Source: Carposina sasakii (Eukaryota > Arthropoda > Insecta > Lepidoptera > Carposinidae). From it: DNA of 64,000 nt. Shown piece after piece: positions 1 through 64,000 of this stretch (its first letter is position 1; each line of letters opens with the position of its first letter). The translations under genes and the position numbers were made by a program. The notes below the pieces were generated by a model. The model had not been told where the DNA came from and did not search any database. It saw only the letters and a list, made by a program, of their open reading frames with translations. The DNA lies in NCBI GenBank assembly GCA_014607495.2, contig CP053152.1, forward strand, positions 11,763,899 to 11,827,898, given 5' to 3'.

Positions 1-2950
1 TCGACCAAGTGCAGACCGAGAGAGGTGTTTAAAATAGCTGTGCTTCAAAGTGTAGATTACTAGGCGAGTCAAAACGCCATACTGTAGTGGAATGTTTAAA
101 TAATTTTTACAAATTAAAATGAGCGTCATTTGTTTTGATCTCGCAAAACAGGTGTTCTCCTTTTCGAGTGGACAGTTATAAGCCTATTGTGAGGTTTGTT
201 AATGTTATTTAGACTGCCGAAAATGGACCAATGGCAGGCCTTATTACTAATACCACCTGCTTGCTGTGACTATCAAAACGTAGATTAGGTCAAGATTTAA
301 CAGCCGCCATATAGGTTACCTATCTACGTTCCAAGCAAGGGTAGATTTACCTGCGTGATGCGGAATTCTTTTGTGTTCCAGCTAAGTTAAAAAACAACAT
401 ATTACACATCTACATGTGTTAGAAATGATGTATGACATCGAAATGAATCACTCCTGCTTGTCATTCTGTAACGTCGGTGATTTACTTCGTCGACGGTGGC
501 GTTACTTTAACTGTACTGCATTCTTTTGAACGTACATGTCAATAAAACAATAATTTATGTAGGGAAAACATGTAGTAAAACCTCGATTAATGTGATATGG
601 ATGGATGTCTAGCATTCACTACTCAATCATCTTAGAACTACTCAACAAATCGAATCAAAATTAAGCACAAAGTTGGACTACTCAACAAAATCCCGGAAAC
701 TGATTCAAAGGTTGCCTACTATAAACCACGTTTTGACACCAGAAATAATTGAGTGATGAACCAAGTGATCACATTTAAAAACATATTAATTACCTGTCAA
801 AAATCATCTAACACTAACGATTCAACATGAATATTTCATAAAGCATCCGAAACATTCTCACTGCTCAAAATAATTGACAAATTACATTACATAACTCGAT
901 CTGAGTGGTCGTTACTAAAATCGAATTCGTAAAGATACGATAGAAATATTTCGATTGGTAGCCTAATGAGCCGTGAACCTTTTGGCCCCAATCTCACATG
1001 TGAGATAGTGCTTAGGAGCTCTTAAGTGAAATAGGGTTACCAATTTAACTAGTTACAGCACTTTCTAGAATGTTCTACAACCACATTTTGCGGGAAGCAA
1101 CCTCAACTGTAAAACACTTTTGACTTTATGCTATCTTTAGGGGTGAACACTAAACCACGTTTTCTTTAATAACAACTTACGTTACCCAGATACAAAATAG
1201 CTTCCATCAAATTAGAATTACCTGCACCGCAAACTTGCGTTTATGGTTTTAATAAGCTTGTGACAGCATTTCGCTTTCCAATTCTCCATTATCAACATCA
1301 TTATCAAGAATTTGCAATTCATCTGATACTTGACACACTTTGGCGTTCAATTAATATGATGACAACCCTATACAAGTGAGTGTCGATGGAGTGTAAGGTG
1401 GGACACGATTGCATCGCTCGGATGACACCGATACATGCTGACCTTGAATACGTTTGACATTATCTATGTAGAAAGCGTGTGGATATAGATATATTATAAC
1501 TTAAAAAATTGTATATAAATAAACTTGTTTGAACAAGGCAAGTAATATGCGTAATTTAGCCAAGTAATTGTAGTGAAGTAATCATATAAAAATTGCAATG
1601 AAATGCGTTCATCCGTTTTGAGGGTTCTGATTGCACGGAAAGTGATAATTAACAAACAATATAAATATTATGTAATATTATATAAATGTAAGAGCCACGA
1701 TGTAATCTCATTTTAATTTATCGTCTTCACGCTACATTTGCATCACATGCTCTATAATTATCATCAGTCTTTAGTTAGACATTTACATTTCATCAAGACT
1801 ACCATTTAACCGGAATATAAATCAAAAAAATAGTATCAAGATTTCATAGATAAAAATCTTGAATCTCTTATTCATCTCAAAATCTGACCCTACGAAGGGA
1901 TAACATTTCTTTGTGTTTACTTTTGATCTTTAATCATTTACCTACATTCATGGTCACTTTGGACTTTCATACTTTCCTTGCAAAAAACTTCCAGAAAACC
2001 ATTACGGGCAAAAAATTATTCTTATTAATGATCCAATTCTAATATTTCAAGACCTAGACACATAAAAAGGAACAAGTAACAATTCAGTTCAAAAACTTCA
2101 AACAAACAAGCCAATCATATAAAACGTTTTATAAATCGTGTCATGCTTAATGCTGTTGGCAAAAATATCTCCAATACTTCATCGAGGTTCAGAAATTAGT
2201 GCACTTGCCCCGTGGCGGTGTAAGCGCGTAATCGCACCGTGGCATGGCGTCGGTCGCTTCTACAACAAATTGGAGACTCAATTTCGCTAATGTACTATGA
2301 TTGCATTGGCCTATTCACGGGAAACATAGCGGGCGAAGGAGATATTTACAAGTTTATAAAGAAACCATATTGCGCCGACCTCATAAATAATGGCATAAGG
2401 GCGGGAAGAAGATAATGATGATGAGAACTGTCAATTCATTTGGTTTATAGTCACGATCTTCATCGTTATTGTACATCTAAAATATATGCAATCATTGTTA
2501 TGAAAGCAGAGAATGAAATCTTCAAACTTAACCATATACTTTATTTCGAAAATCCATTTTTAGAAAAGGATCATCTTACTAGAGAGTAAGACTAAGATTG
2601 ATCTTTGTACCAGTGGGTTTGATATAAGATAAAAGCAAAACGGGCTTCTCAACTGATGCTATAGCAAAATAAAGTAAATTAGCTCACATTTATTATATAG
2701 GGTCTCATATCTGACTGCAGTACAAAAGTCAGGATTGTGTGCAAGAAACAAGCAACATTGTATGCCTCTCGCTTAACGGTTGTAATAATGGACTCATATT
2801 CCCGGCCAAGCCATTTACATTAAACGTAAGGCGTTTCTCGCAAATAGCGCGTATTAGTTTAGACACTTTGGTAAATGAGCTGGAGCTTTATCGGATTAAT
2901 AATGCAAATGTATCGAAAGTGAAGTTTTTGCAGACATCTTTGACCAACCC
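1..2950. other. Gene-free AT-rich sequence
   Basis: I see no exon with a recognisable protein family on either strand. The 71-codon frame at 2739-2954 has no family resemblance and is probably chance. At about 2355-2420 there is an inverted copy of a dispersed repeat also found near 37900-37970 and 56175-56235 (shared core around CGGCGCAATATGG). The rest is unique-looking AT-rich DNA. If Prp31 continues leftward, all of this would be intron of that gene. Confidence 0.5.
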
Positions 2951-2963
2951 TTAAAAAGCTACA

Positions 2964-3222
2964 TCATCATCATCATCAGCCTATTACAGTCCACTGCTGG
3001 ACGGAGGCATTTCCCAGGGCACGCCACAAGACTGCCATGGGGGGTATTTGCCCATTGTCACTACGCTGGGCAGGCGGGTTGGTGACCACAGTTTGTATTT
3101 TGGACTATGTTGTCCACACGGTAGGCGCTGCTGCCCACCTCCCGGAAACCCTTAATCGTACGATACCCACGGGCAGAGATGGGGTGGTACGAATTCTACT
3201 CTGCCGGCACCACGCGGCCACA
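2964..3222 (-). repeat. RTE-tail-derived short repeat, copy 1
   Basis: A roughly 260-bp repeat that, on the minus strand, ends in the RTE LINE tail (CAGTGGACTGTAATAGGCTG followed by a GAT-rich run). The body contains GGGCAGGCGGGTTGGTGACC and CCCGGAAACCCTTAATCG, shared with copies at 12911-13186 and 17600-17855 and partly at 11983-12085. It looks like a non-autonomous element moved by the RTE machinery. The 62-codon frame inside is not a gene. Confidence 0.75.
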
Positions 3223-3664
3223 TAAAGTTATGTATAACTACTTGTAATCGTGAAACTAACATTTATTCACCCACAAACTCATTCTATAACATTTATGTGG
3301 TAAAAGAAGATTACCCTATCGGTGCTTCTGGAAGTTTCTTGGTTCAAAGGTCGATGATGCCCTTAACATACTGAATATAAAATTAATCAGCCTATTACAC
3401 ACTGTCTGCGCACATTAACGTTAGGTATATCTTTTCCATTCCTAGTGCTCATTTCTGATATTATATTGCCAGTAACTGACTTGAAAATGATTATCTTCTC
3501 TATAAGTAATACAAAATGAATACCTAGTCGGTTCTTAAATACTGTCACTGGCCATTTATTTTAAAAATAGAACACGTAGAAAAAAAAATGAAATGGTGTT
3601 CGATTTTCGAATATTTTTTGATTAATAATCTGCCAAATCACAATTACATTCATTCATTTTTACG

Positions 3665-4459
3665 ATGGAGTGGACTCGCAAAGAGGACAGAGTAGCAGTA
3701 ATTGCATTGCATCGTTGCGGCCATCCACCGAAGACGATATTCAACTTGCTTCAAAAGTTAAAACTCACGAAGAGGTTCGTGTACCGTACCATCAAGAGGT
3801 ACAATGAAACCTCTAGTGTCGATGACAAGAAAAGAAACGGCAGACCTCGTTCCGTTAGGACTCCAGGGGTCATCAAAGCAATCAAGGCGCGTATTGCAAG
3901 AAATCCCGTCCGCAAACAGAAACTGATGGCTTTGGAGATGGGATTAACCAGAAGTACCGTAAAAAAAGTACTCAATGAAGACCTGGGACTACGAGCATAC
4001 CGAAAAAAGAGTGGGCATCTTCTGAACGCGCGTCTGATAGCTATGAGAGCCAAGAAATGCAAAGTTTTGCTAAAGCGGTACGCAAGAAACAGACACCGCG
4101 ATATCCTGTTTACAGACGAGAAAATTTTTAATATCGAAGAGAAGTACAACAAACAAAATGACAGGGTGTACGCTACCAGCTCTGCGGCCGCTGGAAATGC
4201 CATTCCTAGAGTGCAGCACGGCCATCATCCATCATCAATCATGATTTGGTTGGGAGTGTCCTACTATGGCCCTACTGAAGTGCATTTTTGTGAAAAAGGT
4301 GTCAAAACCAGTGCAAAAGTGTACCAAGACACGGTTTTAGACAAGACATTGATTAAAGCAGTGGCCGATATCGACATGAATATGGTCCGTGCTGCTATTG
4401 ATGACTGGCCGCGAAGATTGAAGGCTTGTGTGAAAAATGGTGGCAATCATTTTGAATAA
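3665..4459 (+). pseudogene. Tc1/mariner-superfamily transposase, internally deleted
   Basis: A 264-codon open frame starting at an ATG. Residues about 1-110 form the paired helix-turn-helix DNA-binding region with the GRPRS motif (about 59-63) between the two HTH units. The first catalytic aspartate lies in LFTDEKIF, around residue 150. After the YQDTVLDKT stretch the frame jumps to a C-terminal tail (ADIDMNMVRAAIDDWPRRLK). Full-length relatives are about 340-350 aa. The missing block of roughly 80-95 residues is where the second and third acidic residues of the DDE/D triad lie. The frame stayed open across the deletion. I found no convincing terminal inverted repeats, so the element limits are unknown. 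The product cannot be an active transposase, though it could still bind DNA. Confidence 0.85.
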
Positions 4460-4559
4460 ATTTTGTGTTTAATGTAAGCTAATTAAATTACCTTTTAAAA
4501 AAATACTTTTATTGAATATCATGACTAGTTTTCATTTTATAGCCAATTTTGTTTGTGAC

Positions 4560-5540
4560 AGAATTTAAGCAACGACTAGGTAAGTTGGCAACAAAACCAA
4601 GGTGTGTATCGGCTTTCTCGATTCCTGTCAGTTGACGCATTTCCCACTACGGCCACAAAGAATCTAGATAAATTCAGTTTCTCTTTCTACTGTCTGTTTT
4701 CCACTGACCTTATGTATACAATCGTATCAGATTTAGCAGTGAAGAGGTAGCGTAATCAGCCTTCTATTTAGATGATATTTTCCGTAGTGTGCATGTATAG
4801 GAAATTCATCTCTAATACTGAACTGAAACTACCAGTTGATACTCTACGCAAAAGTTATGTTGGTGTCATCTGTTCAAATATGCCCTGTTTCATTTTTCGT
4901 ATTGACTAGTTATCACACAGGAAACCGACGAGCATGTATGATGAACTCTATAAATCTGCTGGACGATGCGAAAGAGGTATTTTTGGAACGTACTACCTAA
5001 ATGAAGATCTGTACTACCTCTCTGCCTACCCCTATGGAACATAGACGTAAGTTTATGAATTAACTACCTGCTGCCTGCGGCTCAGCTCGTGTGGATGTCG
5101 CTTATTGCGCGGAAGGGATATGAAAAATAGATAGAAGCCGATTCTCAGACCTACTGAATAAGCATATAAAATTTCATAAAAATCAGTCAAGCCGTTTTGG
5201 AGGAGTATGGTAACTAACATTGTGACACGAGAGTTTTATAAAATGTATGTCAAATTACAGATAACTTCGCGGGTCACAAGAACCGGGGCCTTGGTAGCGA
5301 CTGATGATAGAGCCTGTCTAAACTACGGCCATTTTCAGAGTCGTCCCGCCCCAGTATGTTGGGACCACTCACATTAAAACGGGCGAACTATTGTAATTGA
5401 CTATTCCCGCCTAGCCTGTTTATTTACGCAGGTATTGCTTTTTACGACGACCAGTTTGGTGTTGTGGTTGGCTGGGTTAATAACCGTGGGTCTTGGATTA
5501 AATCCTGGCAAGGACAAACGAATAGGACTGTGCAACAATA
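4560..5540. other. No gene seen; probable old repeat debris
   Basis: No coding exon is recognisable. Around 5110-5225 there is a stretch (tcataaaaatcagtcaagccgttt and surroundings) of the kind common in dispersed lepidopteran repeats. Nothing else stands out. Confidence 0.4.
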
Positions 5541-5634
5541 ATTGAAACAATACTCATATGTATTAATTATGAAAGTAGAAATTTACTCATCATTCCCTGC
5601 AGAAAACATGATATTTTCACAATATATATCGATA

Positions 5635-5845
5635 CTAGTCTTCGTCCGCGTGCCTGCAGAAAAAACAAAATCTCGAAATTATCCGGGATTAAAATATTTT
5701 CCCGGGATAAAAAATAGTAATCCAGAGTGTCAGCTAACTTCATACCTTTGCCGTTTTTACGTGAAAGAGTAACAAACATCTATCTATACATCCATCCATC
5801 CATACTTACAAACTTTCGCGTTTATAATATTAGTAGGATATAGTA
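5635..5845 (+). repeat. Dispersed repeat related to the Helitron family
   Basis: The stretch has CTAGTCTTCGTCCGCGTG, then CAGAAAAAACAAAATCTCG and a CCGGGATAAAA block. This is a diverged version of the start of the three Helitron copies at 17923, 30140 and 52154. It ends with AACTTTCGCGTTTATAATAT near 5810-5830, a tail common in lepidopteran repeats. The short frames here on both strands are shadows of this repeat. Confidence 0.5.
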
Positions 5846-5908
5846 TATTCCCTACTCAAATATGTACTAACTTCTTGAATAAATAAATTATTATTATTAT
5901 ATATAAAT

Positions 5909-6061
5909 CGCAGCTTTCATACTATAGGGGCACAACTCGAAAAAAAATGAGTTATGGGAAAATGCGTTTAAGATGTAGCCGTGTTGATTTTGTGTCCAAA
6001 TATTATAAAAACTCGAGATCACAAAATTTTCGAAATGTGCCCCTATAGTATGAAAGCTGCG
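5909..6061. mobile_element. Short MITE with perfect 26-bp inverted ends
   Basis: A 153-bp element whose first 26 bp (5909-5934, starting CGCAGCTTTCATACTATAGG) are the exact reverse complement of its last 26 bp (6036-6061). The interior is AT-rich and non-coding. The perfect ends suggest recent movement. I could not settle the target-site duplication. Confidence 0.8.
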
Positions 6062-8500
6062 AAATATCAATCAACAATAAACACATAAACATTCGACACG
6101 AGAGTTATAATATCGAACAAATCGATATCAAGCTCCCGAACGAATATACTTACTTGCCTTCTGACTGAGTAATAGACTTGACTAACGAGATTGTCGAAAC
6201 ATATCTATCAGTATTGACTATTAACTATGAGAAAGAGTTCACTGAAGGTCGCCCGGTAAAAATCAAAAGTTACTGATGAAATCGCCCTATTGTATTCAAT
6301 TCACATTTAATTTTGTTGTAATGTTTCTTATTAACACTTGATACTGCAGTTGACTTTGAAACGCTAACTAGTGAAAACTTATATGCCATAGACGAAAATT
6401 ACTTTTGCCTCTTTGTAGTATTTTGTCTGTATAACGCTTTATGTCACCCTCCTGGGACCTCATAGTGGCATCTATCCAGATTCCACAACGAAAACAAACC
6501 TTCTTTAAGAAGTCACGGTGACCCCTAGAACAATCTTTCACAAAGAGCGCGGGCGTACTTGTGAACGCTAAGGGAGCCAAGAAAGGTGGTGGTAAGAAGC
6601 CCAAAAAAAATTGCGAGACTAGTGATTGAGGTTTTTAAGGTAGAAATATGTGGGGCCCAACAAAATAACTTATATTCAAACTGGGCGTTAGACGAAAATA
6701 GTTTGGGAAGCTCTGTCCCAGAACATATCAATCTGACGTTCTGAGATCGCTCCGCTATACTGACACCATGTGGAAATGAAAACATTATTAAATAGATCTG
6801 TTACAACGGCTGTTGGGGCAGTTTTTACAGCACATGCAAATGTAACCAGTAGGCAGTAGTAATACATAGTAATGATGGTAAGAGCGCGCATTACTTGCCT
6901 CAAAACAGGTTCCGCTGTACTTTGACGCGCAGGTAGGTATACGCAATTATGTGCGTTTACGCATCTATTACTATCTATGTTACGTCATTAATTACACGAT
7001 TTTAAACACGCGTACGTTTGATGAGTGATCACTATTTTGTTGTGTATAATTAATATCGACTTGACGAGTAGATGACTAGACAATAGCAATTATATTTTTT
7101 ACTGTTTACGTAAGAGTCTAAGAATAATTTTGTGTTTACAAGTTTTACATAAACCTTGGGTTCTACATGTTTTTCTTTGGGTCAATGGCAAAAGATCACC
7201 ACGAGCATACACATACATGCAGTACAGTTGCACGTACCTACGTTATGTCTATTTCTATGGAGGTCGTCGTTCCTTTCTGCAATGCATGCAACATCCTTAG
7301 ACTCTTGTTTTTTATAATCAGAGGGCTTGATAAAGCAGGAATGATTCCATTGTTAAAGAGAGACGCCGTTATAAACAATGTAGAGCAACCTCTCGCTCCC
7401 ATAAAGGAAAAAATCTGTTTTGTGTTCATGGTAAAACCTAAGGGGTTGAGATCATTTGCATTGAGGAAACAGATCACGATTTTTTTTCAACTTGCCTATT
7501 GCGTTCTTTAAAAGAACAACGCATTAATTTATTTAAGACATGGGCCACACAAGTTACATTACTAGTAATTGTCTCGATGGCCAGCGTATTTGAAACACAC
7601 AATATACCTATATATCGTGAGAATTATATTGATTTAAATAACGATATAACACAGCAAGACAATACCGTTCGGATAACCTACCACCTCTGGCAACCTTCGT
7701 CGTGTTCACAAAACAATCATCCAGAGTTCATCTCGAATGCATTAACAATCTAAATACCTATCCTTTCAGTGCCCTTGGATCACACTGTTTAACTTCTGTG
7801 ATTATAGATTATTATTTTGTGTAATTAGTTCAACAAAGTCTCGATTGTAATCTCGAGACGGATGTGATGTGTGGTCTACAGGATTATTCCAGGCTATGAA
7901 AAGGCAGTAACAAATAATTAAATAAATGTGAAGAATTCTGTTATAGCGCTAGGTATTTATCTCGCGCTGTACAATGTTAATAAATCATCTATCACATCCA
8001 TCACACATCACATCAGCCCATATTGCAGTTCAATGCTGGACATAGACTATATAGTCCGAAAGTCACACCTGGGACGACTAATGAAGTTAACTAAAACCTA
8101 TACGTCATTTATTGAATTATATATCTCCATTCCCCTGTATGTATTTTATTCAACAATTTTCCATAAAAGTACTATAATACGAATCGTTTATCTAAAGGGC
8201 GTCGCCTTTCCCATAACGTAACACAAATACCTCGAGCGAAATGTAAACGGAGAAAGTTCTGTACCGTGCACAATCCACTGAAATACTAATAGGCAATTTT
8301 CTCGGTATGTAAAACATGTAGTGAAGGCATTAGGTATGTCTGTCTGTCAACAAAAGATGCGAATATTAGACATTGGGATTGTAGGTCATGAGCGCAATAG
8401 AATGTTTTACTCGTATTAGAGATAACGATGTACCTATTGTATTGCGATTGAGTTATATATAAGTGATATATAAATGAATATAAATCTGCACGACTTATTT
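6062..8500. other. No recognisable gene
   Basis: Several frames of 60-114 codons occur (for example 7167-7511 and 7499-7753), but none resembles a protein family or has convincing exon structure. A short GA-rich stretch at 6540-6620 reads as a lysine/glycine-rich peptide and could be a gene relic. A short RTE-like tail fragment lies at about 8008-8055. Confidence 0.4.
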
Positions 8501-8529
8501 ATAAGAATGCAAAAAGTTCACTGAGAACT

Positions 8530-9256
8530 GAACTTGAAATAATAAAGTGCTATTCCACCCTGCTTTGGACTAAAGGCGGTAAGAACAATTTTCTTTCCTT
8601 TACTAGGCTCCTTAAGTCTTGACTCAATTCAAAAACGATTTATGAAGTTTCTTCAGTTTAAAATCAAACTATATGACGACTCTTATGAAGCGAGATGCAA
8701 AAGACATCATATACTACCTTTGTACATAAGACGTAATATACTCGTAGCTGATATTGTACTTTTAAGTAAAATTGCTCAAAGTAAAGTAGATGCCCCACAG
8801 CTATTATCACTAATTTATAAAAGTGCCATCTAGATTAACTATACAAAAACCTATTTTTCTGTCTGTACCAAAATCAAAAAGTAACTATAAGCAAAATTCA
8901 TTTTTTATCAGGGCGCCTTCTGAGTTCAACAAGCTAGCGCGGCAAGCTAATCTAGACCTGTTTAATACAAAAATAAACACGTTTAAGACGATATTATCCA
9001 AAGAGTGGTTCGATGAGCATGCGGTTCTCTAAGCTTTTCTTTTTTACTATGCCAAGCTAACAGACTATATTGATTTGATTTTCTGTTCACAATTTGCTGG
9101 GGTATCATAACATGGCAAGGTATCTGTTATATATTTATACTAGTCTCTAAATGTGGAAACTTTTAAGTGGTAAATAGTTGCTTACGAGTCTGTTGTAATA
9201 ATCTTAGTTGTTGTCAACCGTTTGTTTCCCGAATAAAATAAAATAAAATAAAATTA
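8530..9256 (+). pseudogene. LINE 3' end, CR1/Jockey-like, 5' truncated
   Basis: Two overlapping frames (8642-8833 and 8823-9032, different phase) together read like the C-terminal tail after the reverse transcriptase of CR1/Jockey-type LINEs: a KRFMKFL..K motif, LPLYIRRNILVADIVLLSKI, a VDAPQLLSLIY stretch and APSEFNKLARQ. The stop at 9030-9032 is followed by about 200 bp of UTR and a simple (AATAA/AAATA)n tail at 9233-9256. The 5' truncation, 3' tail and frame break between the halves indicate a dead copy inserted in the plus orientation. The exact clade is uncertain. Confidence 0.7.
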
Positions 9257-10500
9257 AAATCTATAGGCACAAAATGAATTCATTATGAAGTTTATACAAC
9301 GACACATGCTTTGAAATTTTGATATGATCAATTTTGTGGTCCGTCTGGGATCTCTTGAAGATCTCGTGAGCTTCAAAAGGATTTCGATGAATTTTCTTAA
9401 GGGCAGAAATTAGACAGCCTTCTAAGTGAAATTGACATGAAAACAGCCTAGTTATAGTATAAAAAATGCAAAAGCGTCACATCACATATGGACACAGAAA
9501 TCTTCGACAAATTTAGTTTCTTCGAAGCCAAATGCCATACACATAACAATTGCCTATAATGATGGGCCACTTAGATCGGGGGTAATTTACTAGGTATTTG
9601 TGATGCAAACGTAGAATTAAATATAGTTTTACTGCATAGGTGGTCCGTCAGTGGCATTCAACATGGACCAATTTAAGATGCAGTAGGCATGCAACCTGTT
9701 GTTATAATTGTCCTACCACATAGCATACCACCATGAACATTCTTATTTTAATACACCGTCACAATAGGTAAATAGAGCTTTAGGCAAAGCATCAGCAACA
9801 TCATTTCTGGGCCGATATCGATAGAAGTTCGTCATCAATCAATTCGCACGTTCGTTAGATGACGTCATCAAGTTTAACCGATATTGCAGGATATGTCACT
9901 ATAATGAACGTCAAAGCGAATCTATGCTTTATTCGCTAAGCACCCAAGATATGGCAAAACTGCTTTGCGACACGAAATCTACATTCGTTATTGTTAATTT
10001 TTATTTATTTTTCAAGCATATATGTACCGCTTAAATAAGCCGCTTGCTATTTAGAGGGAAGACATGGCGACGATAGTGCATTACATGTCGTAACATGTAG
10101 GATTTACTAACCTTGAGGACCTTATAGAAGCCCTAGGAGCTCAATCCGAGAAATTTAAGGGACTTTTTAGTTTATCACAACATATTTCATTTTCACTTTA
10201 TCTCATCACCTGATCATTCCTCGAGGATGCGCTATTCAGATACATAATATTATACAGTTTCCCTTTTGATTTTATATTTAAATCACAAATTATCCAACTA
10301 ATTCAAGCCAAAACACAGAAATTGGTCTATTTTGAAACGAAAAGTCATCCTTTTGGCAAGCTCTTGACACGTTACTTTTTCATTATATTACTCTTTTCGT
10401 ACACTCAAATCTTTACAAAACTTCATGAAGAAAAAGAATTCATTTCGAATTCAAGAATTTGAAAATGGAGAGAAAAATTCGTATATAACCCATACAAACG
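9257..10500. other. No recognisable gene
   Basis: AT-rich sequence without coding signal, clear inverted ends or tandem structure that I can see. Confidence 0.4.
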
Positions 10501-10504
10501 GGAA

Positions 10505-11290
10505 AAAGTCAAGCATTCCGTCGGCTACTCAGCCAGAGTGAAGAACGGAATTATAAGGCCTTGTCCCGGGGCCGCCTGCCCCGGGCCCTTGCTGCACTTC
10601 GCCGGACTTCTACAGCGCGAACAAACCGCGCCCGCGTCGCGTTCAGTAACCGCGCTCTGTGACCACGGACCTATACAGCGCGAACAATCCGCGCCCGCGT
10701 CGCGTTCAGTAATCCGCGACCGAGAAGATTCATCTGTCCGATCCAGTACCTACAACGTCTGCACCTGCATCTACAACTGTGACCCGTCCGTCTGGTCTGG
10801 TACCTGCAACTCCTACCTGCATCTACAACAGTGACCTGGCTGTCTGGTCCGGTACCTGCAACTTCTGCACCTGCATCTACAACTGACCCGTCCGTCGGAT
10901 CCAGTACCTTCAACTCCTGGCCGCAACTACCGCAACCCGGGGGCGCGACTCCTGGAACGCCGTCGACCCAGGACCCTCAAGAGGACTCTGCTCACCGACT
11001 TCCTACACTTTTACACTGTACAATCCTTCATACACGCTCTACTCACCCTCACTCACCTTCACGCATTGTTCATAGTGATCTCTCTTATACTCGTATATTG
11101 TGTTAATTTGTGTTGTAAATAAGTTCGTGTAACTTATATTTTCTTTTTATTTCGTTAAGTAGGTATTATATATATTTATTAGGTAGGCTACAATTTCTAC
11201 ATAACTGTTGCTATACGACTAACAGAACTATCTTACTTTGTCTTTGGAGGGTGTAGGGCCCGGTGGTGGGCGCACCCATAGTGAAAATTT
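10505..11290. repeat. GC-rich island with internal tandem repeats
   Basis: Composition changes sharply at about 10540-10980 from AT-rich to GC-rich. Inside are two copies (about 10608 and 10671, 63 bp apart) of a unit with ACAGCGCGAACAA and CCGCGCCCGCGTCGCGTTCA. After them come about three copies of a 51-57-bp unit built on GGTACCTGCAACT...CACCTGCATCTACAAC (10740-10910). Two plus-strand frames (10538-10834, 10831-11106) span it but look like translated repeat. Near 11241 a GGAGGGTGTAGGGCCCGGTG stretch resembles part of the arms of the inverted repeat at 62866-63252. It may be part of an LTR or hAT-type element, but I could not find its ends. Confidence 0.5.
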
Positions 11291-12900
11291 GTCTAGATGG
11301 TATATTAGTATTTTTTAACTACCATAATTAATATACCTACTATAGCAAATCAGGAACTATACATTGTATTTGGTGAAACTCACATGCTCCTGCTATATTG
11401 ATTTATTACTAATTGCATCACCACATTTGCAAAACAAAACTAAGACCATCATTTAGTATACAGGTCTAAACATTACAACTTATATCTGCTCTAGCCAAAA
11501 TCGGAACTAAATCCGTATTCTTGGAGACACATTCCTCAGTACCAAACGCTTCACTAGCGACACCGTTTCAGAACAGATAAGTTGGTGGCGCGGTGCAGCA
11601 CAAGATTTATGGTGATGCAGATAGCCGCTAAACACTAGAATGTTGAAAGCATCAGTCATTGTAAAATAGAAATAGTAGGTCTAGTCTTAAAAGCTTTACC
11701 TATGATATTTAGATAAAAATTATTAGAATTATTGGATAAAACAAGGTTGAGTTTTGGCTTCAACTAAAAATAAAAGGAAGATTCATTTTTAGTAGCTTGT
11801 GTTGTTATGTTAGGTACGTACTAAAATCTCTGTTTCATTACGTATTTTATTGTAAACTGCTTAAGATGAGTAGCTAGTATTAATAATTAGTTGTATTGAT
11901 GATAGCAGATAAATGTGCCAAATAAAAAACCTACATTTCGTTACTTTCGCTAAAAAAAACAATGTTAACCACATTCTGGTCATCAGCCTATTGCAGTTAG
12001 GTCTCCCCGGGGGAACGCCACAACGCCAAAGGGGGGATTTCCCCAGTCACCACACTAGGCAGGCGGATTGGTGACCTGTTATGGTTTCTTCTTCTAATGT
12101 TCTTACCCCTTACTGGACAAGCAACGGGAATTTTCAGATAGTGCGATTTATATTTTCAAACACCTACTATTATTTTTTGACCACACATCAGATCAAGTGC
12201 TGAGCCTACAAGGGCGATTAGTACGTGAGATATTGCGCTAATGACTTCTTTACGCGATCCCGACGTCGGAGCAACATTGTATGGACCTGATTTATAGCTT
12301 CGGACAAGAAAGACAAGATAATGCATCGTGTAGTGTCGGAAATGCTTAGGGATTATATGGTCTTGAAATATAATCATTAATTAGGAGTGCTTTGTACTTT
12401 GAGCCGGATTTTATGTTACTTAGTTTACAAAATGTAATTGTTATTAAATCATTGAAAATGAAAATAAATTCGATATCCAATAAAAAACACCATTTCCAAG
12501 CCATAAAGAACAAGCTGCCATACAAGGGAAATAAAATATAACCAGTCTGAGGCTTGTACGTAGTCATTGTTAAGATTCAATATCTCAAAATAATAACAAA
12601 GATGAATTAGCAGTAATAAAAAGCTAATAACTATCAATACACGAAGATGACACGTTTTACAAGAACGTGAGATAATTCCGACTCAATTACCAGGTAAGTA
12701 CGACAAATTGTATGTTTAGAACTCAAGAAGTAGCGTAATGATATAGGATTTGGTCTTTATTTGTCTATTTTATGTCTAAATATAAGGCTGTTGTCAAGTT
12801 TTAGCATTTATAGGTACTTATAATGTATAGACAGACAGGGTAAAATTGCAAAGAGAAGCATAGGTAAATTTAACTGTTTAATATTCAAATGTAGATATAA
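11291..12900. other. No gene; one truncated RTE-tail repeat
   Basis: 11983-12085 is a truncated minus-strand copy of the RTE-tail-derived repeat (CAGCCTATTGCAG start, GGCAGGCGGATTGGTGACC end). The remaining sequence has no coding or structural signal that I can support. Confidence 0.5.
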
Positions 12901-12910
12901 TTTTAGGCAT

Positions 12911-13186
12911 CTTCTTCTTCAGCCTATTACAGTACACTGCTGGACGTAGGCCTCCCCCAGGGCACGCCACAAGGCTACTGCCACAGGGCGGTTTTGCCCA
13001 TAGTCACCACGCTGGGCAGGCGGATTGGTGACCGCAGTGTGATTTTTATTTTTAAGACTATGTTCTCAGTACGGGAGGCGCTGCTGCCCGCCTCCCGGAA
13101 ACCCTTAATCGACTCGTACGATACCCACGGGCAGGCAGGGGTGGTACAAACTCTACTCTGCCGACACCACGCGGCTATACATATAC
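12911..13186 (-). repeat. RTE-tail-derived short repeat, copy 2
   Basis: A near full-length copy of the element at 2964-3222, beginning AGCCTATTACAGTACACTGC on the plus strand and ending at the CACCACGCGGC block. It lies about 180 bp beyond the last Prp31 exon that I can see. Confidence 0.75.
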
Positions 13187-13365
13187 CTATACATATGTAT
13201 GTATAACTTTATAGGAATGTGTAAATTCGCGACATCTATTTTCAAAACACATAATTTAAATACAATCCTCAAATATTCCACAGCTGAACAAAGACCTCAC
13301 ATTCTTAAAACCTATTCTTCCATTCTATTCCACTGTGTCAACCAGTTACAAAAATAAACACAAAC

Positions 13366-16300
13366 CTGTAAAGGCGTGAACGCCACCGAAGACGCAGTAC
13401 CGGAGACCTGCCTCCTTATGCTGGTCGCGCCGCCGTACTGCTGCTGTTTCTGCAGGTTCTTCTGCAGCGTCTTGCTTATCCGCACCTTGGTCTTCTCGTC
13501 TATCTGCGGCAGCCTCACCCGTCCCGTGCTGGACTTTCCTATCGTGCCACGCGTGTAGCCCAGGTCTTCTTGATAGGCGTCGTCTTCTATCTGTTGATTG
13601 AGTATAGGTTTAGTTGATGGCTATTTGATGGGAATTGTGGTTTTTGATGAGACTATAGTGAGAGAGATGCTATCCCAACTGATATTACTAATGCGAAAAT
13701 AAGTTTATTTCTTTGTTTGTTACCTCTTCACGCTTTATTTGCATACACATAGTGAGAAAGTGCAACGCTTCGGCAAGTGTAGCGTTGGACGGCCTCCGGC
13801 CTACTTTAAGAGGGCGGCTGGTAGTGACTGGATGGCAAAAACGGGAGTACGAGCCTTGTGGCATGCTCTGGGGGGGCCTACGTCCAGCAGTAGACTGCAA
13901 TAGGCTGACGAGATAGTTGGGAGTAATGAAAAGAACGTAGGCTATTTCATTCTGTAATTCATGTAGGCAAAGTCGCGAACAACAGCTAGTACTAGTATCT
14001 AACCTATAATCTGGACAACAATCCAAACAGAGTTAGATTAATCACAAAAACCACGAAAGAAGCCACGAATCCACGCTAGAATCTAGAACAGAATCACTAA
14101 TGACTCATTCAAATTCATGTGGCATAAGTGCGCACTGGCGTACAATTTGGCTGCGCACGCGCATCGAACGGACAGACCGCGGATGCTCCATCCGAGTTCC
14201 GGTCTATTTGCGTATCGCGAAAAAACCATGCGATATTTGAAATTCAACTGATCTACGATCCCATAGAGCGCGACGTCACATGGAGGGGATTCTAGGAACG
14301 CAACGCTTCGAGTGCGATACCGGTAATTAGAATGCGTTTCACCTAATAGTTGCCTTTGAACGGCGGCGCTAGTTGCTCTGTGTATAACTAAATTATCTGT
14401 GTAACTGCATACAAAAATTGTTAGTTACAAAATCATGCACAGGACTTATTCTATTGACTCAGCGCTCGCGACTCAGTCTGCGGAATCCGGGATGCGGGAT
14501 CATTAACTGGACTAGGGATTTCGAACGGTAAAACTAATTTGTAAGCTTTCCTTGCAGTATAATCGAAACCATTGAAAAACTTGTCTGCATGTACTATGTA
14601 GTCTATGACCATAGACACCGTGTTGTCCTTGTTTGATTTTTACTCATGAATTACATATATAAGTTATCCTGTACCGTGATTCGGGAGTTTACTACTTACA
14701 ATACAACAACTGCTTTCGTAGGACTGGACTAAAGAACTCGGTGTCGTTCATTTTGACGATGAACTAGCAATTTCTCAGTGTTCTTCAAAAGTTCAGGTAA
14801 ATTTAATTCGAGTTTTAATGATACCGAAAAATAATCGCTTTTTGTGCAAAAAAAAACCTACGAACACGAAGATAATCGCTGAGCTAATACAGAGCCTGGT
14901 TAAAAGTAGTGCAGTATTGCACGCGGTCATTATGTGGCTCTCTCATCGGCAATTAATAGCAAATTTTCATTAACAAGATCCCATTTCAATCATAATTGAT
15001 GCCATAGTTAAAAGTAACAAATAGTTTACTCGTATCTTCGCTGCAGTTGAGTTGCGTGATTTGTCCGTTGTCTTAGCAAGGAGATGGTATAAAGGAATAG
15101 GATAGTACTTATTGAGAATTATATTCGCAAGATTTTGGCTTTTTCGAGAATATAAAATTTTCAGATAGCAATGCCATACTTAAAATAACTAGGTATATGA
15201 TGCGGTACAGAACCTTTATCATATACTTACAGTACGTACGTATGGAATAGCTAGCTTCGTCTAGGCACCTACATAATATACATACATATCTCGTCAAAAG
15301 CATATTCACACATGACACATCAAAATTCTGAATTATTAAAACACTTACGATCGACGCCGTTCAATGTGGGGTCAAGCGTAGAACACAAAAACCATGGAGG
15401 CGAATTATCATTTAAAAAAAATTAACCTTGTATAAATTGGTGCTTTACGAAGATAAACTACTGGTTTATAGATACAAAGCCGCACTACATTGTTTCACGC
15501 TACGCAAGGAAATGAAAGGAAATAATATTAACCCCGTTTTTCTTCATCACGTGCAAAAGAAATAGTAGTAAAGAGATATTTCGTAATTAACTTGATCTTT
15601 ATTAATTTTGAAAACGGATGAATGGCTAATAAGACTAGATTTTCTAGCTAGGGTAAAGATTAATAACGGCTTGTTTTTACGACTAACAGAAATGTACCTA
15701 TTTTACCAACAAACACGAAATTTTTTAAAAGAATGTGAACGCGATGTGCGGAATTAGAAAACGAACTGACTCAAAATATTGACTTACTAGAATTTTTAGT
15801 AACATTTTTTTACGCCCGTTACGAGAACAACAGATAAAGAAGAAGAAAAATGTTAATCACCAGAAAATTTTATCTTGATTCAGACTAATATATGGCTAGG
15901 TCTTTTCGCAATAACTATCTGTACACGAATATCGTACGTCGATCTAGTTAAAGTGGACGTACATTGGTGACAATATTATTTTGTCAATAGTATGTCACTC
16001 ATGTTAAGTGTATAGGTAGAGATTTACATGGTCTTCGGTCGTTTTAAACCTTGATCTCTCATTTCAGAGATCGGGCAAGGGTTACAAGAGAAGTCACGGC
16101 GAAAAAAGTCAAGTACCTACGCTACTACTTACATTTGCATTTATAACAGCTTCATAAATATTAATGTTTGCTACGCCTTGTCGATAACATGACAAGCATA
16201 TCGATATACATAAATCGTACATTGTACCTAATAATCTGAAATTGCACTATAATGAGTACGTAGCGAGTAGCCGATTAAAGAGATCGATTATATTAATCGA

Positions 16301-19300
16301 AGTGATTAATGACGGGATGACTAAGCTCATTAATCTAATGGTGTGTGGCCATAGTGTGTGGCTGACCACGGAGCATATACTCGTAAAGATATGGCCTAAC
16401 AATATAGTAGATTCTGACCGTCACATTTAGACTAAAACGTAAAATTAGTTCTACCTGTATCTTTTTCTCTCAGCCATGTTAGGAACGAAGAAGGACAGAC
16501 CTGACTAAAGTTAAGTAAGTTTACGTTTAAGAGTGACGGTCAGAATCGACTATATCGTTGGCACTGGAATATGATGGGAAGCTAATGGTTAGTGGTTTAC
16601 ACTGCTTATCCACAGATCACTTTTTTTTCCAATAACATTGCCAATAGCACGACCAGAACATTGCTTAAGACAGCTCCACGTAATATATGCTTGATGTAGC
16701 TGACCACATAATGTTATGTGCATATTGTTAATGTTTATTATTGTAGCGGCTAGCCACGACTGTACGTACATTGGCTGGTACATCTTATGAATTTAGAACC
16801 GTATTTTAATCGCCACATATGTGGATATGTTGCCTTGATCTGATAATTATTTATCAATTTACTACCCACTTTACCTGGTCCTTTTTATACCTACATAAAA
16901 AAACATAACCCCCCCCTTCTGTCGCAGTCGGGTAGGTAATAAAGCAGTATCGAACATTACACTCACGTCAGCGAAGTTGAGTCGGTTGGCGTTCTTGCGG
17001 AATTCGGTCATGGCGTAGCGCTCCTTCATCTTGCGCACGCGCTTTCCGCCGCGCTTCTTGCGGGACTGCTCGATCGGCTTCGGTAAGGGGCGGACGAACT
17101 TCACCGGTGGAGGCTCCTATTACGTACATATATGTACTTAGCAATGGGCTTTTTACAAGTTGACGACACGGCCACGGCCTTTTTTCATCTAATATGGAGG
17201 CCGTGTGGTGGTCGTGTCGTCTAGTTGAAAAACGAGCTAGGTATGCTGCTCTGGGAGTGAAAAAAAACGCATAATACTAAAGCTGCTTCTCTTCCCAGGC
17301 ATACTGTACAAGTCAGTAGAGGGACAGGAGGGTCTTGGTGTTTTGTAGGCCATAGGCTGACCATCTGACTAACCGAACTTGTACATCTCAACTATACCCT
17401 CAAAATTGGTCAGAAGTGGCACCATGTGGTTCTATCGGCCCTTGGTGCTCTGCCTACCCCGTAAGGGATAAAGGCGTGATTATATGTATGTATGTACTAA
17501 TACATTTTTGCTTCCAAAAAAACCGTGGACGTGTCGTGATCATGCCGTCTAGTGGATAAACGCCCAATAGGTGTAACAGTAAATAATAGAATATATGACA
17601 CATCACATCATCAGTCTATTGCAGTCCACTGCTGGACTTAGGCGCCCCCCGGGGCACGCCACACGACTACTGCTCTGGATTTTTGCTCATAGTCACCACG
17701 ACACGATCGGCAGTTGGTGACCCCAGTGCGATTTTCGGATTATGTTGTCAACACGGAAGTCACTGCTGCCCATATCCTGGAAACCCTTACTCGCCTCTTA
17801 CGATACCCACGGGCAGACATGGGGTGTTGCTATTCTACTCAGTCGACACCACGTTTTCATTTACCTTGCCTTTAATCGGGATAAATTAAATCATAAATGT
17901 ATCCTTATTATATTATTCTTTACTAGTGGACGCCCGCGACTCCATCCGCGTGGACTACAGAAAAAACAAAATGTCGAAATTATGCGGGATAAAAAGTAGG
18001 CTATATGTTAAGTGGGACCTGTCACAATATATTCCTGAAAACTGCATAGAAATCGGTTCAGCCGTTTCTGAGATTAGCGTGCACAAACGCACAGACAAAC
18101 AGACAAACCGACAGACAAAAATTCCAAAAATCATAGTTTTGGGTTCTAATGCGTTGATAAAGGTCTCCTATAATATTTTTTCTCATATATCTTCCATGTA
18201 CAGACAGCGATCCGTTACATTTTTATTATATGTATAGATTGTAGTATACTGGTATGTTTAAATTTAGCACTATGGTAAAACAAACAAGGCAGGACCGAAG
18301 TATATTTACCTGTAACTTGTCCAGTTTCTTCTCGATGCTCTCCCTTAGCGCTCGTCCGATATGTCCGTCAGTACTCTCGTGACACGCGTCCACGCGGGCT
18401 GCGAGCGTCACCTTCGTCGACACCAGCTTAGCTGCTTTGTAGCGCAACTCCTGATAATCAAAAGATGGCTGAAGTAAAAGTGACGTTGTCGGCCAAGAAA
18501 AGAGTTTGTAATTCACCCACAAAAAGGTTTTTTTAACTTGTTAGAACGTCTGCCTTCCTAGATTTCGTACAGCAACGGTATCAAGTTAGCATAAGCAAAA
18601 CTGACGGTAGTGGCCAACAAAAGAGTTTGGAGTTCACCCCATGAAAAGCTATTTAATTTTATGTGAATGTCTTATCCTCGTACAGCAATTGAGTAGGTAC
18701 TTTTTTATTATTATATATGTAAACAGGCAGGCAGTTGAGGCAACTGATTTTGCCTGTATCTGAATGTTCTCTTCTTAGGTTTTTCTATGTTCTTATTTAG
18801 GAATCGGCATCATCTTTACATGAATAAAAAATGCTTTGTTCTGAATGACTGTCGTAACTCAGGGGTTCCCAAACTTTTTTTCTCATAGACCCCTTTTAAA
18901 AGTTAACTGGTTCTGGTGGACTCCCTATAAGCCTACACCACATACAAATTAATTGTGATCCCCCATTTTTTCACGCCAACGTAGACCCCCATGGAGTCTC
19001 CTGTGGACCTCTGGGGGTCCACCTGGACTACTTTGGGAACAACTGGTCTAACTGACGCATCAACGCACAGCCTAGACGGCTGATCATAGAGACCTGCTGA
19101 TACTTTGAGGACTGGAGGGATTTCCCAAAATTCTTATTCTTTATTGCTAAATTTCTACAGAAATGAAAATTCTAACGTGTACGCGGAATAAATCGCGGGC
19201 GGCTTCTAGAATTATTTATGAAAATAGACTGCCCTAAACAGTGACAATCTTAGCAGTTTACGTCTACACAAAAGTCGAGTTCTTTTTTAACCGACTTCAA

Positions 19301-22300
19301 AAAAAGGAGGAGGTTCTCAATTCGTCTGTATGTATAATATTTTTTTTTTTATGTATGTTCACCGATATTTCCGTCAATTAATGACGGATTTCAAAAAATT
19401 TTTTTTGTTGGATAGAGTTCACTTCTGAGGTGGTCCCATTTTCACCAGGTCAGGATCTGATGATGGGATCCAGGAGAAATCAAGGGCAACCACCGAAAAT
19501 TGTATGCACGCATGGTGCTTTTGTTACGTAATCATGTCTTACTCAGGTATATGCTTCAGGGTGTCAACATCTAATGCTGCTGTGCTGATGATGAAGCTAC
19601 AGAACTTCTTAACGGTTAGGAGTTTGGATACAGTACTGCAATTGGTCAATGGAAACTATTTAGTAGTATGTAGGGCTAACGTGTTACTTGAATCAACATC
19701 TGATGCTGCTGTGCTGATGATGAAGCTACAGAACTCTTTAACGGTTAGGAGTTGGGAGACAGTACTGCAATTGGTCGATGGAAACTATATAGTAGTATGT
19801 AGGGCTAACTTGTTGCTTGTGAGGTATACTTGAATCAAAATCTGATGCTGCTGTGCTGATGGTCAAGCTACAGAACTCCTTAACGGTTAGGAGTTAGGGG
19901 ACAGTACTGCAATTGGTCGATGGAAACTATATATGTAGGGCTAACGTGATACTTATACGGGTAGATACTACTCCTGAGATGGTAATGATGAAAACCTTAG
20001 GTATACATGGTGTTTTTTCGTTGCCACCCTTAACTAAGGGTACGTACTCTATAAATCAAATAAAGTAAGTTTATGCAAAAAAAAAATGCTCAGAAACGAT
20101 GTAAATTTTTTTGAAACAATTTTTTTATTAGGTACTTGATCGGCGAAATGTATAGTGTCCAGTGTTTATGTTAGTTTTTTTGTAGACAGATATTAATTAT
20201 TTCTCGTGAAAAATCTTGCTACGCGCGTCTATGTGCATTCATGCAGAAAAATGCAGTCTATTTACTCAACTTTGGACCCTAATATTTTGGAAACCAGACA
20301 CTTCCCAGGTATGCTTCCAATGAGAAAAATGATAGTGATGATGAGGAGATTACGTAGTTTTCGGGAACGTTGACGACCAAAAATCAGCCTGTATAAACTA
20401 GCATCTATTTAAGTCCACAACGCATTAACACAACTAAAAATCGAGAAATAAACTGACTTTTAAAAAAAAAATTTAACCGACTTCAAACTTTAACTAAAAA
20501 GCGATAAATAACGTAACTAATTTATCTACTTAACACATATTAAATATCTCAAACTATTTAAATATTTACAACTTAATACCTAATACTTTAACAAAGTCAT
20601 CTTTAACTATTTAAATATTTATAATTATCACTTATTTTTTGGAGTCGGTGCCAGCCTAGGTAACGTAGTGTTGATGGACGCGCGCGACTGGCAAAGCCAC
20701 ACACACGGCAAAATACAATGCGGTGTAGTAGGCAGCGGTAATGCAATTTCCTATTCTTGGTTATACTATTTAGTGTGGGTCAGTTTTCTTAATTACATTT
20801 ATTTGTTTGGCTGGCACCGACTCCAAAAAATATGTGATAATTATAAATATTTAAATAGTTAAAGATGACTTTGTTAAAGTATTAGGTATTAAGTTGTAAA
20901 TATTTAAATAGTTTGAGATATTTAATATGTGTTAAGTAGATAAATTAGTTACGTTATTTATCGCTTTTTAGTTAAAGTTTGAAGTCGGTTAAATTTTTTT
21001 TTTTTAAAGTCAGTTTATATAATAAATAAGTGCCACTACAAAAAATAGATAAATAAACATTCACACACTACACAACACATTAACCTAGTCCCACATTAAG
21101 ATCCCTAAAGTCTTGTGTCGTGGGTACTAAGCAACGGTATATAAATACATAGATAAGTATAGAAACATCCATGACTCGGAAACAAACATCGATATTCATC
21201 ATATGAATGGTGTCGCAGGCAGGGTCACTACCTACTAGACCAATCGGCCATCAAGAGAGATACCTATGTAGAAATTCAGAAAATAATTATGGTAACAACT
21301 GAAACAAATTAAATCGCACTTACAGGTGATGTGTCCTGTACAATTTGTGAGAAGTAAATAAAGCCGGTGTGTGGCAAGGCAGCCGCTTGGGAAAACCCGG
21401 ATAAGGTCTTCTTCTGTTGCCCCAGCGGTAGCACATTGCATGCTGGCATTTTGGATAGCTTTGACAAGCCACCGGCCACACCCAATATCTTGGCTGCTGT
21501 TGATGCACCTGGAAACATAATGTGTCATTAGATATTCCCATTCAATCCAAGAAAATTAAGAAAAAACAATTATTCACTCAGTTTTAGACAAGTAAAACAA
21601 GATTGTTACTCTGACTTGATACATGTTAAAGTTTTCACTTTTGAACAATAGCATGACATAGGTTTGCCTTATTCTTTAATCTTCAAATATAATGTAACAT
21701 TTTTGATCATCATCATCGTCAGCCTATTGCAGTCCACTGCTGGACGTAGGCCTCCCCCAGTGTACGCCACATGGCTCGATCTCCCGTTTTTGCCATCCAG
21801 TCACTACCAGCCGTTACTTTAAGTCATCGGTCCATCTGGCCGGAGGGCGCCCAATGCTATGCTTGCCGAGGCGCGGTCTTAATTCGAGAACCTGTTTACT
21901 CCACCGTCCATCGGTTCTACGACAGATGTGGCCGGCCCACTGCCACTTCAGTCTGCTACATTTCGAGACTATGTTTGTCACTTTGGTCTTCTGCCGCATA
22001 ATCTCGTTTCGGACTTTGTCCATTCGCGAGATTCCGAGCATTGACCTTTCCATAGCTCTCTGGAGTGACATGTAATCGGTGAGCCAGCCCCACCGTCAGG
22101 TTTCACGTCTCGGCTCCGTAAGTCATGGCTGGTAGAACGCATTGATGGAACACCTTGGTCTTGAGGCATTGTGGCAAGGATGACTCAAAGATATGACACA
22201 ACTTCCCAAACGCTGCCCACCCAAGCTGCACTCTTCTGGTGATTTCTCCCTCGAAGTTGTCTTTACCCAACTGCAATATTTGCCCAAGGTATACATACTT

Positions 22301-24984
22301 CTGAACAACTTTTAGGGCTACGCCTTCGACGGATATCGGCTCAGGGATGATGTGTCGATTGCACATTACCTTGGTCTTGTCCAGGTTCATCCCTAATCCC
22401 ACACGCCTCGAGGCAGCATTGAGACTAGACCTCCGACTTCTTTATAACCTGCCGTACAGTATGGATGTGGTCCACGGTGCTGTAGCCTTTGCGAAACCCG
22501 GCCTGTTCAGGTGGCTGGAAGGCGTTAAATCTCAATACCAGACGATTCGTGACGACTCTCGAGAACAGCTTATAGACGTGGCTCAGAAGTGTGATCGGAC
22601 TATAGTTTTTGAAGAGCGTTTTGTCTCCCTTCTTGAAAAACAATGCCACCACACCTCTGCTCCACGCCTTAGGAGTAGTACCATTGTCCAATATGGAGTT
22701 AAATAACTCAACTTCAATTTCGGCGAGAATCTCTGGAACCGATGTGACGGTTTGGCCATTCGAGGATCGAAGCTTTGTCAGGTGACTCCTTCCCAGCGCC
22801 TTGGTAAAGACTTTCGATCCTCAATTTTTCTCAATCGCCTCCTTAACGAGATGAGTATTCCAGCTTCGGAGGTCGCGTCTCACCATGCTCCTGATCTTTT
22901 TGTTGAGCGGCTGGGAATCTGGCAAAGCATTGAATAGCTGAATGCGTTGCTAAGCACAGATATCGAGAACAGCTGAACCATTTTCGCTAATTCTTTTTTT
23001 AGATTATTCTTAGAAATACGAGGATAGTTCCTACAGAGAAAATATTTTTTAAAATTGCCTGAATAAGTCTAAAAACAACTTTTCTATAGCGGCCGCCTAC
23101 GACTTTGCTCACGTGAAAGGGCATTACATCCGTGCAAAGCCAGGGTGAATCCCTAGTTGGACATAAATGTTAATTTGACTTTACTCACCAACTATAGCAG
23201 TAACATTGGGTGCTATAAATGTCATTCTGCTCTCCACATATTCATAGATCTTGGATTTAAAGTTGTTAATGTCTCCAGCCATGTCACAAGCCTCATAGAT
23301 CTCTGCCAGTTCATCTTCTGAGAGCAATTTCCTAAAAATACATACAAACATATTCTTTATCTAACTTTATTGCAAATACCTTTGAAGATTTTAATATTAA
23401 TAGATATCTGGTAGTGTGTTTCACCAAACAGTTTCATTGAATGATGGTGTACAGTGTGTATGACTACATTATTGTTATTACGATATACAAAAAATGTAAG
23501 TTATAAATATTATAAAGAAAATGAAAAAAAGTTTCACCCAAGTGGGTTTTGAACTCACAAACTCTCGCAAACTGTGCTTTCGCTCTAACCAACTGAACTA
23601 TCAGGGCAAATAACTCTGATGACGAATTTTACCATCTCTTTTACATTACATTTTTGGCAATGTAATTTTTTCATCCCGAAATGTAAGTTCTAAAATTGGG
23701 CATAGGAGTTATTCTATGAAGAGGACTCTACTTATTCACTAGCAGATACAGTTAAAATAAATACATTCATTATACAGGGTGTAACAAAAAGGGTATGTTA
23801 AGCGAAAAGCTATGTAAATAGCCCACTATAGAGAACCTATCTACAAAATTTGAGACTCGAAATCACATTTTTATTTTTCAATATTGTATGAAAATTTCTG
23901 AGATATTTAAAAATTCTCCATACTATCGGGAAAAATAAACATGTGATTTAGGGTCTCAAATTTTGTGGATAGGTTCTCTATAGTGGGCTATTTACATAGC
24001 TTTTCGCTTAACATACCCTTTTTGTTACACCCTGTATATGTAATAGAACGTTTGAATGACCGAATATATACAGCATAATATTCTAACTATTAACCGTACA
24101 TTAAAAAAATTATATAACTCAAAATATAATTGTTACCCTTGTGTAGTAGATGCAGTGACTGAGACAATCATGATAGTAGCTTGAGTTATATAACTTTGAA
24201 GTGTTTCATTGTTTTTGGCTTTGTCCAAATTATTTCCAAGTTCCTTCACTGTTCTTATGTACTCTAAGGGGGTGACTATCAGGGATTCCAACTCGGGGAA
24301 GCGTTTCTGATACTTGTCACGCACAAATCTGTGAATAATAGCTGGAAAATTAAATATTTTTGTTTTTAAAACATACCTATACTATATTTCATCAACAAAT
24401 AGTTCAAGTTAAGTAAGTTTCTAATATTATTTTATAAACAAATTATTTTCTGTAGGTATTGTGTACAAAGTTGTAGGACATCATAATGTACATTTTTTTA
24501 TACATATAATTGTGTATGAATTTAGAAGTAATAAATGCAACGTACCAATTTCTCCATCAATTTCAACAGCAATGTTATTGGCTTCTACAATCAGCTGGTA
24601 CTCGGGATCAGATTCCATTAAGCCTGTCACATCAATTTTTTTCCTATTATTGCCTACATTTTGCTCAATTTCAGACATCACCTGAAATAATACAGGTAAG
24701 TAAAAATCTTACATTAATCTGCAGATTTATGTAGGCCAAATTGCAGATCTAACTTACAAATTTCTAGATATAGGTGCACTTACCCGTTTTAGTCTATCTG
24801 AATATCTCAACTTTGCCAAATCCCTAATGGAAACATTTTGGAGATCTTCCTCTTTTGGGATAACAGGATGTGGCACAGCAAATTCATGAGGTGTTTCACT
24901 TGATGTTTTACTCTCAATAGCTGCTTCTAGTTCACCGTCATCATTCTCTTCTAAATCTGCAAGTAGCTCGTCTGCTAAAGACAT
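13366..24984 (-). CDS. Prp31: U4/U6 snRNP splicing factor Prp31 (last coding exon not found)
   Basis: Core splicing factor that binds the U4 snRNA-15.5K complex and bridges U4/U6 to U5 in the nucleus. Eight minus-strand exons join in one frame: 24984-24784, 24681-24546, 24341-24137, 23331-23189, 21508-21324, 18450-18310, 17116-16967 and 13590-13366, all with GT/AG borders. They give 462 residues against about 499 in the human protein. Visible are the N-terminus MSLADELLADLEE, the NOSIC/coiled-coil region (FPELESL, YIRTVKELGNNLDK), the Nop domain (ASTAAKILGVAGG, MPACNVLPLG, KTLSGF), the basic RKKRGGKRVRKMKER stretch and the C-terminal RISKTLQKNLQKQ to GTASSVAFTPLQ. Exon 8 ends in phase 0 at a GTTTGT donor, so about 35-40 residues are missing. 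I found no matching exon in 1-13365. Introns carry an RTE fragment, a Helitron, a SINE, a MITE and a 210-bp inverted repeat. The gene is divergent from Ntf-2, 950 bp away. Confidence 0.95.
13740..13917 (+). repeat. RTE LINE 3' tail fragment
   Basis: A plus-strand fragment of the RTE 3' end: GGCGGCTGGTAGTGACTGG, then GGCATGCTCTGGG and GGCCTACGTCCAGCAGTAGA before CTGCAATAGGCTGA. It matches the 3' end of the longer minus-strand copy at 21712-22940. It lies just upstream (transcription sense) of Prp31 exon 8, in intron 7. Confidence 0.7.
13918..16400. other. Prp31 intron 7 DNA, no gene
   Basis: No exon recognised. At about 14340-14460 there is a diverged copy of the repeat with GGCGCTAGTT...TGTGTAACTGCATAC that also occurs near 41430-41575 and 41825-41960. 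The remainder is featureless AT-rich sequence. Confidence 0.45.
16405..16554. mobile_element. MITE with TCTGACCGTCA-type inverted ends, copy 1
   Basis: About 150 bp, starting TATAGTAGATTCTGACCGTCA and ending with the inverse TGACGGTCAGAATCGACTATA-type end. The interior has a GGACAGACCTGAC block. The same family is seen at 26303-26488 and 50600-50751. Confidence 0.7.
17278..17497 (+). repeat. SINE-like repeat with ATGT tail, copy 1
   Basis: About 220 bp running from GCTGCTTCTCTTCCCAGGCA through ACAAGTCAGTAGAGGGACA and GGCACCATGTGGTTCTATCG to CCGTAAGGGATAAAGGCGTG, ending in a (TATG)n-type tail. The same sequence lies inverted at 58317-58548, where it has jumped into another element. The tail and lack of inverted ends fit a retroposed SINE. 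I do not recognise the head. Confidence 0.65.
17600..17855 (-). repeat. RTE-tail-derived short repeat, copy 3
   Basis: Diverged copy of the 2964 and 12911 elements (AGTCCACTGCTGGACTTAGG at the left, ATACCCACGGGCAGACATGG near the right). It lies in Prp31 intron 6, about 70 bp from a Helitron. The short frames inside it are shadows. Confidence 0.7.
17923..18238 (-). mobile_element. Non-autonomous Helitron, copy 1
   Basis: On the minus strand the element begins TCTATACATATAATAAAAAT and ends ...GGGCGTCCACTAG, with the hairpin-forming CCACGCGGA...TCGCGGGCG region just before the CTAG end. It is flanked by A and T as expected for Helitrons (TC start, CTRR end, insertion between A and T, no duplication). 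At 316 bp it is far too short for a Rep/helicase protein. Copies at 30140-30442 and 52154-52422 share both ends. Confidence 0.8.
18861..19046. mobile_element. hAT-type MITE
   Basis: Begins CAGGGGTTCCCAAACTTTTT and ends with the inverse ACTTTGGGAACAACTG, the terminal inverted repeat style of hAT elements. The flanking 8-mers (TCGTAACT, GTCTAACT) match at the last five bases, so any target-site duplication has decayed. The interior is non-coding. Confidence 0.65.
19285..19500. repeat. Lepidopteran-type interspersed repeat
   Basis: Contains AACCGACTTCAAAAAAAGGA followed by GGAGGTTCTCAATTCGTCTG and, further on, GGTCAGGATCTGATGATGGG. I recognise this as a phrase common in lepidopteran genomes. 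The first part recurs in the arms of the inverted repeat at 20447-21018. It runs directly into the tandem block that follows. Confidence 0.55.
19560..19965 (+). repeat. Tandem repeat, three diverged units of about 125-145 bp
   Basis: Three head-to-tail units start near 19563, 19690 and 19835. Each has AATGCTGCTGTGCTGATG (or GATGCTGCTGTGCTGATG), then AACGGTTAGGAGTT, ACAGTACTGCAATTGGTC and GTAGGGCTAAC. Units differ by small indels. A 109-codon plus frame over units 1-2 is repeat translation, not a gene. Confidence 0.8.
20006..20391. mobile_element. TA-flanked non-coding DNA transposon, copy 1
   Basis: 386 bp between TA dinucleotides, starting CATGGTGTTTTTTCGTTGCC and ending GACGACCAAAAATCAGCCTG. 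The two ends are imperfect inverted repeats (CAGG..GTTTTTCG / CAGGGGATTTTTGG type, clearer in the second copy at 29971-30589). This copy is uninterrupted and shows the empty site for the Helitron inserted in copy 2. Confidence 0.7.
20447..21018. repeat. Long inverted repeat, 210-bp arms, 152-bp loop
   Basis: 20447-20656 is almost perfectly the reverse complement of 20809-21018, apart from length changes in the A/T run near the outer end. The inner border of each arm reads GGAGTCGGTGCCAGCC or its complement. The loop (20657-20808) is non-coding. Transcribed in Prp31 intron 5, it would fold into a hairpin about 210 bp long. It may be two head-to-head copies of one repeat or a foldback element. 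Confidence 0.85.
21059..21247 (-). repeat. tRNA-derived SINE, copy with internal deletion
   Basis: Same family as 46155-46386. The right end holds the A-box region (inverted: GACCAATCGGCC), and the 3' part ends at ATTCACACAC on the left. The segment holding the B-box in other copies is missing here. Confidence 0.65.
21712..22940 (-). pseudogene. RTE-type LINE fragment, reverse transcriptase internally deleted
   Basis: Minus-strand reading gives recognisable reverse-transcriptase pieces: FFKKGDKTLFKNYSPITLL and PPEQAGFRKGYSTVDHI (22691-22425), then MNLDKTKVMCN and YLGQILQLGKDNFEGEI (22402-22103), and a C-terminal stretch with WQWAGHICRR (to about 21814). The part that should carry the catalytic YxDD motif is missing at about 22403-22425, and there are frame breaks. 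The 3' end, GGCCTACGTCCAGCAGTGGA then CTGCAATAGGCTGA and a GAT-rich tail (about 21712-21745), is the source of the short tails scattered through the window. It is inserted in Prp31 intron 4. The 5' part is absent. Confidence 0.85.
23525..23620 (-). repeat. tRNA-like sequence, probably a SINE head
   Basis: The minus strand reads like a tRNA 5' half (TAGTTCAGTTGGTTAGAGCG, A-box-like), followed about 40 bp later by GAGTTCAAAACCC (B-box-like). The acceptor stem does not pair and the anticodon arm is overlong, so I read it as a tRNA-derived SINE or pseudogene rather than a working tRNA. Confidence 0.45.
23775..24034. mobile_element. Palindromic TA-flanked MITE, copy A
   Basis: 260 bp between TA dinucleotides. 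Starts CAGGGTGTAACAAAAAGGGT and ends with the inverse CCCTTTTTGTTACACCCTG. The inverted similarity continues inward (ATGTTAAGCGAAAAGCTATG, GCCCACTATAGAGAACCTAT) so that almost the whole element can form one hairpin. Four relatives lie at 29081, 54533, 58186 and 59931. It is in Prp31 intron 3. TA flanks suggest mobilisation by a Tc1/mariner-type transposase. Confidence 0.85.
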
Positions 24985-25934
24985 TTTTTAAAACAACTAG
25001 AAACCTTGTATGCAGGAAAATTCAATAAATCAAAAATTTGGTTTTTTGTTTGTTTATTTATTTTTTTTTTTTCGTTTATTTATCCCGAAGGAAAGGCAAG
25101 GGGAACTAAGCCCATACATATATCCTTTAGATTTTTTTGAGGTTATTTTTTATTTTTTAATAACCAAAGAGTAATAGAAATATTTGTTTATCTAACTTGT
25201 TTTGTTTAGTTTATCCCGAAGGAAAGGCAAGGGGAACTAAGCCCATACAGCCATTGTCTTTAGTAAATGATTTCTGAATTTATGGGATGATAATGATAAT
25301 GGTGATGAATGGAAACGTCGGGAAAATCCTCAAGAACAAGTGTAAAATTAGTCAAAATGAAAAATAATTGCAGAAACAACTTACATGGGCCCATGAAGAG
25401 ATTGTATTCCGGCTAAAGTTTTACTCAGCTTACTTGCGTATAAAACCATGCACACGCACTAGATTCACATCACAAGTAATCAAAATATAACTTATCTACC
25501 AAAAAACATCACTTTACAGACACATGCAAGCCATTTACAAATAATTTTAGATTTTCACAAATTACACCCGCTCCCTTCCAGCTTTTCCCGCCGAATCCTT
25601 TGTTTATCTAAGTTGTTTAAATATTAGTCGATTGTAAACTGATATATAGTTCCATCTTGATTTTAAGCTGGAAACATACAAGTTAGTCACAATCTTGCCT
25701 TATAATATTATACTGTTGGTAGTAAAAGTACACAATTTTGGAAAATGAAATAGAGTAGCGCTCCTTTATGCCAAATTGAAATGACAGGTAATTTAGTCTG
25801 TGTCTATTTCCGTGCCATTTTTTTCGTACACTTTCTTCTAATTTCTACTGTGGATGTGGTAAAAGGCCACGAAAACGGCTTATATATAAAAACTGAAGTG
25901 GTATTTAGAGACTGGGGACATTTATTATTCCTAA
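24985..25934. promoter_or_regulatory. Shared intergenic region of Prp31 and Ntf-2
   Basis: 950 bp between the start codons of two divergent housekeeping genes, so both promoters and 5' leaders must lie here unless there are distant non-coding exons. Two partial copies of a repeat (CCCGAAGGAAAGGCAAGGGG, at about 25076-25136 and 25211-25370) occupy the Prp31-proximal half. A further copy is at 41634-41766. I cannot place a TATA box or initiator with confidence. Confidence 0.5.
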
Positions 25935-28115
25935 ATGGCGCTGAATCCGCAGTATGATGCTATTGGTAAAGGATTTGTGCAACAATACTACACCTTGTTT
26001 GACGATCCGGCACAACGAGCAAATCTTGCGAATATGTATAATGTGAGTGTTATTCTGTACATTTTGCTTCGTTATTATCCTCACGCTGTAGTTAATATAT
26101 TCGTTATTCATGTAATTCTCGTTGTACAATATTTATAGGTTAAAATATAGACTCCCGCCGAAAATACTTTTCAGTCATGATTCATGTTGCACATTGTTTA
26201 TTCTCCACTACCACAACGTCTGAAAATCTCCTATAAACTCTGCTAAAACTAAGCATCTTAATGTTATAAGTCTTGTATCATTTTCCTACATAGGCTACAT
26301 ATTATGGTTGATCTGACTGTTGCACTTAAACCTAAACTTAAGATTAGTCCTACATATCCCTTTCTGTCTCAGCCATTTATGCTAAGGATGAAGAGGGACA
26401 GACCTGACTTAATTTAAGTTTATAGATTTAGTAAGGTCTGTCCCTCTTCATCCTTAGCATCAGTGTGGTGGTTGCGAGTCGACCATATTACCTACTACCA
26501 GAAATAGCAGAGCACATACCACCACTAGTCTCATAGTATCTACCTAATACATTTCATCACATAGTTTTCAATTGCTTTTTTCAGGTTGAAACCTCATTTA
26601 TGACATTTGAAGGGGTTCAGCTGCAAGGTGCTGTTAAAATAATGGAAAAATTAAATGTAAGTACTGGTATCAAGAAAGACTAAATGCTTTAAATCTTCAT
26701 AGCAACATACTGATTACAATATAATTTTTGCACGGCCAGCCTTTTGGCCACATTGCCAGCAGTGAAGGAGTTACAGGCATTCTTTTATTTGTAAATATGT
26801 TCTAGATTTAAGCTTTATATTATGTATTATATTATCCACCCAACCATTTTTGAACTATTTAAACTACATCTTAGTTAAGTATGATTAGATGAGCTTACAC
26901 TATATTTTTTAATAAACTATGTAGGAGAAACCTTAGGGGATTTCCCTTTTTGTAAACTTGCAACATGCATTGCCAGCAGTGGACTTCATTGCTGAAATTA
27001 TGAATACCTAAAAGTTTCATTTTAACTGTTCCTACAACCCTATACATACATGTTGAGAAATAATTTAAAAAGAAGTATCATTTTTGTCATTTTTCAGATA
27101 TCTCTACTGTTCTATCTATGTGTGCCAAAATTTAATATTTTATTCATAAGACACTTTGTTTGAACTTTGTTCTTATTTTCCAGAGTTTGACATTTCAAAA
27201 AATTGGTAGATTAATAACATCAGTGGACTCACAGCCTACATTTGATGGTGGAGTTCTCATAAATGTCCTTGGAAGATTACAGGTATGTTAACAAAATTAC
27301 TATTAGCCCTGTAATTTATGTGATACATTAGCATTGTTTAATATAAGTAGGTTTTCTTCTGTGGAAAATGCATCAATGAATTTTATTGTGACAGACAGAT
27401 GATGACCAGCCCCATGCATATTTTCAAACTTTTGTCCTGAAGCCTATAGGAAATTCATTTTATGTTGAACATGACATGTTTAGACTGGCACTTCATGATG
27501 TGTAGTAATAAGAGTCAACGAACAAAGTAAGAGTTACCCCTGAATGTGCTTTACTCTTCATTGTAAATAAAATTTTCACATCATTTTATTTCAACTTACA
27601 CATCAAATATCATGTCTGTCTTGAAGTTCATAATTTTTAACAATGACTAATAAATGTTATTTTTGTTCATATATGCACAAGCACACAAAACTTTATATTT
27701 CAATGCAGTTTAAACTGACTAAACCATGAACCAATAAACTAATACAAACCTATTTATTTAACTATTGCTTGAGGTTTCCTTCTATTATTGATTTTGCTCT
27801 ATCTAAAGATTAATACTTGCCTTAAAGTAAAAACAAACTAATTTAGATCTGCCAATCTGTGTTACGCTAATTCTTTTAACTTTTTCCTATTTTTATCTGT
27901 GTGGCTTTTTTAGTAAAAAGTGTTCTAATAAAGGTAATTTACTTTTATGGTTTAATTTAAACTTACAACCTAGTCAGCATTTTTCTTTCTTTAATTAACA
28001 GTGTGACGAAGACCCTCCTCATCCCTACATGCAGACATTCGTACTAAAGCCATTAGGCGACTCCTTCTTCGTGCAGCATGATATCTTCCGTCTCGGCATC
28101 CATGACGTCGCTTAA
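25935..28115 (+). CDS. Ntf-2: Nuclear transport factor 2, with two alternative last exons
   Basis: Small homodimeric carrier that binds RanGDP and FxFG nucleoporins and returns RanGDP to the nucleus. Exon 1 25935-26042 (start MALNPQYDAIGKGFVQQYY), exon 2 26585-26656 and exon 3 27184-27282 are all phase 0 with GT/AG borders and encode 93 residues. They can join to either exon 4a (27395-27505) or 4b (28002-28115), giving 129 or 130 residues, the family's usual length. Typical motifs are FVQQYYTLFD, MTFEGVQLQG, VDSQPTFDGGVLINVLG and a terminal FRLxxHD. The two last exons encode homologous segments with 24 of 36 positions identical, and each has its own stop and poly(A) signal. The gene is divergent from Prp31. 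Confidence 0.97.
26303..26488. mobile_element. MITE with TCTGACCGTCA-type ends, diverged copy
   Basis: In Ntf-2 intron 1. It starts TATGGTTGATCTGACTGTTG and has the family's GGACAGACCTGACT block. A second internal inverted pair, GGATGAAGAGGGACAGACC against GGTCTGTCCCTCTTCATCC, forms a tight hairpin around 26390-26460. Confidence 0.6.
27395..27505 (+). CDS. Ntf-2: Ntf-2 alternative terminal exon 4a
   Basis: Begins after a GTGACAG acceptor and encodes 36 residues starting TDDDQPHAYFQTF and ending FRLALHDV, then TAG. An AATAAA lies 61 bp past the stop (27566-27571), so the exon can end a transcript by itself. It has no in-frame donor and is skipped when 4b is used. Confidence 0.9.
   Translation, partial: TDDDQPHAYFQTFVLKPIGNSFYVEHDMFRLALHDV
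27566..27571 (+). promoter_or_regulatory. Poly(A) signal for Ntf-2 exon 4a
   Basis: AATAAA soon after the exon 4a stop, followed by a T-rich stretch. It fits early cleavage and polyadenylation of the short isoform. Confidence 0.6.
28002..28115 (+). CDS. Ntf-2: Ntf-2 alternative terminal exon 4b
   Basis: Begins after a TTAATTAACAG acceptor with a T-rich tract upstream. It encodes 37 residues, CDEDPPHPYMQTF to FRLGIHDVA, then TAA. AATAAA signals lie at 28444-28449 and 28510-28515. Its codons are richer in G/C than those of 4a, suggesting stronger coding constraint or a different age. Confidence 0.92.
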   Translation, partial: CDEDPPHPYMQTFVLKPLGDSFFVQHDIFRLGIHDVA

Positions 28116-28519
28116 TAGCCGAGCTTCATCTCAATAAGTCGGAGTAGTTAGAAGCCCATGCCACATCGTTACATACATTATTTGTAAGCTTTTTAATACC
28201 TTTTTGTATATTTTTGCTTGGTTTCTAACTACTCTACTAGGGGCATATTTAAAATATGAAATCGAACAATATCTTACTCTAGATTTTATTAATAATACTT
28301 GTATGGTTAACCATATAGTATTGAAAGAAAACATCTAGTTTTGGTTATCTAGGTATAAGTAACCTGTAATTGTGTAAATTCTAAAGTTGTACATTAATCC
28401 ATTTGATGTTATTTTTGGCTTAAACTTTACGTAACACAATAATAATAAATAAGATGGATTTAGTGAAATGGCATACTTTTTCAGTTCAATGTATACAGAT
28501 ACACTTTATAATAAATGCA

Positions 28520-29080
28520 TTATTTTTTACATGTTTTTGTATTTTTATTATTCACTATTACCACTGCCTTAACACTGGAAAAATAATAATTTCCCGAGTT
28601 AAATCTTCCACATTTGATTAAAGCTTGTTACTGAATTATTTTCTAAGTTAAAATTATGTCTAAATGTTTTTTTTTTTATAACTTGTATTTACTGATTAGA
28701 TAATAAATAATCATATACTTACATTGAGTTTCAAATATTCTAATGTCCATAACAAAAAATTTAGTTCGTGGGTGGGCAGTTTTATTTAGTGGGTAAGTAT
28801 TGTATTTTTCTGATAGGCTTGATGAGTCTGTTACAGGTCCTAGGTTAGAATCTCTTAACAAAATTAACATCTGTAGTGTACAAAACAAATTATGCTGTGT
28901 ACCTACCTCAGTACTCGCGGCGGATGTGTGTGCGAAACATAGATAATAATAAATCTATGGTGCGAAACGCTTTACAGTACCTACACGTATATTCAGGGGC
29001 GCGCGGGGAAGGAGGCAGCCTTCACAGTGGCAAATAGCTCACATTTAACTAGGTCAAATAGGGCACCTTACGTACGTATA
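28520..29080. other. Intergenic AT-rich DNA downstream of Ntf-2
   Basis: No exon or element ends recognised beyond the poly(A) region of Ntf-2. Confidence 0.4.
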
Positions 29081-29344
29081 CAGGGTGTAACAAAAAGGGT
29101 ATGTTAAGCGAAAAGCTATGAATATAGACCATTATAAATAAGGAACATAATCCCAAAATTTAAGACTCGAAATCACATGTTTATTTTTTAAGATTGTATG
29201 AACATTCCCGAGTTGTTTAGGAATTCTCCATACAAATTGGAAAAATTAACATTCGATTTCGAGTCTCAAAATTTGGGAATAGGTTCTCTATGGTGGGCTA
29301 TTTTCATAGCTCTTCGCTTAACATACCTATTTTGTTACACCCTG
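29081..29344. mobile_element. Palindromic TA-flanked MITE, copy B
   Basis: 264 bp between TA dinucleotides. Same ends as copy A (CAGGGTGTAACAAAAAGGGT / GTTACACCCTG). The 61-codon frame inside is repeat translation. Confidence 0.85.
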
Positions 29345-29835
29345 TATACTCGTAATTTTATGATAATTCTTATCCCTACTTAGTGGAAAAGAACAAAACG
29401 TCATGATGCTATGAGTAAATGCGCTTGTATCTTATGAGAGCGCGATTTACTACAGGTTGGTTATAGGTAGGTAGATGGATAGGCATACCTACTCATATCT
29501 GACAAAAAAAAACAACAAATGCTAAGACAATCATGTATTTAAGTAATAAATAGTCAAAAAATTAACAAAAGAACCACAGAAAACAGGTACTTACATCCTT
29601 ATCAATTTCCAAATTTAAGACGATCCTTGTTTAAATCCTTAGACTCTACGAACACTTATCAAGTTAACGCACGCACTACATTACAATACACACCGGGACC
29701 GTTCGATCGAACTTGTCTAAGTGAATGACTAGGTTGCAAAGTGATACGTTCATGCGAGGCCAGAGGGCTTAGTGTGAGTTTTTAAGTCGAACTCGTTCGC
29801 GTTGACGTTTATTGGTCGACCAAAAACGTTATTTC

Positions 29836-29965
29836 AGCCGTTAAGTCCACTGCTGAACATAGGCCTCCCCCAACAACCTCAACTGAGATCTATGGAAGCG
29901 GCATTAAGCAGAAACCCGCTGTCCTGACTAGCTCGTCCGTCCATCTTACGGGTGGCCTTCCCAAG
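29836..29965 (-). repeat. RTE-like 3' tail, diverged subfamily
   Basis: The plus strand reads AAGTCCACTGCTGAACATAG, then GCCTCCCCCAACAACCTCAA and later TTACGGGTGGCCTTCC. It has the same layout as the RTE 3' end at 21712 but a clearly different sequence beyond the first 40 bp, so it is a second RTE subfamily. Confidence 0.55.
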
Positions 29966-29970
29966 ATATA

Positions 29971-30589
29971 CAGGATGTTTTTCGTTGCCACCCTTAACTT
30001 AGGGTATGTACTCTATAAATCGAATAAAGTAAGTTTATGCCGAAAAATGCTGGGAAACGATGAAAAAAAAAATTACTTGATCGGACAAAATTTATAGTGT
30101 CCAGTGTTTATGCTAGTTTTTTCATAGACATATTAATTACTAGTGGACGCCCGCGACTCCGTCCGCGTGGACTACAGAAAAAAAACAAAATATCGAAATT
30201 ATCCGGGATAAAAAGTAGCCAAGTTAAGTAGGACCTGTCACAATATATTCCCGACAACTGCATCGAAATCGGTTCAGCCGTTCCTGAGATTAGCGTGCAC
30301 AAAGGCACAGACAAACCGACAAAAACTCCTAAAATCATTGTTTTGGGTACTATTGCGTTGATAAAGGTATTCTATAATATTATTTCTTATATATCTTCCA
30401 TGTACAGACAGCGATCCGTTACATTTTTATTATATGTATAGATTTCTCGTGAAAATATCTTGCTACACGCGTCAATGTGCATTTATGCAGAAAAACCAGA
30501 CACTTCCCAGGTATGCTTCCATGGAGAAAAATGGTGATGATGAGGAGATTTCGTAGTTTTCGGGAACGTTGACGACCAAAAATCCCCTG
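29971..30589. mobile_element. TA-flanked non-coding DNA transposon, copy 2, split by a Helitron
   Basis: Same family as 20006-20391, beginning CAGGATGTTTTTCGTTGCCA and ending ACGACCAAAAATCCCCTG between TA dinucleotides. At 30140-30442 it is interrupted by a Helitron, after ATATTAATTA and before TTTCTCGTGAAAA. These sequences are contiguous in copy 1. Confidence 0.8.
30140..30442 (-). mobile_element. Non-autonomous Helitron, copy 2, nested
   Basis: 303 bp with minus-strand ends TC...CTAG. The uninterrupted host copy at 20006-20391 shows that insertion was between A and T with no duplication, which confirms the Helitron assignment. The 76-codon minus frame at 30108-30338 spans element and host and is not a gene. 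Confidence 0.85.
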
Positions 30590-30599
30590 TATAGTACCA

Positions 30600-32300
30600 C
30601 TTTTCGGCTCCATCGGCCATAGGTTTTTCGACCAATCACGTAGTGCCGTTGAACTACTATACATCAGGCCATAATGTGATTGGATGACTGCGAAACGTGT
30701 ACGCGATCGAGTTCGAATAGAAAATCACGCTAAGCTTACAGTTACAGGTGCCACATCCTCGAGGCGGTTTAGTGTAGCAAACTATTATTGACGTATGAAA
30801 ATATAAAATATAGTACATTTTCTTATTAATTGCAAATTCAATTTATTTTTGGATGTGCAATGAAAATTAACAGGTACTTTGTGGACTGTTCAGTTATGGA
30901 ATTATTGGAATTGTATTATTTTTTTATATCTAACTTACGTTAACTTTGGCTTTGTTTACAATATAGTCCAAAAACAAATTGAACGCACTCAAACCAGTAA
31001 GACATGTGATTCCAATAGTGTTCCAAGTTTGCCAACAACTGTATTACCCATTGCTTACAAAGGCATCGTTCTGTTTAAAAAGGTAATCCTATAATACAAT
31101 CACGATCATAAGGTGGACATTTTTGTAGGACATATAAAATACTGGAAAGAATAGCAATAATCGAGTTGCCAACTGCTAAAAGGGCCACAATAAGTAACAG
31201 CTAGTAAGGTGAAGACTACAAAGCAGAGATCAAAATTAGACATGGCAAGACCAAAATGGTCGGTTTTACGTTAAAGAATATTTGTACATTAGCCTCTATT
31301 GTTACTACTGTTCTGTTGAATTTCTCTTGTAAAAAAGGTACCTATCTAGAACCCACTCCTATGGGCAAGTTATTTTATCCACATTAGTTTATTTGTGTGT
31401 TACTGTAACAAGAGGACTTTGTATAGACAACGGGTAAAACCTATAGCAACGCATCGCTAGTAAATACACCGTTTGGGAACATAATATGACTACATTTTTG
31501 AACCTCCTGTAGAAAGATTAGTAGAATTTCACTGAGGTTCTGCATTCTTAACACAAAATAAAAAATACCTCATTATTTGGAAACAGATTATATGTGAACC
31601 TGATGGACTTGAAATATCAATTTATTTGCTGAGATGAAGATTAGAATATCTTTATAAAGCGAAACAAATCTCATTATTTAAAACAAAATTGAATCTTTTC
31701 CAATTTCCCACAGGATTTTTGACTGTAGATATTATTGCCATAAATAAGTAATTCGTTTAGAAAAAGTCAACAGAACAGCATTACAATGCCGGTGTTCGTT
31801 CACACCCTCAGCACATTTTATTATTAGCGATTACAAATCATTATAGCTTGCAACATCACTCGCAATTTTGTTCAAGCTATCATTGAGAGCCTGAGTTCAA
31901 AACTTAATGTAATCAAATCCTTATTTCTTCATAAAACTAAAACAAAAAAAACTTCAGAATACAGTCACAACCTTTTAACTAATCCTTAGAATAATCAGTC
32001 AAAAACAAACACAAAATTGAGCATTACAAATAATAACATCATGAAGAAAACCAACTTGTTTCAATGCGAACTTGACATGGATTTATACACAATTTCAAGG
32101 TACCTATGTAGTAGTAGAATCAACAAATTTATTTTCTAGTGACTAATTTCAACCGAAACAAGTCCGCGAATATAAGCAATACGAAAAAGTTGCACTCATA
32201 ATACCATACCGACTGGCCGGCTGCAGTGTTTGAAAACAGAACGAGGTCGAAAGAGGATTGTGGGTGGTAAAATTTGAATCGTGAACTCACGTTCTAAACT
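30600..32300. other. Intergenic region, no gene recognised
   Basis: No coding exon seen. A TTTATT (AATAAA on the minus strand) at 32128-32133 lies about 190 bp past the stop of the minus-strand TPR gene and is a plausible poly(A) signal for it. Confidence 0.4.
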
Positions 32301-32321
32301 CAGGCTCAGATCCTCCTTAGT

Positions 32322-35300
32322 TTAGGATCCTCCTTTCTTTCTTCCCCTGGAGCCGGGTAGCGCGACTCCTCGCAGGGACCTCATTGCCATCGCTCTGTTG
32401 AAGTGGCGCTGCGTTTTGTGTTCCTCGACATCACTACCGTGGTCCACTGACGATAGTATCACTAGTAACACGCCCATCACCTGGAATAATAGATAAACAG
32501 GATTAGCTTATGCTATCTATGTGATTATTTTGGTGGCCTTTGGTCTTTGATACTATGGGAACTTGGCAAGCCCGACATTTCGTTTTCACACAGGCTACGA
32601 AAACGGCGATAGTGTATTTTAGCTGAACATAGACCTTCCCTAAAAAAGGCTTCTGTAGACTAAAGACGGGACAGTAACAGCGCTCTTTGATTGGGGGCTC
32701 GCGCATGTTGTGATACAAGAAACTCTGAACTGCCCTTCAACTGCTCTGCATTCAAAATTAACATAAGGTATACATTACATGGTATGTATAACAATACATT
32801 TTTGAAATTTTCAAAATGGCGATGTTAACTTTACACACAATAGTGGTATTTGTTTAGCGTTTCAGTATTTGTGTGGCTGTCACTTACATCCTGTATTATA
32901 TGTATGTATATAATAATAATATTAATAATTTTTATTCTCAGACATACGTAGTGTCCATAATATGTTACATTATCTATTATACAGTTACATTACACAATGG
33001 AATAGCGACGCAGCAGACACACGATAATGAGAAGTGTGTAGGCATGCACGGACGCCTCGGGAATATTCTCGATGTCCTTGAGGGCCGTATGTATGTATGT
33101 AAGTGTATGGAATAGCGCACGCACCAGACACACGATGATGAGCAGTGTATAGACATGCACGGACGCTTCGGGAATGTTCTCGATGTCCTTGAGGGCCGTA
33201 TGTATGTATGTAAGTGAATGGATCAGCGCACGCACCAGACACACGATGATGAGCAGTGTATAGACATGCACGGACGCTTCGGGAATGTTCTCGATATCCT
33301 TGAGGGCCGTATGTATGTATGTAAGTGAATGGATCAGCGCACGCACCAGACACACGATGATGAGCAGTGTATAGACATGCACGGACGCTTCGGGAATGTT
33401 CTCGATATCCTTGAGGGCCGTATGTATGTATGTAAGTGAATGGATCAGCGCACGCACCAGACACACGATGATGAGCAGTGTATAGACATGCACGGACGCT
33501 TCGGGAATGTTCTCGATATCCTTGAGGGCCGTATGTATGTATGTAAGTGAATGGATCAGCGCACGCACCAGACACACGATGATGAGCAGTGTATAGACAT
33601 GCACGGACGCTTCGGGAATGTTCTCGATGTCCTTGAGGGCCGTATGTATGTATGTAAGTGAATGGATCAGCGCACGCACCAGACACACGATGATGAGCAG
33701 TGTATAGACATGCACGGACGCTTCGGGAATGTTCTCGATATCCTTGAGGGCCGTATGTATGTATGTAAGTGAATGGATCAGCGCACGCACCAGACACACG
33801 ATGATGAGCAGTGTATAGACATGCACGGACGCTTCGGGAATGTTCTCGATATCCTTGAGGGCCGTATGTATGTATGTAAGTGAATGGATCAGCGCACGCA
33901 CCAGACACACGATGATGAGCAGTGTATAGACATGCACGGACGCTTCGGGAATGTTCTCGATATCCTTGAGGGCCGTATGTATGTATGTAAGTGAATGGAT
34001 CAGCGCACGCACCAGACACACGATGATGAGCAGTGTATAGACATGCACGGACGCTTCGGGAATGTTCTCGATATCCTTGAGGGCCGTATGTATGTATGTA
34101 AGTGAATGGATCAGCGCACGCACCAGACACACGATGATGAGCAGTGTATAGACATGCACGGACGCTTCGGGAATGTTCTCGATGTCCTTGAGGGCCGTAT
34201 GTATGTATGTAAGTGAATGGATCAGCGCACGCACCAGACACACGATGATGAGCAGTGTATAGACATGCACGGACGCTTCGGGAATGTTCTCGATATCCTT
34301 GAGGGCCGTATGTATGTATGTAAGTGAATGGATCAGCGCACGCACCAGACACACGATGATGAGCAGTGTATAGACATGCACGGACGCTTCGGGAATGTTC
34401 TCGATGTCCTTGAGGGCCGTATGTATGTATGTAAGTGAATGGATCAGCGCACGCACCAGACACACGATGATGAGCAGTGTATAGACATGCACGGACGCTT
34501 CGGGAATGTTCTCGATATCCTTGAGGGCCGTATGTATGTATGTAAGTGAATGGATCAGCGCACGCACCAGACACACGATGATGAGCAGTGTATAGACATG
34601 CACGGACGCTTCGGGAATGTTCTCGATATCCTTGAGGGCCGTATGTATGTATGTAAGTGAATGGATCAGCGCACGCACCAGACACACGATGATGAGCAGT
34701 GTATAGACATGCACGGACGCTTCGGGAATGTTCTCGATGTCCTTGAGGGCCGCCAGGGCGGGCTCGAAGTCCGGCCGCAGGTCTAGGGCGTGCCGCAGGT
34801 GCACTGCTGCTTCCTGTTACAGTTTACATTGCTTTTACGGTACAAACGCAGTTGGGTAAAACATACAAAGTAAAACAAAGCTCCATGTTTCTTTCTACCC
34901 TGCTTGTCTTGTTATATTGTTGGTTGCTTGCTAATGCTAGAGTGAATAGGCACTTTCTAGGCAAACATGTACCACCCTAGGCCACATCTTGCTTAACATC
35001 AGATGCAATGGTGGTCAAATGTTTTGTGAAAAAAAAATGTATCTGTGCATGTGTAATCCTCAAATAAAAACCTATTCTATTTTAAAGTAGGTATAGTATA
35101 GTTCATTACTTGTAGATTACAGGAAAACCTATAAGAATTCTTGACATTGTATGGAAACCTCTATGACGCGAGTTCAACTAGCACTTGTCCGTTTTTTTTA
35201 ATTGGCCCGTAATGTTTTTCATTGCTAAGCAAACCTGCGGAAAATTAAATTCAATAAAAAAAGACAGGTGTACAACCTGATAATGTCCATAAGCTTTGAA

Positions 35301-37623
35301 GATCTCCCCCAGCGTGAAGTACTGCTGCCAAGCGCTGCGGTCCGGCGGCTGCACCTCGAGTGAACGCCGTGTTAGATAGATGGCATCGTCGAGGTATTGC
35401 AGGGTGAATAATACGCGTGCCAGATTCAGTAGCACCTAAAGACAGTAAGTTTTATTTAGAATTGTAAACACATAAAAATATAAGAGCACCCGAAACTGGT
35501 GTATAAAGTTTATGAATATGAACAAAGTGAAAGTATGTTTGGAACATACTAAATGGAGATCTGTAGTCTCTGTCTGCCCCTGATGGACATTGGTGTGAGG
35601 TTATGAATGGATATAAACACATAATATCATTGAGGATTTCTGGGAGGTGGGTAGCAGCACCTCCAGTGTTGACATGGTCCGAAAATCACCCTGCAGTCAC
35701 CATGGGCCACTATGGGCAAAAAGCCCCCAATGCAGTAGCCTAGTGGCATGCCCTGGAGGAGGCCTACGTCCAGAAGTGGATCAGTTTACCAATTACATAC
35801 TTCTCTTTTAGAAATCTGAAATGAAGCAACATATTATTATCTAGTATGTGCCTTGCTATGATTAACTGGACTAATAGTCACAATCAACCACCCCTGTTTT
35901 GAAGGATCCTAGTAGAATTATAAAAATGAAATAACAACATGTTTGTAAACAGCAACTTACTTCTGCATTATAAGGTGAGACAGCCAGTGCTCTTCTGAAG
36001 CACTCAATAGACTGCCTAGTATCCCCTTTAATTCTCCAGAAGTTGCCTATTTGGTTATAAAGCTGCACTGATTTTGGTTTCTCCCTTTTAGCTTTTTTCA
36101 ATCTCTTCTCCAATGCATTTATGTCTAATTCTGTTACACCATTTTTGTATGACTTTTTCTTTGTAAAAATGAGAGCCACCTAAAGAGATTTATTATTTTT
36201 TTAACTAGTGTTGAATAAAACTTTAAAAAAATATGAGACATTAGCAAAATGATTTAAATAAGCAGCTAAATTAAATGAAGCAGTTCAAAGGCATGTGATT
36301 GCTGAGACATAATATCTCATTTAACACATTCACTGCCAGCGACTATGTATTTGCGTCTTATTGGCTTTATGGTGCCACCAACACTAATTATTTGTATCCT
36401 GCAGGCATTGAACTAATGTCGGCATGCTTAGAATAAAACATATGCCAGCATCAAATGTGTTTTTAAAAGAGGAATTTCATTTAGCTTCTTGAGTGTGTGA
36501 ATAAATAGCAGCTCCAAATTTAAATTACCTGTGGCTCAGGTACATTGGGATGTCTGTGGCGTCGTGCCACACCGACAAGGTTATCATAGTATGTAAAGTT
36601 AACAGCCTTCCCACAGTCTAAGTACTCATCCTCCACATCACTAGGTGGCTCGGCTGTTGTGTGTTCCTCCCCATTTTCTGTATTACTTCTGCTAAATTTG
36701 ATAAATTGAAATTAGAATTAATGAAATTGGCACCACTGTCTATGTAGTTTTAACACCATTTATACATATTTATTTAGCCATTAAAATCCACATAGAGTGC
36801 ATTTATATTAGTGTCTTGGTTCGGTACATACCTCTGTTGTTCATAGATGTTACAGTCTGTGCAAAACATGTCAAAGCCATGTTTTGTCCATGTATTACCA
36901 TAATACACTGTCGAAGTTATAATGTTAAATATAGAGTCTTCTTCACTCATCTTAGCTTTATCAGAGTCGTCCTGAAAGAATAATGGAAATAACAATGAAG
37001 GTAGTAAGAGATTTCAAACATGAATTTTAACTTATTAGTTGTAGATTGTAAATTGGTGTGGTGCATAGATTACTATTATAAAGTTTAAACTAATGTAGGT
37101 ACCTAAAGTTTAGATTATGTTAGCATGTTTGTTAATTGTATTGTGTACCTATGTATGTACCTTCATTGATTATTACAAATTGTAGGTAAGGTTGCAGTTT
37201 TTTTTTTCATACAAAAAGTGATCGCCCATAAACGAAGTCGCTGGCCCATAGTAATTTTAATTTTGAAGTCTTTTTGCACACCCTTATCTATACCCTGACC
37301 ATTGTTTTTTGTTACATTTGAACATTGTAATTTTAAGGTAGGTAAATCAATGCTTTACTTGTAACATAAGGCTTTTCTTCAAGCTGTTCTATATCAGATA
37401 GATAGAGGTAGGTATACATTGAAATATGTAGAAATGAGATTGATTATATAAAAGTCTACAAGAACAGTAATTTATGACCGACCTGAGGTAGCGTAGTCCC
37501 ATCAACAATTTGTCCATCTTCAACGTTTAATTTCCAAATATTGGACGTTCTAGAATTAGTTGCGATAATTTGAAATGAAAATATATAGAGAATCAAACAC
37601 GTTAAGTATGGCGATTCCCCCAT
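32322..37623 (-). CDS. TPR-repeat single-pass membrane protein, TTC17-like block
   Basis: Seven minus-strand exons join in frame to about 371 residues: 37623-37483, 36971-36832, 36691-36529, 36179-35961, 35435-35277, 34813-34679 and 32480-32322. Residues 1-25 look like a signal peptide (MGESPYLTCLILYIFSFQII). Exons 2-3 have cysteines and acidic residues. Exons 4-6 encode three TPR-like helix pairs (LYNQIGNFWRIKGDTRQSIE, LLNLARVLFTLQYLDDAIYL, YFTLGEIFKAYGHYQEAAVH). The exon 6/7 junction creates a membrane helix (VYTLLIIVCL + VMGVLLVILSS), followed by a basic tail ending KKGGS. The TPR block resembles the first block of TTC17 in order and motifs, but this protein is far shorter and membrane-anchored, so orthology is not claimed. 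Exon 3 has a tandem TAGCAG acceptor (start 36691 or 36688). Intron 6 begins inside the 111-bp array. Confidence 0.82.
32990..34755 (-). repeat. 111-bp minisatellite built from exon 6 and its splice donor, 16 copies
   Basis: Sixteen head-to-tail units of exactly 111 bp. In the TPR gene's direction each unit is 72 bp of exon 6 (ALKDIENIPEASVH to IIVCL), the donor GTGCGTGCG and 39 bp of intron start in total, ending in an ACATACATACATACG run. The first unit is the real exon end. Copies are almost identical; the commonest difference is GAC/GAT, synonymous in the gene frame. The last copy (about 32990-33100) is diverged and its donor GT has become CT. Two minus frames stay open over the array (566 and 604 codons) because the unit is 37 codons without a stop in those frames. 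No acceptor lies in the unit. Confidence 0.95.
35628..35784 (+). repeat. RTE-tail-derived repeat, partial
   Basis: Plus-strand copy in an intron of the TPR gene: GGTGGGTAGCAGCACCTCCAG at the left, GGCATGCCCTGGAGGAGGCC and TACGTCCAGAAGTGGATCAG at the right. Inverted relative to the 2964, 12911 and 17600 copies. Confidence 0.65.
36325..36465 (+). repeat. Short interspersed repeat, copy 1
   Basis: Shares CATTCACTGCCAGCGACTA, ATTTGCGTC, and GATGTCGGCATGCTTA-like blocks with 49248-49392. Ends show a weak inverted match (CACATTC...GAATGTG type), so this may be a decayed MITE. Located in an intron of the TPR gene. Confidence 0.5.
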
Positions 37624-38078
37624 TTTCGCAAATAGAAGACATGAAAAGAGATTGTTCACAAATTTATAATCCCTAATTCAGATCACTGGTCCTGTTTTAT
37701 TATAGTGAATATGTAACTATTTACAATATTTTTTTGAATATTTTTATAACAAAACGAGGAATCTTTCCTTAGCTTCCTTTCCCGTTTTGACAGTTCTATT
37801 TCGTTTTTCCGAGAGTATCACAATCAAGGATTATTCAGCCAAAAATAGATTTTATTACATTCCGCGTCAAAATGATTTCATTCCACACGATCATAGATTT
37901 CTAATCCCATCATCGCCACCTTCCTGCCCTCATCCTATTATTTATGGGATCGGAGATCGGCGCAATATGGTTTCTTTCAAAACTCACATTGACGAAGTTT
38001 GGATATTTGTTTTACGGCCGGCTACCAAATGGCCTGACGCCAATCCTCCTCGGGTATAGTTAAGTAACAATTTTAGTA
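37624..38078. promoter_or_regulatory. Upstream region of the TPR gene, with a dispersed repeat
   Basis: This should hold the TPR gene's promoter. At 37900-37970 it contains the repeat with CCTGCCCTCATCCTATTATTTATGG and GGCGCAATATGG also seen near 2355 (inverted) and 56175. The 90-codon plus frame 37787-38059 is mostly this repeat and is not called. Confidence 0.35.
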
Positions 38079-41000
38079 CCGTAAACTGGTCCTACTTTGC
38101 TCCCCCCTGGGTAACTATGCTCCAACTTTTAAAAAAGTTTTGCCACCAATATTATCGAATTCTATGACATGCTTCATAAAAATGTGAACGCATCCGAAAA
38201 ATTTGAGGAGTAATTGGCAACACTGCTTTGACAAGTTCTCGATTCGCCATCTTTTTCTTCTGTCAGGCGTAACGTTTGTACAACGATAAAAATTTTGTTT
38301 TTTTTTGTTTTGACAAAAGCCGTTTGCATCACAAAGACCGAATAGCTTATTAAGGTACGTACAGTTTATAGGTGTTTTGAGTATAATCAGGTAAACGAAA
38401 ATGTATTTATTTCAGTGGTTTACATCGTTGGTCTTGATCTAACCTTGTTTTTGTTATATGTTCCTACTTTGCACCGCATGATGGGGTAACTATGCACCTG
38501 GAGCAAAGTCACCCCAAAAGTAGGTAGCTAAATAAATATGTATAAAAATTGTAATAAATAATTGTGATTTCATGAAAATTTTATGTTTTATTTCAGACAT
38601 AGAATTATAATCTCGGGACTCGTTATTCTATGATTTCAGATTAAAATGCCAAGAAATTACAAGAAACGCATAGGCGCTAGAAATTATAAAAATTACACCC
38701 AAGATACTTTATTAGCATGTTTGGCGGCCATAGAAAATAGGGAATTAACACAGAGAAAAGCGAGTGAATTATATGAAATCCCCAGAAGGACTATAATTAA
38801 CCAATTAAGACTTCAGCGAAAACGAATACCGTCACGACCACCAGGAGCTCCTACAACATTTACACTTGAAGAAGAGCAAATATTCGTTGATTGTATAATA
38901 CGGCTAAGCGAATATGGATTTCCATTAACAACATTTGATCTTAGAATTGTCATCCGAACATATTTGGACAAAATTGGCCGCAAAGTGACAAAATTTAAAG
39001 ATAATTGTCCTGGTAATGAGTGGGTATCCTGCTTTTTAAAAAGGAACAGAGTTTTATCACAGAGATTTGCAGCAAATATAAAGCGCAATAGAGCAGCAGT
39101 TGGGCGTGATGAGATTAACTCTTACATCCAAAACTTGGAAGAGGTAGTAAGAGATGTCCCACCTGAAAATATATGGAATTTCGATGAAACTAACCTCTCT
39201 GATGATCCCGGCCAAAAAAAAATCTTGACGAAGCGAGGTGCAAAATACCCGGAGCTTATAAGGAACACCTCCAAAAGTTCAACTTCCATCATGTTTTGCG
39301 GCAATGCTGCCGGCGAATTCCTACCCCCATATACCGTATATAAGTCCAAGCAACTGTGGAGCACATGGACAGAGCATGGCCCAAAGCATGCCAAATATAA
39401 TAACAGTCCGTCAGGTTGGTTTGATATGAATATATTTAATGATTGGTTTTTTACTCATATCCTACCCAGGCTGAAGAAACAAGATGGCCCAAAAGTCATA
39501 ATTGGAGATAACTTGTCATCTCATATTTCTGTAGATGTTCTAAAAGCTTGTGATGAAAATAATATTAGATTTGTATGCTTGCCGCCTAACAGCACGCATT
39601 TGACACAGCCGTTAGACGTTGCCTTTTTCCATCCAATGAAGGTGGCATGGAGAAAAATTCTTACTGAGTGGAAAGCAAGTGTACAAGGCAGTCGCGAAAC
39701 AGTGATACAAAAAAGCAACTTCCCAGTTCTGTTAAACAGACTGCTTGATTTATTGGAACCGACGCAAAAGTTCAGTTTTCCGAAAATGTGGGATTTATCC
39801 CCTTGACGCCAATCCACTGTTAGAAAGGTTGCCTCGAACTGTCGACAAGCCTGCTTTAGAAGATTCTTTTCTAGAGAGTCTCGAAGCTAAGAGGCTAGAG
39901 TGGACGAAATCTGGAACTACAAAACGACGTCGTACGAAACTAAACATCACTCCCGGGAAAAGTGTAACGGGAGAATTAGGCACACTTTTAAACCAAACAG
40001 AAAATGAACCATCTGCACAGCCTTCAACATCAAATAACCCACGCCGTCATCGCAGTAGAGCCAGTAGCGAAAGCACTTACGCAGACAGTGACCACATGTC
40101 CACTCATAACGCTTCAGAACTTGGTTCTCTTGGAGATTTAGAAAACATTGAAAATGACACCAAATCCGTGGATGAAAATTGTGATCAAATTAGCAATTTC
40201 AAGCCACTCGTCAAGGCAGTTGGGGAATATGTGGTATTCACATATGAGGGCGAAATGTTCCCGGGCGTTATTACAAAAATAACTAATAAGGGACCATATG
40301 TATCTTCTATGAAGAAGTCCTTAAAATCCTGGAGGTGGCCTACACCAGTGGATGAAATCCAATATCACTGGAAAGAAATATTAGGGAGCATTAATCCGCC
40401 AAAAAAAGTGAGTCATCATCGCGAAATATATTCTGTCCCTGAACTTAATTATATCTGGGACTTTTAAAATTTAAATTAGGACATTGTAGGTGGTAGGTAC
40501 ACCTAGATTTTAAGTTTTTTGTTTCAAAAGTTTATTATTTTGATTTTATAAACCTTTACTTTGATATTATAAGAAATGACTGATTTCCGTCCAAAGTACC
40601 TAGACCAAATATAATTATAGTTTCTAAAACTTTTTGCTTAAGTTTTTGTTTAAGATTTACCTCTAAGGATGATGCTTTGGTGAATAAGTACATAATAAGA
40701 ATTAGAATGTAAGAAAAACAACAAAAAAGTGTTTTTGATTGAAAATGTCGAATTAAATAAATATGATTACCTAGAAAATTACTTTTATTATGTTTTTCAT
40801 CCTTTTACATCGTCATCGATAGTCAAAATGGGTTTAGAGAATTATTATTGGAGCATAGTTTGAGTAAAGACAGCGTAATTGTGCTCCAAAACCGTCCTGT
40901 ACTGATTTCTCTTGTAAACAATATTCTGGAGCAAAGATGTCCCAGGTAAGGGTAACATTGCTCCTTATTAAATGTTTTATATATATAATGTTATGTTTTA

Positions 41001-41150
41001 TATCGAAGTCTTGTATGTAAAATGTGTCAGTAGAGATACTGTTCTTGTTATAAAAAAATTATAAGATGTTTGATTATGAATAGTTTAAGACCATTCGTAC
41101 TTTGAACAAATTTGGAGCAAATATTGGAGCAAAGTAGGCCCACTTTACGG
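38079..41150 (+). mobile_element. pogo/Tigger-type DNA transposon, near complete
   Basis: 3072 bp with 25-bp terminal inverted repeats (38079-38103 and 41126-41150; CCGTAAA..GG.CCTACTTTG, 23 of 25 matching) and TA on both sides (38077-78, 41151-52). Subterminal regions repeat the motif GGAGCA/TGCTCC and CTACTTTGC several times in both orientations, likely transposase-binding sites. The single gene (38646-40467) is intact apart from one frame change. The element sits in the 6-kb gap between the TPR gene and Taf2. Confidence 0.9.
38646..40467 (+). pseudogene. pogo/Tigger-like transposase with one frameshift
   Basis: The first frame runs 38646-39806 (386 codons) and the second 39745-40467. An N-terminal psq-type HTH (TQRKASELYEIPRRTIINQL, about 35-54) is followed by a CENP-B-like second HTH region with WVSCFLKRN (about 126-134). 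The DDE_1 catalytic domain has D180 (NFDETN), D288 (IGDNLSSH) and D324 (THLTQPLD), the DDD triad of this group. The expected FRKCGIYPLD motif appears only in the second frame, so a 1-nt shift occurred near 39765-39775, in the CGCAAAAG run. The C-terminal part has a Ser/Thr-rich linker and a domain starting VGEYVVFTYEGEMFPGVI. Apart from the shift there are no stops, so it is a young copy or a sequencing slip. Confidence 0.9.
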
Positions 41151-41428
41151 TATGTATATTAAAACCCATAGATACATGAAATAAAGGACAATGCCCATTC
41201 ATGACCTGTCAAATTGAAAAATACATGTTGTCGTGTATATTGATGAGAAATGTTCAGAAAAATACGTAATTTTTTGTTTATTACGAAATGAAAATAAAAA
41301 TAAAAAACTACAATGTAGAAAAAAAGTAAATATTTTTTGTATTTCGATATGTTTTACTTGAATTTAATCATTACAAACGCAGCCATTATGAACGTATCAA
41401 TAAAGGAATGCGTTATCAACTTTATATT

Positions 41429-41960
41429 CATATTGTCCGTTTCATAGAATGGTTCCGATGAAGGATGGCGCTAGTTACTATGTGCAAGCCCACATTTTCT
41501 GTGTCACTGCATATGAAAAATGTTAGTTCCGAAATTAGTCTCAGGAATTATCGCATGAAATGGACTGTACCAGGGATTTGGTATCTCCTCTTTTCTATGG
41601 ACTGTACTTTTTTGTTATTTTTTATTTGGTTTATTCCAAAGGGAAGGCAAAGGGAAATATGCCTATACAGCCATTGTCTTTAGTGCAAACGGTTTCTGAA
41701 TTCATGATAATGATAATAAAAGGAAACGTTGAGAAAATCCTCAAGAGTAATTAAAAATTAGTCAAAAAACGGATTCCACCTAATATATCATCCATCTTGG
41801 CCATTGTGCGTTTCACCGTATATAGTCCGTTTCATAGAATAATTCCCGTCCCTGATTTTGGAACTATCATTTCTTGTACGCAGTGACACAAATAATGTGC
41901 ATTATGCACATAGTAACTAGCGCCATCTTTCATCAGAACTATTCTATGAAGAAACGGACA
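41429..41960. repeat. Pair of related inverted repeats around another element
   Basis: 41429-41575 (TCCGTTTCATAGAATGGTTC, GGCGCTAGTTACTATGTG, TGTGTCACTGC) is related in reverse orientation to 41825-41960 (CACATAGTAACTAGCGCC). A diverged copy lies at 14340-14460. Between them, 41634-41766 is a copy of the CCAAAGGGAAGGCAAAGGG repeat also seen at 25076-25370. The two small plus frames here are not genes. Confidence 0.55.
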
Positions 41961-42146
41961 TTACCTACTTGGCTACATAACCTCAATTATTGATTTTGCT
42001 ATAAATTATTTTCCTGACTTACAAATGAAGCCAAATTGAAAATATAGGTTTAAGAAATAGTCAAGATCATAATACATCTCTCATATTTAATATACATTGC
42101 CGAATAAAAAGGTCATCACATGTATGGACGATGGGCATCCTTCTTT

Positions 42147-42237
42147 AGTGATACAGGTCCGTGAATGGGATCGAATCCATCGCGCCTTCAGACTGAAAGA
42201 CGCACGTCTTAACTTAACCATTTAGCAATCACACATT
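42147..42237 (-). repeat. tRNA-like sequence, probably SINE-derived
   Basis: The minus strand has GATTGCTAAATGGTTAAG (A-box-like) and, about 45 bp on, GGATTCGATCCC (B-box-like). Stems do not close into a cloverleaf as far as I can pair them by eye, so a working tRNA gene is not claimed. Confidence 0.35.
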
Positions 42238-42239
42238 TG

Positions 42240-43633
42240 AAGGGGTGCTTGAAGGGAGCGGTCGCTTTCGTAAAATTTATATTTATAATAAAAATATTTC
42301 GTAACAGAAAAATTCAATAGTGATCTAAAACATGAGATTTAAGATTATTTTTCATTTACATTCGCTTGTAATGGTTTCATGGCCGCTTACTTCTCAACTA
42401 CACACAAATTTAATCTAAACAAATGGGTGACGGTATAAACTTGTTTTCGGTGTTATCAAGTGTTAGAATTAATGTTTAAATCTAAATTCAATGAGAGCAA
42501 ACTTTATATATACTTGGAAAAGCAAAGTGGTAGCAATGAGTCAGCAAAATATGAGTGTGGGGATGCACTTGCGCCTATAAATATCACAGAATCAAAGATT
42601 TTTATTGTGTACATGATGTAAATAAACAAGGAGAATGGACATTACAGTTCCTTTCCTTAGCCTATAACTATAAACAAAAGAACATAATATGTCAATGTCA
42701 GTATTTTTTTATTAGGGAGATGTACTATGTCTGAAAAAAATGTGCTTGATCGGACCGCCATCTAGATATTGATAGACGAATAAAGTTAATGTTGCCGCAT
42801 GCAACGCAGCTTCACATCACAGCTCGTTAGCTCTAACATTCATACGATATTTATGTTAATACAATATATTTAAAAGTTTTGAAAAAAAACTGAAACGTCA
42901 AATTTAATTAAATTTAGTCGCCAACTGTTAGAAAAGTGACTGCCAGAATAGCTTTTGACATGCTTAAGCCTACATTTTTAGGTTTAATTACGCTTAGGAA
43001 TAAGTCGTGACTGCCGGAATCGACCTTTTTGGCTTAAAAGAAAATTGTACTTTGGTGATTGTTAGGTTTGAAAGAATACATTGAAATGTTAAGCTGGTAA
43101 AGTTTTTCTCTGTTCTTCTTACCAGGATGAAATCGGACTGTAGGTATTTATTTTTTATTACCTACCTAATAAGTATATGAAAATTTTTGTTATACCTACT
43201 TATGTAACTGATTCACTGATAAAATCGTTTTATTCCTGTCCTGACTAATCCCTGTTCACTTACTGTAAATAATTGTTATATTCTTAAAAAAAATTAAAGA
43301 TAAATAGTAAATAAAGTTTTCAAGGACATAGATGCATATCAAATAAAATCTCTCAATTTGTTTCGTCACAAGTCATAGAGGGCGCCTCTTTACTTTTATG
43401 CCCAATTTGCATCTGAAGGTTACACTCATGTCTGTCTGCCTGCCTGCCTGTGTCAAACAAACGAAACAAACCAAACTATTTGTTGATGAATTCGTTGTTT
43501 GAGGTTGCTTTGCTTAATTTTGCTTTCATAGTGAACCTTTAGTGAACATATTGATAGATTTTCTTTTTCTCTCTTCGATTATTGAAAATATATACCTAGT
43601 GTGAATTGAAATGTAATTTGTTAAAATATTACT
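42240..43633. other. Upstream region of Taf2, no gene recognised
   Basis: AT-rich DNA containing presumably the Taf2 promoter and leader close to 43633. A short TCTGTCTGCCTGCCTGCCTG run lies near 43430. No other exon seen. Confidence 0.4.
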
Positions 43634-46600
43634 ATGAAGAAGGAACGAACGGGTGACAATTGTCGCCCTTTCAAATTATAAGTATTCCACGAAACTAAGT
43701 TTAATTTAATCATTCCAACAATAGGTTCTTATTAATTCATATATTTATTTCTATACAGCTCATCAAATCTTGAGTTTAACTGGGATAAGTTTTGAGAGAC
43801 GAAGTGTTATTGTAAGTGTTATCTAGGTATGCATTTTTAGTTAGACGGGTACTAAGTAATTAGCTAACGAGGACCAAAATTTAATTTTCAGGGATTTGTT
43901 GAGTTAACTATAGTGCCGCTTAAAGATAATTTACGTTACATTCGTCTCAATGGAAAGCAGTGTCGAATTTATCGTGTATGCCTGAATGACCAATATGAAG
44001 CGAACTTTCAATATTGCGACCCTTTTCTGGATATTTGTCAAGCAGATCCAAACACGTAAGTTTTAACATTACAATATCAAGTTTACTATTGTTGGCTATA
44101 AATCATATTTGGTTTAAATTTAATTGTTTCCTAAAGTGTCCTTTGACAACTGTTTGGTGTAGTAGGTAGTGGCCCTGCCTGCCATTGGTCCTGGGTTTGA
44201 ATCCCGGTAGGTGCAAACATTGATATGATGAATATCGATGTTTTTCCGAGTCATGGATGCTTCTATAAGTATCTATGTATTTATATACGGTTGCTTAGTA
44301 CCCATGACACAAGACCTTAGGGATCTTAGTGTGGGACTAGGTCAATGTGTTGGAAATTTACCTAGTAAAAGCTCACCTAGAGAATACAATGATACTATTC
44401 ATGAAATATGTATAAGAACATTTGCATGAAAAAAAAAAATTATGATTGTTATGCTAAATATGAGCCTCCTCCTCCTCGCGTTGTTTTCCTCATTACTGAG
44501 GGTGACCCCCGCTGCATGAGTTTTTCCTGTACAATTTCCCTCCATCTGCTGAGATCCTTAGCATCTTATTCTTATTAGCTTATGCTGGACATGATAGTGT
44601 CTCCTGATGTTATAGTTTAGAGCTACTGAAGTTTCTTAATCTCCATTCAATTCGGGATTAATCAAATATTAAAATTGGAAATTGTAATTAATAAGTGATC
44701 AATTTTAGGAGATCATTGGATGTCTTCTCTCAATACCATTTGGCTGCAGCCCAAAAAACTGACCCTGATCATAATTCCGGAGAGCTTCATATCCAAGTCC
44801 CTGATGAAGCTATACATCTAGTGGGGGAAGGGAGGGGGCTTCGGATTGGGATAGAGTTTTCACTGGAATCTCCTCAGGGCGGTATGCACTTTGTTGTACC
44901 GGAAGGGGAAGGATCTTTGGTTGAGGTAAGATGGTGAACAAAATAATGTTAACTGTAATATGATGTAACTATATATCAATATATATATATGAACAATAAT
45001 AATTTTATAACTCTCTTATAACTTTGTATAAATAATTATTGAAATGGGTATTTATCTAAAATTTTACCATGCATTGAATATGCATTCATCTATACCCTTA
45101 AAAATTTATTCTGATATTGTTGATTGTAAAGTAAGCCACACAGTTCCACAGTGAGTTGAGTTTATAGCAATTTATTTTATTTACAGAAATCTGCCCATAT
45201 GTTTACATATGGGCACTCCGCAAGGCTCTGGTTTCCATGCGTGGACAGTTTTGCAGAGCCTTGCACATGGAAGCTTGAGTTCACAGTTGATGAGTGTCTG
45301 ACTGCAGTATCATGTGGGGAATTAGTTGATGTGGTGTTTACTCCAGATCATAGGAGGAAAACTTTCCACTATTTAGTTAATACACCAGCTTGTGCACCAA
45401 ATATTGCCTTGGCTATTGGGTAAGTTTGGATTATGTTATGTAAAAGACTTTTTTGTGTATAACTGAATAAAGTTTCAACTCTATAAAGGTCAGGGTTCGA
45501 AATTATAATTATCAATGATAATACAGAAAATAGGGTTGATGGAGTATAGCTTTTTTCAAAAGTCATATTGCTAATGATTTGGAGTTTCTTTTCATAGCCA
45601 GTTTACCTACTCTCCTCAATTATATGTATGTGACATTTTTAGAATATTAAGATCTGTACAGGTACAGGCTCGCACCTACACCGTCTGACTGGTGGCTTAA
45701 CCTTTGGGCTATTACCACCAAGCATTGACTGTATTTAGCAATTCATATAAACTATGTATTCCAAACCATTCAATTGCAAATAGGAACAACCAAGAAAGGA
45801 TTGTACCTATAGTGCTTAATCTTTTATTGTTTACCCATAGACCATTCGAATCATATGTGGATCCATTTATGAATGAGGTAACTCACTACTGCCTTCCCAA
45901 CCTGATGCAAATTCTGAAGAACACCGTGCGGTATTTGCATGAAGCATTTGAGTTTTATGAAGAGACCTTGTCTACAAGATATCCATATCCTTGTTATAAA
46001 CAAGTATTTGTAGATGAGGTGGGTAAGATTTTATAAATAGAGCTATATGAAACATATTATCTCATTTGATATGGACTTATCCGAGTTCGTTATTTAAATT
46101 TAAATAAAATATTAATAGTAATAGTAAAAATAGTAAAACCGTGAATTTAAACTATATTCACACACTACACAACACATTAACCTAGTCCCACAGTAAGATC
46201 CCTAAGGTCTTGTGTCGTGGGTACTAAGGAACGGTATATAAATACATAGATAAGTATAAAAACATCCATGACTCGGAAACAAACATTGATATTCATCATA
46301 TCAATGTTTGCACCTACTGGGATTCGAACCCAGGACCTATAGCGTCATAGGCAGGGTCACTACCCACTAGACCAGTCGGCCGTCGTAAAATTAAATTAAA
46401 TTCGTGTTTACCATTCCTATGGAAATTTCGGAAAATCCTTTCATTGGGCTACCCTACAGTACCCAACATATTATATGCTTTGGCATATAAGCTTCCTGCA
46501 ACCAATAGTTTAGTTTAATTAGTTTGTGCAGTGTCTGCAAACTTTTATGCATTTAATTTGGGAATTTCGGGAAATCCTTTCTTCTTCTTTCTTTCCTGTT

Positions 46601-49600
46601 AACAATTTGTTATAATTTCCAGACTCAAGACGATACCACAGCCTACACAACCATGTCAATAATGAGTACTCATCTGCTGCACTCAATCGCGATAATAGAT
46701 CAGACGTACATAAGCCGCAAAGCTATGGCCCAAGCGGTTGCCGAACAGTTTTTCGGTTGCTTCATAACCATGCAGAATTGGTCAGATTTGTGGCTAGCTA
46801 AGGGTATACCAGATTACCTGTGCGGCTTGTACTCGAAAAAGTGCTTCGGCAATAACGAGTATAGGTATTGGATACATCAGGAGCTGAAAGAGGTATGTAT
46901 TTGTTTAGTTCTTTTAGGGCTCATTTTTCCAAACGTCAGATAGCCTATCAAAAGAATAAAGTTGATGCTGTCTGTTTCTAAAACTTGAACATGATAGAGA
47001 CAGCATCAGCTTTATTCGTGATAGGCTATCTGACGTTTGGAAAAATCGCCCCTAGACACATTGAGACCCATAGGGCCATAGCACATCTCCGCTGAGAAAT
47101 AATAACTGCGGAACTGCATATACATATACGGACAGACAGCGGGAAGCGACATTGTTTTATAATGTAGTGATGTATGTAGCAAAGTGATACCATTTTCTTT
47201 TACATTTGGTAAATAGGTGGTGAGTTACGAGGAGCAATATGGTGGAATAGTCCTGGATCCGTGGCAATTACCCGCGAATGGAGCGAGAGTGGAACCAAAA
47301 GATTTCTTCTATTTCCCTGTGAGGAATGTCCATACAATGTCGCCGAGGTATATTGAAGTAAGTTGTTTCATGATTAGGTATTTACGACTTAATAAGTTAA
47401 GACATACATTTAATTACTATGATTACTAATAAGATAATAGATAGCAATATGAGTTAATATCGCATCCCTGCTAGATATATAAAAGTTTCGTACCTTGAGC
47501 TGTTATTCCTCTTCCCCCACACTCAAATATTGTCCTCATGTACAGAAGTTGTAGATAAAAGCAAGACTATTTAATTTTTATAATTCGGCTAATGTAACGT
47601 AAAATCGACGAAAGTTATAATCGAGCAAGTGACAGACGATTAATGAAAGGTCAATGTCCTAAAATTATAGTTCTCCATCACTGGCCTATACTTGACATAA
47701 GAGCATCGTGCCTTTATTTCTTTACTCCTTCCAGGTGATGCGTAAGAAGTCTCATTTAGTGCTTAGAATGTTGGAGCAGCGTATTGGTCAGGAGTTGCTT
47801 CTCCAAGTCTTCAACAAGCAGCTGTCTTTAGCCACAAATGCTGCCAGCACTAAGATTGGCAGCGGTTTATGGGGCCATCTGTTGCTATCCACGAATTTAT
47901 TCGTAAAGGCCATATTTACGGTGACCGGGAAAGATATGGCGGTGTTTGTTGACCAATGGGTGAGGACTGGTGGTCATGCCAAGTTTCAATTGACCTCCGT
48001 GTTTAATAGGAAGAGGTAATTATGATTTGTTTATTTTATTTTGATGCTTATACATTTGGGTTAGAGTTAGAGTCTCTGTTTATTTTTATTTATTAGATTT
48101 TAGGTCTATGTTCAGCGCACTTTCTATAGATAAAATGAAGATGATAATTAAGTTAACAAGCTATAACAAAGCCTAAGAGAATGCCTGAGATCTTTATATG
48201 CAGCTTATATGTGCTAGAAACTTTAATGCTAATTTAATTTTTACAGGAACACAGTAGAACTAGAAATCCGCCAAGACTCGGTCCCCGAGCGTGGTATACG
48301 TAAATACGTAGGACCGCTCCTAGTCCAACTTCAGGAGTTAGACGGAACCTTTAAACACACTCTTCAGATTGAGAACACGGTCGTCAAGGCCGATATCACG
48401 TGCCACAGCAAGAGTAGACGTAACAAGAAGAAGAAGATTCCTCTGTGCACTGGAGAGGAGGTCGATATGGATCTGTCGGCTATGGAGTGAGTTTTTTTAA
48501 TTTAACTGAAAAAAAAATCTGCAGGGTTATTGTTCGCATCCGGTAGGCTGATTACGTAACTCGCAAAAGCAAAGCGGTATCAGAAAATGACAGAGATAAT
48601 TGTGAGTGTGTAAGTGCGAGGCGTCTTTCCACGCCTAGATTTGGCTTTATTTTGCAAGTTACGTAATCAGCTTACTGGTAGGGAAAATATAAATGTGAAA
48701 CTAAGTTAAGTGTGATGAAATGTGTGAAATATTTTTTTACTTGACAGTCACTATTATGTTTCTCGCCCGTATCTTGTATGTAAATAACTTTATTACCTCA
48801 CTAAATGGATTCCAACACTAAGGCCGCCTCCGCATTAGGCGAACAGTGAGCGGCTGACAGTTTGCTTCCCTATACATTTTAAATACGGCTGCGTAATGTA
48901 CGCAGTTTCCGACGTTTCCCTTGCCGACTTATTCTCAGTCGGCAGCGCAGTTTGTTCACTACGCCGACGTTCCGTTCGCTAATGTACTTTCCCTCACAAG
49001 AATTTGCAAGCTATTTGCTGCTAATACACTCTAGTTCGCCGCTTAGTTGATATTGAGTTAGCGACCAATACGCCACTCAGAGTCAGTCAGCGAACAGTCA
49101 GCCGCTCACTGTTTGCCTAATGGGGACGCGGCCTTACTGTTCTATTACAAAACCGCGTCTAAAGTTTGACACTGTTTGAAAATGACATTTGACAGCTGTA
49201 TGATTTATGTATGGAATTTCTGTTAAATTTAGGCAATGTTTTGTGTTTAGCATAACACATTCAGTGCCACTGACTACGTATTTGCGTCATCGTGGTTTTC
49301 TAAAGTGCCACGCTTATTTGCGTCCTAGCACTAGCTGTGGAACTGATGTCGGCATGCTTAAAAAATCTGCCAGCAGGGAATGTGAAAATCAATGTGTAAC
49401 TTCTATTGTCATAACACAGTTTAGGTCCGTTTATATCTACCGCGAATACCGACCGCGCACGGCCCGTGTCTGTTGGTGTCTGCGCGGCCGTGTAACGATA
49501 GATATAAACACGTTAATAGACACTGTATAAAAGAATATTATTTTGTCTGCCGCGGCACGCGTTTGACACGCTCAATGTCTGTAGATATAAACGGTCCCCT

Positions 49601-52600
49601 TATTACATAACTAGCAAAAGCAAAGCGATAGCGAAAATTGTACAAAAATCGCTGATTGCTTGTCAAATTCGTATTGCGGACCTTTATGGTTCTTCTGTTC
49701 CAGCGATTCACCCGTACTTTGGATCCGTCTCGACCCCGAGATGTCGCTGTTGCGTAGCACAGTGATCTCGCAGCCGGACTACCAGTGGCAGTACCAGCTG
49801 CGGCACGAGAGAGACGTCGCGGCGCAGAGCGAAGCTATCGACGCGCTGCATAACTACCCCGAGTCCGCCACCCGGAAAGCTCTGACCGACACTATAGAGA
49901 ATGAGCAGATGTATTACAAGATTAGGTGCCGGGCTGCGCATTGTTTGACTAAGGTTGGTGGTTGTTTGAAATGTCTGTAACGAAATGTGCTGCCATCTAT
50001 AGTTTTGCTGGATACGTTATGAAATATAGTTTCTGTTTAGTGTGTGCTGATTATCCAATGTGTTTTATTTAAAAGTTGAAGAAGTTCTTCTATTTGTTCA
50101 CATCATTACAATTAAATCGATATCATAGAGCTTCGTGAGTGTTAGATTTGAACTTGTTTTGAAGTCAACCAGTCACTTTGTACCGTTGGATTTGCTTCTA
50201 CATGAGATACACAGTGATGATTGGTTAGCCGTTGCATGTAAAAAAATATCGAACGGATTTTGATGAAACTAAGCAGTTATTTAGCTTAGACATAAGAATA
50301 ACAAAATGTTATTTACGGTAATTTACGGACGAGAGTGTTAGTACGCGGAGCGAGGTGCGGGGCGCAATGTTCATTGTTCTATCGCTTTGAAATTTGGCCT
50401 ATGAAATTTGTTTTCTAGGTAGCGAACTCGATGATAAGTACGTGGGCAGGCCCTCCCGCCATGCTGACGATATTCCGCAAGATGTTCGGCTCGTTCTCCG
50501 CGCCGCACATCATCAAACAGAACAACTTCGACAATCTGCAGCATTACTTCCTGCAGAAAACCATACCGGTGGCTATGGCAGGTTAGTTTTACCACATAAT
50601 ATGGTCGATTCTGACCGTCATAGTTTACCCTAAACTTAAAATTATTCCTACCTATCCTTTTTTGTCGCAGTTATTATTGTTAAGAATGGAAAGTGACAGA
50701 CCTGTCTAATTTTAAGTTTATGGTTAAGTGTAACGGTCAGAATCGCCCATAATGTCATAGTTATTATTTATTGTGGTATGTACCGGTAGCTTTATAAGTA
50801 CAAATGGGATGGTTAACTAATCGAGAATGCTACCTTTATATTACAATAAATAATTTTCTTTCTATCTATAGTTACTAAGCAGTAAGGAATACAGAAAGCT
50901 TACCTACTCCAACAGTTTAGCAGAGGTAGCTGGTTAAAAAAATTCGCGCTCGCTACGCTCGCAATTCTGTACCTACCATAGGTGCATCAAATACTATTTA
51001 CTTAGGTATATATGCCTCAGCAATATTCATAAATGAATACTGAATTCTCGCTACCAGTAGTACCTTAAAAGTTACAGGCAACATAGTCGTGAAATATTGG
51101 CCCGGAACTTGCGCCTTTGCAACTGTTACTATAACATCTTAGTGAGTGGAAAGGGCGGTGCAACGTAGATGCCTAAACTGGAGAGACATAAGTACCATAC
51201 CCTATAAACGGGGCCGCATGTATATTTTCTGCAAAGATTATTGTTCGCTTTGATCTTACAGTATTTACAGACAAAAACGACAATATATTTCGTGCCACGA
51301 GTCTATAAGATCAACGAGGCCATTTAATATTTATTCTGTTCCAGGTCTCCGTAACATCCACGGCATCTGTCCGCCGGAGGTGGTCCGTTTTCTGCTGGAC
51401 CTGTTCAAGTATAACGACAACTCGAAGAACCACTACTCGGACAACTATTACAAGGCGGCGCTGGTTGATGCGCTGGCGGCTACCATTACACCTGTCGTGT
51501 CGGTCGTGCAGCCGGTAAGTTAGTAAAAGATTAATCGAAATGTGCAAGAAAGAGGCGTGATATTTATGTATGTATGTACGAAATATGACCTATAGAAGGT
51601 AAGTTTAAATCATACCCAACGCAAAAAACAGGCATAAATTGATTGCCACAAAAATATTTTTTCCCTTGCTGTCGGGAAATAGGCGATTATTATTTATCGA
51701 GATTGAGGTATAGTGATTTAATGGATTAGCAAATTCATATAAAATATTATGGAATTAATATATTTTGAGATATGTTTAGATAAGAGGCACGTTTGGTGAC
51801 ACGGTGGCACCCATAAAGTTGCGTCATATTGGCCATCGAGACTATCGTTCTATTGATTATTTTTCGATTAAAAGATTAAATAATAATGAGGGATTTACTG
51901 ACAACCATTAAAAGTAAAAAAAAAATGTACTTACAAATCACCTGCATAGATGGCGTGAGCACATCTCCATCCTGAAATTCTGTTTTGTCATTGGTCTTGT
52001 ACAGCTTGCTCATTGCTCCGGCTCTTTTACTGCAAATTAGGTATTAGCCCTGCCGCACCTAACGAAAAGATATAAGTGTCCATAGAAAAATCTCAAATAT
52101 CTGTAATCTGAAAGTAAGCTACATTCAAAGCAAACAGACAAATTTATTATAAACTAGTGGACGCCCGCGACTCCGTCCGCGTGGACTACAGAAAAAAAAA
52201 TATCGAAATTATCCGGGATAAAAAGTAGCATATATGTTAAATGGGACCTGTCACAATATATTACTGAAAACTGCATCGAAATCGGTTCAGCCGTTTGTGC
52301 ACGCTAATCGTTCAAACAAACAGACAAACCGACATAAATGATAAAGGTCTCCTATAATATTTTTTCTTATATATCTTCCATGTACAGACAGCGATACGTT
52401 ACATTTTTATTATATGTATAGATATATTCTACTACTTCCTCTTTATTTCATCAGGGGGCACCTATAACTGTGGACTCATTGTCAGCCGACACGAAACTGG
52501 TCTTAGAAGAGATTACTCGAGTATTAAACTTGGAAAAAGTGTTGCCATGTTATAAAAACACAGTGACGGTTAGTTGTTTGCGAGCAATCCGCCGACTTCA

Positions 52601-55600
52601 GAAGTGTGGTCACTTGCCAAGTATACCCACGGTGTTTAGAGCTTATGCGCAGTATGGACAGTATATTGGTAAGTTATAGTTTCTTTATGCCAGAGAATAT
52701 ATACTTAAACTAAAAAAACTTTGAAGACCACATAAATATAATGGTATTGTACTTCCAACATGTGTATGTAGCTTCTAATCTCTTTAAACAAGCTTAAAAG
52801 CGATCAAGGGCCAATTTCTATATGAGAGATAAAAATAATCTCGGATTATTTTATTCCTAATTTGAAATTTTGTATGAAAACAATTGAAGATTGAATCTGA
52901 GATACGCAAAAAATCTCTCAAGATCAGTTATAGAAATTGGCGTTTAGTCTTTTCTTAATAATCATTTTGTAAATCCAAATTTTCAACGCAAATTTCTTAA
53001 TTTTAGTTATCTCTGTCACACACTACCTCTCTTTTTGTATGTCAAAAAAGTAAGACTAGTAATTCGGGAATAATATGATTTTGTGACTCACTTCATAAAT
53101 TCCCAATAAAAATTTGACCTTTGTAAACCTACCCAGATATCAGAACGGACCGTGGACATAATTATCTTCACATTCTTACAAACTTTCACATTTGTAATAT
53201 TATTATGTATAAGTATTCATATAATTTGACACTACAATAAACATTTCCATCACAACAGACGTGCGACTGGCAGCATTCGAATGTTTAGTAGAATTCGTCC
53301 GAGTGGACGGCAAGCCAGAGGACTTATCGTCATTACTAACTGCGGTTGAGAGTGACCCGGAGCCCGGAGTCAGGCACGGCTTAGCTAGATTACTGATTAA
53401 TACTCCGCCCTTTGAAAGGGCGCAACGACATCGATTGGACACGGAGGCTGTGGTTCACAGGTTTGTGTTATCTGTAAATACTATACATAGGTGACTTAAG
53501 CTGATCTAAGGCCCAAGGTCATGACCCCCATGACCACCTCTCTAGATCCGCACTTGCGTTTTGGGCTATCACCACCGCAGCAGGGATATTAGATCATTGG
53601 TATTATAATTTTTACTTTCAGAATATGGAATAACATGAACTGCCTTCTATCAAATGACTCAAGACTGAGATGTGATTTAGTAGATTTATATTTTACATTG
53701 TATGGATTGAAGCGGCCTATCTGTGTACCGTTACCGGAAATTCAGGCTATGATGAAGCAAATGCACCATAGAGAGAGGGAGAGACTAGATAGAGAACGGG
53801 AAAGAGAGAGGGAGAAGGATAGAATGAAAGATATTGTTGATACAAAACCGGTTATCAAGCAGGAGGTTGTAGATGTAAGTCTTATATTTTTTATTCTTAT
53901 TACTTTATGTATGTACCCACAAAAAACAATCATTAAACGCAGTCGGGTAAATAGAAAATGTACTAATATACAGAGGCAAAAGAGAGATTTCTCCTATCTG
54001 TGTTTTTGTTAAAGTTGCCATTTACTAAAGAGTTAAGTGCATTAATCGTAAGAGCATATCATAAGATTGAGGAGGTCGATCGATTAAGGAGCTCAGAGTC
54101 GTTTCCTCTGGCGAGGAAAATATTAAAAGGTCGCGGTTTGCTTTTGCAGTTTATTGCTGGTTTTCTATGGATTGCATATTTGTCAAACATATTTTCGATC
54201 TGGGCAACTGGGAGTACTGGGACCATTCTATCATAGCCTACTATTTTTACCCAACTGCGATGGAAGGAGAGTTAAGATTTTCGAGTTTATTTCTTTGGCA
54301 CGCTCCTAGAGCCTTATTAGATTATTGTTCGATTCGTCGTGGGAGTGACACTGGGTCAAAATTTTGACGCGGTCGGGGTTTTTTCTATAAATATTTAATA
54401 ATTTATAAATGTTTCTGAGATTTTGTGTTTCTTAATAATAGTGTAAGATCCCACTGCAGATGTGCTACGCCCATATGTTTATTGAATAAAACCTCATTGT
54501 TACAAACATTTACGATTAGGGAAGAATATATACAGGATGTAACAGAAAGGGTATGTTAAGCAAGAAGCTATGTAAATAGCTTACTATGGATTATATTTCC
54601 AAAATTTGATTCTCGAAATCACATGTTAATTTCAAGATTGTATGAACATTCCTGAGTTGTTTAGGAATTCTCCATACTATCTGAAAAAATACACATGTGA
54701 TTTCGCGTCTAAAAATGAAAATTTCATTTTGTGGGTAGGTTCCTTTTAGTGGGTTATTTCATAGCTTCTTGCTTATCTCATACCCCTTTTGTTACACCCT
54801 GTATATCTACCGAGTTGCCTATCAAAATATGGCCGCAGTGGGATCTCATACTATAATGTTTCTAGTAGATGCCAATAACATACGCTCTTCGCAGATAAAA
54901 TATGAGACAGAGGTGGAACTAACAGACGCCCACGTGACATCCTCGGTAGTTACCGAGCCGGCGCCGGAGTCCGCGCTGCCGGTGCCCGTCGCCAACATCA
55001 AGGAGGAGGAGAAGATTGATGTGCTTGATCATGACCTGCCCATGGCCATCTATAGTGTGAGTTGTTGTAGTGTTGATCACAGTCATACTATATCTTCTGT
55101 GTTCCTGTACTGATGTGTGGCTTGACTAAAATGCCTTCGTACTTAGTGTCTTATCAAAATATAAATATACATCGAAATCGTTAGAACCGTTTCGTTTAGC
55201 ACACAAGCGTGTTATATAAATTGCTCATTAAACATATACGGTGTTATTACAAAAGAATTTAAACATTGTTTAAGCTAAACGTGCCCTAAATTTGGCAGAT
55301 ATTTCATACGTTTTGCTGTCAAACGTCATATTTAAATCAAGTCTAACTTTAGGCGTTCTTTTGTAAAAACACCGATAGAATATCATCAGTTGACCGCGTC
55401 TTAAGTTGTTGTTGAAACTGTTTAGAAATGACATCAATTTGACAGCAAACTATAAGAAATATCTGTCAAATTAAGACAAAGTTTAGCTTAAACATTGTTT
55501 AAAATCTTTTGGTAATAATACAGATAGCATTATAGTTGTACCTACCGTCTACAGTGAGTAAGTATTTTTGTGGTTACACAGGACACGAAACGTGAGTTTA

Positions 55601-57034
55601 ATTCGGACGATGCGGCGCCGCTGCCGGGAATCCCAGGCACTTCGGGACCCACCGCCTTCGAACTAGGCATGTTCAGGCACGATAAGGACGACCTAGGAGC
55701 GCCTAAGGTAAGGTAGTTATAACAAAACGGGCAGGGTTATAACAATTGAGAGTGAGTGAGTGTGCGGGGCGAGGTGCGGGGCGTAGTAGGATGCCGAGCG
55801 CTCGTTCCGCGCACGCACATACTCTGTCAATTCTCGCTATCGCATTGCTTCGGCTCTGCTATTGCAAATTAGGTACCTAATAGCCCTGCGAGAATGGCCC
55901 ACCACTCATTCCCGCCACTGCAACTCCTGTATGCCAGGATCAAAGGCGACCAGAAATATGCAAGTAACGCATAGAAAATCCCGGGGACCTAGCGAGCGGC
56001 TATAAAGTATTAAAAATGATATAAATACAGAATGTGAAGTATGAAGTTACGCTTAATATTAAGTTAAGCATTGACAAACAAAAATGGACAAATACCTACT
56101 TTTTAATGTTACAACAAGTAAAAAATACAAAACTAGGCTTAGGATTTCACGTGATGTGCGTAGTCAAATCATGATCATATTCCTGCCCGTATCCCATTGT
56201 TTATGGCCGATGGCGTCGGCGCAATATGGTTTTTTTTCGTAGTAGTCAAATAGGTTTGTCAAAGATTCCACAACGCTGCGTGCTATGTCATGTTCGACAT
56301 GCGTGTGCCGCTAAATCCCGGGTTTCACTAATAAAATATTTATTTTTAGTACTGAATTTTAAGCCAATTTACATTTTTACGACTTTTAAAAAACGATCTA
56401 GAGATAGATAATCGTCTTGAATTTTATTTAAGTATACAGAAATTAACTGTTGATTAGAAATAACTGGTTATTCGGTGTTAGTTTTGTCTTTATTGATACT
56501 ACTGTTGATGGTTATCTACATTCGGTTATTGTTATAACGTCAGGTTATTGACATAATTTGCTTATTTTGATTAAAATCTAGCATTTCTACCTCTAAAAGA
56601 CGGCCGTCAAGTTGAGATTATGTAGTCAGAAATCAGAAACCCACTTTGAAACAAAAATGGCCGAATTTGAAGAGTTGATTCATATAGCCAGTTTCATTTA
56701 AAACTGATAGCGCTTTGGTTGAAAGATTAGCTGTTCTTTACTCAATTAAAAACCGATATCTTCCTAAGAAATAAAGCATCAACTCTCATTCTAGGCGAAA
56801 AAGAAGAAAAAGGACAAGAAGAAGCACAAACACAAGCACAAACATAAGCACAGTAGCAAAGACAAGTCGATGAAAGACAAGGAGCATAGGGACCGGTCAC
56901 TACCACCCCGACCGCTGTCGAGCACCGATCATCTGAAGATTAAAGAAGAGACAAGAGAAACGCTCAGCTCTTTCAGCTCAAGTCAAAGTCCCTCTGAGGA
57001 TATCTCGTCGATGCCTTCCAATATGAGTTTTTAA
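43634..57034 (+). CDS. Taf2: TFIID subunit 2 (TAF2/TAFII150)
   Basis: TFIID subunit that helps recognise the initiator in the nucleus. Nineteen exons: 43634-43677, 43757-43811, 43892-44055, 44709-44925, 45187-45419, 45841-46018, 46623-46892, 47217-47357, 47735-48015, 48247-48486, 49704-49953, 50419-50581, 51345-51514, 52455-52668, 53259-53460, 53622-53874, 54895-55056, 55582-55707, 56795-57034. They join in frame to about 1200 residues, matching human (1199). The M1-aminopeptidase-like fold is present, but the HExxH site reads AVAEQFFGC (about residue 338), so it is a pseudo-peptidase like other TAF2s. Strong family blocks include [33 protein letters not shown] and [15 protein letters not shown]-like repeats follow, then an Arg/Glu-rich helix (about 990-1010) and a Lys/His-rich tail ([18 protein letters not shown]). 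All introns are GT-AG except intron 1. Confidence 0.97.
44150..44354 (+). repeat. tRNA-derived SINE, plus-strand copy
   Basis: A-box TGGTGTAGTAGG at 44156-44167 and B-box GGTTTGAATCC at 44194-44204, then a tRNA-unrelated body (CGAGTCATGGATGCTTCTAT, GTACCCATGACACAAGACC, GTGGGACTAGGTCAATGTG). In Taf2 intron 3. Family members are at 21059, 46155 and 61953. Confidence 0.8.
46155..46386 (-). repeat. tRNA-derived SINE, full-length minus copy
   Basis: On the minus strand: A-box GACTGGTCTAGTGGGTAGTG, B-box GGGTTCGAATCCC, then the shared body ending GTGTGTGAAT. The promoter boxes are well preserved, making this the most complete copy here. In Taf2 intron 6. Confidence 0.85.
46917..47052. mobile_element. 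Palindromic MITE just after Taf2 exon 7
   Basis: About 136 bp. The left half (GGGCTCATTTTTCCAAACGT, CAGATAGCCTATCA) is mirrored by the right half (TGATAGGCTATCTGACGTTT, GGAAAAATCGCCCC), so it forms a hairpin of about 50 bp. It begins only 24 bp past the exon 7 donor. Confidence 0.75.
48543..48672. mobile_element. Small MITE in Taf2 intron 10
   Basis: About 130 bp with inverted ends GTAGGCTGATTACGTAACTC and its near complement (AGTTACGTAATCAGCTTAC). Related fragments (AACTAGCAAAAGCAAAGCG) lie near 49610. Confidence 0.65.
48820..49135. mobile_element. MITE with 39-bp inverted ends
   Basis: 316 bp. The left end starts AAGGCCGCCTCCGCATTAGG and continues GCGAACAGTGAGCGGCTGAC. The right end is its inverse with four mismatches. 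The interior is moderately GC-rich and non-coding. In Taf2 intron 10. Confidence 0.8.
49248..49392 (+). repeat. Short interspersed repeat, copy 2
   Basis: Second copy of the 36325-36465 repeat (CATTCAGTGCCACTGACTAC, GATGTCGGCATGCTTAAAAA, TGCCAGCAGGGAATGTG). The 107-codon frame across it is not a gene. Confidence 0.5.
50600..50751. mobile_element. MITE with TCTGACCGTCA-type ends, copy 3
   Basis: Begins TATGGTCGATTCTGACCGTC and ends AACGGTCAGAATCGCCCATA. About 152 bp, in Taf2 intron 12, only 18 bp after the donor of exon 12. Same family as 16405 and 26303. Confidence 0.75.
52154..52422 (-). mobile_element. Non-autonomous Helitron, copy 3
   Basis: 269 bp with minus-strand TC start and CTAG end, flanked by A and T, in Taf2 intron 13, 32 bp before exon 14. 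It lacks a short internal block present in the 316-bp copy. Confidence 0.8.
52808..52946. mobile_element. Small palindromic element in Taf2 intron 14
   Basis: Left end AGGGCCAATTTCTATATGAG and right end TTATAGAAATTGGCGTTT are inverted. The interior has an inverted ATCTC/GAGAT pattern. About 140 bp, non-coding. Confidence 0.5.
53936..54262. mobile_element. Possible MITE in Taf2 intron 16
   Basis: The left end, ACGCAGTCGGGTAAATAG, is mirrored by CTATTTTTACCCAACTGCGA on the right (about 54241-54260). Two plus frames (54000-54236, 54167-54367) lie inside or overlap the end but match no family and break the Taf2 frame, so they are not exons. Confidence 0.5.
54533..54801. mobile_element. Palindromic TA-flanked MITE, copy C
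   Basis: 269 bp with ends CAGGATGTAACAGAAAGGGT / GTTACACCCTG, more diverged than copies A and B. It ends 94 bp before Taf2 exon 17, close enough to include or displace that exon's branch region. Confidence 0.8.
55240..55376. mobile_element. MITE-like inverted repeat in Taf2 intron 17
   Basis: CGGTGTTATTACAAAAGAAT at the left is mirrored by TTCTTTTGTAAAAACACCG at the right. A partial relative follows at about 55440-55525 (GACAGCAAACTATAAGAAAT, AAACATTGTTTAAAATC). Confidence 0.6.
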
Positions 57035-57272
57035 ATGTTTGAAAATGAACTATTTTTATAAGAATTTTCTTAAAGTAATATCTTTTTATGTGCGTGGGAT
57101 GTTCAGATAAGGGTTATGGTTTTTAAAGAGTAAAGAAGTGTGAAATATTTTACTTTATCATTGGGCCCAGGTCAACATCCCAGGTCTCCGCATATGAGGT
57201 TATATATGTTAGATTTTAGTTATTTATGTTAAATGATCAATTAATTTAATTAAAATTTATGTAGCTTATAAG

Positions 57273-57278
57273 AATAAA
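57273..57278 (+). promoter_or_regulatory. Taf2 poly(A) signal
   Basis: AATAAA 239 bp past the Taf2 stop, followed by a T-rich stretch. No gene follows until the next locus, so this is the likely transcript end. Confidence 0.6.
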
Positions 57279-57620
57279 TGTTTTATTACGTATCAATACA
57301 GTTTCTATTCACTCTTTTATAAATATTAAGACTGATTGAGGCAACGTTGGAACAATCTAGGAAAAGCGTTCAAAGCAAAATTAGATTAAAGCCAACGGAG
57401 AATAGAATCTATTTTGTTTTCAATCGCAATAGTATTGTGTGGAAACCTTGTCTAGAACAGTAACATAAAACCGCGGCTTTAGATCAAATTACATTCAGTT
57501 CGAATTACTGTTGTGGCCCAAATGTTTGAGGCACACTTTCTCTATGTAAGTATATTATTACGTTTTTGAGATGCAAAAAAATGCACTTGTACTATATTGA
57601 TCAATGAATACTTATATGTA

Positions 57621-58179
57621 CAGTAGAACCCGTTTAAGACGATTTCGCAGGGACCTAGCTAAAAATGCATCTTAAGCGAGAAAGCATATTATACGGGATA
57701 GGGATTTTCTCTGATTTATCAAGTTAGTGTTTTTTCGTCATCGTGAGTTTCGAGGTCGTGAGTGCAAATCTCACTCGGGTGTTTTTTTTTTTTCATTTCT
57801 TAATTTATTATTCTATTATTTATTATTATTTACCTATATATAGTATAAGTTTTTTTTCTCTTTATACCTCCCAATCTGTATCTGTAACGTAGAAACTGGC
57901 AACTGAAGATCAACAGCTTGTGTTTGATTTTTGGTTTGTGATTTTTCATCAAAAACTTTCAATATGTTAATTTTTTCTTGACGTGACAATGCTTTTCGCT
58001 TAATTGTGGACATTTTGTATAAAATAAATGACAACATGTAGGTGTATTAAACGGGATGACGAATCGTATTAAGCGTTAAGAAATGTATGAGAACATATCT
58101 TAAGTTGTGGGAACTGGCGTAGAATGACGTATTATGCGAAAAATCGTTTTAAGCGTGTTGTGTTAAGCGGGTTCTACTG
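57621..58179 (-). mobile_element. Shortened pogo-type element keeping only the DNA-binding domain
   Basis: 559 bp between TA dinucleotides with inverted ends CAGTAGAACCCGTTTAA / TTAAGCGGGTTCTACTG. The minus strand carries a short frame, from an ATG at 58010, reading MSTIKRKALSRQEKINILK, then FDEKSQTKNQTQAVDLQLPV, the psq/CENP-B-type N-terminal HTH. The catalytic domain is absent, so it is an internal deletion derivative of a separate pogo family from the one at 38079. Confidence 0.8.
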
Positions 58180-58185
58180 TATATA

Positions 58186-58643
58186 CAGTATGTAACAAAA
58201 GGGGCATGTTAAGCGAAATGCTATGAAAATAGCCTACAATATAGGACCTATACTCAAAATGAATATCTGAAAACTCAAATTCAATTTGTTTTTAAGTTTG
58301 TAGGTATAGATAAAATACATACATACATACATACATATAATCAGGCCTCTATCCCTTACGGGGTAGGCAGAGCACCAAGGGCCGATAGGACCACATGGTG
58401 CCACTTCTGACCAATTTTGAGGGTATAGTTGTGATGTACGTACAAGTTCGGTTAGTAGTGACAGATGGTCAACCCATCGCCTACAAAACACCCATACCCT
58501 CTTGTCCCTCTACTGACTTGTACAGTATGCCCGGGAAGAGAAGCAGATGTTAACAAATTTCTATACATATTAGCAGGAAAAATGGACATGTGATTATTTT
58601 CATTACATTTCTCTTAACATAGCTACACCTTTTTTACATCCTG
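58186..58643. mobile_element. Palindromic TA-family MITE, copy D, split by a SINE-like repeat
   Basis: Left end CAGTATGTAACAAAAGGGGC and right end TTTTTTACATCCTG, diverged. At 58317-58548 it contains an inserted ATGT-tailed repeat (next entry). It lies 6 bp from the pogo derivative, so two or three insertions are clustered here. Confidence 0.65.
58317..58548 (-). repeat. SINE-like repeat with ATGT tail, copy 2, nested
   Basis: Inverse of 17278-17497, with the (TACA)n tail at the left (58317-58336) followed by CAGGCCTCTATCCCTTACGG, GGCAGAGCACCAAGGGCCGA and, at the right, CCCGGGAAGAGAAGCAG. Confidence 0.7.
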
Positions 58644-58649
58644 TTTAGT

Positions 58650-59930
58650 AGGTAGTTTGAATTATAAACCAATATAAAAGTGCTGGGAATACGTAAATAC
58701 GTTTATACGCTTACGAAATACTATGGTACAAAGTGTACCTATAAGCAAAACAAATGTTTAAGAATGTATGCGTCGTATTATTTTTCGTTAATCGTATGCA
58801 AGAGCGGATACTTTAAAATAAATTTTAAAATAAATTATGCCGATGTCAACTAAATAAAATATTGTTTTGTTAAGAAAAAGTTTATGTGAAGTCATTTCGA
58901 CATCCATCGGAACTATGAGGACCTATCTAGGAGCGACCGAAAAAGCGAGCGTGTCGCGAAGTGCTTATTTTTTGCTTTAGTTTAGTAGTATTCAAAATAT
59001 GACATATAAATCTGATTTAATTATATTAAACCGGCTTAATAGATACACTACTATACGTATTTGCATATCAAATTCAAATTCAAGTTTTTCAAATTCAAAT
59101 TCTTTATTTCGGACTAAGATCCATGGGTTAGTTAAGTTACAGTAAAATAAAATGGTTAGTAGATTTAAATTATATTGAAATTAAAATTACTAATTGTATC
59201 GCATGTTACCGTCCGGTTTATTTTATAGCATTTTTGTTAAAGAAACATTTAGTTCAATTTTATCTCAATTGTTCGAAGATTTTAATAAGTGCGTACATAA
59301 ATAAATATACATCTATTTTAGGGGTACAAGGGGTCAAGGTTAGTCTATACATAATGTGTAACACCTTACATAACAGCATTTGTTTAAATCACAGATTTTG
59401 ACAATGTTTAAGTACAATATTAACAATACTCGTATTGAAAAAAAAAATTTTTTGGTGGATAGTAACTAGGTAATTTCTCACGAAAATTTTAAAAATATTT
59501 CTTCATTCAATACAATACCTTGTTATTTATTTAGTTTTGTGACCGTCTAGAAAGAAGTCAAATAATTTTAAAGCACCTTTGTATAAATAAGTACATAGGT
59601 ACCAGAGATATTTTATTATTTTTGGTATTGATGCAATGATAAACATATTCCAATGTCGGGCGCTAGATATGACGAAATCAAACGGAATTACAGTTACGTT
59701 TGCATCATCTTTTGCTTAATTATACCTTTGATGAATAATTGAACCTCTAAATTGCCAATTGACACAATTGAAAATACTTGTTGATTGTTGATCGATCAAT
59801 GCATCTCATCAATAACCAAGTTTAATCTTTAATTGCTTATGTTTACCTTTTATTGATTGACAATCATCGTAATCGACTATGAAACTCACGGGCGTTCTCT
59901 CAGGCGATGAGCTAGCTTCATGTCACTATA
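58650..59930. other. Intergenic AT-rich DNA, no gene recognised
   Basis: No coding signal. Some A/T-rich simple sequence near 59050-59110 (TCAAATTC repeats). Confidence 0.4.
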
Positions 59931-60189
59931 CAGGTGTAACAAAAAGGGTATGTTAAGCGAAAAGCTATGTAAATAGCCCACTATAGAGAACCTATCCGCA
60001 AAATTTGAGATCCGAAATCACATGTTTATTTTTCCCGATTGTATGGAGAATTTTTAAATATCTCAGGAATTTTCATACAATCTTGAAAATTAATCATGTC
60101 ATTTCGAGTCTCAAATTTTGGGAATAGGTTCTCTATAGTGGGCTATTTATACAGCTTTTCGCTTAACATACCCTTTCTGTTACACCCTG
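59931..60189. mobile_element. Palindromic TA-flanked MITE, copy E
   Basis: 259 bp between TA dinucleotides with CAGGTGTAACAAAAAGGGTA and GTTACACCCTG ends. Very similar to copy A along its whole length, including GCCCACTATAGAGAACCTAT. Confidence 0.85.
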
Positions 60190-61264
60190 TATAATCTCGT
60201 ACATCTGGCCGCACTATGCGTAACGTGTCTGTGAGATCTCTTCGTAATGCTGCAGTTCTGGTTTCATTTTAGGAATACAGACGGGTATTTAGGGTGATAA
60301 TGACAGCCAGGCAAATACTGAAATGCTAAACAAGTACCATTGTGTTGAGTTAGGTATACGATAGTGTTATTACTCGCAGGAAATGTATTTTTGATTTGAT
60401 TATCATCAGTAATCTTTGCTTTTCACGCCAATTGTATCGGGCAATCCTGTGGGCAATTAAATGGGCTTATTGGTTATTGTGTGACATATTGCTGTTTATC
60501 GGTTCACATGGACTCTCCATTACGGTCGATCGGTTATTTAAACTTTTTTCAAGGTGAACTCTTTTTTTGTAAACTCATCTTTTGGTTAAATCTCTATTTT
60601 TAAGTCATTATCTAAGGCCTAATTAAACGAACTAAACAATTTTATTCCTGAAAATATTTTAAAAAATGTCGGATTATTTTGAAATTTCCTACGAAAATTT
60701 TCAGTGTAGGTACTTATTCCATCTCAGAATCATGGTCTGAAGTCATGGTATCAATATTTGCCTGGCTGTCATAAACACTCTGTATGTATGTAGGTTTATG
60801 CGATCTTCGCAAAATAATCTAGGCAAAAAATTTACTAAGCAAACGTCTCATGCATGTGCAGTAGCATAGTGCGCAGGGGAGGCATACGTCCAGCAGTGGA
60901 CTGCAATAGGCTGATGTTTGTATTGTATTATGTTGTATGATAACTTTAAATATTAAGACATATTTTATAAAGAACACTTATCATATAAATGGATGCATTT
61001 GTTTTAATTATTTACATAATTGTGTCACTTTTTATGGCGCAATAAGACTATAGCAAGTAAATGAATGTGCCTAACGATTTTATAATGCGTCCATCTGTGA
61101 GCTGTGACCCGACCATATACCCATAGACATAACCTTATTAGTGACATGGCGGTGTAGTGAGCGGCTAGTCTACCCTTGTGTGTCTTCCGGACAACTTTAA
61201 CGTGGGGCGTATTGGTGGATAGCTTTTTATAAAAAATACATTTTGTGTTTTTTTTTAACCAAGA
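60190..61264. other. Upstream region of cinnabar, with an RTE tail
   Basis: Presumably holds the promoter of the monooxygenase gene. A plus-strand RTE tail fragment lies at 60860-60916 (ATACGTCCAGCAGTGGACTG, CAATAGGCTGATG). I cannot place promoter motifs with confidence. Confidence 0.4.
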
Positions 61265-62681
61265 ATGAATGATGGATATGCGAAGAAATTGGACATTGCG
61301 ATTGTTGGCGGCGGATTGGTGAGTAACGTTAGTTTAATTAAACTTGTGCTTAGTTTGGCCGGAAGTAATTCTGTATGATTTGCTGAATGAATCACAATAA
61401 AATTGGGTGCATGGATAGCAAAATATTACTTTTTACATAAATCTACATAAATATAATAAATATTCATGGAGGTTGAGATAAAACAATATCAATGTTGTGA
61501 TTGTTTACCTACTATTAAAGGCTTGTTAAAAAATATCAGTTCAATTTAAATTTTGTCTTCAGATGATAAGATACCTTAAAATGATAAGATAAAGAGACCT
61601 TGTCTTAAAATTAAAGTACCTAACGCGTTCTTATACCTACTTACATGCAATAATGATGAATTTATTCAAATGATATTTTTAATATTTAAAAAAAATAATT
61701 TCAATACAATTTCTTATAGGTTGGATCGTTGGAAGCTCTGTATTTAGCCAAAAGGGGATACAATGTGCGGCTGTATGAATATCGAGAAGGTAGGTGAAAT
61801 TGAGCGCAACTTAAACAAATATTGCGTGATGTAAGTATTCACAAGTTCCCGCCATTCCGTACATTTGTAGTGCGTAAAGATAAGATATATTTTAAAGTTA
61901 GGTATTATATCTCCAACTATCTCATTGATCACTCATAAATAAATAAATAAATATTCACACACAACACAACACACTAACCTAGTCCCACATTAAGATCCCT
62001 AAGATCTTGTGTCGTGGGTACTAAGCAACGGTATATAAATACATAGAAACATCCATGAATCGGAAACAAACATCGATATTAATTATATCAATGTTTGCAC
62101 CTACCGGGATTCGAACCCAGGACCTATGGATGCATTTATGCAATGCAATGTAGATACCTAGGTTTTATTTCTGTTAAGACAGTATTTGATGTGCTCATTG
62201 GATTGGACTAGTTAATAATGTTGTAAAGGTATTCTCTCTGTAAAGGTATTTCTCTGTAAAAGTATTCCCTGTGGCAGTAGCCTTGTGGCGTGCCCTGGGG
62301 GAGGCCTACGTCCAACAGTGGACTGCAATAGGCTGAAGAAGAAGAAAGGTTTTCTCAGAGGATGAGCTAGGCCCGCGTTTAGCAGTTTAGGATCCCGTTC
62401 GTGTTCCAGCGGCTCTAATCACCCAATTTTGGGGAACTCAGCTGTGTCTATATCTATGTACCTATGTATGTTGCTATGAACTTTCAGATATCAGAAAAAC
62501 TCCTCAAGTGAGAGGCAGGTCGATTAACCTAGCCCTGTCGGTGCGGGGCCGCACTGCTTTGAGGGATGTTGGGCTCGAGGAGCACATGATCAATGAGCAC
62601 GGTATACCGATGAGGGGCCGCATGATACACAAACTAGATGGCGCCACTTACGATATACCTTATGATGCGCGGTCCAATCAG
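61265..62681 (+). CDS. cn: Kynurenine 3-monooxygenase, first three exons (runs off window)
   Basis: FAD-dependent outer-mitochondrial-membrane hydroxylase that turns kynurenine into 3-hydroxykynurenine, the ommochrome precursor (Drosophila cinnabar). Exon 1 61265-61318 ([18 protein letters not shown]), exon 2 61720-61789 ([20 protein letters not shown]) and exon 3 62488-62681 join to 106 residues of an expected 450 or so. The dinucleotide-binding GxGxxG fold spans the exon 1/2 junction (VGGGLVGS), with the acidic end of strand 2 at YEYRE. Exon 3 has the family block [13 protein letters not shown] and the [11 protein letters not shown] block. The GTATGT donor at 62682 is followed after 10 bp by a transposon. 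Exon 4 is not in the window. Confidence 0.95.
61953..62130 (-). repeat. tRNA-derived SINE, lacking the A-box end
   Basis: Left end ATTCACACACAACACAACAC, body as in the other copies, ending at the B-box (GGGATTCGAACCC on the plus strand, near 62106-62118). The part that should follow with the A-box is absent. In cinnabar intron 2. Confidence 0.75.
62268..62346 (+). repeat. RTE LINE 3' tail fragment
   Basis: GTGGCAGTAGCCTTGTGGCG to GGCCTACGTCCAACAGTGGA and CTGCAATAGGCTGA, followed by a GAA-rich tail. In cinnabar intron 2, about 140 bp before exon 3. Confidence 0.7.
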
Positions 62682-62691
62682 GTATGTACAT

Positions 62692-64000
62692 TCCAGGGGC
62701 GTAGCTACCGCCGTATCTGCCGTATCAATTATACGGGGCCCCCAAAGTGCGTATGAAAAAATTAATAAACTCCTTCGATTTTTTTTTGATTTCACAAATA
62801 AGAAAAGACAAAAAATTTCTTTTTTTCCCACGTAAAGCGTGCGTTAAAAAATTTGGCAACATCGTAAATCTCTATTGAGGGATCGCCCGCCACCGGGCCC
62901 TATACCCTCCGCTGACCCTCGGATCTGCCTACTCATGATCACGAACACAAGACACTACAGTCGCAACGAGAAGCCAGATCCAAGCTTAACTTTGAGTTAG
63001 TTGGTTCGGTAGATAGAACTAACATGGAAAACTAATCCTGATGATGCCACGGGTGTTGGCGAAACATATGTCGATTAAAATTTTAATTGGTTTTCGGATT
63101 AGCAGCTATGTATTTATGGTTGCATGCTAGGTGCTTGGATCTGGCTTCTCGTTGCGACTGTAGTGTCTTGTGTTCGTGATCATGAGTAGGCAGATCCGAG
63201 GGTCAGCGGAGGGTATAGGGCCCGGTGGCGGGCGATCCCTCAATAGAGATTTGAACTTCCGAATAGTGACGCCTGATACAATTCAATATCGTAAATCTGT
63301 TATCGCGGGATGCAGAATTTCCCCGTTTAAGTCATTTATTGCAACGGATGAATCCCACAAAAATCGATGTACATAATTCAAAATTCAAATTATTCTTGAC
63401 TCTTCCAGTTACAACCTCAACTACTGAAAGACGTTTTTTCAAAATTAAGAGCTTCGATGGGACAGGAATGCCTGTCAGACTTGTCACTATTGTCCATAGA
63501 GGCAGAAACTTTAGAAAAACTAAATTCATCATCAGCTATAAATAGGGTCAGAGCCTAAACCCTTCTTCAGATTATTATCGCGGATAGCACGTGATACATA
63601 AATCTAGAATTTAGATTTTTCATAGGCGGATTCTATATACATTTAAGACAATCAGCTGATAGAAGATATAGAAATACATACACTACTTAACTTTTAACTA
63701 CTTAGGTCTATGGCGTACATATGGGCGTATAAAATTTCGAAATTTCGATAAATTTTTGTTACTATGCTGTACTAAAAAACTGAGAGTATGATATGAATGA
63801 GGTATTTATTTTATCATTTCAATTTAGGTTGCTATTGGAATAAAGTGAAAAAATTTCGCGCTCGCTCCGCTCGCGTTATTATACTTCTACCACAAAACGG
63901 AGAATATTATATGAAGAAGATATTTATTTTATAATTTGAATTTTAGGTGTTCTAAAAAAAAACAAAAATTTGTTATTAAAAAAAGTGCAAAAATTTCGCG
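62692..64000 (+). mobile_element. hAT-type transposon relic, right end beyond window
   Basis: Starts CAGGGGCGTAGCTACCGCCG, a hAT-like terminus, 10 bp past the cinnabar exon 3 donor. Its coding remnant at about 63400-63582 reads as the hAT C-terminal dimerisation region (TTSTTERRFFKIK, then, after a frame change, SMGQECLSDLSLLSIEAE and a stop at about 63580). Downstream are subterminal repeats of AAAATTTCGCGCTCGCTCCG (about 63850 and 63990). A 119-bp inverted repeat sits inside. No matching right terminus is seen before 64000. Confidence 0.65.
62866..63252. repeat. Perfect 119-bp inverted repeat
   Basis: 62866-62984 is the exact reverse complement of 63134-63252, separated by 149 bp. The arms are moderately GC-rich (CGCCCGCCACCGGGCCCTAT in arm 1). 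Located within the hAT relic in cinnabar intron 3. The loop has no coding signal. Confidence 0.9.

What the first reader, a model, noticed from the sequence alone, without database searches (positions are those of the whole stretch)
32990..34813. A minisatellite that multiplies a splice donor and a membrane-helix exon in an open frame
Each 111-bp unit contains the last 72 bp of exon 6 of the TPR gene, the donor GTGCGTGCG and the first part of intron 6. Fifteen copies keep the GT (34679, then every 111 bp down to 33125); the last copy has CT instead. The unit is 37 codons with no stop in the gene frame, so splicing from any donor to exon 7 (32480) stays in frame and would add n x 37 residues, each with another copy of the hydrophobic VYTLLIIVCL segment. 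The most frequent copy difference is synonymous (GAC/GAT). This could be a tunable membrane anchor made by donor choice and by repeat-number change, or simply tolerated because the first donor always wins. I know of no described gene with this design.
Basis: partly seen in the sequence, partly recalled or inferred. Interest (0 to 1): 0.88.

Follow-up and report, generated by a model that had tools for sequence, protein, structure and literature searches.

The report
Donor-copying repeat in moth TPR gene
A moth gene for a probable membrane-anchored TPR protein carries a 111-base tandem repeat that copies the end of one exon and its splice donor fifteen times in an open frame; it is probably a tolerated repeat in which the first donor does most of the work, but it could yield longer proteins and is easy to test with RNA.

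Summary
Sixteen 111-bp units (32996-34752, minus-strand gene) straddle the exon 6/intron 6 boundary of a TTC17-like TPR gene (371 aa spliced; about 90% identical to the closest moth proteins). Fifteen units keep the donor CTG|GTGCGT; splicing from each to exon 7 stays in frame (371 to 889 aa). The sixteenth has CT and runs to a stop at 32992-32990.

Such a unit is open by chance in about 15-28% of cases, and a second forward frame is open too. Units 1-14 differ at one site, so they carry no selection signal. The normal helix spans the exon 6/7 junction, so a unit copies half of it. None of 174 fetched proteins holds the repeat linker. The design has a precedent: the human ABCA7 VNTR also multiplies a splice donor, with one-unit retention at about 2%.

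New here: the Phthorimaea operculella orthologue's predicted protein repeats the same exon tail with other breakpoints, hinting that this exon duplicates recurrently.

Best reading: a recent, mostly neutral boundary minisatellite with first-donor dominance and perhaps a few percent of longer in-frame isoforms. No RNA and no relatives' DNA could be examined.

The parts
32996..34752 (-). 111-bp tandem array, 15.8 copies, straddling the exon 6/intron 6 boundary
   Evidence: TRF; 16 unit starts every 111 bp
34679..34813 (-). Exon 6 as ended by the first donor; its last 73-74 bp are the exonic part of unit 1
   Evidence: gene model; orthologue alignment
33124..34678 (-). Fifteen identical 5' splice sites GTGCGTGCG; first base of GT at 34678, 34567, ... 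33124
32990..33086 (-). Unit 16: diverged, donor GT replaced by CT, reads VCLLRRYSIV then stop TAA 32992-32990
   Evidence: 6 differences from unit 1 in the exonic part, 5 synonymous
32931..32936 (-). AATAAA after the read-through stop; possible intronic polyadenylation signal (weak: about one such hexamer or its ATTAAA variant is expected by chance in a stretch of this size, my estimate)
32322..32480 (-). Exon 7: second half of the membrane helix, C-terminal tail, stop 32324-32322
35277..37623 (-). Exons 1-5 of the TTC17-like gene: 37623-37483, 36971-36832, 36691-36529, 36179-35961, 35435-35277 (exon 3 may start at 36688, see Noticed in passing)
   Evidence: boundaries set by eye on GT/AG and frame; alignment to 30 orthologues; TPR families

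Best explanation
A tandem duplication across the exon 6/intron 6 boundary of a TTC17-like TPR membrane protein gene (probably of the secretory pathway, inferred) produced a two-copy state. The 3' edge copy decayed and lost its donor, while the inner unit was recently amplified to 15 near-identical copies, presumably by unequal exchange or slippage. The array is tolerated because splicing from the first donor restores the normal 371-aa protein and because every other donor is also in frame. Most transcripts should use the first donor. A small fraction may use a later donor and add 37n residues between the TPR domain and the intact C-terminal helix. Shown: array, donors, frame, gene identity. 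Inferred: history, donor choice, tolerance.
For: Array and copy pattern: units 1-14 differ at one site, edge units 15 and 16 are diverged, the usual picture of a homogenised array with a decaying edge. The spliced 371-aa product aligns with 30 orthologues at 75-92% identity, end to end except for four cut or altered models (P0010, P0027, P0030, P0031), so the gene looks intact. The boundary after IICL/IVCL is old: ORFs of other insects run on past it into V and unrelated sequence, as expected of reading into the intron (for example P0122, P0125, P0131, P0138). All 15 donors have the same sequence and the 5 tested have the same predicted pairing, so mainly position separates them. In the closest measured case, ABCA7, the two frameshifting events are given as 14 +/- 6 and 2 +/- 1%, by order of naming the second being retention of one unit, and retention did not change with array length (PMC5954066, passages). 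No protein with the linker among 174.
Against: No RNA was seen. Earlier studies cited in PMC5585400 have SRSF1 and hnRNP A1 pushing choice to intron-proximal and intron-distal donors respectively (passages), so with 15 equal donors the last could win if U1 occupancy is high. In ABCA7 a retained unit shifts the frame, so decay of that mRNA may hide real use of the second donor; longer arrays there did change splicing (exon 19 skipping rose), and alternative products exceeded the canonical one in 90% of one brain region's samples, so such an array is not always neutral. Five of six exonic differences in unit 16 are synonymous (P about 0.005-0.01 for unconstrained change), which could mean that the extra copy was once translated.
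Confidence: 0.66

Rival explanations
1. Functional donor ladder: donor choice (and copy number) sets the length of a stalk or of extra half-helices between the TPR domain and the anchor, giving a family of 371 + 37n aa isoforms.
For: Fifteen intact donors, all in frame; unit 16 differences mostly synonymous; the Phthorimaea operculella orthologue P0010 repeats the same exon tail in its predicted protein with a different linker and breakpoints.
Against: Openness is cheap; the copies are too alike to show selection; repeated half-helices with R and H fit poorly as an anchor; no such isoform among the fetched proteins; P0010 is a hypothetical protein, probably an automatic gene model.
Confidence: 0.1
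2. Alternative 3' end: intron 6 is retained and translation runs through all 16 units to the stop at 32992-32990, with polyadenylation after the AATAAA at 32936 (881 aa).
For: Open frame to the stop and AATAAA 54 nt beyond it.
Against: One AATAAA/ATTAAA is about what chance gives there (my estimate); the product would lack the conserved exon 7 half of the helix and the conserved tail.
Confidence: 0.06
3. Intron-proximal (last) donor preferred: most mRNA carries 14 extra units (889 aa).
For: Rule that strong equal donors with high U1 occupancy favour the intron-proximal site (Eperon and colleagues, recalled; those papers are not held); SRSF1 effect as cited in PMC5585400.
Against: Exon 6 would be 1689 bp; in ABCA7 the passages seen report retention of one unit only, at low level; the conserved protein would be radically changed.
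Confidence: 0.08
4. Assembly artefact or wrong copy number.
For: Tandem arrays are often misassembled; only this one window was seen and its genome could not be searched.
Against: The C/T pattern over units 1-16 (C T T C T C T T T T C T T T C C) is not periodic and the edges differ; 1.8 kb is within one long read.
Confidence: 0.1

Closest known systems
ABCA7 intron 18 VNTR (human; PMC5954066, passages)
   Same: A minisatellite starting at an exon's donor, its first two bases being the GT; use of a donor one unit downstream observed as one-unit retention; repeat number varies between people
   Different: 25-bp intronic unit, about 12 to 427 copies, retention shifts the frame; here 111 bp with 73-74 bp of coding exon, in frame; no RNA or population data here
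LPA kringle IV-2 coding VNTR (PMC7613587 and PMC11462820, search listing only)
   Same: Tandem coding units; copy number changes protein length
   Different: 5.6-kb units (listing) with complete exons and both splice sites (recalled); here a unit has a donor but no acceptor that was shown
Tandem duplication across an exon-intron boundary, potato RdRp (PMC4974935, abstract)
   Same: A duplication crossing an intron-exon boundary copies splice signals
   Different: One duplication that made a new intron; here many copies of a donor and no new intron shown
DDX3Y / MSY2 minisatellite (PMC3039753, passages)
   Same: About 100-nt tandem unit inside a gene's transcript with alternative splicing nearby
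   Different: Supplies a transcription start, 2-4 copies, untranslated; the passages do not place the donors in the repeated unit

Membership tests
TTC17-like TPR membrane protein (insect) | Full-length collinear similarity to annotated TTC17-like proteins | tested here: met
   (best 91% over 100% of the query)
TTC17-like TPR membrane protein (insect) | TPR repeats | tested here: met
   PF07719 E 1.8e-14, 53 bits against a cut-off of 27
Human TTC17 architecture | Large soluble ER protein whose only hydrophobic segment is the signal sequence | tested here: not met
   371 aa with a hydrophobic C-terminal helix against the description in PMC10783571 (passages)
Donor-multiplying boundary VNTR (ABCA7 kind) | Tandem unit carries the donor GT in register | tested here: met
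Donor-multiplying boundary VNTR (ABCA7 kind) | Copy number varies between individuals | not testable with these tools
   one sequence only; own-genome search unanswered
Donor-multiplying boundary VNTR (ABCA7 kind) | Later donors used at low level | not testable with these tools
   no RNA data
Coding VNTR (repeat units translated) | Repeat present in protein or mRNA | tested here: inconclusive
   linker absent from 174 fetched proteins, which include all hits of the two repeat-directed searches; the set is clustered at 90%, one search scored only part of its candidates, and the species may be missing

The most novel reading that the evidence does not exclude
Exon 6 of this moth TPR gene is a hotspot that repeatedly duplicates its tail plus donor, and in this species the 15-donor ladder is really used, giving a distribution of in-frame isoforms (371 + 37n aa) whose mean is set by splicing factors and whose ceiling is set by a fast-mutating repeat number.
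Probability: 0.1. Interest if true: 0.8.

Novelty: new variant of a known kind. Interest (0 to 1): 0.42.

Why it matters
It is a natural experiment in splice-donor choice: fifteen donors with the same local sequence, differing in position, all in frame so that decay of frameshifted mRNA does not blur the count. One RNA experiment would show how position weights competing donors. It also bears on how exons lengthen and how coding minisatellites may be born from intron boundaries.

Tried and rejected
Coding selection from the open frame: rejected as evidence, since a second forward frame is open too, and units with a shuffled tail or a random 38-nt tail stay open 84% and 44% of the time, times 1/3 for a length divisible by three.

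Donor masking by RNA structure: local folding gives the same mean unpaired probability (0.25) for 5 of 5 donors examined, out of 15; a first attempt with another routine gave impossible negative values and is discarded (last part).

Species by protein: best hits are Choristoneura, Bicyclus and Cydia, all near 90%, not decisive.

DNA of the intronic linker in viral contigs: 0 matches. Rfam at gathering threshold: 0 matches in the window. Bacterial promoter/terminator scan and inverted repeats gave nothing useful. Solved structures: the matches shown lie in the TPR part and say nothing about the array.

Micro-intron idea (donor of one unit to a CAAG in the next, 48 nt): considered by eye, judged too short to splice, not tested.

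Not done: codon polarisation of unit 16 against unit 1 (no relatives' DNA), array search in the own genome, fold of the read-through frame, fold search.

Full report
The array. TRF reports one 111-bp array at 32996-34752 with 15.8 copies, 98% matches and no indels. Read on the minus strand it has 16 unit starts, 34751 to 33086, every 111 bp. Units 1-14 are identical except for a C/T at position 13; unit 15 adds three differences in its intronic tail; unit 16 is diverged. The tail of unit 15 shares CTATTCCAT with the sequence after unit 16, so the two edge units look older than the rest (direct reading).

The gene. Five exons lie upstream of the array, exon 6 runs into it, and exon 7 lies downstream; with GT/AG boundaries set by eye they give a 371-aa protein. 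It has TPR repeats and matches orthologues along its length: Choristoneura fumiferana 91%, Bicyclus anynana 90%, Cydia fagiglandana 90% (120 of 533 hits listed). Thirty of those 120, mostly Lepidoptera and some unnamed, were aligned (75-92% identity to the window protein). Sources call several of them tetratricopeptide repeat protein 17 or 17-like. Human TTC17 is described as a large soluble ER protein (PMC10783571, passages), so this short form with a C-terminal hydrophobic helix differs in architecture. An AlphaFold2 model of the Choristoneura orthologue (37 sequences) has TPR helices and one continuous helix 311-338 at the C terminus, which covers the exon 6/7 junction (after residue 325 of that protein); mean pLDDT is 67 overall and 74, 89 and 69 in the blocks 311-320, 321-330 and 331-340.

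Donors and frame. All 15 donors read GTGCGTGCG; unit 16 has CTGCGTCGC. Splicing from each to 32480 gives 371, 408 ... 889 aa with the same C terminus; exon 6 grows from 135 to 1689 bp and the intron shrinks from 2198 to 644 bp. Reading through the whole array gives 881 aa and stops at 32992-32990, with AATAAA at 32936.

How surprising is the open frame? With the intronic tail shuffled, 84% of 5000 units stay open in the gene frame; with random 38-nt pieces of this window, 44% of 5000; each is to be multiplied by about 1/3 for a length divisible by three, so 0.28 and 0.15. A second forward frame is open as well. The open frame is therefore no evidence of coding use. What is mildly odd is unit 16: of six exonic differences from unit 1, five are synonymous, which random change would give in 0.5-1% of simulated cases. 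The sixth changes V to A at a position that is nearly invariant, though one other fetched protein, P0142, has A there. Constraint on the true exon's lineage could explain part of the synonymous bias, and without relatives' DNA the changes cannot be polarised.

Does a unit copy a membrane helix? Only half. The native helix is VYTLLIIVCL from exon 6 plus VMGVLLVILSS from exon 7 (best mean hydropathy over 19 residues 3.14). In a unit the second half is replaced by VRALIHSLTYIHT, best 2.16. Whatever donor is used, the last unit joined to exon 7 restores the full helix, so extra units would lengthen the stretch before it, perhaps as weak or partial helices (inference).

Relatives. Among the 174 proteins fetched, one carries the exon-6 motif twice by a pattern search: P0010, Phthorimaea operculella (hypothetical protein NE865_08852), with VHLRHALDL...IIVCL, a linker CKCNTMQPL, the same 42 residues again, then VSAVLV. 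Its repeated piece starts further upstream and its linker is unrelated, so it is an independent event if the gene model is right. None of the 174 carries this window's linker or unit-16 ending. These searches see proteins only; copies hidden in introns of other species would be missed. ORFs of other insects that run past ...IICL or ...IVCL into V and unrelated sequence show that this boundary is old.

Donor choice. Local folding does not distinguish the donors (5 of 15 examined), so position and trans factors must decide. SRSF1 is reported to favour intron-proximal and hnRNP A1 intron-distal donors (studies cited in PMC5585400, passages). The best measured parallel is the human ABCA7 VNTR: 25-bp units, the first two bases being the exon 18 donor; retention of a single unit was seen; the two frameshifting events had levels of 14 +/- 6 and 2 +/- 1%, by order of naming the second being unit retention; retention did not depend on array length, whereas skipping of exon 19 rose with it (PMC5954066, passages). 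On that model the first donor wins here and later donors are minor. Because they are in frame here, they could be translated. Exon 7 here is the last coding exon, so the ABCA7 effect on the next exon has no direct counterpart (inference).

Verdict. A real and neat structure, best read as a recent boundary minisatellite that is tolerated, with a small chance of a used donor ladder. The general design has a published precedent, so I file it as a new variant of a known kind. Nine answered paper searches, not all on this point and judged from their listings, showed no in-frame, exon-containing donor ladder; the library holds only open-licence papers.

Noticed in passing
P0010: Phthorimaea operculella orthologue model repeats 42 residues of exon 6 with a different linker; possible independent duplication of the same exon.
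   Followed up: partly
window 33014-33086 (-): Unit 16 differs from unit 1 by six bases in the exonic part, five of them synonymous; unexplained.
   Followed up: partly
window 36686-36693 (-): NAGNAG-type acceptor at exon 3 (ttagCAGAAG): the window model has QQSRS, most aligned orthologues QQR, and P0013 and P0018 show both forms, so the protein may be 371 or 370 aa.
   Followed up: no
window 38643-39800 (+): Transposase ORF (DDE_1, HTH_psq, both above cut-off) about 1 kb upstream of the TTC17-like start codon.
   Followed up: no
window 3665-4453 (+) and 22431-22820 (-): HTH_29 ORF (mariner-like by eye) and a weak reverse transcriptase match, below Pfam's cut-off.
   Followed up: no
window 45701-54009 (+), extent by eye: TAF2 gene (TAF2-like TPR domain at 49618-49977; an M1 match at 46557-46937 is below cut-off). 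A PRPF31-like gene seems to lie on the minus strand near 24987-13300, by eye only.
   Followed up: no
window 19564-19938 and 10742-10918: 129-bp (43-codon) tandem array, 2.8 copies, overlapping an open plus-strand frame 19429-19830; another array of 52 bp, 3.4 copies.
   Followed up: no
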